Program-made: the position numbers and the translations under genes
Notes under the pieces: generated by a model
Databases searched by the model: none
What the model saw: the letters and a program-made list of their open reading frames with translations, nothing else
Told to the model about the DNA's origin: nothing
Source: Lachnospiraceae bacterium
GTDB lineage: Bacteria > Bacillota > Clostridia > Lachnospirales > Lachnospiraceae
NCBI GenBank assembly: GCA_017446045.1
Contig: JAFSRP010000029.1
Coordinates: 1-44,300, forward strand
Length of the DNA stretch: 44,300 nucleotides
Direction of reading: 5' to 3'
In this document: positions 1 to 44,300 of the stretch, piece after piece
How the letters are laid out: the number at the start of each line of letters is the position of its first letter
How positions within the stretch are numbered: the stretch's first letter is position 1

Positions 1-168
1 AATCGCTGTTCCATGCTGCAGGATGTCAGCCACCAGAAGGAGACGGAGATCAAGATCATCAATGGCGCAGTCTCAAGGATCGGCCGTGAATACGGTATTC
101 CGACTCCGTATAATGATCTCATCTGCCAGCTGATCCTGGCGAAGCAGTCCATTTATCTCGGAAGATGA
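1..168 (+). CDS. panE: 2-dehydropantoate 2-reductase, C-terminal fragment (5' end outside window)
   Basis: The window opens inside a reading frame whose last 55 residues read through to a TGA at 166-168. The fragment contains SMLQDV followed by a K/E-rich stretch, then INGAV, GREYGIPTP and YN. This matches the C-terminal helical domain of ketopantoate reductases, where S-M-x-Q-D and N-G-x-V/I plus G-x-P-T-P-x-N are the typical substrate-site motifs. The family reduces ketopantoate to pantoate with NADPH in pantothenate/CoA synthesis, but many paralogs act on other 2-oxo acids, so the exact substrate is not certain. A rho-independent terminator follows 25 bases after the stop, so this is the last gene of its transcript. 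Confidence 0.8.
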   Translation, partial: NRCSMLQDVSHQKETEIKIINGAVSRIGREYGIPTPYNDLICQLILAKQSIYLGR

Positions 169-193
169 TCATTCAGTTAAGCTCTATTCACAG

Positions 194-229
194 ACAAGGG
201 AGATGCCTCAGCATCTCCCTTGTTTTTTA
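194..229 (+). terminator. Rho-independent terminator after panE-like gene
   Basis: A perfect 13-bp stem (194-206 pairing with 211-223, loop CTCA) is followed by a run of T. It ends the rightward transcript of the ketopantoate reductase-like gene. Confidence 0.9.
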
Positions 230-269
230 AAGTTCGGTAATAGTAGATTTTCCGGACAGACCGGCGATA

Positions 270-1109
270 TCAGCCATAGGTCTTTACATAGATCGCGGCA
301 GCCTCCCACTGACTGTCTCCCTCATAGAAGAGCCCGTGGGTATAGAGTTCCTCTCCGACGATGGTAATATACCCGTCATCATTCAGGTCACTTTCATGAT
401 AGTATCCGCTGCAGCTACTGATGACGAAAGTCGCCTGGTCAGACTGCCCCTGCTCCCTGTCATAGGCGTAATCACGGGTCAGGAGAGCGGTCCGGACCTC
501 TCCGTATTCCTCCTTGGATACCCGGTAGTGATCCTTATCGATCTTTGTAAGGACAAACATTCCTTCCCAGGTCTGTCCGTTGCGGAACAGATAGGTACCG
601 CTGTAGTCCTCTTCATAGGCGCCAAAGCTGCTGGTGTATACGATATTGCTGTTGTTGATATTGGAAACGTCCCGGAGACCGTATTTCTGCTTTAATGCAT
701 TTACACCGTCGGTGTTTTTGATCGCTGCAAAGGCACCGGCGTGGGACCCTTCCAGACTCAGATAAGTTCCGCCGTAGTTTCCGGAGCGGTAGCGCAGCAT
801 GCCGAAATAGCCGTTGTGCTCAGTCTCAAGGCTGTAGTAATTGCCGGTTCCGTCCTGTACCAGTCCGTCGGTGATCATGTTGCCCCACTCATCCAGCAGA
901 TACCAGACATCTTTTCCGTTTTCCGCTACAGCATCATCGCAGAGCCAGGCATTGGTGATCCGGTTGCCGGCATTGTCCTCGATGTACCAGCTGCCGTCGG
1001 AGGACTGTTTCCAAAACTGGGAGAAAGAGGCAGCGGCAGCAGAGATGCTGACGATCGCGGTCAGCACAGCAGCCAGGGCCAGGGTGATAACGGCTCTTTT
1101 TCTGTTCAT
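270..1109 (-). CDS. Secreted protein with cell-wall-binding-like repeats; C-terminal domain unknown
   Basis: The start ATG at 1109-1107 is preceded by AAAGGAG at 6 bases; an upstream in-frame ATG at 1175 has no such site. This gives 279 residues. The N-terminus is a typical Sec signal peptide: basic MNRKR, a hydrophobic segment, and Ala-rich end at about residue 27. Next come short aromatic-glycine repeats (GSWYIEDNAGNRITNAW, then VWYLLDEWGNMITDG, then a degenerate YYSLETEHNGYFG), the pattern of choline/glucan-binding repeats that hold proteins on the cell wall. The remaining 170 or so residues, rich in Tyr, Gly and Asp and ending in SQWEAAAIYVKTYG, are not recognised. The protein is probably exported and surface-bound. 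It appears monocistronic. Confidence 0.7.
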   Translation of the reverse strand: MNRKRAVITLALAAVLTAIVSISAAAASFSQFWKQSSDGSWYIEDNAGNRITNAWLCDDAVAENGKDVWYLLDEWGNMITDGLVQDGTGNYYSLETEHNGYFGMLRYRSGNYGGTYLSLEGSHAGAFAAIKNTDGVNALKQKYGLRDVSNINNSNIVYTSSFGAYEEDYSGTYLFRNGQTWEGMFVLTKIDKDHYRVSKEEYGEVRTALLTRDYAYDREQGQSDQATFVISSCSGYYHESDLNDDGYITIVGEELYTHGLFYEGDSQWEAAAIYVKTYG

Positions 1110-1156
1110 AATGACTCCTTTCATGTATCGGCACTTATACTTTATTTCCTGTTTAC

Positions 1157-1184
1157 ATTGTATCACGAATATCATATCTTGCAG
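1157..1184 (-). promoter_or_regulatory. Predicted sigma-A promoter of the secreted repeat protein
   Basis: Read on the reverse strand, CTGCAA (1184-1179) and TACAAT (1162-1157) are separated by 16 bases and lie about 50 bases upstream of the ATG at 1109. This is a pattern match only. Confidence 0.5.
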
Positions 1185-1299
1185 ATATGCTCTTTTACGG
1201 CATCTCTCCGTTTTCCTTCTTTACTCCGTAAGCTTAGATCATACGCCTGTTTACTCCGGCTGTTCCGCAATACTTTGCTCACCGGTTTTCGCCTGTGTG

Positions 1300-1629
1300 T
1301 CAAAAGACCTTCTGCACTAGGAACATGTACAGTACAGTGCCCATCACCACACTGAAGATAGGATTCTTTTTCCAGAGATAAGTGACGGTCACAGCTGCAA
1401 GTGCGATCACTTCCGGAAGAGCATGAGGATCCTGCAGGACAGATACGTCTTTGAGGCAGTATACGATCAGAAGTCCCATAGCCGTAAAGGGAACGACCCT
1501 TCCGAGATACAGAACAAGATCCGGTATTCTTTCGTTCCGGCCGAAGATCAGGACCGGCAGGATGCGCGTCGCCAGTGTGGCGGCGCCCATGACTATAATG
1601 ATGATCAGGGCATGTCTGTAATCAGGCAT
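1300..1629 (-). CDS. azlD: AzlD family branched-chain amino acid exporter small subunit
   Basis: A 109-residue, four-helix hydrophobic protein with the AzlD features: ATLATRILPVLIF near the N-terminus, then LGRVVPFTAMGLLIVYCL, and a final hydrophobic segment. AzlD pairs with AzlC in the membrane to export branched-chain amino acids and toxic analogues; related pairs export other small molecules, so the substrate here is inferred. The ATG at 1629 was preferred over an upstream in-frame GTG at 1638 because GGAGG lies 8 bases before the ATG. The start overlaps the end of azlC by 8 bases, which suggests translational coupling. It is the last gene of a three-gene reverse-strand operon. Confidence 0.88.
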   Translation of the reverse strand: MPDYRHALIIIIVMGAATLATRILPVLIFGRNERIPDLVLYLGRVVPFTAMGLLIVYCLKDVSVLQDPHALPEVIALAAVTVTYLWKKNPIFSVVMGTVLYMFLVQKVF

Positions 1630-2326
1630 CGGTCTCACCTCCGGCTGCTTCGATCTTTTCCCGCATCAGGATCAATACTCCAAGGATAATGACCATCGCG
1701 GGGATCAGGAAAAGATCTCTTCCGAACAGAATGCGGCAGAGAAGGGTAGCAGTTATTCCGAGGATTGCCGGAATATGGCATTTGGAATCGATCCATTGCT
1801 GGATGAAAACCGTCGTAAAAAGCGCAGTCATGGCAAAATCGATCCCTGTAGAATCAAAAGGCAGAATACTTCCGGCGATGCCGCCAAGAGCAGACCCCAG
1901 TACCCAGGAGCTCTGATCGAATAGGGTAACGAGCATCCGATAGGCGCTGGCGTTGACTCCCTTAGGTATGTCATCCCTGCTCAGCATGGCATAGGTCTCG
2001 TCACACAGAGCGTAAAAAAGATACCATTTTCTGCGGCCTTCTTCGCGGTACCTTCCGATCATGGAAATGCTGAAGAAAATATGACGCGCGGCCACCATCA
2101 GCGCTGTAAGGGCAGCCATGATGACAGCGCCTCCCGACAGCATGGAAACACTGACAAACTGTACTGTCCCGCTGAAAATGATGATGCCGGAAACCATGGA
2201 CCAGATCCACCCGAATCCATGCTTCTGCATCAGAATGCCATATCCTGTTCCCAAAACAAGAAAAGTCACCATAATGGGAAAGGATGTCCGAAGAGCTGCA
2301 GATATGTCCTGTCTTCGTATTTTCAT
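1622..2326 (-). CDS. azlC: AzlC family branched-chain amino acid exporter large subunit
   Basis: A 234-residue polytopic membrane protein. The stretch FPIMVTFLVLGTGYGILMQ near residue 15 and the AARHIFFSISMIGRYR segment near the middle are typical of AzlC, the large subunit of the AzlCD exporter. About seven to eight hydrophobic segments can be seen. The family exports branched-chain amino acids by proton-driven transport. The gene begins 23 bases after the PPOX-type gene and overlaps azlD, so the three genes are probably co-transcribed. The ribosome binding site is weak, consistent with coupling to the upstream gene. Confidence 0.9.
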   Translation of the reverse strand: MKIRRQDISAALRTSFPIMVTFLVLGTGYGILMQKHGFGWIWSMVSGIIIFSGTVQFVSVSMLSGGAVIMAALTALMVAARHIFFSISMIGRYREEGRRKWYLFYALCDETYAMLSRDDIPKGVNASAYRMLVTLFDQSSWVLGSALGGIAGSILPFDSTGIDFAMTALFTTVFIQQWIDSKCHIPAILGITATLLCRILFGRDLFLIPAMVIILGVLILMREKIEAAGGETDA

Positions 2327-2349
2327 TTCGGCAGATCACCCGTTTTCAT

Positions 2350-2826
2350 TTATTGTCTGGCGCGTTCCTTTGCTGTGAAACGTGCGATGGTAACTTTCAT
2401 TACGGCAACAGCTTCTGCCATCTGCCCGGTGATCATAAAATCACGCCCTGTCTGATTCTTCATCAGGAGCCGGAGGCCTTTGATCTTTTCTGCCTCGTCA
2501 CTGACAAGGATGATCTCACCCTGTCCGATGACAGACGCATATGTTGACCCGTACTGACATGCCGTATCCCCTCCGGAGACCAGTTCAATGTCACAGTCCA
2601 GTTCAATACAGACGTGCGGATCCCTTTGAATGAGATCGATCTTATGTCCCTCTTTGGCGCCGTGCATATAAAAAGTAAGGGTATCCTCCGTAAAATCAAA
2701 CCCGTAGTGGAGCGGAACGATATATGGATAATCCCCGTCAAAAAGCCCCAGGCGCAGTACTTTTGCTGATTCGATAATACGAAGGATCTCTTTGATATCA
2801 GTTACTTCACGGTCTTTTCTTCTCAT
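2350..2826 (-). CDS. Pyridoxamine 5'-phosphate oxidase-like (NimA-type) flavoprotein
   Basis: A 158-residue protein starting at ATG 2826-2824, with AGGAAGGGA about 7 bases before it; an upstream in-frame start at 2856 would add ten residues without such a site. The sequence has the split-barrel flavin-binding pattern of PPOX/NimA proteins: VLRLGLFDGDYPYIVPLHYGF, then LTFYMHGAKEGHKIDLI, then VCIELD, and a conserved YGSTYASVIGQGEI strand. Family members bind FMN or related cofactors and include nitroimidazole reductases, but most have no proven substrate. It heads the operon with azlCD, which is common for small housekeeping genes and does not by itself suggest a joint function. Confidence 0.82.
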   Translation of the reverse strand: MRRKDREVTDIKEILRIIESAKVLRLGLFDGDYPYIVPLHYGFDFTEDTLTFYMHGAKEGHKIDLIQRDPHVCIELDCDIELVSGGDTACQYGSTYASVIGQGEIILVSDEAEKIKGLRLLMKNQTGRDFMITGQMAEAVAVMKVTIARFTAKERARQ

Positions 2827-3000
2827 CCGGCAATCCCTTCCTGACGGCGGCAGCATGATCAGCTGCCGGATCTATAGTCTGAGACTATGTATAATTCTAC
2901 CATGAGACGGGGAATATATGGAACAGTCCAAAAGATAGTTTTCCAAAAGAAGGCCAATGATGATCCGGGGTCAATGCAACTCCCGCAAACAATCAGAATG

Positions 3001-3009
3001 TGATATAAT
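3001..3009 (+). promoter_or_regulatory. Extended -10 promoter element for the PLP enzyme gene
   Basis: TGATATAAT is an extended -10 (TGn plus a consensus TATAAT) lying 42 bases upstream of the ATG at 3051. No good -35 hexamer lies at the expected distance, as is usual for extended -10 promoters. Confidence 0.55.
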
Positions 3010-3050
3010 CAAATAACAGACCTGTACAGACAGCGCGAAGGGAGAAAATA

Positions 3051-4016
3051 ATGAAAGACATCACTGCATTCGCAAAGATCCCGCTTGGCCTTTTTCCGAC
3101 ACCGATCCATAAGCTGGAGAACATCAGCAGACTGCTTGGGACCAATGTTTATATCAAACGGGATGACCTGACCGGTATAGGTCTTGGCGGCAACAAAGTA
3201 CGGAAGCTGGAATACCTGCTGGCAGAGGCAAAAGCCAAAGGAGCAGAGGTCGTATTTACGACCGGCGGAGCACAGTCCAATCATGCGATGCTGACGGCAG
3301 CCTGTGCCAAAAGGCTTGGCATGACGCCGATCCTGATCCTGAAGAAACGCGGCGTAACAGAGCGGAAAGGCAACCAGCTGCTGGAATACCTCATGGATAC
3401 GGATGTACGGTTTATGGACACGGATGACTATGAGGACATCTATCGGGAGATGGACCGGGTCGGCACGGAACTGGGCAAGCCTTATTACAAGATCCCCTGC
3501 GGCGGTTCGAATGCTCTGGGAGCGCTTGGGTATGTTGACTGTGTACGGGAGATCCGGCAGCAGGCTGACCGGATGCAGCTCAGTTTCCGGCACATCGTCT
3601 GTGCGGAAGGCAGCGGAGGCACGCATGCCGGATTGTACCTCGGTACCAGGCTGTATATGCAGGAGACGACGGTGCATGGCATGATGGTGGATACAGATCC
3701 GTTTGACCAGATCACAAGTGAGATCATCAACGGAACGATCGGGCTCCTGGGGCTCGATATGAAGATCCGTCCGGAGGACCTGCATCTTCGCGATATGTGC
3801 GGTCCGGGCTATGCGATCGCATCCGAGGAAGGCAATGCGGCGATCCGTATGATGGCAGAAAATGAAGGCCTTTTCCTGGATCCTGTATATACCGGAAAGG
3901 CGTTCGCGGGTCTGATCGCCATGGCAAAAGAAGGCGCGTTTGCCCCGCAGGAGAATGTTCTTTATATTTATTCCGGCGGTGCCGGCGGACTATTTGCGGT
4001 AGATATGAAGCTGTAA
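3051..4016 (+). CDS. D-cysteine desulfhydrase / ACC deaminase-like PLP enzyme
   Basis: 321 residues, the usual family length. The start is preceded by AAGGGAG. The sequence shows the tryptophan-synthase-beta fold signature of this subfamily: LFPTPIHKLENISRLLG, then YIKRDDLTG, then GGNKVRKLE in which the first Lys (about residue 50) should form the PLP Schiff base, then TTGGAQSNHAMLTAACAKRLG. EGSGGTHAG and YSGGAGGLFA supply phosphate-binding and C-terminal loop residues. Family members break down D-cysteine to pyruvate, sulfide and ammonia, or deaminate ACC; motif reading cannot separate these reliably, though the D-cysteine type is more likely in gut Clostridia. It is monocistronic, with its own promoter and terminator. 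Confidence 0.85.
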   Translation: MKDITAFAKIPLGLFPTPIHKLENISRLLGTNVYIKRDDLTGIGLGGNKVRKLEYLLAEAKAKGAEVVFTTGGAQSNHAMLTAACAKRLGMTPILILKKRGVTERKGNQLLEYLMDTDVRFMDTDDYEDIYREMDRVGTELGKPYYKIPCGGSNALGALGYVDCVREIRQQADRMQLSFRHIVCAEGSGGTHAGLYLGTRLYMQETTVHGMMVDTDPFDQITSEIINGTIGLLGLDMKIRPEDLHLRDMCGPGYAIASEEGNAAIRMMAENEGLFLDPVYTGKAFAGLIAMAKEGAFAPQENVLYIYSGGAGGLFAVDMKL

Positions 4017-4063
4017 CTACAGACACGGCGCCGCGCAGCAGCGGCAGTACGATCATTTCCTGA

Positions 4064-4092
4064 AACACCCTGCAGGAAGCAGGGTGTTTTTT
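4064..4092 (+). terminator. Rho-independent terminator after the PLP enzyme gene
   Basis: A 10-bp perfect stem (4064-4073 with 4079-4088, loop AGGAA) is followed by T residues. It separates the PLP enzyme gene from the DUF917/ABC operon. Confidence 0.9.
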
Positions 4093-4140
4093 ATATTGAA
4101 GAATGATTGAATACAGTCCTTCATGGGCATTCTATTATGC

Positions 4141-4170
4141 TTGCGCAAACACACGTTAATATGCTATAGT
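4141..4170 (+). promoter_or_regulatory. Predicted promoter of the DUF917/ABC/AroM operon
   Basis: TTGCGC (4141-4146) and TATAGT (4165-4170) are 18 bases apart, and the -10 is extended by TGC. The predicted leader is about 70 bases. No riboswitch-like structure was recognised in it. Confidence 0.55.
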
Positions 4171-4248
4171 ACTAAAAAGTTAAAACAATAAAAGATATAT
4201 TATGAGGTAATGTTCCATATAGTGACATTATAATGTGTGGAGGCGGAT

Positions 4249-5358
4249 ATGGTCAGAAAACTTAGCAGGCAGGAGGCAAAGGATGTACTTCTCGGCTGTG
4301 CGATTCTCGGAACGGGCGGCGGCGGGAGCCTGATCACCGGCTGCAGGACTGTGGATGAGGACTATGGCGCAGGACTCTGTTATGAACTGATCCCGCTGGA
4401 AGAAACGGAGGATGACGGGTATTATACGAGTCCGTATAACTGCGGTTCGATCTCCGATGTGGACGAGAGAGATCCGTTCTTTTCTTATCCGATGGAAGCA
4501 AAGCGTCCGACCGTAAACGCGGTGAAGGCACTGGAAGAATTTACGGGCAAGGCCATGAGCGGTGTTGTTTCCATAGAATACGGCGGGGGCAATACAGCAC
4601 AGGCATTCACGACCGGCGCCCACATGGGGATCCCTACTGTGGATGCGGATGCGGCGGGCAGAGCCGTCCCCGAGCTTCAGTTTTCCACATTTTATGTGAA
4701 GGAACAGCCGATCAGTCCTCTGTCTGTTGCGACGGTGATCGGAGAGACCGCTGTTTTCAACCATATTCCGGATGATGCCCGTGCGGAAGCGCTTGTCCGT
4801 TCGCTCTCCGTCGTGAGCGGTAAGACGGTATCCATGTCGGACCATCTGATCACAGGCAAAAACCTGAAGTTTTCTGTTATTCCCGATGCGCTCAGTTATG
4901 CGGAAAAGGTAGGCAGGGCAAGCCGGATGGCACAGGAAGCCGGGGAAGATCCCGTGGCAGCGATCGTAAAGGCAGGTGACGGATGGCGTCTTTTTGACGG
5001 TATCGTCAGCGAGGACTGCAGCTGGTATGACGAGGGCGGTTTTACATGCGGCACGATCGAGATCGACGGTATCGGAAACGATGAAGGGAATCATTTTAAG
5101 GTCTGGTTCAAAAACGAGAACATGATCCTGTGGAAAAACGGGGAACCGTGGATCGTATGCCCGGACATGATCTGTCTCGTGGAAACGGGGGACGCCAACC
5201 CGGTGCTCAACCCAAGGTGGTATAAAGGCATGGCGGTCAGCGGACTCGGTTTCCGCTGTCATGAGATGTGGCGGAGCGAAAGGGGACTCGGGATCCTGAA
5301 TCCCGGATTCTTCGGATTTGATTACAACTGGACACCGATCGAAGAAGTGCTCGCCTGA
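4249..5358 (+). CDS. DUF917 family protein, first copy (hydantoin/thiohydantoin-metabolism type)
   Basis: 369 residues from the ATG at 4249, chosen over an in-frame GTG at 4237 because GGAGG (4239-4243) sits 5 bases before the ATG. The N-terminus has the family hallmark LLGCAILGTGGGGSL (four glycines at residues 23-26), followed by YNCGSISD, the VSIEYGGGNTAQAF loop and the VDADAAGRAVPELQ segment. The C-terminal half has EIDGIGNDEGNHFKVWFKNENMILW and WIVCPDMICL. DUF917 proteins occur with hydantoinase/oxoprolinase-type genes. From memory, one branch has been named S-methyl-thiohydantoin desulfurase, but no function can be assigned here from sequence alone. It opens an operon with a dipeptide-type importer and a second, divergent DUF917 gene. 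Confidence 0.8.
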   Translation: MVRKLSRQEAKDVLLGCAILGTGGGGSLITGCRTVDEDYGAGLCYELIPLEETEDDGYYTSPYNCGSISDVDERDPFFSYPMEAKRPTVNAVKALEEFTGKAMSGVVSIEYGGGNTAQAFTTGAHMGIPTVDADAAGRAVPELQFSTFYVKEQPISPLSVATVIGETAVFNHIPDDARAEALVRSLSVVSGKTVSMSDHLITGKNLKFSVIPDALSYAEKVGRASRMAQEAGEDPVAAIVKAGDGWRLFDGIVSEDCSWYDEGGFTCGTIEIDGIGNDEGNHFKVWFKNENMILWKNGEPWIVCPDMICLVETGDANPVLNPRWYKGMAVSGLGFRCHEMWRSERGLGILNPGFFGFDYNWTPIEEVLA

Positions 5359-5443
5359 GAGAAACAAAGAACGCCGGGTCTTTTTTACTGACTCGTGAAA
5401 GTATAAAAGAGAGAAACTCACAGTTTATATTGAGGAGGAATTT

Positions 5444-7078
5444 ATGAAAAAGAAATTAGCGCTTTTACTTTCAGTCATGTTGACGATGGGCCTGCTGGCA
5501 GGTTGCGGCGGCGGTTCCTCGGCACCCGCTTCGGGCGGCGGTTCCGGTGAGTCTGCGGCAGCCGCGACGGAGGCGGCGGCTCCGGCAGCTTCGGGTGATG
5601 AGGATATCCTGTATCACTCCTACCATTCCCAGCCGTATGTGACCCTGGATCCCAGCACCGAGTATTCCAACGGCATCATGATCCTGGGCAATGTTTACGA
5701 GACACTGACGCATTATAATGACCAGACCGGTGAGCTTGAGCCGCTTCTGGCTACCGAGTGGGGCTCGGATGACGGCGGTCTCACCTGGGTCTTCAAACTT
5801 CGCGACGATGTGACTTTCCATGACGGCAGCAAGATGACCGCGGAGACAGTCAAGAAGTCCATCGACCGCACCATCACCCTCGGCCAGGGTGCCTCCTTCA
5901 ACTGGGATCCCGTCGAGAGCGTTGAGGTCACCGGTGATTACGAAGTTACTATCAAATGCCAGTGGCCTGCGCCGATCGATCTGGTCTCTTCTGCAGGCTA
6001 TGCAGCCTATATCATGAGCGAGAATGTTATCGACAAGGATACCGAGTGGTTCAATGAGGGCAATGATGGCGGTTCCGGACCGTATATGATCGATACCGCT
6101 ACCGGCAATAATACCGTGATCCTCAAGGCTTATGAGGATTACCGCGGTGGCTGGACTGATGATCAGTACAAGGTCGTCCTGATCAAGGAGTCCTCTGAAT
6201 CGAGCGTGCGCCGTCAGCTCCTGGAGACCGGCGAGGCACAGCTTTCCGATAATTTCTCGACTACTGACCTTGATGCGCTGCGTCAGGAGACAGAGAACCT
6301 GTACAATTACAATGCTTCCACATGGAACAATGCCATCGTCTTCCTGAACTGCCAGAAGGCACCGTGTGACAATCAGGATTTCCGTAAAGCCCTGCAGTAT
6401 GCATTCCCGTTTGAAGATACGGTCAACGGCGTCATGGACGGTACGGCGGTCGAGTCGATCGGACTTGTGCCCTTTGGCATGTGGGGCCACAGCGACGATA
6501 TTTTCAAGTACAACTGTGACCTCGCGAAAGCCAAGGAATACCTTGACAAGTCCGGTGTCGATGTCAACGGACTGACCCTGGAATGCACCTATGGCGCAAA
6601 CTATCCGGAGTATTCGGGCCTCGTTCAGATCTGGCAGGCGAACCTGAAGGAACTCGGCATTTCCCTGGATGTCCGTTCAATGGAGTGGGATGCACAGTGG
6701 GCAGCCGCACAGGCGACCAATAACGAAGACCGTCAGGACATCTTTATCATGAGATGGTGGCCGGACTACGCTTCACCGGCAAGCTGGTTCGATTCCCTTG
6801 TCAAGAGTGAGGACAGTGTACAGTTCAATCTGGCATATATCAATGATCCGGAACTCGATGCAATGATCGAGGAGGCAGATGCCGCCGTAGCGACCGATCG
6901 TGCGCATGCTGAGGAGCTTTATATCGAGATCCAGCAGAAGCTGGCAGACGAAGCATACATGATCAACATGTTTGATGACAGCCGTGCGTATATTGTGAGC
7001 AAGAGCATCACGGGCGTTTACGAGAACCCGGGCTACTCCACGGTGGTACCTTATTACAATATTAAGAAAGTACAGTAA
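5444..7078 (+). CDS. ABC importer substrate-binding lipoprotein (family 5, peptide/nickel/small-molecule type)
   Basis: 544 residues, preceded by GAGGAGG. The N-terminus MKKKLALLLSVMLTMG then LLAGC is a lipoprotein signal, with Cys21 as the lipidated residue, followed by a Gly/Ser/Ala-rich linker of about 35 residues. The mature part has family 5 features: LDPSTEYSNGIMILGNVYETL, then EPLLATEW and LTWVFKLRDDVTFHDG, and the late DYASPASWF and YNIKKVQ-type ending. Family 5 proteins bind oligopeptides, nickel, or other small polar compounds outside the membrane. Its position between a DUF917 gene and the permeases suggests that it captures the substrate the DUF917 and AroM proteins act on. A hairpin and terminator-like structure follow it, probably allowing more binding protein than permease. 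Confidence 0.9.
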   Translation: MKKKLALLLSVMLTMGLLAGCGGGSSAPASGGGSGESAAAATEAAAPAASGDEDILYHSYHSQPYVTLDPSTEYSNGIMILGNVYETLTHYNDQTGELEPLLATEWGSDDGGLTWVFKLRDDVTFHDGSKMTAETVKKSIDRTITLGQGASFNWDPVESVEVTGDYEVTIKCQWPAPIDLVSSAGYAAYIMSENVIDKDTEWFNEGNDGGSGPYMIDTATGNNTVILKAYEDYRGGWTDDQYKVVLIKESSESSVRRQLLETGEAQLSDNFSTTDLDALRQETENLYNYNASTWNNAIVFLNCQKAPCDNQDFRKALQYAFPFEDTVNGVMDGTAVESIGLVPFGMWGHSDDIFKYNCDLAKAKEYLDKSGVDVNGLTLECTYGANYPEYSGLVQIWQANLKELGISLDVRSMEWDAQWAAAQATNNEDRQDIFIMRWWPDYASPASWFDSLVKSEDSVQFNLAYINDPELDAMIEEADAAVATDRAHAEELYIEIQQKLADEAYMINMFDDSRAYIVSKSITGVYENPGYSTVVPYYNIKKVQ

Positions 7079-7086
7079 GCGGTTTA

Positions 7087-7122
7087 TATAATTTGCGGGA
7101 CAGTAAAGTATCGCGAATTATA
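7087..7122 (+). other. Long inverted repeat at the 3' end of the binding-protein message
   Basis: 7087-7097 pairs with 7112-7122 over 11 bases (one G-T pair) around a 14-base loop, just after the lipoprotein stop codon. It has no T-run, so it looks like an mRNA-stabilising stem rather than a terminator. An outer 6-bp pairing (7080-7085 with 7145-7150) would enclose it but could be chance. Confidence 0.45.
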
Positions 7123-7165
7123 TTACAAAGATGCAGAAGATAAGAAACCGTTTTTAAACAAACAC

Positions 7166-7196
7166 GGCGGCGTCCGCAATACGCCGCCCTCTTTTT
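7166..7196 (+). terminator. Intercistronic, probably partial, terminator between binding protein and permease
   Basis: An 8-bp GC-rich stem (7166-7173 with 7181-7188) is followed by CTCTTTTT. It lies inside the operon, 16 bases before the DppB-like ATG. The likely role is attenuation, giving more binding protein than membrane subunits. Confidence 0.7.
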
Positions 7197-7211
7197 AAAC
7201 AGGGAGTTCCC

Positions 7212-8222
7212 ATGAGCAAGTACATTATAAAGCGTCTGCTCCTGAGTATTCTGGTCCTGTGGGGTGTTGTGACGATCACGTTCTTTATTTCCCGCGTCAT
7301 CCCGTCGAACCCGGCTACGAAATGGGCAGGCACGCGCGCCACGGCAGAGCAGCTGGCGGCTGCGGCGGAGGAACTGGGATTAAATGATCCCCTTCCGGTG
7401 CAGTATGTTCATTATCTGGGAGATATGCTTCACGGAGATCTGGGCGTCAATTACAGCACGAAGATCCCGGTTACGAGAGAGATCCTGACCTATGCCCCCG
7501 CGACGATCGAACTGGTTTTGCTTGCATTTATTTTCGCGATCGTGATCGGCATCCCGCTGGGCATCTATTCAGCCAAAAAGAAAGATAAAATGCTGGATCA
7601 TACAGTGCGTTTCTTCTCGATCGGCGCAGTCTCGCTGCCGACGTTCTGGGTCGCGCTCTTTTTCCAGCTGATTTTTTATAAGGTCCTGAAGCTGCTGCCG
7701 ATCGGGGGACAGATCTCATCTACCGCGCTTATTTTCGGAGAAAAGCCCCATGTGACCGGCTTGCTGCTCCTGGACTGTCTGCTTACGGGTAATTTCAAAT
7801 TGTTCTGGGACGCTTTCCGGCATATTCTGCTGCCCTGCATTACAGAGTCGCTCTATCCGATCGGTCTCGTTGCCAGGATGACCAGGAGTGCCCTGCTGGA
7901 GATCCTCGGTGAGGACTATATCACAGCGGGACGAAGCTACGGCCTGAAAGAGGCCAAGATCCTGTGGCGCTATGCGCTTAAGAACAGTCTTGGAGCGACT
8001 GCGACAGATGTGGCGCTTTCCATGGGATATACCCTGACCAATACTTTCCTGGTAGAATCGATCTTTTCATGGCCGGGCATTGGAAGCTACATTTCCTCTG
8101 CTGTCACGACACTTAATTTCCCGGCGATCATGGGCGTGACGGTATTTGGCGCAACGGCATACATCCTGCTGAATCTGCTGGCTGATATCATCATCGCCAT
8201 GGATCCGCGTGTCAGACTGTAG
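7212..8222 (+). CDS. DppB/OppB-type ABC importer permease
   Basis: 336 residues with an N-terminal helix, VVTITFFISRVIPSNPA, and the ELGLNDPLPVQYVHYLGDMLHGDLGVNYSTK periplasm-facing segment that is diagnostic of DppB-type permeases. About six membrane helices are visible. The coupling (EAA) loop reads GRSYGLKEAKILWRYALKNSLG near residue 235. The conserved VESIFSWPGIGSYISSAV and the MDPRVRL C-terminus complete the match. It should form a heterodimeric channel with the DppC-like protein encoded 11 bases downstream. The ribosome binding site is AGGGAG. Confidence 0.92.
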   Translation: MSKYIIKRLLLSILVLWGVVTITFFISRVIPSNPATKWAGTRATAEQLAAAAEELGLNDPLPVQYVHYLGDMLHGDLGVNYSTKIPVTREILTYAPATIELVLLAFIFAIVIGIPLGIYSAKKKDKMLDHTVRFFSIGAVSLPTFWVALFFQLIFYKVLKLLPIGGQISSTALIFGEKPHVTGLLLLDCLLTGNFKLFWDAFRHILLPCITESLYPIGLVARMTRSALLEILGEDYITAGRSYGLKEAKILWRYALKNSLGATATDVALSMGYTLTNTFLVESIFSWPGIGSYISSAVTTLNFPAIMGVTVFGATAYILLNLLADIIIAMDPRVRL

Positions 8223-8233
8223 GAGGGCGGGCT

Positions 8234-9115
8234 ATGCATAACTTTATTGAAAATATGAAGCCAAAGTGGAAGAGCTTCCGTGAAAGCATGTATCTGCTTG
8301 CAAAGAATAAGCTTTCCCTGGTTGCATTCGTTATCATTATCCTGTTCATCGGTATGGCGATCTTCGCTCCCGTGATCGCGCCCTACCCCGAGGATGTTTA
8401 TTCCACGCATATCAGTGAAAAACTGCTGCCGCCGAGCGCTGCACATCTGATGGGTACGGACGAACTGGGCCGGGATGTGTTCAGCCGTGTTATTTTCGGT
8501 ACGCGTGTATCGATCTCTGCAGCATTGGTCGCGGTCGCGATCGCGCTGATCATCGGCGTGCCTTTTGGCGCGCTGGCAGGCTGCTACGGCGGCTGGGTCG
8601 ATAACGTGCTCATGCGCATCACCGATGTTTTTCTTTCCTTCCCGCCGCTGCTCCTTGCTATCGCTCTCGTTGCGCTCCTTGGAGCAGGCCTGAAGAATGC
8701 CATTATAGCTATCGTTATTTCCTGGTGGCCGTGGTATACGAGACTGGTGCGCGGGCAGGCGATCAGTATTCGCGAACGGAAATTCGTGCAGGCTGCCGAG
8801 ACCATCGGTACGCCAAAGAGCAGGATCATTTTCAGCCACATTATTCCGAACTGTATCAGCCCGGTCATCGTGCAGGCATCCATGGATATCGGAGGCGTCA
8901 TCATGACGCTTGCCTCCCTGTCCTTCCTTGGCCTGGGTGCACAGGCGCCCACCCCGGAATGGGGACTGATGATCTCGGCGGGACGCTCGTTCTTCCCGGA
9001 TAAATGGTGGTGCTGTATCTTTCCGGGCGTCGCCATCTTTTTGACGGTGCTCTCCTTCAACCTTCTCGGCGATGCGATCCGTGAGATCCTCGATCCGAAG
9101 ACACGTAAGAAGTAA
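8234..9115 (+). CDS. DppC/OppC-type ABC importer permease
   Basis: 293 residues. The cytoplasmic N-terminal tail leads into the first helix (LVAFVIIILFIGMAIFAPVIAPY) and the typical LMGTDELGRDVFSRVIFGTRVSISAAL motif of DppC-type permeases. The coupling loop reads AETIGTPKSRIIFSHIIPN near residue 190, followed by SLSFLGLGAQAPTPEWG and the LGDAIREILDPKTRKK C-terminus. It pairs with the DppB-like subunit. The stop is 11 bases before the next start, with an AGGAGG ribosome binding site in the gap. Confidence 0.92.
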   Translation: MHNFIENMKPKWKSFRESMYLLAKNKLSLVAFVIIILFIGMAIFAPVIAPYPEDVYSTHISEKLLPPSAAHLMGTDELGRDVFSRVIFGTRVSISAALVAVAIALIIGVPFGALAGCYGGWVDNVLMRITDVFLSFPPLLLAIALVALLGAGLKNAIIAIVISWWPWYTRLVRGQAISIRERKFVQAAETIGTPKSRIIFSHIIPNCISPVIVQASMDIGGVIMTLASLSFLGLGAQAPTPEWGLMISAGRSFFPDKWWCCIFPGVAIFLTVLSFNLLGDAIREILDPKTRKK

Positions 9116-9126
9116 GGAGGCGGGAT

Positions 9127-10932
9127 ATGGCATATTTTGAGATAAAAGACCTCGTTGTAAAACATAAAAGCTTCGAGGGCATCAAAACGGTCCTCGACAT
9201 CGAACATCTTGCCATTGAAAAGGGAGAAACTTTCGGCATCGTCAGCGAATCCGGCCAGGGAAAGACCGTGCTGGCGCTGACGATCCAAAAATTGCTGGCG
9301 ACACCTCCGGGTATCATTGAAAGCGGGGAGGTCTTCCTTGATGGAGAAGATCTTTTTAAAAAGACGCCCAGGCAGATGCAACGCACGATCAACGGGAAAA
9401 AGATCGCCATGATCTTCCAGGACCCCATGAGCTGTCTGAATCCGGTATTCACCGTCGGATATACGATGATCGATGTGCTGCGGGAGAACCGCGGCATGAG
9501 CAGGAAAGAGGCAAAAGCGGAAGCCATCCGGCTGCTTGAAGAAGTCAAGCTCTCCGATGCGGGAAGCGTTATGGGCAAATATCCGCACCAGCTGTCTGGC
9601 GGACAGCGGCAGCGCGTCATTATCGCTCTGGCACTCTGTTGCGGCGCGGAGTTCATGATCGCGGACGAACCGACGAGAAATCTGGATGTTACGATCCAGG
9701 CGAGCGTGCTCAAACTTCTCAAGGAACTGCAGAGGAAACATGCGATCACCGTCCTCTTCATTGCCAATAACCTTTCCCTCATATCCGCCTTTTGCGACAG
9801 GGTCGCGATCCTGCATGACGGCCGGATCGTTGAGGAAGGTGATGTGCGCGAGATCGTCAGGAATCCGCAGAATGCATATACAAAGATGCTGCTGTCTGCG
9901 GTCAGCCGAACACATAAGACAGAAGAAACGGACGCGGAAAAGCCGGTACTTCTTGATGTGCAGGGCCTGAAAAAATATTTCCTGATCAACGATGAGATCA
10001 AGCATTTGAAAAACCTGACCCTGAAGGCGGTGGACGGTGTATCTTTCAAGCTCCGGCAGGGCGAAGTGCTCGGCATCGTCGGCGAGTCCGGCTGCGGAAA
10101 ATCGACACTGGTCAACACGATCCTGAATCTCTACGAGCCGACGGACGGCAAAGTGTTTTTTGACGGGCAGGATGCTTTTGCCGGGGGGAAGCGGAACAAT
10201 GCTTTCAAAAAAAATGTGCAGATCGTTTTCCAGGATCCGTACTGGTCCCTGAATCCGCGCTGGCTGATCAAGGATATCGTTGCAGAACCGCTCGATGTCT
10301 ATGAAAAACTCAATGAAAACGAGCGTGTGGCACGTGTTAAAGAACTTCTTGCCATGGTGGATATTCCGGAAGATGCCTGCTACAAGTACCCGCACGAGTT
10401 CTCCGGCGGACAGAGGCAGCGTATCGCGATCGCGAGGTCACTTGCCTCCAATCCGAAGCTGGTCGTGCTCGATGAACCGACGAGTTCGATCGACGTGTTC
10501 TCACAGGCGCAGATCCTGGACCTGATCAAAGACCTGAGGAAACGCTTCAATCTGACGAACATACTGATCAGCCATGATCTTGGCGTCGTACACGATCTGT
10601 CCGACCGGATCGCAGTCATGTATCTCGGCCACATCGTGGAGTTCGGTCCGGCAGAGGAGATCTTCAGTAATCCGCAGCATCCCTATACCCAGGCGCTGTT
10701 TGACTCGATCCCGGATGTTGACTCGTTCGGCATTGAAAGCCTGAAGACGCTCGAGGGACAGATCCCGAGTCCGATCAATCCGCCTTCGGGGTGTACCTTC
10801 CATACGCGCTGTTCGAAAGCCTGCGAGGCCTGCGCGCAGCGGACGCCAAAGGAGACCGTCATCGGAGAGGGACATGTGGTGAGTTGTATCCTGTTTGAGA
10901 AAGACGGGACGGAAGCGGGTATTGCCGGTTGA
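9127..10932 (+). CDS. Fused DppD-DppF-type ABC importer ATPase (two nucleotide-binding domains)
   Basis: 601 residues carrying two complete ABC domains in one chain, where classical Dpp systems use two proteins. Domain 1 (about residues 1-260) has Walker A SESGQGKT, signature LSGGQRQRV and Walker B FMIADEPT. Domain 2 (about 275-530) has GESGCGKS, FSGGQRQRI, LVVLDEPT and the H-loop ISHDLG. In domain 1 the H-loop is altered: the usual T-H-D reads A-N-N at residues 213-215, so the switch histidine is missing and that site may be catalytically weak. The C-terminal tail is the oligopeptide-transporter extension, with five cysteines between about 558 and 591; in some Dpp ATPases such a tail holds an iron-sulfur cluster. 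It powers the DppB/DppC channel. Confidence 0.92.
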   Translation: MAYFEIKDLVVKHKSFEGIKTVLDIEHLAIEKGETFGIVSESGQGKTVLALTIQKLLATPPGIIESGEVFLDGEDLFKKTPRQMQRTINGKKIAMIFQDPMSCLNPVFTVGYTMIDVLRENRGMSRKEAKAEAIRLLEEVKLSDAGSVMGKYPHQLSGGQRQRVIIALALCCGAEFMIADEPTRNLDVTIQASVLKLLKELQRKHAITVLFIANNLSLISAFCDRVAILHDGRIVEEGDVREIVRNPQNAYTKMLLSAVSRTHKTEETDAEKPVLLDVQGLKKYFLINDEIKHLKNLTLKAVDGVSFKLRQGEVLGIVGESGCGKSTLVNTILNLYEPTDGKVFFDGQDAFAGGKRNNAFKKNVQIVFQDPYWSLNPRWLIKDIVAEPLDVYEKLNENERVARVKELLAMVDIPEDACYKYPHEFSGGQRQRIAIARSLASNPKLVVLDEPTSSIDVFSQAQILDLIKDLRKRFNLTNILISHDLGVVHDLSDRIAVMYLGHIVEFGPAEEIFSNPQHPYTQALFDSIPDVDSFGIESLKTLEGQIPSPINPPSGCTFHTRCSKACEACAQRTPKETVIGEGHVVSCILFEKDGTEAGIAG

Positions 10933-10976
10933 TGCTTAAACCGAGGCTCCGCTGCAATTTGAAAGGAAAAGATTAA

Positions 10977-11657
10977 ATGATCGACAAACCAGCCATCGGC
11001 CTGATCGCGATGGGAAAGAAAGAAAACCGGTATCTGTGGCAGGATCTCATCGACAGATTCGGGCCGGACGCAGATGTGATGTTCCGTGGGGTCCTGGACG
11101 GGTTCGAACCGGAGGAGATCAGGGAGAAATTTGCTTTTTCCGAAGGCGATCATTACATCGTCACAGAGCTTCCGGATAAAAGTACCGTTCATATCAGTGA
11201 ACGCGCTGCCCGGGAACAGGTCAGCCGGATCACGGAGGAACTGTTCAATGCGGGAGCGGCAGCAGTCCTGGTGCTGTGTACCGGTGATTTTGAAAGAAGC
11301 GGGACAGAGAAGGGATTGCTTGTATTTCCGGAAGATATTCTCTTTGGCCTGCTTTCCGGTCTGAAACAGACAGCGATCGGCTTCATTGTCCCTGAAGAAG
11401 GGCAGATCGATGGTTCCGCGGAACACTATGCAGTGTTGCATCCGATCGTGAAGGCGGCATCGCCCTATGGTCCGATGGAGAAACTGCGGGAGACGGCTGC
11501 ATCATTCAGGGAAGAACCGGTCAATGTCATTGTGACCGACTGCATGGGTTTTACCGCAGAAATGGGGCAGCTGGTCTCAGAGGTCAGCGGTAAGCTTGTT
11601 CTTGTGCCGCGTGTGGTGATCCCGAAGCTGCTGTGCTCGATGATCATGCAGAAATAA
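10977..11657 (+). CDS. AroM family protein with a racemase-like cysteine pair
   Basis: 226 residues, the usual AroM length, with AAAGGAAAAG as ribosome binding site. Matches to AroM include GLIAMGKKEN near the start, RGVLDGF, then VLVLCTGDF with Cys101, IGFIVPEEGQ, and VIVTDCMGFT with Cys189. AroM was named after its position in the E. coli aroL region and has no proven reaction. Its layout resembles the Asp/Glu/hydantoin racemase superfamily, where two cysteines about 90-110 residues apart act as the acid and base. The 88-residue spacing of Cys101 and Cys189 fits that (inference). It lies 44 bases after the ATPase gene and 25 bases before the second DUF917 gene, so a shared pathway is likely. 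Confidence 0.82.
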   Translation: MIDKPAIGLIAMGKKENRYLWQDLIDRFGPDADVMFRGVLDGFEPEEIREKFAFSEGDHYIVTELPDKSTVHISERAAREQVSRITEELFNAGAAAVLVLCTGDFERSGTEKGLLVFPEDILFGLLSGLKQTAIGFIVPEEGQIDGSAEHYAVLHPIVKAASPYGPMEKLRETAASFREEPVNVIVTDCMGFTAEMGQLVSEVSGKLVLVPRVVIPKLLCSMIMQK

Positions 11658-11682
11658 TTTACGAAAGAAAGGAATACATGCG

Positions 11683-12780
11683 ATGAAAGTACTATCCAGA
11701 CAGGAACTGATGAACATTCTTTACGGATGCGCGATCTATGGTACGGGCGGCGGCGGAAGTCTGACCGACGGCATTGACATGATCGAGGAAGCGCTCGCAG
11801 CAGGGAAAGAGTTTAAGCTTGTGACATTTGAAGAACTGGATCCTGATGTTCTGATCGGGTGCCCTTACGGCTGCGGAGCGATCAGCCCGCATTCGGAAGA
11901 GGAGATCCGCAAGTACGCAAGGCTTCCGCTTGCAAAGGAAAACTATTTCTGCCTGGCAACGAAGCAGCTTGAGGATTTCTGCAGAAAACCGCTTTCCGCG
12001 ATCATCAGTACAGAACTGGGTGCCCATAACACGGCGACCGCTCTGTATGTGGCGGCAATGACGGACAAACTGATCGTGGACGGCGATCCGGCAGGCCGGA
12101 GCGTCCCGGCGCTGCAGCATTCTACCTATTACCTCCATGGTGTACCGATGACCCCGATCTCGGTCATGAACAAATTCGGTGAAGGCGCTGTCTTTACAAG
12201 CATTGTGGATGATGAACGTGCCGAGGATCTGGTGCGCGCGCTGGCGGTCGTGTCCCAGAATAACATCGCGGTCGTGGATCATGTCAATACGGCTGCAGTG
12301 CTGAAGGATGCGGTGATCAACGGCGCGATCTCCCTCACGGAAAAAGTCGGCGGCGCATTCCTGAAAGCACGGGAAGAGGGCAGTGATGCCGTAGAAGCCG
12401 TTCTGAAAGCCGGAAGCGGAAAGAAAATGTTCGAAGGAACAGTTGTAAAGAGCTGTTTCGAGACCAGAGACGGATATACATTTGGAGATACATACATCGA
12501 GGGAAGCGGAAGATGCGCGGGACATACGCTCCGGATCTGGTATCAGAATGAGAACATCATCAGCTGGCTGGATGATGAGATCTATGTTACCGTGCCGGAT
12601 CTCATCTGTGTTTTCGATATGGACAACATAGAACCGCAGCTGAATCCCTACGCCAGGGTCGGAGAAAAAGTGAGTGTGATCTGTCTGCCGGCGCCGGCAG
12701 AGTGGACGACGCCGAGAGGCCTGGAAGTCTTCGGTCCGAAGTTCTTCGGATATGACATCGAATACAAGCCGTTTATCTGA
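11683..12780 (+). CDS. DUF917 family protein, second copy
   Basis: 365 residues. It shares the family N-terminus LYGCAIYGTGGGGSL (glycines 22-25), then CPYGCGAISPHSEEE, ISTELGAHNTATALYVAA and the VDGDPAGRSVPALQHSTYYL segment. It also shares VVDHVNTAAVLKDAVINGAISLTEKVGGAF and the IWYQNENIISWLDDE region with the first copy at 4249-5358. The two proteins are clearly paralogs but differ at many positions, so this is not a recent duplication. They may form a mixed complex or act on successive intermediates (inference). AAAGAAAGGAA precedes the start by a short distance. It ends the operon, before a strong bidirectional terminator. Confidence 0.8.
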   Translation: MKVLSRQELMNILYGCAIYGTGGGGSLTDGIDMIEEALAAGKEFKLVTFEELDPDVLIGCPYGCGAISPHSEEEIRKYARLPLAKENYFCLATKQLEDFCRKPLSAIISTELGAHNTATALYVAAMTDKLIVDGDPAGRSVPALQHSTYYLHGVPMTPISVMNKFGEGAVFTSIVDDERAEDLVRALAVVSQNNIAVVDHVNTAAVLKDAVINGAISLTEKVGGAFLKAREEGSDAVEAVLKAGSGKKMFEGTVVKSCFETRDGYTFGDTYIEGSGRCAGHTLRIWYQNENIISWLDDEIYVTVPDLICVFDMDNIEPQLNPYARVGEKVSVICLPAPAEWTTPRGLEVFGPKFFGYDIEYKPFI

Positions 12781-12806
12781 GAAGCGTACTTTCTGATCTC
12801 AATAAC

Positions 12807-12836
12807 AAAAGCTGCCGCACCGATGCGGCAGCTTTT
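12807..12836. terminator. Bidirectional rho-independent terminator
   Basis: A perfect 13-bp stem (12807-12819 with 12824-12836, loop CCGA) has A residues on its left arm and T residues on its right. It can end both the rightward DUF917/ABC operon and the leftward CapA-like gene. Confidence 0.9.
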
Positions 12837-12842
12837 TCATGT

Positions 12843-14129
12843 CTATTCAGCGGAACCGGTTCCCTTTGTCCAGATATCGAAAAGCTCTCTCCACTGTGCA
12901 ACGCTGAGATGCATGCGGTGTAAAGCGGCAAGCTCATCCGTGTAGCATCTGAGGGGATACGTGGTCGAATAACTGTCAGTCTGATGGGTGACGACGGGTT
13001 TCAGCTTATGATCTGTGACCCGGCATCCCGCAGGCGTTCGCGCGATCGTAAACTCCGCGAGTCCGCCGATAGAGGCAGGCGCCCAGTTCTGTGCGGAGAC
13101 GAGGTTGCCGAGAGAGTAATAGACCAGCATCGGATGCCCGTCATCACGTTCCAGAAGAACCATCGGCTGCAGCACATGAGGATGGGTACCGATCACAACA
13201 TCAACACCGCTTTCCAGGAACACATTCGTCCAGGATTGCTGTAGCGCATCGATCTCGGGACTGAACTCCGTTCCCCAATGGGCAAATACCAGGACAGCAT
13301 CTGCGGTATTTCTTGCTGCGGCAATATCCTGCCGGACAGCTTCCGGATCATTCAGCAGGTGTACGGTATAAGGGAAATTCCGTGGGATCCTGATGCCGTT
13401 CGTCCCGTAGGTATAGTTGAGCAGAGCCAGGCGGACACCGTTTATAGTGAGGACTCGGAAGGGTTCGTACTGCGGGTGTGCGGTGGACTGTATACCGATG
13501 TAAGGGATCCCTCGTGACTCGTAGAAAGCGGCTGTTGCATTGATGCCGCCGATTCCTTTGTCCAAAGCATGGTTCGTCGCACAGGCGGCGAGCCCGAAAC
13601 CTGCCCTGAGGGCGGATTCTCCGACAGCGGGAGGTGTTCCGAAGTCCGGGTATCCGTGGTATTGGTCCGGACGGTCGGTAAAGATCGTTTCCTGGCTGAG
13701 TACGGCAAGATCAGCGCACTGCAGCTCTTCTGCAAGCTCACGGCTGTACAGAAAATCAAAGCTGCCTGCTGCCAGACCGTAATCGATGAGCTGCTGGTGG
13801 ATCAGGTTGTCTCCGCCGACAGCGATCGTGACCGCGGTGTCCTTTTTCTGAACCAGTCCGTTTTCGACCCATGCGCCGTCCGCATTCACCCGGAATCCGT
13901 CCGGGGTAGTCGTACTGACAGCAATGCTGCCGTTCTCCCGGAAATAATAGCACTCGGCATGGCAGTCCCTGTCGCTGTCGATCCATTTCCAGCCTCCGGT
14001 CTCGAAGTGCCCGTCATCATACTGAAACTTCCAGCCTTCGTCAGTAACGACCCATGTATCGGCATGGGCCTGCAGGCTCGCAAACAAGATGAACATGATA
14101 ATAATTACACGGGAAAGACGAAATGACAT
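12843..14129 (-). CDS. CapA-family secreted metallophosphatase-like protein with N-terminal wall-binding repeats
   Basis: 428 residues with a Sec signal peptide (MSFRLSRVIIIMFILFASLQ, ending at AHA near residue 23). Residues 24-95 hold two or three aromatic-glycine repeats (GWKFQYDDGHFETGGWKW, YYFRENGSIA, FRVNADGAWVENG) like those of wall-binding proteins. The rest is a CapA/PgsA domain: IAVGGDNLIHQQL (metal-binding Asp), LSQETIF in place of the usual N-L-E, CATNHALDKG, FAHWGTE and IGTHPHVLQPM. CapA proteins belong to the calcineurin-like fold and are tied to poly-gamma-glutamate or capsule synthesis, but many stand-alone copies have no known role. No pgsBC genes lie nearby, so a polyglutamate function is not supported. 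Confidence 0.85.
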   Translation of the reverse strand: MSFRLSRVIIIMFILFASLQAHADTWVVTDEGWKFQYDDGHFETGGWKWIDSDRDCHAECYYFRENGSIAVSTTTPDGFRVNADGAWVENGLVQKKDTAVTIAVGGDNLIHQQLIDYGLAAGSFDFLYSRELAEELQCADLAVLSQETIFTDRPDQYHGYPDFGTPPAVGESALRAGFGLAACATNHALDKGIGGINATAAFYESRGIPYIGIQSTAHPQYEPFRVLTINGVRLALLNYTYGTNGIRIPRNFPYTVHLLNDPEAVRQDIAAARNTADAVLVFAHWGTEFSPEIDALQQSWTNVFLESGVDVVIGTHPHVLQPMVLLERDDGHPMLVYYSLGNLVSAQNWAPASIGGLAEFTIARTPAGCRVTDHKLKPVVTHQTDSYSTTYPLRCYTDELAALHRMHLSVAQWRELFDIWTKGTGSAE

Positions 14130-14187
14130 TTACACACATCCTGGTTTATACGTATAATAGTGGATAAGTTTCGTGTGGATCATATGA

Positions 14188-14219
14188 TTGACAGCGCTGC
14201 TCTGAAATATATCTATTAT
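14188..14219 (+). promoter_or_regulatory. Possible promoter of the nhaC-like gene
   Basis: A consensus TTGACA (14188-14193) is followed by an AT-rich stretch with TATTAT at 14214-14219. The spacing is long (20 bases), and TATCTA at 14210 would give 16. The -35 is clear, the -10 is not. Confidence 0.4.
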
Positions 14220-14280
14220 ATACGCCTATACCATGATAATGCAATGATCTGTGACGCTTCGGACAAAAGGGAGACATCAG

Positions 14281-15606
14281 TTGGAAACACTGGTCATATT
14301 TATCTTTATACTCTTTCTTGTGGGGTGCCTTGTTACAGGGCTCCCTGTTCTTGTGGCGCTGACTGCGGGTTTTCTTCTGTTTTTCGGTTACGGCATATTT
14401 ACCGGACATGGACCCGCCCGTATGGCAAAGGCAGCACTTTCCGGGGTATATAAGATCCGTACTATCCTGCAGATCTTTGCGCTTATCGGGTTATTGACTG
14501 CACTTTGGAGGGAGGCAGGCACCATACCGGCGATCACCTATTATGCGTCTTCCGTCGTCCGTCCGGGAATCATGGTCCTTACCTGCTTCCTGCTCAATTG
14601 TCTGATCTCGTTTTTAACAGGATCTTCCTTTGCTTCTACTGCGACGATGGGAGTGATCACGATGTCGATGGCAAGGATCGCCGGCGTACCGGCGGTGGTC
14701 GCGAGTGGCGCGATCCTTTCCGGTGTCTATTTCGGGGACCGGTGCTCTCCGGTATCAACCAGTGCGCTGCTGATCGCCACGGTAACGAAAACGAATATAT
14801 TTGACAATATCCGGGAATGCCTGAAGACAGCAGTCGTTCCATTTGCTGTAAGCTGTGTCATCTACGGGGTCCTCGGGATAGTCATACATACCGGCGCAGG
14901 GTCTGCTGCGGATCTGGCTGTCCGGGAACTGTTCGCGAAGGAATTCCGGCTTGGCTTTGTTCCTTTGCTCCCGGCTGTGCTGATCCTCGTGCTTGCGGCC
15001 CTGCGTATCCGTGTGATCCTGGCGATGTCAGTCAGTATTATTTCAGCTTTTATAGTGAGTATTCTTTACCAGCACGCACCGCTTTGGCAGGTAATACCGG
15101 ATCTGCTTTCGGGTTATCATGCCAGGCTTCCGGAACTTTCCGGACTCATCAGCGGCGGCGGCCTGAAGTCCATGCTGAGTCCTGCCATGACCGTCTGCCT
15201 TTCGTCCTCCTATGCCGGGATGTTTGAAGAGACCGGGCTTCTGCAGGGGCTGAAAGGCAGGATCAGGGCATTGGCTGACAGGACGAGTCCGTTTGCCGCA
15301 ACGCTCCTGACCTCGGTCGTTTCCTGTGCCATCGCATGCAACCAGACCCTGGCTGTGATATTGACAGAACAGCTTTGCCATGAACTGCAGCCGGACAGGC
15401 AGGTGTTTGCCATAGATATTGAGAATTCCACGGCGGTGATCGCCGCACTGATCCCATGGAATATAGCGTGCGCCGTTCCTTTGGCAGCGCTCGGTGCCCC
15501 GCCTTCTGCCGTGCTGCTGGCCTGTTACCTGTATTTCCTGCCGTGCTGGCGTCTTATTACAGAGCGCCAGAGATACAGGCAGTATAAGTCTGCGGCTTAT
15601 AAATGA
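14281..15606 (+). CDS. NhaC family Na+/H+ antiporter (or related organic-anion antiporter)
   Basis: 441 residues, starting at a TTG at 14281. AAGGGAG lies 6 bases before this TTG, whereas the upstream in-frame GTG at 14251 has no ribosome binding site and would add ten polar residues before the first helix. The protein is very hydrophobic, with about ten helices. LLTALWREAGTIPAITYYA, LTGSSFASTATMGVI, then SGAILSGVYFGDRCSPVSTSALL and the late SCAIACNQTLAVILTEQL are hallmarks of the NhaC family. Members exchange sodium for protons, or malate for lactate; the substrate cannot be fixed from sequence. Confidence 0.87.
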   Translation: METLVIFIFILFLVGCLVTGLPVLVALTAGFLLFFGYGIFTGHGPARMAKAALSGVYKIRTILQIFALIGLLTALWREAGTIPAITYYASSVVRPGIMVLTCFLLNCLISFLTGSSFASTATMGVITMSMARIAGVPAVVASGAILSGVYFGDRCSPVSTSALLIATVTKTNIFDNIRECLKTAVVPFAVSCVIYGVLGIVIHTGAGSAADLAVRELFAKEFRLGFVPLLPAVLILVLAALRIRVILAMSVSIISAFIVSILYQHAPLWQVIPDLLSGYHARLPELSGLISGGGLKSMLSPAMTVCLSSSYAGMFEETGLLQGLKGRIRALADRTSPFAATLLTSVVSCAIACNQTLAVILTEQLCHELQPDRQVFAIDIENSTAVIAALIPWNIACAVPLAALGAPPSAVLLACYLYFLPCWRLITERQRYRQYKSAAYK

Positions 15607-15688
15607 TTTTATGATGAACGATCGGGCGTTTGGCAGTATAATGGGTGCGGACCCTCATCAACAGGGGGTCCGGGAAGGGAGACATTAT

Positions 15689-16558
15689 ATGTTTCAAAGA
15701 AAGAATGCACACAGGATCATAAAGAAGAGCGCACTGGTACTGTCAGCGAGCCTGGCAGCTGCCTGCTTTTTCCCGCTTAAGTCATACGCTTATCTGGTGA
15801 TCACAGGCAATAATTCTGCTCCTCAGATCGTAAATGAAACTACTGCCGGCGCTGCGTCGGTGGGCACCGGCACCTTTGATGCTGCGTTCTATGCTGCTTC
15901 GTATCCGGATGTTGCCGCTGCCCTGGGGACAGATCCGCAGGTACTTTATGATCATTATATTTCCAACGGCATGAGAGAAGGACGCCTTCCCTTTAATGGC
16001 GCTGCGCCGGGACAGGCGGTCAGTGGTATGGCGGGCACAGCCGCGCAGCCGGCACAGCAGACTGCGCAGCCGGTACAGCAGGCAGCCGCAGTCCAGTCTG
16101 CTTCCGCCGGATTCACACCCGTTCCCCTCGGCAGTCTGGCCAATTACGGCAGCATCAAAAAGAGAATGACTGATGAGCAGTTCCAACAGGCATATAATGT
16201 AGCGCTGCAGATCGTCACACCGCTTGCCGGAAAGAGTCGGGAAGAACAGATGAAGGGGATCGCCTCTGCGCTGAGAGCCAGGGTGGATAACGGTTCGGTC
16301 AATTATTCCATGAGCTCGGATCATTATAATGACCCGTACGGTTATTTTATTGACGGCGCTGTATCCTGTGCGGGCTGTGTCAGAGCGACAGGCCTTTGCC
16401 TCAACATCCTGGGTATCCCTTACGAGCATGTCAATGAGAATCAGTATTCCCATCAGTGGGCAAGGGTAGAGAACAACGGGACATACTGGATCTGTGACGC
16501 CTTTGGACTTTATGTGGGTCCGGAGCCGTCTCCCTATCAGCATCCGTATATCCATTGA
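15689..16558 (+). CDS. Secreted transglutaminase-like protein with a YPDVAAAL repeat
   Basis: 289 residues from the ATG at 15689, which has GGAAGGGAG before it. A Sec signal peptide (basic start, hydrophobic 14-30, cleavage near SYA) leads to a short motif, FDAAFYAASYPDVAAALGTD then LYDHYISNGMREGR, at about residues 60-102. Such motifs occur in other exported bacterial proteins as a small helical repeat. A Gln/Ala/Pro-rich linker follows (about 105-145). The C-terminal domain has a transglutaminase-like triad: Cys in GAVSCAGCVRATGLCL, His in YSHQWARV, Asp in WICDAFG. Such domains may be proteases or crosslinking enzymes. The gene lies 83 bases after nhaC and 2 bases before the DUF554 gene. 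Confidence 0.75.
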   Translation: MFQRKNAHRIIKKSALVLSASLAAACFFPLKSYAYLVITGNNSAPQIVNETTAGAASVGTGTFDAAFYAASYPDVAAALGTDPQVLYDHYISNGMREGRLPFNGAAPGQAVSGMAGTAAQPAQQTAQPVQQAAAVQSASAGFTPVPLGSLANYGSIKKRMTDEQFQQAYNVALQIVTPLAGKSREEQMKGIASALRARVDNGSVNYSMSSDHYNDPYGYFIDGAVSCAGCVRATGLCLNILGIPYEHVNENQYSHQWARVENNGTYWICDAFGLYVGPEPSPYQHPYIH

Positions 16559-16560
16559 TC

Positions 16561-17280
16561 ATGAGAGGACTGGGAACCATTATTAATGCAGGCGCGATCG
16601 TCGCAGGCGGAATACTCGGGCTTCTTTGCGGGCGTTTTGTGAAAGACCGTTACCGGGAGACTGTACTGAAGGCGACCGGGTTTGCTGTCATGTTCCTGGG
16701 TGCGGCCGGAACACTTGCAAAGATGCTGGTGATCTCGCAAGACGGGACCCTGTCTGCCACAGGCACGATCAATATCCTGATCTCTCTGGCTCTCGGAGGG
16801 CTGATCGGAGAGATCATCGACATCGACGGCCTGCTGCAAAGGCTGGGTCTCTGGCTGCGGCACAGATCCGGAAGTGACGGGGACAGCCGGTTCATTGACG
16901 GATTCATGACAGCGTCCCTTACAGTCGGTATCGGCGCGATGGGTATCATGGGTTCTATCAATGACGGGATCTTCGGAGACTACAGCATCCTTGCAGCCAA
17001 GGCGGCCATCGACTTTGTCGTGATCCTGGCGATGACGGCTTCCATGGGCAAGGGATGTGCCTTCTCATCGGTAACTGTCCTGGTGATGCAGGGAAGCATG
17101 ACACTGCTGGCTGCGCTTGCCGGCAATCTTTTTACGGAGGGTATGCTTCACTGTATTGCCATGACCGGGGGCATCCTGATCTTCTGTGTGGGAGTCAACC
17201 TTGTATGGGACAGGACGATCCGTGTTGCCAATCTGCTGCCGGCGATCGTTATTACTTCCATCCTGTCATTTATTGCCTGA
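16561..17280 (+). CDS. DUF554 family membrane protein
   Basis: 239 residues. The start GLGTIINAGAIVAGGILGLLCGRFV, the middle LISLALGGLIGEIIDIDGLLQRLG, then GFMTASLTVGIGAMGIMGSINDG and a final hydrophobic segment match DUF554 (YdfK-type) proteins, which have about six or seven helices and no established function. The ATG is 2 bases after the stop of the transglutaminase-like gene with no clear ribosome binding site, which points to translational coupling. No terminator is visible between its end and the tRNA genes 124 bases downstream. Confidence 0.85.
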   Translation: MRGLGTIINAGAIVAGGILGLLCGRFVKDRYRETVLKATGFAVMFLGAAGTLAKMLVISQDGTLSATGTINILISLALGGLIGEIIDIDGLLQRLGLWLRHRSGSDGDSRFIDGFMTASLTVGIGAMGIMGSINDGIFGDYSILAAKAAIDFVVILAMTASMGKGCAFSSVTVLVMQGSMTLLAALAGNLFTEGMLHCIAMTGGILIFCVGVNLVWDRTIRVANLLPAIVITSILSFIA

Positions 17281-17343
17281 AAAACATGCGTAAGAAAGGC
17301 TTCGGTATCGGCAAGAAAACGTCCACGATTTTAATATTTAGTA

Positions 17344-17372
17344 TTGACAGAAACCGCAAAATAATATAAACT
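17344..17372 (+). promoter_or_regulatory. Predicted promoter of the tRNA pair
   Basis: TTGACA (17344-17349) is followed by an AT-rich -10 region (TATAAA at 17365 with 15-base spacing, or TAAACT at 17367 with 17). It lies about 30 bases upstream of the first tRNA. Confidence 0.5.
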
Positions 17373-17403
17373 AACGCATGTGTCTTTACGAAAGAGAGAC
17401 CAT

Positions 17404-17477
17404 CGAGGCGTGGCTCAGTTTGGTAGAGCGCTGCGTTCGGGACGCAGAGGTCGCAAGTTCGAATCTTGTCGCCTCGA
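17404..17477 (+). tRNA. tRNA-Pro (anticodon CGG)
   Basis: The acceptor arms 17404-17410 and 17470-17476 pair perfectly over 7 bases, with discriminator A at 17477. The anticodon stem 17431-17435 pairs with 17443-17447 around a 7-base loop holding CGG at 17438-17440. The T-arm contains GTTCGAATC. CCA is not encoded. It reads CCG codons. Confidence 0.95.
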
Positions 17478-17480
17478 TAT

Positions 17481-17552
17481 GGCCTTGTAGTCAAGCGGCT
17501 AAGACGTCGCCCTCTCACGGCGAAGGCCCGGGTTCGATTCCCGGCAAGGTCA
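17481..17552 (+). tRNA. tRNA-Glu (anticodon CTC)
   Basis: The acceptor arm 17481-17487 pairs with 17545-17551 (one G-T pair), with discriminator A at 17552. The anticodon stem 17507-17511 pairs with 17519-17523, and CTC lies at 17514-17516. The T-arm contains GGTTCGATTCC. CCA is not encoded. It reads GAG codons and lies three bases after tRNA-Pro, so both are processed from one transcript. Confidence 0.95.
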
Positions 17553-17560
17553 CTGCAGGA

Positions 17561-17592
17561 AGCTGTACACGTAGATGTGTACAGCTTTTTTC
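17561..17592 (+). terminator. Rho-independent terminator of the tRNA transcript
   Basis: A perfect 10-bp stem (17561-17570 with 17577-17586, loop GTAGAT) is followed by six T residues. Confidence 0.9.
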
Positions 17593-17633
17593 TATCATCA
17601 GATCGATATTTTTTTCTCCCGGATCATTGTAAT

Positions 17634-18230
17634 ATGGGATTTAACACACATTCTGACACTCAGCTGAATATCCGCATCACCAGGGAATCACGGCGGACGA
17701 TCACGATCCGTGTGCTGCCTGACGGTACGGTAGAGGTAAAGGCACCTCGTTTCGTAAGCCGTGCAGCTGTCCTGTCTTTTGTTGACGGTAAACGGAGCTG
17801 GATCGAAAAGAAACTTGCGCAGACGGCGCGGCAGCAGGCAGAACTTCGGAATACGCCGCCGCTTTCGGATACGGAGCTGAAAGAGCTGCAAAAGAAAGCC
17901 CGCAGGGTGTTTGCTGACCGGGCGGCGTATTATGGACCGATCATTGGAACAGATTACGGAAAGATCACGGTGAGAAGACAGCAATCACGTTTTGGGAGCT
18001 GTTCGGTAAAGGGAAATCTGAACTTTAATCTCGCACTTCTTCTGGCACCGCCGGAAGTCCTGGATTATGTCGTTGTCCATGAACTCTGCCACCGGCTGGA
18101 AATGAATCATTCGAGCCGTTTCTGGAACCTTGTGGAAGGTGTACTTCCTGACTATAAACGATCAAAGCGCTGGCTGAAAGAGCACGGAAGCGTGATCATT
18201 GCCAGGATCTGTCCTGCAAAAGACCGATGA
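17634..18230 (+). CDS. YgjP-type (DUF45) zinc metallopeptidase
   Basis: 198 residues. The N-terminal part has the R-R-T-I-T-I-R-V-L-P-DG pattern and the VDGKRSWIEKKL segment. The C-terminal part has RRQQSRFGSCSVKGNLNFN, LDYVVVHELCHRLEMNHSSRFW (the HExxH zinc site as HELCH, with the downstream NHS..FW) and DYKRSKRWLKE. These are the defining features of YgjP/DUF45 proteins, a gluzincin-like family related to SprT and anti-restriction or DNA-repair proteases, with poorly known roles. The ATG at 17634 has no obvious ribosome binding site, and a tRNA terminator separates it from upstream genes, so its own promoter in 17593-17633 is expected but was not identified. Confidence 0.88.
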   Translation: MGFNTHSDTQLNIRITRESRRTITIRVLPDGTVEVKAPRFVSRAAVLSFVDGKRSWIEKKLAQTARQQAELRNTPPLSDTELKELQKKARRVFADRAAYYGPIIGTDYGKITVRRQQSRFGSCSVKGNLNFNLALLLAPPEVLDYVVVHELCHRLEMNHSSRFWNLVEGVLPDYKRSKRWLKEHGSVIIARICPAKDR

Positions 18231-18233
18231 CCG

Positions 18234-18247
18234 CTCTTCGCGAAGAG
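18234..18247. other. 14-bp perfect palindrome upstream of the molybdoenzyme gene
   Basis: CTCTTCGCGAAGAG is self-complementary over its full length and lies 74 bases before the ATG at 18321. It could be an operator or a weak hairpin; no T-run follows directly. Confidence 0.35.
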
Positions 18248-18320
18248 ACGATCTTTTCATTCCGAAAATGTTACCCCGTTCATGTACGACCGGTACCACA
18301 GTGCATAAAGGAGCAACAGT

Positions 18321-21137
18321 ATGAACAAACAACAGATACTGATGAGCTGGAAACAGGCCAGCGAGCTGACAGAGATCTTTGCAGGGTATCCGCGGATGCT
18401 CTCATCGGATGAAAAACAGACATATGATGATCTGTTCCGCGGGACGCTGGCAGGGGTGCAGATCCCCCTTTGGGCTTCCCTCTGCTGTTCAGACAGCGGA
18501 TGTCTGATGGATGAGACTACACTGAAGATCGTGCAGTATTACCATCGGTTCGGATACCGTCAGGCTGAGATGGATAAAAATCCACCCGACTATATCGGGC
18601 AGATGTACCGCTTTTTATGTTATCTGTATGCCTGCGCCCTGCATGGCGGAGAGGGATCGGAGTCATTCGCGGGAGCGGCCGGAGAGTTTGCCGGGACTTA
18701 TCTGAAACCGACTGCCGCTGCTGTCGCGGCGGGGATCCGTCGGTATGCCGAGACCGGATATTTTTCGGAGATCGCGGGAAAGATAGAGCAGTTCGCATGT
18801 ACGGCGGGAAATACCGCGGATACTGCTGTAAAACAGAAGATCTCCATGGAGGAAGACCTGTCGGGGGCCGGTCTCCAATGTGTTGAAAACTACCGTCTGG
18901 GACCGGATCCGAAGATCCCGGACGGGGAGGCGCAGCGGATCTTCACTGCGGGAAGAAATAACTGCGGAGGCAGATGTCCTCTGGAGACGACCGTACAGGA
19001 TGGCTGTCTCACAGCGCTTAAAGCATCGTCACAGATCGGCCTGCCCGGACTTCATGCATGTATCCGTCATACCGGTTACCGGCGGACCTATCTGTCCCCC
19101 GAACGCCTTCGATATCCAATGAAGCGGATCGGTAAACGGGGAGAAGGACACTTTCAGAGGATCAGCTGGGGGGAAGCGGAGGAACTGCTGACTTCCGAAT
19201 GGATCCGGATCCGGGATACCTACGGGCCGGGGTCACGTATGCCGCTCTATGGCTGGGGCGTGTCTGCCGTGATGCGGCCGAATTCGCTTTTGAACCGGCT
19301 GCTCAGCCTGGACGGCGGATATCTCGATCATTACGGCTCGTACAGTTCGATCCAGACAGTTACGGCGACCCCCTATGCATACGGTGATTTTCGCAGCGGA
19401 AACAGCGTTGAAGACCTGGCAAATACGAAGCTGCTCATCCTGTGGGGGCATAATCCCGCGGAGACGATCTTTTCACCGCAGATATTCTATTATATAAGTA
19501 AAGCAAAGGAAAGAGGCGCCCGGGTGATCGTGATCGATCCGCGGCGTTCTGACAGCGCGGAGAAGCTGGCAGACGAATGGATCCCGATCCGGCCTTCCAC
19601 TGACGCGGCACTGGCGGCTGCTCTTGCCAGGGTCATACTGTCCGAAGGTATCCAGGATCAGGCTTTTATGGATCGATATTGCCTGGGATTCGATGGAGAC
19701 CATATGCCGGAAGGTGTTCCGGCAGAACTGAATTATCAGGCATATCTGTCCGGTGAGACAGACGGGATCGAAAAATCGCCGGAGTGGGCGGAATCGATCA
19801 CAGGTGTTCCGGCAGATACGATTCGGAGACTGGCCAGAGAATATGCGGCTGCCAAACCGGCATGCCTTCTGCCCGGACTCGGATACCAGCGTACGGAACA
19901 CGGGGAGCAGGCGACCCTGGCACTTATCGCATTGTGCTGTCTCACGGGTAATGTAGGGATCCCCGGCGGGGGTTCGGCTGGATCAGGTATTTCGGCGGAG
20001 GAGAAACAGCCGGTCTTCCCCATGCCGAAAAATCCGTATCCGGGAAGCATCTCCTGTTATGTCTGGACGGATGCTATCCGGCACGGCAGTTCCATGACTG
20101 CCGCAGACGGTGTAAGGGGCATGGACCGGCTGGCATCGGATGCCAGGATGGTATTCTGTATTGCCGGCAATGTGCTGATCAACCAGCATTCTGATATTCC
20201 CGCTACGCAGGCGCTCCTGCAGGACGAGACCAAAGCGGAGTTTATCGTCTGTTCGGACGTATTTATGACGCCAAGCGCCAGGTTTGCGGATCTTTTGCTG
20301 CCGGCACCGTCCTTCCTGGAAGAGGACAATATCACAGGCCCCTGGAGATCCGGGCATTATCTGCTCTCCAACCACAGGACGATCGATCCTCTGTTTGACT
20401 CCCGAAGCGAATACGAATGGATCGGGGAGCTTGCCCGGAGGCTCGGGCTTTGGGAGGAATGGTCGGAAGGACATGTTTCGATGGAGGACTGGCTGCGGGA
20501 GATCTACGGAAAGTTCCGCGGAAAGAATAAGGATATTCCGGATTATGACATGTTCCGTGAGAAGGGGGGCTTCGCCTACAAAGACGCAAAGCCGTATATT
20601 GCTTTTGAGGCCCAGATCCGGGATCCGGAACACCATCCCTTCGGAACCCCGTCCGGAAAGATCGAGATCTTTTCAAAGCAGCTGTATGACAGAAAGGACC
20701 CGATGATCCCCGCGCTGCCTGTGTATATTCCCGCAGTCGAAGGACCGGAGTCGGAAATGCGCCGGAAATATCCGCTGCAGCTTTTTGCGTGGCATACCCG
20801 CCGCCGCTGCCATACGATCCATGATAACAATCCGCAGATGGAACGGCTGGAACCCCAGAGGCTCTGGCTGCATCCCGCGGATGCCGGATCCAGGGGGATC
20901 TCGGACGGAGACCTTGCCGAGGTGTTCAATGACCGCGGCTCGATCAGGATCCGGGTCACTGTGACCGACCGGATCATGCAGGGGACAGCTGCCATGCCGC
21001 AGGGCGCCTGGTATACACCGGGCCCGGATGGTGTGGATACACGGGGCAGCATCAATGTGCTGACAGCATACAGACCGACGGCACTTGCCAAGGGCAATCC
21101 ACAGCACACCAATCTTGCAGAAGTCCGCCGGATATGA
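18321..21137 (+). CDS. TorD-like chaperone domain fused to a DMSO-reductase-family molybdoenzyme
   Basis: 938 residues with AAGGAG before the start. Residues 1 to about 195 are helical and resemble TorD/DmsD maturation chaperones, including NPPDYIGQMYRFLCYLYACAL at 87-107 in place of the E-P-x-D-H-I-G motif. From about 206 onward it matches DmsA-type catalytic subunits: NNCGGRCPL, HACIRHTGYRR then RLRYPMKRIG, GGYLDHYGSYSS (Ser342 is the expected Mo ligand), VIVIDPRRSDSAEKLADEWIPIRP, and a C-terminal cofactor-binding domain ending near KGNPQHTNL. The first of the four cluster cysteines is Gly211; only Cys215, Cys219 and Cys247 remain. There is no Tat signal, so the enzyme should be cytoplasmic, and no DmsB or DmsC gene is adjacent. 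Substrate and electron donor are unknown. Confidence 0.88.
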   Translation: MNKQQILMSWKQASELTEIFAGYPRMLSSDEKQTYDDLFRGTLAGVQIPLWASLCCSDSGCLMDETTLKIVQYYHRFGYRQAEMDKNPPDYIGQMYRFLCYLYACALHGGEGSESFAGAAGEFAGTYLKPTAAAVAAGIRRYAETGYFSEIAGKIEQFACTAGNTADTAVKQKISMEEDLSGAGLQCVENYRLGPDPKIPDGEAQRIFTAGRNNCGGRCPLETTVQDGCLTALKASSQIGLPGLHACIRHTGYRRTYLSPERLRYPMKRIGKRGEGHFQRISWGEAEELLTSEWIRIRDTYGPGSRMPLYGWGVSAVMRPNSLLNRLLSLDGGYLDHYGSYSSIQTVTATPYAYGDFRSGNSVEDLANTKLLILWGHNPAETIFSPQIFYYISKAKERGARVIVIDPRRSDSAEKLADEWIPIRPSTDAALAAALARVILSEGIQDQAFMDRYCLGFDGDHMPEGVPAELNYQAYLSGETDGIEKSPEWAESITGVPADTIRRLAREYAAAKPACLLPGLGYQRTEHGEQATLALIALCCLTGNVGIPGGGSAGSGISAEEKQPVFPMPKNPYPGSISCYVWTDAIRHGSSMTAADGVRGMDRLASDARMVFCIAGNVLINQHSDIPATQALLQDETKAEFIVCSDVFMTPSARFADLLLPAPSFLEEDNITGPWRSGHYLLSNHRTIDPLFDSRSEYEWIGELARRLGLWEEWSEGHVSMEDWLREIYGKFRGKNKDIPDYDMFREKGGFAYKDAKPYIAFEAQIRDPEHHPFGTPSGKIEIFSKQLYDRKDPMIPALPVYIPAVEGPESEMRRKYPLQLFAWHTRRRCHTIHDNNPQMERLEPQRLWLHPADAGSRGISDGDLAEVFNDRGSIRIRVTVTDRIMQGTAAMPQGAWYTPGPDGVDTRGSINVLTAYRPTALAKGNPQHTNLAEVRRI

Positions 21138-21149
21138 ATAAATATTTAT
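21135..21149. promoter_or_regulatory. ARG-box-like operator, distal
   Basis: TGAATAAATATTTAT closely follows the ArgR consensus TGNATWWWWATNCA, with one mismatch. It overlaps the stop of the molybdoenzyme gene. A weaker half-match lies at 21156-21169. Confidence 0.5.
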
Positions 21150-21208
21150 CTTTTATGAATATTATAAAACAAAATTGTCGTAAAAACGGATTTTTCTTTT
21201 GGATATTA

Positions 21209-21222
21209 TGTATTTTTATACA
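21209..21222. promoter_or_regulatory. ARG box just upstream of the argG promoter
   Basis: TGTATTTTTATACA fits the ArgR/AhrC consensus TGNATWWWWATNCA at every position. It ends 9 bases before the -35 hexamer, so arginine-bound ArgR could cover the promoter. Confidence 0.75.
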
Positions 21223-21231
21223 CATTTTTGA

Positions 21232-21260
21232 TTGACAAAGGCCCGATACACGAGTATTAT
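21232..21260 (+). promoter_or_regulatory. Sigma-A promoter of the arginine operon
   Basis: TTGACA (21232-21237) and TATTAT (21255-21260) are separated by exactly 17 bases, which predicts a leader of about 70 bases before argG. Confidence 0.85.
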
Positions 21261-21338
21261 GTACCCAACGTAACCAAACAGCATCATACAGTATTTATAT
21301 AAATGTAAAAATACCATTACTTCACGGAGGTTCATCAC

Positions 21339-22559
21339 ATGAAAAAAGAAAACATAAAGAAGATCGTGCTTGCGTATTCGGGCGGACTGGATACTTCCAT
21401 CATCATCCCCTGGCTGAAGGAGAATTACAATGACCCTGAGATCATCGCTGTCGCCGGAAATGTCGGTCAGGCAGATGAACTCGAAGGTCTGGAAGAGAAA
21501 GCGCTGAAGACCGGCGCCTCCAAGCTGATCGTGGCGGATCTCGTGGATGAGATGGTAGATGAGATCATTATTCCGGCATTGAAGATGGACGCGAAGTACG
21601 AGACTTATCTGCTCGGAACCGCCTTTGCGCGTCCGGTGATCGGCAAGAAGCTGGCAGAGATCGCTCTGGCAGAAGGCGCGGATGCGATCTGCCACGGCGC
21701 GACCGGAAAGGGCAACGACCAGGTCCGTTTTGAGCTGGCGATCAAGCGCTTTGCACCGGATATGCACATTATCGCTCCGTGGCGTGAGTGGGACATCAAA
21801 TCACGTGACGAAGAGATCGACTATGCGGAAGCACACAATGTACCGCTGAAGATCAGCCGTGAGACCAACTATTCAAAGGACAAGAACCTCTGGCATCTGA
21901 GCCATGAAGGTCTGGATCTGGAAGACCCGGCCAATGAGCCCGATTATGACAAGCCCGGTTTCCTGGAGATGGGCGTTTCCCCGGCACAGGCTCCGGATGA
22001 ACCGACCTATGTGACGATCGATTTTGAAGCCGGCGCACCGGTTGCTCTTGACGGTGAGAAGATGAAGGCTTCCAAGATCATCGAAAAGCTGAATAAACTT
22101 GGCGGTGCCAACGGCATCGGTATCATCGACATCGTGGAGAACCGTCTCGTGGGCATGAAGGACCGCGGCGTTTACGAGACACCGGGCGGCAGCATCCTGT
22201 ATAAGGCGCACGAGCAGCTTGAGATGATCACGGTCGATAAGGATACCCTTCATGTCAAGCAGAAGCTGGCGGTAGACTATGCCGACCTTATCTATAACGG
22301 CAAGTGGTACAGCCCGCTGCAGGAAGCGCTTACCGCATTTGCGAATGAGTCCAACAAATATGTGACCGGCTCCGTGAAGATGAAGCTTTATAAGGGCAAT
22401 ATCATTCCGGCAGGAACCACTTCCCCGTACTCCCTGTACTCCGAGAACCTGGTGACCTTCGGTGAGAGCGATTATGATCAGGGACAGGCAGCAGGCTTTA
22501 TCAACCTTTGGGGCCTTCCAATCAAGGTACAGGCACTTCGCGAGCAGGGCAGACTGTAA
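21339..22559 (+). CDS. argG: Argininosuccinate synthase
   Basis: 406 residues, normal length, with GGAGG 9 bases before the ATG. The ATP pyrophosphatase loop AYSGGLDTS at residues 10-18 and [14 protein letters not shown] define the family, and the [25 protein letters not shown] and [13 protein letters not shown] blocks are typical. It joins citrulline and aspartate using ATP to give argininosuccinate. It is the first gene of the argGHCJBDF operon, right after the ARG-box promoter, and is expected to be repressed when arginine is plentiful. Confidence 0.98.
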
Positions 22560-22597
22560 AACAGATAACCCCAGAATTGATCAGACGGAGAGTTTTC

Positions 22598-23986
22598 ATG
22601 GCGAAAATGTGGGCCGGACGGACGTCCGGAGAAACAGATAGTCTGGCAGATGAACTGAATTCATCCATCGGTGTGGACTGCAGGATGTACCGGCAGGATA
22701 TCCGGGGCAGCCAGGCCCATGCAGCCATGCTGGGCAGGCAGGGGATCATCACGCAGACGGATGCGGAACAGCTGATCGCAGGGCTGGAACAGATCCTGCA
22801 GGATCTGGAAAGCGGCGCACTCAGCTTCGATATGAGCTGTGAGGACATCCACATGTTTGTGGAGCAGGTCCTGACAGACCGTCTGGGGGATGTTGGGAAA
22901 AGACTCCATACAGCCCGCAGCCGCAATGACCAGGTGGCACTGGACCTGCGTATGTATCTGCGGGATGAAGCAGCGGATCTGCAGAAACTGATCCGGGATC
23001 TCCTGCAGGTGCTGGTCCGCGTTGCGGAACAGAACATGAAAGCCGTTATGCCGGGGTATACCCATCTGCAGAGAGCCCAGCCTGTTTTGTTCCCGCAGCA
23101 TATCCTGGCGTACGCCATGATGCTTTTACGGGATGCGGACAGACTTCGTGACTGTGTGAAACGGATGAATGTTTCTCCTATCGGAAGCTGCGCCCTGGCA
23201 GGCACGACCTATGAAACAGACCGCATCTATGAGGCAGGACTGCTTGCATTTGACGATATCGCCATGAACAGTATCGATGGTGTTTCGGACCGGGATTTCT
23301 GTCTGGAGATGATGAGTGCGCTCTCGATCCTGATGATGCATCTGAGCCGGTTTGCCGAGGAGATCGTACTGTGGTCGAGCTGGGAATTCAAATTTATCGA
23401 ACTTTCCGACGCCTATACCACCGGCTCATCGATCATGCCCCAAAAGAAGAATCCGGATATGGCAGAGCTGATCCGCGGCAAGACCGGAAGGGTCTACGGA
23501 GACCTTATGGGTCTGCTGACGACCTTTAAGGGCCTTCCGCTGGCGTACAACAAGGACATGCAGGAAGACAAGCAGGCCGTATTCGATGCGGTCGACACCG
23601 CGAAGCTCTGTCTGCAGGTGATAGCGCCGATGGTGGATACGATGAAAGTCCTGCCGGATAACATGCGGCGGGCGGCACAGAACGGTTTTATCAATGCGAC
23701 GGATCTTGCGGATCATCTGGTGAAGAAGGGGCTGCCGTTCCGCAGTGCTTACAAGATATCCGGCGAGATCGTGGCGGACTGCATTCGGAAAGGACTGGTT
23801 CTGGAGACCTATCCGCTGGAAGCATATAAGGCATACAGCGAGTTGTTTGCAGAGGATGTCTACGACGATATCAGTATTGAGACCTGTGTGGAGAAGCGTA
23901 TCTCGAAGGGAGGCACCAGCACCGGGTCTGTCCTGGAGCAGATCGCCTGGGTGAAAGAACGGATAAAAACGCAGTTCGAAGAGTAA
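22598..23986 (+). CDS. argH: Argininosuccinate lyase
   Basis: 462 residues from the ATG at 22598, which is preceded by GGAG; the frame is open further upstream into argG but the family starts with KMWAGRT as here. The signature GSSIMPQKKNPD lies near residue 280, and HTARSRNDQVALDLRMY and GYTHLQRAQP are the other conserved fumarase-superfamily blocks. It splits argininosuccinate to arginine and fumarate. It lies 38 bases after argG and is followed 16 bases later by argC. Confidence 0.98.
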   Translation: MAKMWAGRTSGETDSLADELNSSIGVDCRMYRQDIRGSQAHAAMLGRQGIITQTDAEQLIAGLEQILQDLESGALSFDMSCEDIHMFVEQVLTDRLGDVGKRLHTARSRNDQVALDLRMYLRDEAADLQKLIRDLLQVLVRVAEQNMKAVMPGYTHLQRAQPVLFPQHILAYAMMLLRDADRLRDCVKRMNVSPIGSCALAGTTYETDRIYEAGLLAFDDIAMNSIDGVSDRDFCLEMMSALSILMMHLSRFAEEIVLWSSWEFKFIELSDAYTTGSSIMPQKKNPDMAELIRGKTGRVYGDLMGLLTTFKGLPLAYNKDMQEDKQAVFDAVDTAKLCLQVIAPMVDTMKVLPDNMRRAAQNGFINATDLADHLVKKGLPFRSAYKISGEIVADCIRKGLVLETYPLEAYKAYSELFAEDVYDDISIETCVEKRISKGGTSTGSVLEQIAWVKERIKTQFEE

Positions 23987-24002
23987 AAAACGAGGACACG
24001 AT

Positions 24003-24992
24003 ATGACAAAAGTATTCATCGACGGCAGTGCCGGCACGACCGGTCTGCGGATTCATGAAAGACTGAAGGAACGGTCGGATCTGGAACTGGTCACTCTGAG
24101 CGGGGAGCAGCGTAAGGATCCAACTGCACGGAAAGAGGCCATCTGCAATGCGGACGTGGCCTTTTTGTGCTTGCCTGATGCAGCGGCGATCGAGGCGGTG
24201 GCACTGGCAGAAGGCTGCGATACGGTGATCATCGATACCTCAACGGCGCATCGTACCGCGGAAGACTGGACGTATGGCTTTCCGGAGATCTCAGGCTTCC
24301 GTGAGAAGATCCGGGTCTCCAAACGGATCGCCAATCCGGGATGCCATGCCAGCGGTTTTATCTCTCTGGCAGCACCCCTGACAGAAGGCGGCCTTTTGAA
24401 AAAGGATGCATCCCTCACTTGCTTTTCACTGACCGGGTACTCCGGCGGCGGGAAAAAGATGATCGGGCAGTATGAGATCACAGACGGGACAGACGCAGCG
24501 GGCAGCTGTGATGCGGCTTCGAAGCAGGCGGCGCTTTCCGGCAGGGATCCGCTGCTGAATGCGCCGCGTCAGTATGGCATCAGTCAGATGCACAAGCATC
24601 TTCCGGAAATGCAGAAGTTCTCCGGACTTGAGACAGCGCCGGTGTTCTGCCCTATCGTGGCAGATTACTACAGCGGGATGGAAGTGACCATCCCTGTCTT
24701 CTCATCCGATCTGAATGCTTCTGTTGATGAGGTACGGGCGTTCTTTCGTGCATATTACAACGACCGACCCGGGCTGGTCCGCTATGAGGACAGCATGGAT
24801 GAGGGTGGATTCATAGCGGCAAACCGCATGTCCGGCAGGGATGACATGGTGGTGACGGTCACAGGCAATGAGGATCGGATCCTGCTGGTATCTCTGTTCG
24901 ACAATCTCGGCAAGGGAGCTTCCGGTGCCGCGATCCAGAGTATGAACATTGTGCTGGGTGTGGATGAATATACCGGACTAGTTATCGGGTAA
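24003..24992 (+). CDS. argC: N-acetyl-gamma-glutamyl-phosphate reductase, short (type 2) form
   Basis: 329 residues, with a GAGGA ribosome binding site. The nucleotide-binding start VFIDGSAGTTGLRIHERL, the catalytic cysteine in NPGCHASGF (Cys114), FPEISGFR and SLTGYSGGGKKMI identify it. The short length and G-S-A-G-T-T-G-L start place it with the type 2 reductases rather than the longer type 1 form usual in Bacillus. It reduces N-acetylglutamyl phosphate to the semialdehyde with NADPH. Within the operon it sits apart from argB, with argJ between them. Confidence 0.95.
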   Translation: MTKVFIDGSAGTTGLRIHERLKERSDLELVTLSGEQRKDPTARKEAICNADVAFLCLPDAAAIEAVALAEGCDTVIIDTSTAHRTAEDWTYGFPEISGFREKIRVSKRIANPGCHASGFISLAAPLTEGGLLKKDASLTCFSLTGYSGGGKKMIGQYEITDGTDAAGSCDAASKQAALSGRDPLLNAPRQYGISQMHKHLPEMQKFSGLETAPVFCPIVADYYSGMEVTIPVFSSDLNASVDEVRAFFRAYYNDRPGLVRYEDSMDEGGFIAANRMSGRDDMVVTVTGNEDRILLVSLFDNLGKGASGAAIQSMNIVLGVDEYTGLVIG

Positions 24993-25019
24993 ATATTCAC
25001 AGGGAAGGACAGTAAACGG

Positions 25020-26234
25020 ATGAAGATGATCTCCGGCGGCGTATGTGCCGCAAAAGGATTTAAAGCGAACGGATTGCATTGCGGTATCCGTCCCAATACG
25101 ACGAAAAAAGACCTGGCGCTGGTGGTCAGTGATGTCCCTGCCGGTGCAGCGGCTGTATATACGACGAATCTGGTCAAAGGCGCGCCGCTTACCGTGACAA
25201 AGACACATATCGCAGACGGCATCGCCCAGGCAGTGATCTGCAACAGCGGCAATGCCAATACCTGCAATGCTGACGGTATCGAGATCGCGGAGAAGATGTC
25301 CGCTCTGGTGGAGGCTTGTACCGGTGTGGATGCCGGGAACGTGATCGTGGCTTCCACGGGCGTGATCGGACAGCCGCTCAACCTGGCGCCGATCGAGGCG
25401 GCAATGGAAGACCTTGCGGCAGGACTCTCCTATACCGGTGATCAGGATGCCGCGGAAGCTATCATGACGACAGACACTGTCATGAAAGAAGCTGCTGTAG
25501 AGTTTGAGATCGGCGGAAAGACCTGTCGTCTCGGAGGTATGGCCAAGGGAAGCGGCATGATCCATCCCAACATGGCAACCATGCTCGTATTCCTTACGAC
25601 CGATGCGGCGATCGCTCCGGATATGCTGCAGAGAGCGCTGTCTACGGATATTCAGAAGACTTTCAATATGATCTCCGTTGACGGGGATACTTCCACCAAT
25701 GACATGGTCTCCATTCTTGCGAACGGCATGGCCGGCAATGCCCTGATCTCTGCGGACGACGCAGACTTTGCGGTATTTATGAAGGCACTGAATACTGTGA
25801 CCATGCATCTTTGCCGCATGATCGCCGGAGACGGCGAGGGCGCTACAAAACTGCTGGAGTGTGCGGTGACGGGTGCTGCAGACGAACAGACGGCAAAGAC
25901 AGTCGCCAAGAGCGTCATCTGCTCCTCCCTTCTGAAGGCGGCCATGTTCGGCGCGGATGCCAACTGGGGCCGGGTCCTGTGTGCGATCGGTTACTCCGGG
26001 GCGGATGTGGACGTTCAGAAGATCGATGTCAGCTTCCGTTCGGCGAAGGGCACTGTCGAAGTATGCAGAAACGGAGCCGGGGTAGCTTTTTCGGAAGAAC
26101 AGGCCAAGGAGATCCTGCTGGAAAAGGAGATCGACATCCTGATCGGATTGAACAGCGGCGCTTCTTCCGCAACAGCCTGGGGATGCGACCTGACCTATGA
26201 CTATGTAAAGATCAACGGAGATTACCGGAGCTGA
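25020..26234 (+). CDS. argJ: Glutamate N-acetyltransferase / ornithine acetyltransferase (ArgJ precursor)
   Basis: 404 residues. The autoproteolysis site is in KGSGMIHPNMATML, with Thr187 as the new N-terminal nucleophile of the beta chain. Other blocks are the N-terminal GGVCAAKGFKANG, ICNSGNANTCNADG, DGDTSTNDMV and GANWGRV-type FGADANWGRVLCA. It moves the acetyl group from acetylornithine to glutamate, recycling it; some ArgJ proteins also use acetyl-CoA for the first step, which would be needed here since no argA is present in the window. Its stop is 11 bases before argB. Confidence 0.97.
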   Translation: MKMISGGVCAAKGFKANGLHCGIRPNTTKKDLALVVSDVPAGAAAVYTTNLVKGAPLTVTKTHIADGIAQAVICNSGNANTCNADGIEIAEKMSALVEACTGVDAGNVIVASTGVIGQPLNLAPIEAAMEDLAAGLSYTGDQDAAEAIMTTDTVMKEAAVEFEIGGKTCRLGGMAKGSGMIHPNMATMLVFLTTDAAIAPDMLQRALSTDIQKTFNMISVDGDTSTNDMVSILANGMAGNALISADDADFAVFMKALNTVTMHLCRMIAGDGEGATKLLECAVTGAADEQTAKTVAKSVICSSLLKAAMFGADANWGRVLCAIGYSGADVDVQKIDVSFRSAKGTVEVCRNGAGVAFSEEQAKEILLEKEIDILIGLNSGASSATAWGCDLTYDYVKINGDYRS

Positions 26235-26245
26235 GAGGTATAAGC

Positions 26246-27121
26246 ATGAACGCAACTTCCTTATCCAATGCCGAACGGGCGGAGGTCCTTACCCAGGCAC
26301 TTCCGTATATCCGGCAGTATAACAACAAGATCGTCGTCATCAAGTACGGCGGCAATGCCATGATCAATGAGAACCTGAAGCTGCAGGTCATGCAGGACAT
26401 CGTGCTGCTGTGGCTGATTGGTGTCAAGGTCGTCCTGGTGCATGGCGGGGGTCCGGAGATGAGCGACCTGATGAAGCGGCTCGGCAAACAGTCCGAGTTC
26501 GTCGGAGGACTGCGCGTGACAGATCGTGAGACCGTTGATATCGCGGAGATGGTCCTGGCCGGAAAGATCAACAAGACACTGGTCAATCTCCTGCAGGTGC
26601 ATGGCGGCAATGCCATGGGCATTTCCGGCATGGACGGACGGCTGATCGAGGCAGACTTCAAGGACGAAAAGCTGGGGTATGTCGGAAAGATCACGAAGAT
26701 CAACATTGCTCCCATCATGGACCTGCTGGAAAAGGGATATATTCCCGTAGTCTCCACACTGGGCTGTGATGCAAAAGGCAACGTCTACAATATTAATGGA
26801 GATACGGCTGCGGCTTACATTGCCGGAGCCCTGAAAGCGGAGAACATGATCATGATGACGGATATCGCAGGAATCCTGCGGGATCGTTATGACCCTTCGA
26901 CCCTGATACGGGCGCTGACAGTCTCTGAGGCCGAACATCTTTATGATACCGGCATTATCAGCGGCGGTATGATCCCCAAGGTGGATTCCTGCATCAAGGC
27001 GATCCAGATGGGTGTCGGACAGTGCATCGTCATGGATGGCTGTGTGCCGCATTCCATCCTGATGGAACTGCTGACCGACGAAGGTGCCGGCACCATGCTG
27101 ACAGCTGATCCGGAACCGTGA
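26246..27121 (+). CDS. argB: N-acetylglutamate kinase
   Basis: 291 residues, with a GAGAGGT ribosome binding site. VIKYGGNAMIN near residue 30 binds ATP phosphates, VLVHGGGPEMSDLM binds the acetylglutamate, and NINGDTAAAYIAGALKAENMIMMTDIAG closes the active site. An N-terminal helix of about 20 residues precedes the core; in other bacteria such an extension goes with hexamer formation and arginine feedback inhibition, so this enzyme may be arginine-sensitive (inference). It phosphorylates acetylglutamate, the second step of the pathway. Confidence 0.97.
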   Translation: MNATSLSNAERAEVLTQALPYIRQYNNKIVVIKYGGNAMINENLKLQVMQDIVLLWLIGVKVVLVHGGGPEMSDLMKRLGKQSEFVGGLRVTDRETVDIAEMVLAGKINKTLVNLLQVHGGNAMGISGMDGRLIEADFKDEKLGYVGKITKINIAPIMDLLEKGYIPVVSTLGCDAKGNVYNINGDTAAAYIAGALKAENMIMMTDIAGILRDRYDPSTLIRALTVSEAEHLYDTGIISGGMIPKVDSCIKAIQMGVGQCIVMDGCVPHSILMELLTDEGAGTMLTADPEP

Positions 27122-27205
27122 CCGGCCCGTCCTGCGGTTTTGCGAAACATCCCTTTATAAATGGCATTATCCATCAATAAGTTCTGAGAATATGGAGAAA
27201 GAAAA

Positions 27206-28369
27206 ATGAGTACCATTTACGAACTGGACAGCACCTATATTGCGTCGACCTATAAGCGTTTCCCGGTCTGCATTACGTCCGGCAAAGGATCTGAGGTCAC
27301 GGATGAGAACGGAAAGCGCTATATCGACCTGGGGTCCGGCATAGCCGTCACCAGCTTCGGTATCGCGGATGAGATCTGGCAGCAGGCCGTTATCGATCAG
27401 ATCGGCAAGGTACAGCATACCTCCAATCTGTATTATACGGAGCCCTGTGCGAGACTGGCAAAGCTCCTGTGCGAAAAGAGCGGGATGAAGAAGGTATTCT
27501 TCGGCAACTCGGGAGCAGAAGCGAATGAAGGCGCGATCAAGGCGGCACGTAAATACGCAGCCGAGAAGAAAGGACCGGAGTATTATACCATCGTTACGCT
27601 GGAGAACAGTTTCCATGGACGGACACTGACCACGCTTGCGGCGACAGGACAGGATGCCTTCCATAAGCTGTTCCAGCCACTGACCCCCGGTTTTGTACAT
27701 ACGCCAGCAAATGATCTGTCGGCTTTGATCGAAACTGTACATTCCAACAAAACAGCTGCTGTCATGATCGAATGTATCCAGGGGGAAGGCGGCGTCCGGG
27801 CACTGGATGCTGACTTTGTCAAAGGGATCGCGAAGCTGTGCGCCGAGGAAGACCTCATTTTCATCGTGGACGAAGTACAGAGCGGCAATGGCAGGAGCGG
27901 ATATATGTACTCCTATATGGCGTATGATGTGCTTCCGGATGTGGTCTCCACTGCCAAGGGACTGGCGGGCGGCTTGCCGATCGGTGCCGTTCTTCTCGGA
28001 GAAAAAGTAAAAGATGTTTTCAACTACGGTGATCACGGTTCGACCTTTGGAGGCAATCCCGTTGCCTGCGCTGCCGGTATCAGCGTGATGGAGAGGATCG
28101 ACGAGACACTGCTTGCAGAAGTGAGGGAGAAAAGCGCCTACCTGTTTGACGTACTCGGAAAATCAGAGGGGGTCAACGGTGTTTCGGGAATGGGACTGAT
28201 GATCGGTCTGGATACGGTGAAGCCGGCGGGAGATGTTGTGGCGGAATGCATGAAGAACGGAGTGCTCTGCCTGACTGCGCATGGAAAGGTACGTCTGCTT
28301 CCGGCCCTCAATATCCCGATGGAGCTGCTTCGTGAGGCAGTTGCCGTCATACAGGAAGCATGTAAATAA
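27206..28369 (+). CDS. argD: Acetylornithine aminotransferase
   Basis: 387 residues, a class III PLP aminotransferase with GGAGAAAG before the ATG. The blocks [62 protein letters not shown] (cofactor Asp) and [15 protein letters not shown] (Schiff-base Lys) are all present. It converts acetylglutamate semialdehyde to acetylornithine with glutamate as amino donor. The 84-base gap after argB holds no clear terminator or promoter. Confidence 0.96.
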
Positions 28370-28389
28370 AAAACATAAAGGAGAAAGGT

Positions 28390-29373
28390 ATGTCTCTGAA
28401 AGGAAGAAGCTTTCTGAAACTCCTCGACTTTACGCCGGAGGAGATCAATGAACTGCTGGATCTGGCTGCCGATCTGAAGGCAAAGAAAAAAGCGGGTACC
28501 CCGCATCGTATGTTTGAGGGCAAAAATATCGCCCTGATCTTTGAAAAGACCTCCACCCGCACCCGCTGTGCGTTTGAAGTGGCGGCAGCGGACCTTGGCA
28601 TGCATCCGACCTATCTGGATCCTTCGGGCTCCCAGATAGGAAAAAAGGAATCTATCGCGGATACTGCGCGTGTACTCGGACGTATGTATGACGGGATCGA
28701 GTATCGCGGCTACGGCCAGGAGATCGTCGAGGATCTTGCGAAATATGCGGGAGTTCCGGTATGGAACGGACTGACCAATGAATTTCATCCGACCCAGATC
28801 CTGGCGGATTTCCTGACGATCCGTGAACACTTCGGAAGCCTGCAGGGCAAAAAACTTGTGTATATGGGAGATGCCCGCTATAACATGGGCAACTCCCTGA
28901 TGGTGGGATGCGCAAAGATGGGTATGCATTTCATAGCCTGCGCGCCGAAGAAATATTTTCCGGATCAGGCACTGGTAGATACCTGCCGGCAGATCGCTGC
29001 CGGGACCGGCGCGGTTCTTGAGTTTATTGAAGATCCCTATCGGGCTACGAGCGGCGCCGATATTATTTATACCGACGTCTGGGTATCCATGGGTGAGCCG
29101 GATGAAGTATGGTCAGAACGGATCCATGACCTGATGCGCTATCAGGTCAACAAGTCCATTATGGACAATGCGGGTCCGCAGTGCCGCTTTATGCATTGCC
29201 TGCCGTCCTTCCATGATCTTAATACAAAGATCGGCAGGGAGATCTACGAGAAGTACAGCATTGACTGCATGGAGGTCTCTGATCTGGTCTTTGAAGGTCC
29301 GCAGTCGATCGTATTTGATGAGGCAGAAAACCGTATGCATACGATCAAAGCAGTGATGGCAGCAACACTTTAA
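28390..29373 (+). CDS. argF: Ornithine carbamoyltransferase
   Basis: 327 residues, with an AAAGGAGAAAGG ribosome binding site 20 bases after argD. The carbamoyl phosphate motif STRTR lies at residues 55-59, [12 protein letters not shown] in the middle, and HCLPSFHD near the C-terminus (usually HCLPAFHD). It makes citrulline from ornithine and carbamoyl phosphate. A catabolic role in an arginine deiminase system is possible for such enzymes, but its place in a biosynthetic operon favours the anabolic one. It is the last gene of the operon. Confidence 0.97.
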
Positions 29374-29400
29374 ACGATCCGGCATCCGATGTAAAAAAGA

Positions 29401-29447
29401 AGCAGTCTGTTCCCGTATCCGAGGGAAACAGACTGCTGTTTTGTTGA
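29401..29447 (+). terminator. Rho-independent terminator of the arginine operon
   Basis: A long stem (29401-29414 with 29423-29437, one bulged base) is followed by a T-rich tail, 28 bases after argF. Confidence 0.85.
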
Positions 29448-29487
29448 ATATCAGAACGTTTTCATACAAACGTATATAGAATACTGC

Positions 29488-30306
29488 TTAACCCAGCGGC
29501 CCCTCACAGAATTTGCATTTGCCGCTGTCCGTCGGTGTCTCACTTCCGCACCACGGGCACTTGACAGTCGCCGGTCCCCCTGCAGCCGGGGCCGCTGCCG
29601 CGGCGGGCTCTGTCTGCGGTGCTGCAGGCTGCGGCGCGGAGGATGCCTGGATCATGCCATTGACGGCTTCCTTGATCTCATTGCCCATGTTGAGATACTC
29701 GTAAAACTGTCCCGCGGCGGTATTTCTGTTGATCGAACCCGTACCGATACGCCAGTTGGGGTCCACACCCGCCATGGAACGCTCTCCGGTGTCGACGGAG
29801 CTCGGGTTCAGACGGAACTTCATTTCGTCAAAGTAAGGGTGGTTCACCCTGATCGTTACATAGAAATCGTAGGAATACTCGTAACGCGGCGGGACGAAGC
29901 TGACGCTCTTGCCGGAGTCGTCCTTCTGCTTAAGCTCGGAGCTGTCCTCATCGATATCCAGAAAGCATCCGGTCACCTGGTCAAAACCCAGAACATCAGG
30001 ATTTTCGGCTGCCAGGTCCCTCTCGTCAGTGACCATAAATTTATGCGCTGTGTCGTCGATCAGAAGCTTTGTGTTCCGGCCGAGATCACGGGTAATGCGG
30101 AAAGCCTGTACGGCTGATTTGTTGGCTTCACGATAGCTCAGCTGGTCGGTGATCTCCTGCAGTGTACTGTGGCGGCGCTCACTGAACCAGGGAGAAAGCT
30201 TCGCCGCACAGTCTTTGCAGAGATTGCCGTCTTCGAGCTTACGGTTGCCGAAAAGACCGATCTTGTTGCCGCAGATATCACAGTATTTCTTATCAAACAG
30301 TCCCAT
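29488..30306 (-). CDS. DUF4428-type zinc-finger protein with C-terminal zinc ribbon
   Basis: 272 residues. The N-terminus has CDICGNKIGLFG then LCKDC, a four-cysteine zinc site of the DUF4428 type. The middle, about residues 75-215, contains KLLIDDTAHKFMV and a beta-rich segment with YSYDFYVTIRVNHPYFDEMKFRLN. A Pro/Ala-rich linker follows (APQPAAPQTEPAAAAAPAAG), then a second zinc ribbon CPWCGSETPTDSGKCKFC at the very end. There is no signal peptide or membrane segment. Family members are common in gut Firmicutes and of unknown role. A GGAG ribosome binding site lies about 10 bases before the start. Confidence 0.8.
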   Translation of the reverse strand: MGLFDKKYCDICGNKIGLFGNRKLEDGNLCKDCAAKLSPWFSERRHSTLQEITDQLSYREANKSAVQAFRITRDLGRNTKLLIDDTAHKFMVTDERDLAAENPDVLGFDQVTGCFLDIDEDSSELKQKDDSGKSVSFVPPRYEYSYDFYVTIRVNHPYFDEMKFRLNPSSVDTGERSMAGVDPNWRIGTGSINRNTAAGQFYEYLNMGNEIKEAVNGMIQASSAPQPAAPQTEPAAAAAPAAGGPATVKCPWCGSETPTDSGKCKFCEGPLG

Positions 30307-30386
30307 AGATTCATTCTCCTTTTCTGGTATTTAAAATGCAGGGCGGACCGATGACGGCCCGCCCCGTGATGCTTTCATTATGGAAA

Positions 30387-30959
30387 TTAAAGACCAAAAG
30401 CCTGCGCCCAGAACCAGGACCCGTTAGGTGCCTGATAAATGGCGACGCCCATGGTGCTGAACTTGCCGGATTCAATGTTGGCCCGGTGTGTGGGTGAATC
30501 CATCCAGGCCTGGACGACGGTGTCCGCGTTGTAATATCCTTTGGCAAGGTTCTCGCCGAACATGATCGCGCTGTTTACGGTCCACCATTCCGTGTTGTCA
30601 GGACGTGTGTGCGAGAAACTTTGGGCAGCTTCCTGCGCACGTACCATGGCTGCCTGCTCCAGACGCGGATCCCAGTTGAGCGGGCCCAGGCCTGCAGCCG
30701 CACGGCGGCTGTTGACCAGATCCAGGGTGCCGATCGCCTGTGAGAGCGCCTCTTCACTGGACTCTGCTTCTCCCGCGAGCGCGATCGCGGTCTCATCGAT
30801 GTAATGGAAAGGCCCTTCATCTGCTTCGTCACGGGCCGCTGCGGTGTTATCCAGCTCGGCTGTTTCGTTCAGTTTGGGCTGGCTGACATAGAAACCAATA
30901 GCTGCAGCCAGCACTACGGTCAGGGCTATGATGCCGATCAGGATCTTTTTGTTCTTCAT
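30387..30959 (-). CDS. Secreted or membrane-anchored CAP (SCP/PR1-like) domain protein
   Basis: 190 residues from the ATG at 30959-30957, with GAGGT 7 bases before it. An N-terminal hydrophobic segment (residues 5-25) acts as signal or anchor. A charged linker of about 40 residues leads to a CAP domain: LVNSRRAAAGLGPLNWDPRLEQAAMVRAQEAAQSFSHTRPDN, then MFGENLAKGYYNADTVVQAWMDSPTHRANI and the final SWFWAQAFG. The His in FSHTRP, Glu in GENLA, and His in PTHRANI are the usual CAP-site residues. The function of bacterial CAP proteins is mostly unknown. The gene lies 80 bases upstream of the DUF4428 gene in the same direction. Confidence 0.88.
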   Translation of the reverse strand: MKNKKILIGIIALTVVLAAAIGFYVSQPKLNETAELDNTAAARDEADEGPFHYIDETAIALAGEAESSEEALSQAIGTLDLVNSRRAAAGLGPLNWDPRLEQAAMVRAQEAAQSFSHTRPDNTEWWTVNSAIMFGENLAKGYYNADTVVQAWMDSPTHRANIESGKFSTMGVAIYQAPNGSWFWAQAFGL

Positions 30960-31213
30960 AGTAGTTACCTCATGGAAAAGGAGTATGATCCCCTGCTGCT
31001 TCGATCCGAAAACCGGATATCCGGTCACGGGAGCGGGAACTGTACCTGTCTGTTGACTGCAGTATAGCAGACGAAGGGACACAAAACCGATACAGAACAG
31101 GGATTTTTTTCGGGTTTTTTTTATTGTTACTAAAAAATATAATATCACCCGTCAGTTTTGAATGCAAGCGCATAAGAGGATTCATTGTCTGTCTACGCAA
31201 GTATCATGTTTTG

Positions 31214-31222
31214 TGTTATACT
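31214..31222 (+). promoter_or_regulatory. Extended -10 element at the lipoprotein start
   Basis: TGTTATACT is an extended -10 whose predicted transcription start falls at or within a base of the ATG at 31230. If used, the message would be leaderless. No convincing -35 was found. Confidence 0.35.
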
Positions 31223-31229
31223 CTACAAT

Positions 31230-32219
31230 ATGGTGGAATCCTATTACAACAGCATACGGACACTGACTGCCGCGGCTTTTCGGTCTTTACGCTTCACTGT
31301 ACTGACGCTCGTGTTCATGATCCCGGCTTTAGCTATGGCCGGCTGCAGCGGCGGTGGAGCGGCAGCGGCGCAGACGGAGCCGGAGAAAGATGTGATAGGC
31401 TCCAGAGACTCCACGCCGGAAGTTCTGGTGCCCGAACATCCCGGCACCGAGGTGCTGGGCAATGAAGAGGCTGAGATCGACATTACCCGTATCGCGGACG
31501 GGTATTTCAGTGCCGCTTATCACGGTGATTCGAAAAAGGTCAAGCTGCAGATGACAGCAGATGCGGGCCTGACCTATACCTATGACCTGGTGCCTGACGG
31601 AAGCTGGAATGTGTTTCCGGTCTCGGACGGAAGCGGCCATTATGTCCTGGGGATCTATACGAACATCGAAGCAACGATGTACGCGGAGGTGTTCAGTACG
31701 GAATTGGATGTGGAACTGACGAATGATTTCATACCGTTTCTCTACCCTAATCAATATGTGTGGTTTACGAAAGATACCCGGGCTGTTTCAAAAGGCGCGG
31801 AGCTCTGTCGTTCAGCGGATACCGATCTGGACTGCGTGACCAAGATCTACCAGTATGTGACAGGAAATATCGTCTACGACCGTGAGGAGGCTGAGAATGT
31901 GCAAAGCGGTTACCTGCCGGATGTAGATGAAGTGATGGACACCGGCAAGGGCATCTGCCTGGATTATTCATCGCTCATGGCTTCGATGCTCCGATCCCAG
32001 GGGATCCCTACGAGAATGGAGGTCGGGTATGCCGGCACAGCCTATCATGCGTGGATCTCCTGTTATGTAGATGAGATCGGCTGGATCAACAGCCTGATCT
32101 ATTTCGACGGAGAGAACTGGTCTATGATGGACCCGACCATGGCAGCCAGCCAGGGCGAAAAAAAACTGAAAAAGTTTATAGGGGACGGAACGAACTACCG
32201 CAGGCTCTACCTGTATTAG
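31230..32219 (+). CDS. Transglutaminase-like lipoprotein
   Basis: 329 residues from the ATG at 31230. The start is unsettled: an in-frame TTG at 31185 has AGAGGA only 4 bases before it, another ATG lies at 31206, and the 31230 ATG has no ribosome binding site. All give a lipoprotein signal, a hydrophobic segment ending in ALAMAGC. A low-complexity linker follows, then a beta-rich region with DLVPDGSWNVFPVSDGSGHYVLGIY. The C-terminal domain carries a transglutaminase-like triad: Cys in GKGICLDYSSLMASML, His in AYHAWISC, Asp in MMDPTMAA. Proteins of this type are exported proteases or peptidoglycan-related enzymes of unknown substrate. A type IV pilus cassette begins 42 bases later. Confidence 0.8.
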   Translation: MVESYYNSIRTLTAAAFRSLRFTVLTLVFMIPALAMAGCSGGGAAAAQTEPEKDVIGSRDSTPEVLVPEHPGTEVLGNEEAEIDITRIADGYFSAAYHGDSKKVKLQMTADAGLTYTYDLVPDGSWNVFPVSDGSGHYVLGIYTNIEATMYAEVFSTELDVELTNDFIPFLYPNQYVWFTKDTRAVSKGAELCRSADTDLDCVTKIYQYVTGNIVYDREEAENVQSGYLPDVDEVMDTGKGICLDYSSLMASMLRSQGIPTRMEVGYAGTAYHAWISCYVDEIGWINSLIYFDGENWSMMDPTMAASQGEKKLKKFIGDGTNYRRLYLY

Positions 32220-32261
32220 TATGTCTGTCTGTTTATAAATAGTAACTTGGAGAGGTTGTAT

Positions 32262-32990
32262 ATGACAGATAAGGAGTTGCAGAAACTTAGACGTCCGGAA
32301 CTGCTGAACCTGCTTTTAAGCCTGGAACAGGAGAATGAGACGCTTCGCGCGGAGCTTGAGGAACAGAAGAAGCAGCTGGCAGGCAGGACGATCCTGCTGG
32401 AAGAAAGCGGCTCGATCGCGGAGGCGGCACTGAAGGTGAATCATGTTTTCGAGGCGGCGCAGGCATCCGCGGACCAGTATCTGGATAATATCCGGAGACT
32501 CAGCGAAACAGCGGAATCCCGCGCGAATCTGATCGTTGAAGCGGCGCAGAGCAGGGCGGATCTCATGCTGAAGGATATGACGGCACGCTGTGAGACGCTG
32601 GATGCCGAGACAAAGGCACGCTGCGAGACGCTTGACCGTGAGACCGCGGAGACCTGTGACAGACTTCGCAGGGAGACGGACGAATACTGCGAAAAGCTCC
32701 GTACAGAAACCGAAACCAGGACCCGTAACAAAACGGAAGAAACGAAGAGAAGCTGCAGCAGTCTGGAAAAGGAGACGGAAGAGAAGTGCCGCGTCCTGGA
32801 AAATGAGACTGCAGTCCGTTGTGAGGCAGAAAAGGCAAAAACGAAGGAGTATGTGGACAGGGTGACCGAAGAGTGCCTGGCAATGAAGAAAAAAGCCGAG
32901 CAGGATGCCAATGCCTACTGGGATGACGTGACTCGCAAGGTCCGTCTGCTTCTCGGCGAACATGAGGAACTGAAGGAGATCAGTGTATAA
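32262..32990 (+). CDS. Coiled-coil protein with cysteine-bearing 11-residue repeats
   Basis: 242 residues from the ATG at 32262, with GGAGAGG 6 bases before it. There is no signal or membrane segment, so it is expected in the cytoplasm. The N-terminus (LQKLRRPELLNLLLSLEQENETLRAEL) is a leucine-rich helical cap seen in other Clostridia proteins. From about residue 82 to 225 the chain follows an 11-residue period, with consensus C-x-x-L-x-x-E-T-x-x-x. Cysteines fall at 110, 121, 132, 143, 165, 176 and 187, with Thr at 154 and Val at 198 in the same register. Such hendecads form a straight or slightly right-handed coiled coil. Its stop codon overlaps the ATG of the PilC gene by one base, tying it to pilus assembly. 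Function unknown. Confidence 0.75.
   Translation: MTDKELQKLRRPELLNLLLSLEQENETLRAELEEQKKQLAGRTILLEESGSIAEAALKVNHVFEAAQASADQYLDNIRRLSETAESRANLIVEAAQSRADLMLKDMTARCETLDAETKARCETLDRETAETCDRLRRETDEYCEKLRTETETRTRNKTEETKRSCSSLEKETEEKCRVLENETAVRCEAEKAKTKEYVDRVTEECLAMKKKAEQDANAYWDDVTRKVRLLLGEHEELKEISV
32580..32876 (+). repeat. Degenerate 33-bp tandem repeat encoding hendecads
   Basis: Nine successive 33-base units encode residues 107-205 of the coiled-coil protein. The protein period is exact but the DNA units have diverged, apart from similar neighbours at 32580-32650, so the repeat is old and kept by selection on protein structure (inference). Confidence 0.7.
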
Positions 32991-34042
32991 TGAAAGCCGG
33001 AAAGAAAAAGCAGCTTTCATCTGCCGCTGTGTTTCAGATATTTTCGCAGCTGCATGAATTGACAGGCGCAGGCATTACGCCTTATGCGGCGCTGGGTATT
33101 ATGGCGGGAGATGCGGATCATGGCAGCCTTGCGGAACTGCTGAAAGAACTGGCAGATCGGATCTCGGGCGGTGCTTTGCTAAGTGAAGCCGTCACGGAGG
33201 CAGGCGTTTTTCCGCCCTATGTCGGTGAGCTTCTTTATGTGGGTGAGCAGACAGGACGGATCGACGAAGCCTGTGGCGCGCTTGGGCGCTACTATGAAGA
33301 AGAGGATGCGCTGCGGGAGTCGATCCGTTCTGCCGTCAGTTATCCGTTGATGATGATCGTGGTCATGTTCCTGGTGATCGTGGTCCTGATGAATCAGGTC
33401 ATGCCGGTCTTTATGCAGGTCTTTCATCAGCTGGGAGCCACTGCCGGAGGCACTATGCAGGCAATGCTGAAGCTGAGCGGCTTTTTCAGCCGGTATTATA
33501 TCGTACTGGCAGTCCTGTTGGCGCTGGTTCTGCTGGCATTTTTGTACTGTTGTTTTACGGAGAACGGGCGGCGGCTGGCAGGCAGGCTGGCCGGACGCTT
33601 TCCGCTGACGCGCAGCCTGATGGAAGATCTGGCACTGGTGCGCTTTACCAGCGGCCTACGTATGGCGTATGCGGCCGGACTCGATCCGTACCGCAGCCTG
33701 GAGATCGCGGAGCGTATCGTTGAGTATCCGCCGCTGGAAGATAAGATCGAACTATGCCGGAAGCGGCTGTATGAAGGAGAGAGTTTTTCCGGCGCAATGG
33801 CCAATTCCGGCATCTACCGTCCTTTCTATACGAGCATGCTGACCGTTTTCTCCGAAGCCGGAAGCATGGATCGCGCGCTGGAGTTTATCGCTGCGCATTA
33901 TAAAGAGGATACGGACAGACGGATCGGCAGGATCCTGTCTGCCATAGAACCGACCATGGTCATAGTGATCGCGCTGATCGTCGGTGTGATCCTTTTGTCT
34001 GTGATCATGCCGCTGATCGGTATCATGTCCGGTATCGGCTGA
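32990..34042 (+). CDS. pilC: Type IV pilus / type II secretion inner-membrane platform protein (PilC/GspF)
   Basis: 350 residues, with two T2SSF domains. Domain 1 contains FSQLHELTGAGITPYAALGIMA and VGELLYVGEQTGRIDEACGALGRYYEEED. Domain 2 contains VRFTSGLRMAYAAGLDPYRSLEIAERIV and YTSMLTVFSEAGSMDRALEFIAAHYKEDTDRRIGRILSAIEPTMVIVIALIVGVILL. Three or four membrane helices are present. PilC couples the cytoplasmic ATPases to pilin insertion and removal. Its ATG overlaps the stop of the coiled-coil gene (TAATG), and two small membrane-protein genes follow. The matching ATPase encoded in this window is PilT on the other strand. Confidence 0.92.
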   Translation: MKAGKKKQLSSAAVFQIFSQLHELTGAGITPYAALGIMAGDADHGSLAELLKELADRISGGALLSEAVTEAGVFPPYVGELLYVGEQTGRIDEACGALGRYYEEEDALRESIRSAVSYPLMMIVVMFLVIVVLMNQVMPVFMQVFHQLGATAGGTMQAMLKLSGFFSRYYIVLAVLLALVLLAFLYCCFTENGRRLAGRLAGRFPLTRSLMEDLALVRFTSGLRMAYAAGLDPYRSLEIAERIVEYPPLEDKIELCRKRLYEGESFSGAMANSGIYRPFYTSMLTVFSEAGSMDRALEFIAAHYKEDTDRRIGRILSAIEPTMVIVIALIVGVILLSVIMPLIGIMSGIG

Positions 34043-34070
34043 GCACAAACAGGTATTTCCGGTTCGACAG

Positions 34071-34433
34071 ATGAAGATTCTGAAGTATTTGAAATCTCAT
34101 TCCATTCTCTCAGGTATACTGATCTTCGCAATATGGATCGGTGCTTTTGTCGCGGTCACAGGCAGGCTGGAAAGGGAAAGTGTCGGGGAGCAGAGAGAAG
34201 CATTGGAAATGGCGCTGGAACGGGACATTACTACCTGTTATGCGCTGGAGGGGCATTTTCCGCCGGATCTTCCATATCTGAGGGAACACTACGGGCTGAT
34301 GTATGACGAGACTTTGTTTTATGTAGATTATCGGCCGTACGGGTCTAATCTGCGTCCGTTTTATATCGTACTGGACAATGAGGAAGCAGACGGATACAGG
34401 CGTGAGCTGTTCCGGAAGGGAAGCAGGCCATGA
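34071..34433 (+). CDS. Small membrane protein of the pilus cassette
   Basis: 120 residues, not recognised as a named family. A single N-terminal helix (about residues 11-31, SILSGILIFAIWIGAFVAVTG) is followed by a soluble domain with RESVGEQREALEMALERDITTCYALEGHFPPDLPYLREHYG. The pattern of one helix, then a helical stretch and a small beta domain resembles a minor pilin, and the EGHFPPDLPYLREHYG segment resembles those of pseudopilin-type proteins, but there is no prepilin peptidase motif before the helix. It lies 28 bases after pilC and overlaps the next gene by 4 bases (ATGA). Confidence 0.65.
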   Translation: MKILKYLKSHSILSGILIFAIWIGAFVAVTGRLERESVGEQREALEMALERDITTCYALEGHFPPDLPYLREHYGLMYDETLFYVDYRPYGSNLRPFYIVLDNEEADGYRRELFRKGSRP

Positions 34434-34909
34434 GATATGGAACACAGAAACATTCTATAGATATACTGTTCATACTGTTGATCTTTGCCGGATTCCTGCT
34501 GACGGCGGTTTTGCTTGTCAGCATGGGGACCAGGGAATATCGCGGCATTGTGGAGACGATGCAGAAGAACAGCAGCCTGCGGACACCGCAGGCATATCTG
34601 ATGCAGGCGGTGCGCCAGAATAAAGATGAAGATGCGGTGCAGATCGAAGAGATCGACGGAGTGAGCACGCTCGCGATCCGCCGGGAGATCGGCGGGCTGC
34701 CGTATACGATGCGCATTTATGTATACAGGGAACAGCTCATGGAAATGCTCACACCGGAAGGAAACTATGATTTCACGCTGGCAGCGGGCACCAGGATCCT
34801 GCCTGTCCGCGGCCTCGAGCTCGAGGAGAGTACCGGAGGGGCGGTCATTGCCCGGATCACCGATGAGTACGGCAGGATCTCACACTGTCTGATCTCGGCA
34901 GAGCCCTGA
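34430..34909 (+). CDS. DUF4860-like membrane protein of the pilus cassette
   Basis: 159 residues. A short basic start (MRYGTQKHS) is followed by one helix (IDILFILLIFAGFLLTAVLLVSMG), then a helical and beta-rich outer domain with REYRGIVETMQKNSSLRTPQAYLMQAVRQNKDE and IRREIGGLPYTMRIYVYREQLMEML. This arrangement resembles DUF4860 proteins, which often sit next to pilin genes in Lachnospiraceae-type pilus loci. It is probably a minor component or pilus tip protein (inference). The gene overlaps the one before by 4 bases. The transcript probably ends at the hairpin at 34989-35014, inside the convergent gene. Confidence 0.68.
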   Translation: MRYGTQKHSIDILFILLIFAGFLLTAVLLVSMGTREYRGIVETMQKNSSLRTPQAYLMQAVRQNKDEDAVQIEEIDGVSTLAIRREIGGLPYTMRIYVYREQLMEMLTPEGNYDFTLAAGTRILPVRGLELEESTGGAVIARITDEYGRISHCLISAEP

Positions 34910-34919
34910 GCGAACTATA

Positions 34920-35348
34920 TTATTCTTTCATGAGATGCAGAGATTCATCAAGATCGTACTCTACCGTACTTTCCAGTTTTTCACTGATGACCCGGAACTC
35001 CGGGTCTTTTTTTTGTTCGGCGTCACTGTCCCGGGATGAGGACGGGGCAAAGACCACTGTCAGCTGCTGGGTGTCACCGGCGGGGTAATGCCGGGTGATC
35101 ATACCCCGGGAATCGGCATCGGAAAGCGGCCCGGCTGATGTATTGAGACGGGCAAGATCTTTTTGGGCTTCATTCCTCGCGCTGTAATAACGGATCACCT
35201 GCTCTTCATACTTATCGCTGAGGCGCAGGTCAGCCATGGCGCTCGTAAGGGATAGCGAAGCAAAGCTGACCAGGCACATGATGATCAGGAGGACGAGAAA
35301 GAGCGAGATCCCGCTGTTGAAACTGAGTTGGCGCTGCTTTCTGCTCAT
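34920..35348 (-). CDS. Pilin-like membrane protein (PilX-type minor component)
   Basis: 142 residues from the ATG at 35348-35346, with GAGGAG about 8 bases before it; the ATG overlaps the stop of the upstream gene (ATGA). SFNSGISLFLVLLIIMCLVSFASLSLTSA at residues 8-36 forms a single helix after a short basic start, as in PilX-like minor pilins. The region after it, DLRLSDKYEEQVIRYYSARNEAQKDLARL, is a helical extension, and the rest is polar. The 3' half of the gene holds a strong + strand terminator hairpin at 34989-35014. It is the last gene of the pilT operon. Confidence 0.62.
   Translation of the reverse strand: MSRKQRQLSFNSGISLFLVLLIIMCLVSFASLSLTSAMADLRLSDKYEEQVIRYYSARNEAQKDLARLNTSAGPLSDADSRGMITRHYPAGDTQQLTVVFAPSSSRDSDAEQKKDPEFRVISEKLESTVEYDLDESLHLMKE
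34989..35014 (+). terminator. Rho-independent terminator for the rightward pilus operon, inside a convergent gene
   Basis: A perfect 7-bp GC-rich stem (34989-34995 with 35000-35006, loop AACT) is followed by eight T residues. It lies 80 bases after the DUF4860-like stop and within the coding region of the reverse-strand gene at 34920-35348. Confidence 0.8.
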
Positions 35349-35815
35349 GGGCTTTTCTCCTCGCCGGGATAATCGCATACATCCAGACTGCAGATCTCCT
35401 CGCCGGATGCGGCGCTCACCAGGATGTGAAGCGTTGAGATCTCCGGGACGCCTGTTTCTGCCTTCTCCGTGCTGAGCTCGGTCCGGAACTCTCCGTCCTG
35501 CGAGATCAGTTCGGTATGGGAACCGTGGTCTTCGATGGTGTCCTCCGGGAACACCTGCCGTAATAGTTCGTCAAATGTTTTTTGGTCACCATCCGCAGCA
35601 AGGAAGCTCTCGGCACAGTTTTGTACGATAGTTACGGCCTCTGCCTTGATGCGGGCATTTTCGCTGATCCGGTGTGCGTGCAGAAACATCTGGATACATA
35701 CGACACCGGCTACAGCAAAAAATCCCACGGCGATAATGAGCTCCAGCAGAAAAAGAGAGGAAGCCGAGCCGCGGGAAGCAGAAGCATATGAAGATCTGGA
35801 GGATATGCTGCGCAT
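35345..35815 (-). CDS. Prepilin-like protein
   Basis: 156 residues from the ATG at 35815-35813, which lies 7 bases after the pilT stop; a longer open frame upstream overlaps pilT and is unlikely to be used. After a polar leader (MRSISSRSSYASASRG), the segment SASSLFLLELIIAVGFFAVAGVVCIQMFLHAHRIS has the layout of a type IV prepilin: a glycine, then a hydrophobic stretch with Glu near its start (LLELIIA). The cleavage context is not the classic G-F-T-L-I-E, so processing by a prepilin peptidase is plausible but not certain. Its tail has VQNCAESFLA and CSLDVCDYPG. It is probably a minor pilin. Confidence 0.68.
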   Translation of the reverse strand: MRSISSRSSYASASRGSASSLFLLELIIAVGFFAVAGVVCIQMFLHAHRISENARIKAEAVTIVQNCAESFLAADGDQKTFDELLRQVFPEDTIEDHGSHTELISQDGEFRTELSTEKAETGVPEISTLHILVSAASGEEICSLDVCDYPGEEKSP

Positions 35816-35822
35816 GAGACAG

Positions 35823-36926
35823 TTACCAACTGAAACGCCGTTCGGTGACAGCATCACCGCCGCCAAAACGAAGATCCAGGGCGGAAATATCCGCAGCGTA
35901 TTCCAGGGCAGTCGTCCGGCTGATGCGGCCTTCGCAGACAGCCTGGAACAGCGCTTCATCCATAGTGATCATGCCGGCCCTGCTGCTGGTCTGGATGATA
36001 CCCGGGATCTGGTGGATCTTGTTTTCGCGGATCAGGCTGCGGATCGCCGGGGTACAGTGCATGATCTCAAAGCATGCAGTACGCCCCTTGCCGTCCGCAC
36101 GCGGCAGCAACCGCTGGGATATGACGGATTCTGTGACCATGGAGAGCTGGGTGCGGATCTGGTCCTTCTGGTTCTCCGGAAATACATCGATGATGCGGTT
36201 GATAGTCGAGGCAGCGTCATTGGTGTGCAGGGACGAAAAGACGAGATGGCCCGTCTCCGCAGCGGTGATCGCAGTTGCGATCGTTTCCAGATCACGCATC
36301 TCACCGACCAGGATGACGTCTGGATCCTCGCGCAGCGCAGCCCGCAGCGCGGTGGCAAAGGATCTTGAATCCAGGCCGATCTCACGTTGATCCACGAGGG
36401 AACGGTCATGACGGTACAGATATTCGATCGGATCTTCCAGCGTCAGGACATGGCAGCAGCGGTTGAGATTGACCTGCTGGATAAGGGCGGCCAGAGTTGT
36501 GGATTTGCCGCTGCCGGTAGGCCCGGTGACCAGTACCAGACCGCTTTTCTTTTTATAAAGGTCAATGATCGTCTGAGGGATGCGAAGGTCAGCGGGATCA
36601 GGCACAGTCGTGTGCATGATCCGGATAGCAGCCGCGAAGGACCCGCGCTGTTTATAAACGTTGACACGAAAACGCCCCAGTTCGGGAATGCCGTAAGAGA
36701 GATCGGTCTCACCGTTTTCAAGCAGGGAAGTCATGTGATCTTCGTCAATGATACTGAACAGCAGCCTTTTAGTGTCATCAGGCATGAGCCGGGGCTGGTC
36801 CTTCATCGGGATGATCTGGTCATTAAGACGGACGACGGGCGGAGTCCCGACGGAAATATGGATATCTGAAGCGCCCATTTCCATGGCAAGAGCCAGAAAG
36901 TGTTTCAGCTGTGGATCGATTTGCAT
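35823..36926 (-). CDS. pilT: Type IV pilus retraction ATPase
   Basis: 367 residues from the ATG at 36926-36924, with AAGGAG 8 bases before it; the frame is open further upstream without a ribosome binding site. MGASDIHISVGTPPVVRLND begins the N-terminal PAS-like domain. Walker A is GPTGSGKS at residues 135-142, the Asp box LTLEDPIEY, Walker B DPDVILVGEMRD and the His box SSLHTNDA. Near the C-terminus AIRSLIRENKIHQ matches the AIRNLIRE motif special to PilT, which separates it from the extension motor PilB. It drives pilus retraction and twitching. The gene is first in a - strand operon with two pilin-like genes. Confidence 0.95.
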   Translation of the reverse strand: MQIDPQLKHFLALAMEMGASDIHISVGTPPVVRLNDQIIPMKDQPRLMPDDTKRLLFSIIDEDHMTSLLENGETDLSYGIPELGRFRVNVYKQRGSFAAAIRIMHTTVPDPADLRIPQTIIDLYKKKSGLVLVTGPTGSGKSTTLAALIQQVNLNRCCHVLTLEDPIEYLYRHDRSLVDQREIGLDSRSFATALRAALREDPDVILVGEMRDLETIATAITAAETGHLVFSSLHTNDAASTINRIIDVFPENQKDQIRTQLSMVTESVISQRLLPRADGKGRTACFEIMHCTPAIRSLIRENKIHQIPGIIQTSSRAGMITMDEALFQAVCEGRISRTTALEYAADISALDLRFGGGDAVTERRFSW

Positions 36927-37065
36927 AACCGGACTCCTTATGATATGATGGATGACAGGATCCGCGAAGAATGCGGTACGTATCAGCATTCGGATGTTAC
37001 GGCATTATTATAGCATAAATTGTTTCATGGAAGGAATGATTTCGTAAAGGAAGGAGACGGCGTTC

Positions 37066-37410
37066 ATGATCACTTTGGAAAAACTGCAGACATTTGGTGC
37101 GGATACGGGATCCGGGCTGGGAAGGTGGCTGGGACGTGAGGACTTTTATCTGCGTATGGTCGGAAAGGTGCTGTCTGATACGGCAGAGCCGCAGAAACTG
37201 AAAGAGGCCCTGGATGCGGGTGATGTAAAGACTGCATTCGAAAAGGCACACGCGTTGAAGGGAGTATACGGCAATCTGTCATTAACGCCGTTGTTTGAGC
37301 CTGTTTCGGAACTGACGGAGATCCTGCGTGCGGGCACCCTCGAAGGTGCGCAGGAATATTATGACGCATTCTATACAAAATACCAGGAGTTTCTGAAACT
37401 GGCAGAGTAA
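37066..37410 (+). CDS. Stand-alone Hpt phosphotransfer protein
   Basis: 114 residues, with GGAGA 8 bases before the ATG. It is a helical protein with the phosphotransfer motif FEKAHALKGVYGNLSL, where His62 is the likely phosphorylated residue. There is no kinase or receiver domain fused to it. Hpt proteins pass phosphate between hybrid kinases and response regulators, none of which is in the window. Its position beside pilT, on the other strand, may hint at control of pilus retraction, but that is only a suggestion. The frame ends at a strong bidirectional terminator. Confidence 0.85.
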   Translation: MITLEKLQTFGADTGSGLGRWLGREDFYLRMVGKVLSDTAEPQKLKEALDAGDVKTAFEKAHALKGVYGNLSLTPLFEPVSELTEILRAGTLEGAQEYYDAFYTKYQEFLKLAE

Positions 37411-37432
37411 TGCCCCGAACCACGGAATACAG

Positions 37433-37474
37433 AAAAAGCGTTGCCGACAGGCGGGACCTGCGGCAGCGCTTTTT
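37433..37474. terminator. Bidirectional terminator between hpt and butyrate kinase genes
   Basis: A 13-bp stem (37433-37445 with 37462-37474, one G-T pair) has A residues on its left edge and T residues on its right. It can end both the rightward Hpt transcript and the leftward butyrate kinase transcript. The rest of the gap 37411-37517 holds nothing recognisable. Confidence 0.85.
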
Positions 37475-37517
37475 GTATGGATCTGACAGACGGGCAGCAG
37501 CCGGGTACAGAAATGTA

Positions 37518-38687
37518 TCAGCCGTGGATAGGATCATCCGGTGCCAGGAAAGGCGCGGGATCATAGGTCTTGGCCGGCTCCTGTCCGCTCAATGCGCGAT
37601 AGGCACCTTTGGCAAGCGCGATCATTTCATACTCACCGGGATAGAGATACACCGGCGCCAGGAAGCCGGCGTATTCCTCGATCTTCTCGACCAGGAACTT
37701 GGAACGGGCGAGACCGCCTGTCAGGATGATGGCGTCCACCTGCCCCTTGAGGGCAATCGCATTTTCTCCGACGCTCTTGGAGATCTGATATGCCATGGCT
37801 TCCAGGACCAGCGCGGCAAACTCATCGGTCTGTGCGCGCTCTTCGATAACACGTACATCATCCGTACCGAAATAGCTCACGAGACCACCCTGGCCGATAC
37901 AGTGCTTGATCACTTCGGATTTGGTGTATTTCCCGCTGAAACACATATCGATCACATCGCCGAAGTTCATGGTGCCGGCACGGTTCGGTGAAAACGCGCC
38001 CTGGCCGTCGATGCAGTTGTTGACGTCGATACACTTTCCGTTCCTGTGGGCACCGATGCTGATACCGCCGCCCATGTGGACGACGATGACGCTGAGATCA
38101 TTGATGTCGAGATCCAGGTCTTTGGCAAGACGGCGGATCACTGCCTTCTGGTTCAGGGGGTGCCATTTGGCGTGACGGGAGAAGCCCTTGACGCCCGTGA
38201 TCTTGGCGACAGGAACCATTTCATCCACACAGACCGGGTCTACCGTGTAGGCCGGGATCCCGACCGAATCCGCGATCTCTTTGGCGATCACACCTCCGAG
38301 GTTGGAAGCATGCTCGCTCCACGGGTGCTTGAGATCCTCCACCATGCGTTCATCGATCAGATAAGTTCCGCTCTCGACCGGCTTCATGTATCCGCCGCGT
38401 CCTACGACCGCATCCAGGGTGTGGATATCGATATCTTCCTTTTCCAGTGTCTCAAGGATCGCCTTCTTGCGGTATTCAAGCTGATCCAGGGTCACATCGG
38501 AAAACTGCTTCAGATCTTCCGGATCATGGGACACGGTGAGGGTCTTGATACAGTAATTGTTTTGAAACAGGGCGATCTTCGTGGAGGTAGACCCCGGATT
38601 GATCACCAGGATGTTATAGAGCATATGGTCTCTCAGGCTGTTGTGCTTCTTACGGGCAGCGCTGCCGCTCTTTTTTGTATTCTTCAT
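37518..38687 (-). CDS. buk: Butyrate kinase
   Basis: 389 residues from the ATG at 38687, with AAGGAG 7 bases before it. The core begins at residue 22 with MLYNILVINPGSTSTKIALF, so this protein has a Lys/Arg-rich extension of about 21 residues compared with usual butyrate kinases. The family blocks VVGRGGYMKPVESGTYLID, SRHAKWHPLNQKAV, VVHMGGGISIGAHRNGKCIDVNN, GQGAFSPNRAG and AIILTGGLARSK identify it and separate it from acetate kinase. It interconverts butyryl phosphate and butyrate, making ATP. No phosphotransbutyrylase gene lies beside it, contrary to the usual ptb-buk pair. Branched-chain acyl kinases are close relatives. Confidence 0.93.
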   Translation of the reverse strand: MKNTKKSGSAARKKHNSLRDHMLYNILVINPGSTSTKIALFQNNYCIKTLTVSHDPEDLKQFSDVTLDQLEYRKKAILETLEKEDIDIHTLDAVVGRGGYMKPVESGTYLIDERMVEDLKHPWSEHASNLGGVIAKEIADSVGIPAYTVDPVCVDEMVPVAKITGVKGFSRHAKWHPLNQKAVIRRLAKDLDLDINDLSVIVVHMGGGISIGAHRNGKCIDVNNCIDGQGAFSPNRAGTMNFGDVIDMCFSGKYTKSEVIKHCIGQGGLVSYFGTDDVRVIEERAQTDEFAALVLEAMAYQISKSVGENAIALKGQVDAIILTGGLARSKFLVEKIEEYAGFLAPVYLYPGEYEMIALAKGAYRALSGQEPAKTYDPAPFLAPDDPIHG

Positions 38688-38743
38688 GATCGTGTCTCCT
38701 TCAGAAAAAACTGTGTGAGATCTGCGTCAGATACTTCATCTAA

Positions 38744-38772
38744 AGAGTACAACAAAAGGAGGAAAAAGTCAA
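38744..38772 (-). promoter_or_regulatory. Predicted promoter of the butyrate kinase gene
   Basis: On the reverse strand TTGACT (38772-38767) and TACTCT (38749-38744) are separated by 17 bases, about 57 bases upstream of the buk ATG. Confidence 0.55.
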
Positions 38773-38782
38773 TTTAATTTGC

Positions 38783-38799
38783 ATACAAAATATTTGTAT
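38783..38799. promoter_or_regulatory. 17-bp inverted repeat between buk and mntP
   Basis: ATACAAA and TTTGTAT flank a 3-base centre. The repeat lies 11 bases upstream of the buk -35 and overlaps a TATAAT (38797-38802) facing mntP. It has the form of an operator for a dimeric repressor; the regulator is unknown. Confidence 0.5.
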
Positions 38800-38836
38800 A
38801 ATAAACGATATGCCGGCCCTATAACTAATGTTGTTA

Positions 38837-38866
38837 TTGACTAACAAAGGGCTCATAAAGTAGTCT
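38837..38866 (+). promoter_or_regulatory. Possible promoter directly at the mntP start
   Basis: TTGACT (38837-38842) and TAGTCT (38861-38866) are 18 bases apart. The predicted start of transcription is at or next to the ATG at 38874, so this would give a leaderless message. A second -10 (TATAAT at 38797) further upstream is an alternative. Confidence 0.35.
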
Positions 38867-38873
38867 AAGAAAC

Positions 38874-39452
38874 ATGAATGCTGTTTATTTAATGATCATC
38901 AATGCTGTCGGTCTGGGTGTGGGACTTGCCATGGACGCATTTTCCGTATCCGCGGTCAATGCGCTTCATGAACCCCGCATGGACCGGGGTCGTATGTGTC
39001 TGATCGCCGGTACGTTTGCCGGATTCCAAATCGCGATGCCCCTCATCGGTTGGGTGTGTGTGCATACCATCGTCACTGTGTTTCAGTCGTTCCAGCGGTT
39101 TATCCCCTGGATCGCGCTGCTTCTGCTCCTTTATATCGGAGGGAAAATGCTGATGGAAGGACTGCGGGGCGGGCAGGATGAGGAGGAACATCCCGCCGTG
39201 AGCACCAGGGATCTGATAGCCCAGGGCGTGGCGACTTCTATCGATGCCTTATCAGTCGGGTTCGCGATCGCGGAACACCACGTTCTGACGGCGGTGGCCG
39301 AGTCTCTGATCATCGGGATCGTTACCTTCATCATCTGCATCGGAGGACTCCTGATCGGCAAGCGCTTTGGCACAAAGCTGTCCGGCAAAGCCTCAGTCCT
39401 TGGCGGAGTGATCCTGATCCTGATCGGGATCGAGATATTCATTCGGGGATAG
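38874..39452 (+). CDS. mntP: MntP-type manganese efflux pump
   Basis: 192 residues with six helices in two related halves. Each half has the conserved membrane acidic motif: GLAMDAFSVSAVNAL near residue 20 and GVATSIDALSVGFAI near residue 122. Other typical parts are GTFAGFQIAMPLIGW and LYIGGKMLMEG. MntP exports manganese to avoid toxicity. No ribosome binding site is seen before the ATG. The intergenic region is too short for a yybP-ykoY manganese riboswitch, so control would have to be by a protein repressor. The stop is 19 bases before the Nudix gene. Confidence 0.92.
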   Translation: MNAVYLMIINAVGLGVGLAMDAFSVSAVNALHEPRMDRGRMCLIAGTFAGFQIAMPLIGWVCVHTIVTVFQSFQRFIPWIALLLLLYIGGKMLMEGLRGGQDEEEHPAVSTRDLIAQGVATSIDALSVGFAIAEHHVLTAVAESLIIGIVTFIICIGGLLIGKRFGTKLSGKASVLGGVILILIGIEIFIRG

Positions 39453-39471
39453 TTGCCGCGGGAGGCACATT

Positions 39472-40035
39472 ATGAAGCTGAAAGAGATACGCAAGATCCT
39501 GGAGGGACGGTTCCTTACCAGGTATGATATCGTCTATGAAACGAAGAGCGGGCAGGAAAAGGTCTATGAGATGGTCGGACGCCCGAAGGAGATCAGGACG
39601 GAAGAGGAGCTGCAGAACCGATGGGCAGACTCCGTGATCATGGCACTGACGGATCTGTCCGGGGAGCACATTCTTCTGTGCCGGGAATTTCGCATGGCTA
39701 TGGATCACTGGGTCTATAACTTCCCCGGCGGACTGATCGATCCGGGAGAGGACATCCGGGAAAGCGCGGCCAGGGAGCTGGGCGAGGAGACCGGGCTTGT
39801 GCTGGCCCGCATTGACAGTGTCCTGGATCAGAGCGTCAATGCTGTCGGCCTTTCGAACGAAAAGGGTACGGTCGTGATCGGTGCCGCAGCCGGAGAGCTG
39901 CACCCGCATCCTACGTTTGATGAAGAGATCGAACCGGGATGGTATACGAGAGAAGAGGTCAGGGAACTTCTGAAGAAGGAACCTTTTGACGCCAGGACAC
40001 AGGCGTACTGTTACTGTTGGAGCTATGGGGACTGA
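39472..40035 (+). CDS. Nudix hydrolase, ADP-ribose pyrophosphatase type
   Basis: 187 residues, with GGGAGG before the ATG. The Nudix box GGLIDPGEDIRESAARELGEETGL lies around residues 85-108 and has every key residue of G-x5-E-x7-R-E-U-x-E-E-x-G-U. The N-terminal strand pair (RYDIVYETKSGQEKVYEMVGRP) and the length are typical of ADP-ribose or nucleoside-diphosphate-sugar hydrolases, but the substrate cannot be read with certainty. It lies 19 bases after mntP, likely co-transcribed, and is followed by a terminator. Confidence 0.9.
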   Translation: MKLKEIRKILEGRFLTRYDIVYETKSGQEKVYEMVGRPKEIRTEEELQNRWADSVIMALTDLSGEHILLCREFRMAMDHWVYNFPGGLIDPGEDIRESAARELGEETGLVLARIDSVLDQSVNAVGLSNEKGTVVIGAAAGELHPHPTFDEEIEPGWYTREEVRELLKKEPFDARTQAYCYCWSYGD

Positions 40036-40077
40036 ACATCCGTTTTTCGGGAATCGATTGCCAGGGAATATATAATT

Positions 40078-40107
40078 GACCGGTGGTATTGAAACCACCG
40101 GTCTTTT
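40078..40107 (+). terminator. Rho-independent terminator after the Nudix gene
   Basis: A perfect 10-bp stem (40078-40087 with 40094-40103) is followed by TTTTG. It is the end of the mntP-Nudix transcript. Confidence 0.8.
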
Positions 40108-40140
40108 GAAAAAGGGGCGGGTCATTGACCCGCCCCTCGT
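40107..40140 (-). terminator. Rho-independent terminator after the pyruvate phosphate dikinase gene
   Basis: On the reverse strand a GC-rich stem of up to 12 bp (40137-40126 with 40124-40113) is followed by T residues, 50 bases after the ppdK stop. The inner pairs must open to form a loop. Confidence 0.8.
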
Positions 40141-40187
40141 GTGAAATTCAGGTTTAAACCGGCTTCTTCGGAAGCCTGCCGCGATGC

Positions 40188-42824
40188 TTACGCTCTCGGA
40201 TTGGCAATGGCTGCCTGTGCGGCTGCCAGACGCGCGATCGGTACACGGAACGGGCTGCAGGAGACATAGTCGAGACCGACTCTGTGGAAGAAATCAACAG
40301 AGGACGGATCACCGCCATGCTCGCCGCAGATTCCGAGGTGCAGATCCGGGTTCGCGCTGCGGCCAAGCTTGCATGCCATATCGACAAGCTTGCCGACACC
40401 GACCTGATCGAGCTTTGCGAACGGATCATTCTCGTAGATCTTCTTGTCGTAATAAGCGCCAAGGAACTTGCCGGCGTCATCACGGCTGAAGCCGAAGGTC
40501 ATCTGGGTCAGGTCGTTGGTGCCGAAGGAGAAGAATGCGGCCTCTGCGCCGATGGCGTCAGCAGTCAGGGCAGCTCTCGGGATCTCGATCATGGTGCCGA
40601 CGATGTATTTCAGCTCCTCACCGGATGCAGCAATGACTTCATCAGCGGTCTTGACGACGATATCCTTGACATACTTGAATTCCTTGAGTTCGCCGACCAG
40701 CGGGATCATGATCTCGGGAACCATCTTCCAGCCCTTGCGCTTGTTGACAGCAAGTGCTGCTTTGATGACGGCACGGGTCTGCATCTCGGCGATCTCCGGA
40801 TAGGTGACTGCCAGACGGCAGCCGCGGTGACCCATCATCGGGTTGAACTCATGCAGAGCGGAAATGATGTTCTTGATCTGCTCCACAGTCTTGCCCTGTG
40901 CCTTTGCCAGTGCTTCAATGTCAGCCTCTTCGGTGGGAACGAACTCATGAAGCGGCGGATCCAGGAAACGGATGGTGACCGGAGTGCCTTCCATGGCTTC
41001 GTAGATGCCCTCGAAGTCTTCCTGCTGGAACTTTTCGATCTTAGCCAGAGCCTTGATACGGTCCTCAACAGTGTCGGAACAGATCATCTCACGGAAGGGT
41101 CCGATACGGTCAGCGTCAAAGAACATATGCTCGGTACGGCAAAGGCCGATGCCCTCTGCGCCGAGGTTTCTTGCGTTCTTCGCGTCACGCGGGGTATCTG
41201 CGTTGGTACGGACCTTGAGGGCACGGAACTCATCCGCCCAGCCCATGATACGTCCGAAGGTACCGGCGATGGAAGCATCAACAGTCGGGATGATGCCATC
41301 GTAGATCTTACCGGTGGAACCATCCAGGGAGATCCAGTCGCCCTCATGGTATTCCTTGCCGGCAAGGACAAACTTCTTATTCTCTTCATCCATTGCGATC
41401 TCGGAGCAGCCGGATACGCAGCAGGTGCCCATACCACGGGCAACGACGGCTGCGTGGCTGGTCATGCCGCCGCGGACAGTCAGGATACCCTGGGAAGCCT
41501 TCATGCCTTCGATATCTTCCGGGAAGGTCTCAAGACGGACCAGGACGACCTTCTCGCCGTTCTTCTTCCATTCCTTGGCATCCTCTGCGGAGAAAACGAT
41601 ACGTCCGCAGGCAGCGCCCGGTGAAGCGGCCAGAGCCTTGGCGACCGGAGTAGCGGCCTTCAGGGCTTTCGGATCGAACTGCGGATGAAGCAGGGTGTCC
41701 AGGTTACGCGGGTCGATCATGGCAACGGCTTCCTTCGGAGTGCGAAGTCCTTCGTCGACCAGGTCACAGGCGATCTGCAGGGCAGCCTGCGCGGTCCTCT
41801 TGCCGCTGCGGGTCTGCAGCATGTAGAGCTTGCCGTTTTCGACAGTGAACTCCATATCCTGCATATCGCGGTAATGGTTCTCCAGGTTCTTGCAGACCTG
41901 CAGGAACTGATCATAAGCTGCCGGGAACTTATTGGCCATCTCGGCGATCGGCATCGGGGTACGGATACCGGCGACGACGTCCTCACCCTGTGCATTGGTA
42001 AGGAACTCGCCCATCAGCTTCTTCTCGCCGGTGGCGGGATCACGGGTGAAAGCAACACCGGTACCGGAGTTCTCGTTCAGGTTGCCGAAGACCATCGGCA
42101 TGACATTGACTGCGGTGCCCCAGGAATACGGGATATCATTGTCGCGGCGGTAAACGTTGGCTCTCGGGTTGTCCCAGGAACGGAAGACAGCCTTGATGGA
42201 TTCCTTGAGCTGTACGACCGGATCGGACGGGAAGTCCTCGCCGATCTGCTTCTTGTACTCTGCCTTGAACTTGCCGGCAAGAGTCTTCAGATCTGCTGCA
42301 GTCAGGTCGATATCATAGACAACGCCTTTTTCAGCCTTCAGCTCATCGATCAGCTGCTCAAAATATTTCTTGCCGACTTCCATAACGACGTCAGAGAACA
42401 TCTGGATGAAACGGCGGTAAGAGTCATAAACGAAACGCTCGAACTTGGGATCCGGGTTTCCTGCGATCATGGCTTCCACGACTTCGTCGTTCAGGCCAAG
42501 GTTCAGGATGGTATCCATCATGCCGGGCATTGAAGCGCGTGCGCCGGAACGGACGGAAACGAGCAGCGGGTTGACCTTGTCGCCAAACTTCTTGCCGTTG
42601 ATCTCTTCCATCTTTCTGACGTTCTCCATGATCTCAGCCATGATCTCGTCATTGATCTGGCGTCCGTCCTCATAGTACTGTGTGCAGGCCTCAGTGGAAA
42701 TGGTGAAGCCCTGCGGTACCGGAAGACCAAGGTTGGTCATCTCGGCGAGGTTGGCACCTTTACCTCCGAGAAGGTTGCGCATGTCTGCGTTGCCTTCCGT
42801 AAAAAGGTAGACGTATTTCTTCAT
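40188..42824 (-). CDS. ppdK: Pyruvate, phosphate dikinase
   Basis: 878 residues, the usual length, with AAGGAGG about 10 bases before the ATG. The N-terminal ATP-grasp part has NLLGGKGANLAEMTNLGLPVPQGFTIS and the SVRSGARASMPGMMDTILNLGLND block. The phosphohistidine domain is GGMTSHAAVVARGMGTCCV, with His as the phosphate carrier near residue 453. The C-terminal PEP/pyruvate TIM barrel has LCRTEHMFF, GHRGCRLAVTYPEI and the late FSFGTNDLTQMTFGFSRDD and GICGEHGGDP. It reversibly converts pyruvate, ATP and phosphate to PEP, AMP and pyrophosphate. In many anaerobes it serves glycolysis or gluconeogenesis; direction cannot be told from sequence. Confidence 0.98.
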   Translation of the reverse strand: MKKYVYLFTEGNADMRNLLGGKGANLAEMTNLGLPVPQGFTISTEACTQYYEDGRQINDEIMAEIMENVRKMEEINGKKFGDKVNPLLVSVRSGARASMPGMMDTILNLGLNDEVVEAMIAGNPDPKFERFVYDSYRRFIQMFSDVVMEVGKKYFEQLIDELKAEKGVVYDIDLTAADLKTLAGKFKAEYKKQIGEDFPSDPVVQLKESIKAVFRSWDNPRANVYRRDNDIPYSWGTAVNVMPMVFGNLNENSGTGVAFTRDPATGEKKLMGEFLTNAQGEDVVAGIRTPMPIAEMANKFPAAYDQFLQVCKNLENHYRDMQDMEFTVENGKLYMLQTRSGKRTAQAALQIACDLVDEGLRTPKEAVAMIDPRNLDTLLHPQFDPKALKAATPVAKALAASPGAACGRIVFSAEDAKEWKKNGEKVVLVRLETFPEDIEGMKASQGILTVRGGMTSHAAVVARGMGTCCVSGCSEIAMDEENKKFVLAGKEYHEGDWISLDGSTGKIYDGIIPTVDASIAGTFGRIMGWADEFRALKVRTNADTPRDAKNARNLGAEGIGLCRTEHMFFDADRIGPFREMICSDTVEDRIKALAKIEKFQQEDFEGIYEAMEGTPVTIRFLDPPLHEFVPTEEADIEALAKAQGKTVEQIKNIISALHEFNPMMGHRGCRLAVTYPEIAEMQTRAVIKAALAVNKRKGWKMVPEIMIPLVGELKEFKYVKDIVVKTADEVIAASGEELKYIVGTMIEIPRAALTADAIGAEAAFFSFGTNDLTQMTFGFSRDDAGKFLGAYYDKKIYENDPFAKLDQVGVGKLVDMACKLGRSANPDLHLGICGEHGGDPSSVDFFHRVGLDYVSCSPFRVPIARLAAAQAAIANPRA

Positions 42825-42894
42825 GTATCAAAAACCTCCTTGATATGTATGCCGGCCGGCCGAAGCCGGTACGGCCAAATTTTCACCATTCCTT

Positions 42895-42922
42895 AATATA
42901 CCACATCCTTGGCAAATGGCAA
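42895..42922 (-). promoter_or_regulatory. Predicted promoter of ppdK
   Basis: On the reverse strand TTGCCA (42922-42917) and TATATT (42900-42895) are 16 bases apart. The 70-base leader contains a GC-rich hairpin (around 42851-42876), also seen by eye. Confidence 0.5.
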
Positions 42923-42974
42923 ACGCATAATTTGTTTTTTTTTCATAATGATACAACTTCCTGCCAGGCTGCAT

Positions 42975-43006
42975 AAAAAAAACGGGCGCCGTATCCCGGC
43001 ACCCGT
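42975..43006 (-). terminator. Rho-independent terminator after pta
   Basis: On the reverse strand a 10-bp stem with one G-T pair (43006-42997 with 42991-42982) is followed by eight T residues. Confidence 0.85.
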
Positions 43007-43026
43007 AATGGAGAAATGATAATGTA

Positions 43027-44052
43027 TTACTTCTGGCAGGCAGTGATCAGGCTGAGCTTGTAGACTTCTTCCGCATTGCAGCCGCGGGAAAGGTCATTGA
43101 TGGGGGCATTCAGACCCTGAAGGATCGGGCCGTAAGCATCATAGCCGCCGACACGCTGCGCCATCTTATGGCCGATGTTTGCGGACTCGAGGTTCGGGAA
43201 AATGAATACGTTTGCACGGCCGGCAACCTTGGAATCCTTGCACTTGACCTTGGCGACATCCATGGAAACGGCAGCGTCGAACTGCAGCTCGCCGTCGATA
43301 TCAAACTGCGGAGCTTTCTGCTGCGCGATGAGGGTGGCGTCATGGCTGAGCTGGACGCTTCCGCCCTTTCCGGAACCCTTGGTGGAGAAGCTCAGCACGG
43401 CGACCTTCGGGTCGATGCCGAAGATCTGCGCGGTCTCGGCGGTACCGATGACGACTTCCGCAAGCTTTTCGGCAGCGGTCTGCTTCACTTCGCCGGTCGC
43501 CTTGTCAACAGTGTCGGTGTAGTCGATGTTGATCGCGACGTCGCCGCAGGCGATCCTCTGAAGGTGCTCCTCGCCGCCCTGGCGGTCCATGATCATGCAG
43601 GAACTGACGAGCGTGGCGCCGGGCTTGGTCTTGATCAGCTGCAGTGCGGGACGGACAGTGTCTGCGGTGGAATAGGTCGCGCCGCCCAGCAGGCAGTCGG
43701 CCTTGCCCATCTTTACAAGCATGGTGCCGAAATAGTTGGACTTCTTCAGGGTGGCAGCACACTCTTCGGCAGTCATCTTGCCCTTACGGAGCTCGACCAT
43801 CTTCTGGACCATATCATCGAAGTAATCGCAGGCGTCCGGATCCGCGATCTCCGCCTTGGAAATGTCAAAACCGCCTTCCGCGGCAGCCTTCTTGACTTCA
43901 GCAGTGTTGCCGACCATGACGACCTTAAGGATGTCATCCTTCAGGAGTCTGGCCGCTGCTTCGAGGATACGGGGATCATTGCCCTCGGTAAAGACGATGG
44001 TCTTCGGCTCTTTCTTAAGCTTCTCTATTAACGGGGTGAACATATCGGTCAT
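43027..44052 (-). CDS. pta: Phosphate acetyltransferase
   Basis: 341 residues from the ATG at 44052-44050, with GGAGGA 7 bases before it; the frame is open upstream but without a better site. TIVFTEGNDPRILEAAARLL opens the protein; ADCLLGGATYSTADTVRPALQLI, AVLSFSTKGSGKG, and RANVFIFPNLESANIGHKMAQRVGGYDAYGPILQGLNAPINDLSRG are classic Pta blocks. It is the short, single-domain type of Firmicutes. It interconverts acetyl-CoA and acetyl phosphate. No ackA is adjacent in the window; the closest acyl kinase gene is buk, about 4.3 kb away. A phosphotransbutyrylase would lack several of these Pta blocks. Confidence 0.96.
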   Translation of the reverse strand: MTDMFTPLIEKLKKEPKTIVFTEGNDPRILEAAARLLKDDILKVVMVGNTAEVKKAAAEGGFDISKAEIADPDACDYFDDMVQKMVELRKGKMTAEECAATLKKSNYFGTMLVKMGKADCLLGGATYSTADTVRPALQLIKTKPGATLVSSCMIMDRQGGEEHLQRIACGDVAINIDYTDTVDKATGEVKQTAAEKLAEVVIGTAETAQIFGIDPKVAVLSFSTKGSGKGGSVQLSHDATLIAQQKAPQFDIDGELQFDAAVSMDVAKVKCKDSKVAGRANVFIFPNLESANIGHKMAQRVGGYDAYGPILQGLNAPINDLSRGCNAEEVYKLSLITACQK

Positions 44053-44093
44053 AACATTTTCCTCCATAGAAATAATATAAATCAGCTGCAACT

Positions 44094-44102
44094 ATTATAA
44101 CA
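44094..44102 (-). promoter_or_regulatory. Extended -10 of the pta promoter
   Basis: On the reverse strand TGTTATAAT (44102-44094) lies about 42 bases before the pta ATG. No clear -35 was seen at the right spacing. Confidence 0.6.
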
Positions 44103-44167
44103 CGGGCGCGGGCAAATACACTGTTTCTATTTCAATAATAAATAAAAAAAATACCTTGATTGTGATA

Positions 44168-44300
44168 TGTACCCAGTTTCCTGGACACATTGATTAATGA
44201 CCGAGGTTCAACAAGTGGATGCCATTCTGTACTTTACAGGCGGCATCCACTTTGTTTTTGCCTGGATGCGCTCGTTGTTGTAGTAGTCAATGTAATCAGC
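44168..44300 (-). mobile_element. IS3-family insertion sequence, 3' end (rest outside window)
   Basis: The right edge of the window holds the C-terminal end of an IS3-type transposase followed by a probable inverted repeat, TGTACCCAGTTTCCTGGAC at 44168-44186, which has the TG start typical of IS3 ends. The other end is outside, so neither the direct repeats nor the full length can be checked. Confidence 0.75.
44208..44300 (-). CDS. IS3-family transposase (OrfB, integrase domain), C-terminal fragment
   Basis: The frame enters from the right edge and ends with TGA at 44210-44208, giving 30 residues. IDYYNNERIQAKTKWMPPVKYR matches the very C-terminal Y-N-x-x-R-x-x-x-K-x-x-x-P-V-x-Y-R tail of IS3-type DDE transposases (rve domain), which cut and join the element's ends. 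The catalytic residues are outside the window. A probable terminal repeat follows within 25 bases of the stop. Confidence 0.85.
   Translation of the reverse strand, partial: ADYIDYYNNERIQAKTKWMPPVKYRMASTC

Follow-up and report, generated by a model that had tools for sequence, protein, structure and literature searches.

Cyclic dipeptides are widespread, and a 2013 study described them as resistant to every peptidase tested; it found bacteria that open these rings, left the hydrolysing enzymes unclear, and cited a cyclo(Gly-Gly) hydrolase activity of Bacillus sp. No. 106 dating from 1985 (PMC3852281). Genes of the kinds considered here were brought together in 2024, when the non-CDPS clusters of cyclodipeptide oxidases were noted to be enriched in hydantoin racemases, DUF917 and AroM, and to hold ABC dipeptide transporters and peptidases as well (PMC11055893, Nat Commun 2024). 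In the sections of that paper available to us, cyclodipeptide oxidases are noted in anaerobes, DUF917 and AroM are called experimentally uncharacterised, and DUF917 proteins are proposed to be hydantoinases and AroM proteins isomerases, both as predictions. As far as the same sections depict them, the clusters share DUF917, AroM and an ABC dipeptide-type importer with the operon described here, which differs in lacking DUF6092/cyclodipeptide oxidase genes and in possessing two DUF917 paralogues. An earlier, sequence-only reading of this DNA knew of no characterised system with the exact gene set, and a search of the open literature, subscription papers lying outside it, found no experiments on that set; the association itself had nevertheless been noted in the available text of the 2024 paper. 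The operon is real and conserved, and it represents a new variation on an association of genes that others had noticed before, with a function that we infer; what is added here is the dipeptidase and carbamoylase evidence, an altered binding protein, near-identical loci, and a recurrent pair of DUF917 paralogues.

The window, that is, the whole stretch of 44,300 nucleotides of Lachnospiraceae DNA that was analysed, carries seven co-directional genes on the plus strand (4249-12780), all of which exceed the gathering scores of their Pfam families. The first encodes DUF917A (4249-5358; domains S-Me-THD_N and S-Me-THD_C), assigned to a distinct A clade from Pfam, tree and residues, and is followed by genes for a family 5 solute-binding lipoprotein (SBP_bac_5, hereafter SBP; 5444-7078; Pfam and alignments to DppA), permeases of the DppB type (7212-8222) and the DppC type (8234-9115), both BPD_transp_1 in Pfam, and a fused DppD-DppF ATPase (9127-10932) in which Pfam finds two ABC_tran and two oligo_HPY stretches. 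AroM (10977-11657; Pfam, fold and alignment) and DUF917B (11683-12780; the same two domains as DUF917A; Pfam, model and tree) complete the set. The intergenic gaps are, in order, 85, 133, 11, 11, 44 and 25 bases, a spacing that suggests a single transcript for all seven genes. DUF917A is taken to start at ATG 4249, with GGAGG at 4239-4243, the list of open reading frames beginning instead at GTG 4237.

The borders of the operon are of unequal quality. Where the earlier reading had placed the seven genes between a promoter and a terminator, the genes, their order, their families and the terminator were borne out; the promoter is only plausible. Read by eye on the plus strand, it combines a weak -35 element (TTGCGC, 4141-4146), an 18-base spacer and an extended -10 element (TATAGT, 4165-4170, preceded by TGn), but a promoter scan of the window returned 11 sites that did not include it, a total near the level of shuffled sequence (7.8 +/- 3.0). 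The hairpin at the downstream end (12807-12836, plus strand) has 13 pairs, a 4-base loop, a folding energy of -21.6 kcal/mol and a z score of -6.4 against shuffles; a pattern scan for terminators did not list it. A gene of the PALP/D-cysteine-desulfhydrase family lies upstream (3051-4016) and was considered as a further member, but a strong terminator-like hairpin (4062-4090, z -4.4) ends its unit and sets it off; the gene also stood alone in the first clustering of loci. A second terminator-like hairpin, absent from the earlier reading, lies between the SBP gene and dppB (7166-7188, plus strand; pattern scan and folding), with 8 pairs, a T-run and a z score of -3.0, so that SBP and the remaining genes may be transcribed unequally. 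The genome to which the window belongs comprises 2.26 Mb in 63 contigs and is 79% complete; within that assembly neither a second AroM nor any DUF917 beyond the operon pair was found.

Relatives were collected by scanning GTDB contigs with four aligned DUF917 proteins, DUF917B leading, which confirmed at least 367; the best 80 of these together with two plasmid loci form the set of 82 loci, in which near relatives were left uncollapsed. Profiles derived from these and from AroM loci were then located in each of the 82, with open reading frames scored by composition, and the family of each profile was confirmed with Pfam or NCBIfam searches of one or a few representatives per cluster. In 39 of the 82 loci (best 80 of at least 367, plus two) a DppB or DppC gene lies no more than 8 kb from DUF917, in every one of the 39 on the same strand. 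Counted in this same set, within 8 kb and on either strand, the importer genes number 39 for DppC, 36 for DppB and 32 for SBP, followed by an M29-like family (26), PucR regulators (23), NCS1 permeases (23), PF01177 racemases (18), M20 enzymes of the PepV type (14) and PepT type (5), nitroreductases of CDOA size (12) and larger (11), DUF6092 (9), a second DUF917 (11) and AroM (10). If only the same strand is counted, PucR falls to 12, NCS1 to 21, DUF917 to 10, DUF6092 to 8 and the PepT type to 4, the other families being equal or nearly so. All of these counts are lower bounds, because contig ends truncate many of the loci. The M29-like proteins beside DUF917, of about 340-350 residues, give sub-threshold Pfam M29 matches or none; from a further cluster of about 279 residues (c21) two members were compared with Pfam, and neither matched significantly.

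In a tree of 96 DUF917 proteins, DUF917B falls in a supported 18-row clade, mostly of Oscillospiraceae and Lachnospiraceae. All 15 other loci of this clade have a same-strand importer upstream, 12 of them directly so, and in L050, L055 and L056 AroM or a racemase intervenes; five of the 15 contigs start within the importer. Within the same best 80 loci plus two, AroM stands directly 5' of DUF917 in 8 of the 10 loci that contain it. Locus L050 reads SBP, DppB, DppC, ATPase, AroM, DUF917, nitroreductase, DUF917, and L056 repeats this order from DppB, at which its contig starts; their DppB proteins are 83-84% identical to that of the window. The window thus matches the two in its families, minus the nitroreductase, but its second DUF917 lies upstream and belongs to another clade.

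Within the order Lachnospirales the operon is sporadic: among 295 genomes, AroM exceeds its cut-off in 3 and DUF917 its own in 15. In a sample of 398 genomes from the phylum, DUF917 occurs in 64 and AroM matches occur in 45, 43 of them above the cut-off; four weak or partial matches were dropped (G346, G382, G492 and G517, of which G382 and G517 nominally exceed the cut-off), three of them in genomes with DUF917 (G346, G492 and G517). DUF917 is then found in 24 of 41 genomes with AroM against 40 of 357 others (odds ratio 11, Fisher p 3e-11, kinship ignored). In 22 of the 24 genomes with both, counted by eye, the two genes lie within 6 kb on one contig, the exceptions being G468 (24 kb apart) and G678 (different contigs). 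The neighbourhood comparison that the earlier reading had proposed as a check therefore speaks for co-conservation, both in the 39 of 82 loci with Dpp permeases (best 80 of at least 367, plus two) and in the 22 of 24 AroM-DUF917 pairs. Most of the pairs in the phylum sample involve another, low-scoring DUF917 subfamily (65-87 bits), so that the window operon is one configuration of a wider association. Among 14 regions around such pairs (L124-L137), with families assigned by Pfam on single members, nine combine a PF01177-type racemase with DUF1177 and an OPT transporter, and a Dpp-type importer is present in one (L133).

The two DUF917 proteins of the window are 40% identical to each other and far exceed the Pfam cut-off of 27 bits for both domains (PF06032 and PF20906), with 125.7 and 170 bits for DUF917A and 125.6 and 188.9 bits for DUF917B. 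The named branch of this two-domain family comprises the thiohydantoin and S-methyl-thiohydantoin desulfurases (NF058532, NF058529), and the shared family, with both gathering scores exceeded, might suggest that the operon handles a thiohydantoin or S-methyl-thiohydantoin in the manner of that branch. The scores against the two NCBIfam desulfurase equivalogs are however 54-59 bits, about one eighth of the curated cut-offs of 440-450, and such a substrate is highly improbable. Of the earlier proposal that a cyclic amide or thioamide is imported, the thiohydantoin part thus falls away, and the reading that fits best is the import of a small cyclic amide.

DUF917A belongs to an 8-row clade (support 100/98) whose other members are one row from Spirochaetaceae, one from Acetomicrobium (Synergistota) and several from Bacillota; the exact place of DUF917A in the tree is unsure because of a long branch (1.08). 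Seven of the eight A-clade loci hold a second DUF917 that lies outside the A clade, and the eighth (L119) ends 1.5 kb past its A gene; L096, the next row outside the clade, has one DUF917 in its locus. As the query was led by DUF917B, the pairing of A and B in the fetched loci is biased towards B. When DUF917A was itself used as the query on the 398 phylum genomes, the three best non-self matches (53-55% identity) were G671, G652 and G631, of which the first has the map of L119 and the second that of L066, while G631 is a new locus with SBP, DppB, DppC, A, an M29-like gene, a second DUF917 and racemases. Both interpretable cases, G652 and G631, are therefore pairs, one of them new; the weaker matches (40-45%; G564, G610, G470 and G468, the last being L096) showed a single DUF917 in the stretches examined. 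Residues common to A and B are E111, N116, D133, D135, R139, E181, S191, D199, H200, N289 and E290. Position 146, by comparison, is occupied by His in 94% of the 80 B-type proteins, whereas all 8 A proteins have Phe, a count that set apart eight outliers carrying Q, N, M, L or H at this position. On sequence evidence, DUF917A and DUF917B are paralogues that diverged long ago and yet are repeatedly found together, which is new and is a point of interest raised by this operon. The model of DUF917B (pLDDT 95.6) found a single fold match, 2o3i, itself an uncharacterised DUF917 structure, and for this reason no catalytic analogy is drawn.

The transporter parts are ordered as in E. coli DppABCDF, with the difference that DppD and DppF are fused and that the binding protein is only 25% identical to DppA; in NCBIfam, the models matched by the permeases and the ATPase are those of Dpp, Opp and Nik. 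In DppA, presumably, Arg355 contacts the carboxylate of the ligand and Asp408 its amine. The window lipoprotein keeps the equivalent of Asp408 and lacks that of Arg355, and does not therefore have the pair of residues by which a DppA-type binder of linear dipeptides would be recognised. Among 33 aligned binding proteins none has an arginine at, or within two columns of, the Arg355 position, a loop that aligns differently in two alignments and is free of arginine in both, and 29 of the 33 retain the equivalent of Asp408 (18 of 18 in a smaller set). The missing arginine is compatible with any ligand that has no carboxylate, and the kept aspartate is as in a binder of amines. These residues bear on whether the importer is a plain one for di- or oligopeptides that merely stands beside DUF917 and AroM, the latter serving some other purpose, for example on intracellular peptides that are modified or contain D-amino acids. 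DppA is among the best solved-structure matches to the binding-protein profile, the aspartate is largely retained, and the hairpin 3' of the SBP gene could uncouple expression, all of which would suit such an arrangement; but the absence of the arginine from all 33 binding proteins, and the recurrence of importer and DUF917 together in loci of Bacillota, Chloroflexota, Spirochaetota, Bipolaricaulota and Thermotogae, make it quite unlikely.

AroM scores 142.9 bits against a PF07302 gathering score of 23.8 and falls short of the NCBIfam equivalog PRK10481 (123 against a cut-off of 198). A sequence search against solved structures gave no credible match. The structure model (pLDDT 91.3), compared by Foldseek, matched glutamate racemase best (E 2.4e-6), with arylmalonate decarboxylase, allantoin racemase 5lg5 (E 2e-5) and maleate isomerase among further matches. 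Once one fragment was excluded, Cys101 was present in 32 of 32 proteins and Cys189 in 31 of 32. AroM therefore has both marks of the Asp/Glu/hydantoin racemase superfamily (2gzm, 5lg5), the fold (TM about 0.6) and two conserved cysteines, but at 10-15% identity it constitutes a separate Pfam family. The predicted fold and the cysteines fit an enzyme that would use two cysteines in acid-base catalysis, although the model would also suit an isomerase or a decarboxylase with this fold.

The choice of ring depends on the enzymes encoded beside DUF917 in related loci. One candidate set consists of 5-substituted hydantoins or allantoin-like rings, which would be taken up and opened by DUF917 to N-carbamoyl amino acids, with AroM as the hydantoin racemase. 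The fold match to allantoin racemase is in keeping with this, as are the neighbouring PF01177 racemases (18 of 82), NCS1 permeases (23) and PucR regulators (23) within 8 kb in the best 80 loci plus two. NCS1 permeases are the family of a known hydantoin transporter, and their frequency, like that of PucR, also suits hydantoin or allantoin-like rings. The available parts of two papers point the same way, one proposing DUF917 proteins as hydantoinases (PMC11055893) and the other tabulating a C. difficile DUF917 gene that adjoins one annotated hydantoinase (PMC12915319). As for the carbamoylase of the hydantoin pathway, defined as a match to TIGR01879 above the cut-off, of 45 genomes searched (from 46 of the 82 loci) 13 have one, in 15 stretches, none of which lies inside the fetched loci (best 80 of at least 367, plus two). 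That of L063 is on the DUF917 contig, about 13 kb away and just outside the fetched stretch, and that of L060 lies 1.9 Mb from DUF917. The scanned M20 neighbours, moreover, are dipeptidase-like: all 14 of PepV size (among the best 80 loci plus two) match the PepV and Sapep dipeptidase models, the three with scores all exceed the Sapep cut-off and one also the PepV cut-off, and the one Bipolaricaulota member tested exceeds a PepT-like cut-off. Dipeptidase-like M20 neighbours and loci free of carbamoylase favour cyclic dipeptides over hydantoin, which the earlier reading had named as a possible substrate and which now appears the less supported of the two, a doubtful alternative. Cyclic dipeptides are favoured also by the arginine-free binding proteins and by genes for both subunits of a cyclodipeptide oxidase, A and B (PF00881 and PF19585), which 9 of the 82 loci (best 80 of at least 367, plus two) have at a distance of up to 8 kb, once on the opposite strand, these families being Pfam-checked on sample members only.

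The earlier reading had also held that no HyuA/HyuB-type ring-opening gene is present; for the HyuB side, Hydantoinase_B (PF02538) gave no match in the 79% complete genome, by a search that detects 6 of 14 controls. The earlier suggestion that DUF917 and AroM may form a complete alternative route was overstated, as in many related loci they are joined by a further enzyme, be it a racemase, a peptidase or a flavin enzyme. The window operon itself contains no cyclodipeptide oxidase, PF01177 racemase or dipeptidase, and PF19585 gave no match in the same 79% complete genome, the control genomes being silent as well.

The reading we prefer, and to which we give about even credence, is that the operon serves the catabolism of small neutral cyclic amides, among which cyclic dipeptides (2,5-diketopiperazines) are the likeliest substrates. 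The lipoprotein would capture the ring and DppB, DppC and DppDF, judging by their families, would import it; DUF917A and DUF917B may be the ring-opening hydrolases, perhaps paired or divided by stereoisomer; and AroM might invert the alpha-carbon by a two-cysteine mechanism, making D-containing rings usable. The acidity of diketopiperazine alpha-protons has been measured, in the available text of PMC8159430, and renders a ring racemase chemically sensible. A more specific version, in which the two DUF917 proteins assemble into a heteromeric hydrolase of cyclic dipeptides that works with AroM as a diketopiperazine racemase and with the importer, is offered tentatively and is unlikely to hold in full. 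If it were true, anaerobes of the gut and of other habitats could use cyclic dipeptides of both configurations as food, needing neither oxygen nor a cyclodipeptide oxidase. The operon supplies three candidate enzymes and one binding protein for the poorly known opening of these rings.

The oxidases, PF01177 racemases and dipeptidases considered above belong to relatives that are 40-70% identical, and L050 and L056, near relatives with AroM, are, like the window operon, without a dipeptidase. The window operon would accordingly need one from elsewhere, and the linear dipeptide would be cut by a general dipeptidase encoded outside the operon, a role that a PepV/Sapep-family gene might fill; a PepV-family gene is present on another contig of the same genome, with 385 bits against a cut-off of 208.

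Directly upstream of the seven-gene DUF917 operon, and likewise on the + strand, lies a gene for a PALP enzyme of the D-cysteine desulfhydrase/ACC deaminase-related family (3051-4016), which is terminated by a strong hairpin of its own. Further along the window, also on the + strand, the gene at 18321-21137 encodes a DMSO/selenate-reductase-type catalytic subunit of 938 residues, whose match to TIGR02166 (847 bits, above the cut-off) spans residues 203-938, while residues 28-109 at its N-terminus match PF02613, a nitrate reductase delta chaperone-like family. No partner subunit for this reductase was found among the scanned downstream genes, all of which belong to arginine biosynthesis. An unbroken run of such genes extends on the + strand from 21339 to 29373, encoding argininosuccinate synthase and lyase, a semialdehyde dehydrogenase, ArgJ, an amino acid kinase, a class III aminotransferase and an ornithine-type carbamoyltransferase.

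Outside this genome, the nearest plasmid-borne relatives of DUF917B, encoded by the operon's last gene, are proteins (46%) from two Rhodobacterales plasmids (locus L042, 10001-11146; locus L043, 10001-11104). In both, the DUF917 gene is preceded by a LysR regulator and by a different ABC importer composed of an extracellular substrate-binding protein, one ATPase and two permeases. Another neighbourhood, found at locus L076 (5747-11134) and at similar loci in marine gammaproteobacteria, puts DUF917 in the company of a permease of the NCS1 type, an Lrp/AsnC regulator and a TonB-dependent receptor, on the evidence of Pfam scans of L076 members and of gene maps. A protein of about 279 residues (cluster c21; L066 13634-14461 and nine other loci), for which a Pfam scan of two members gave no significant match, repeatedly adjoins DUF917 and AroM across these 10 loci.
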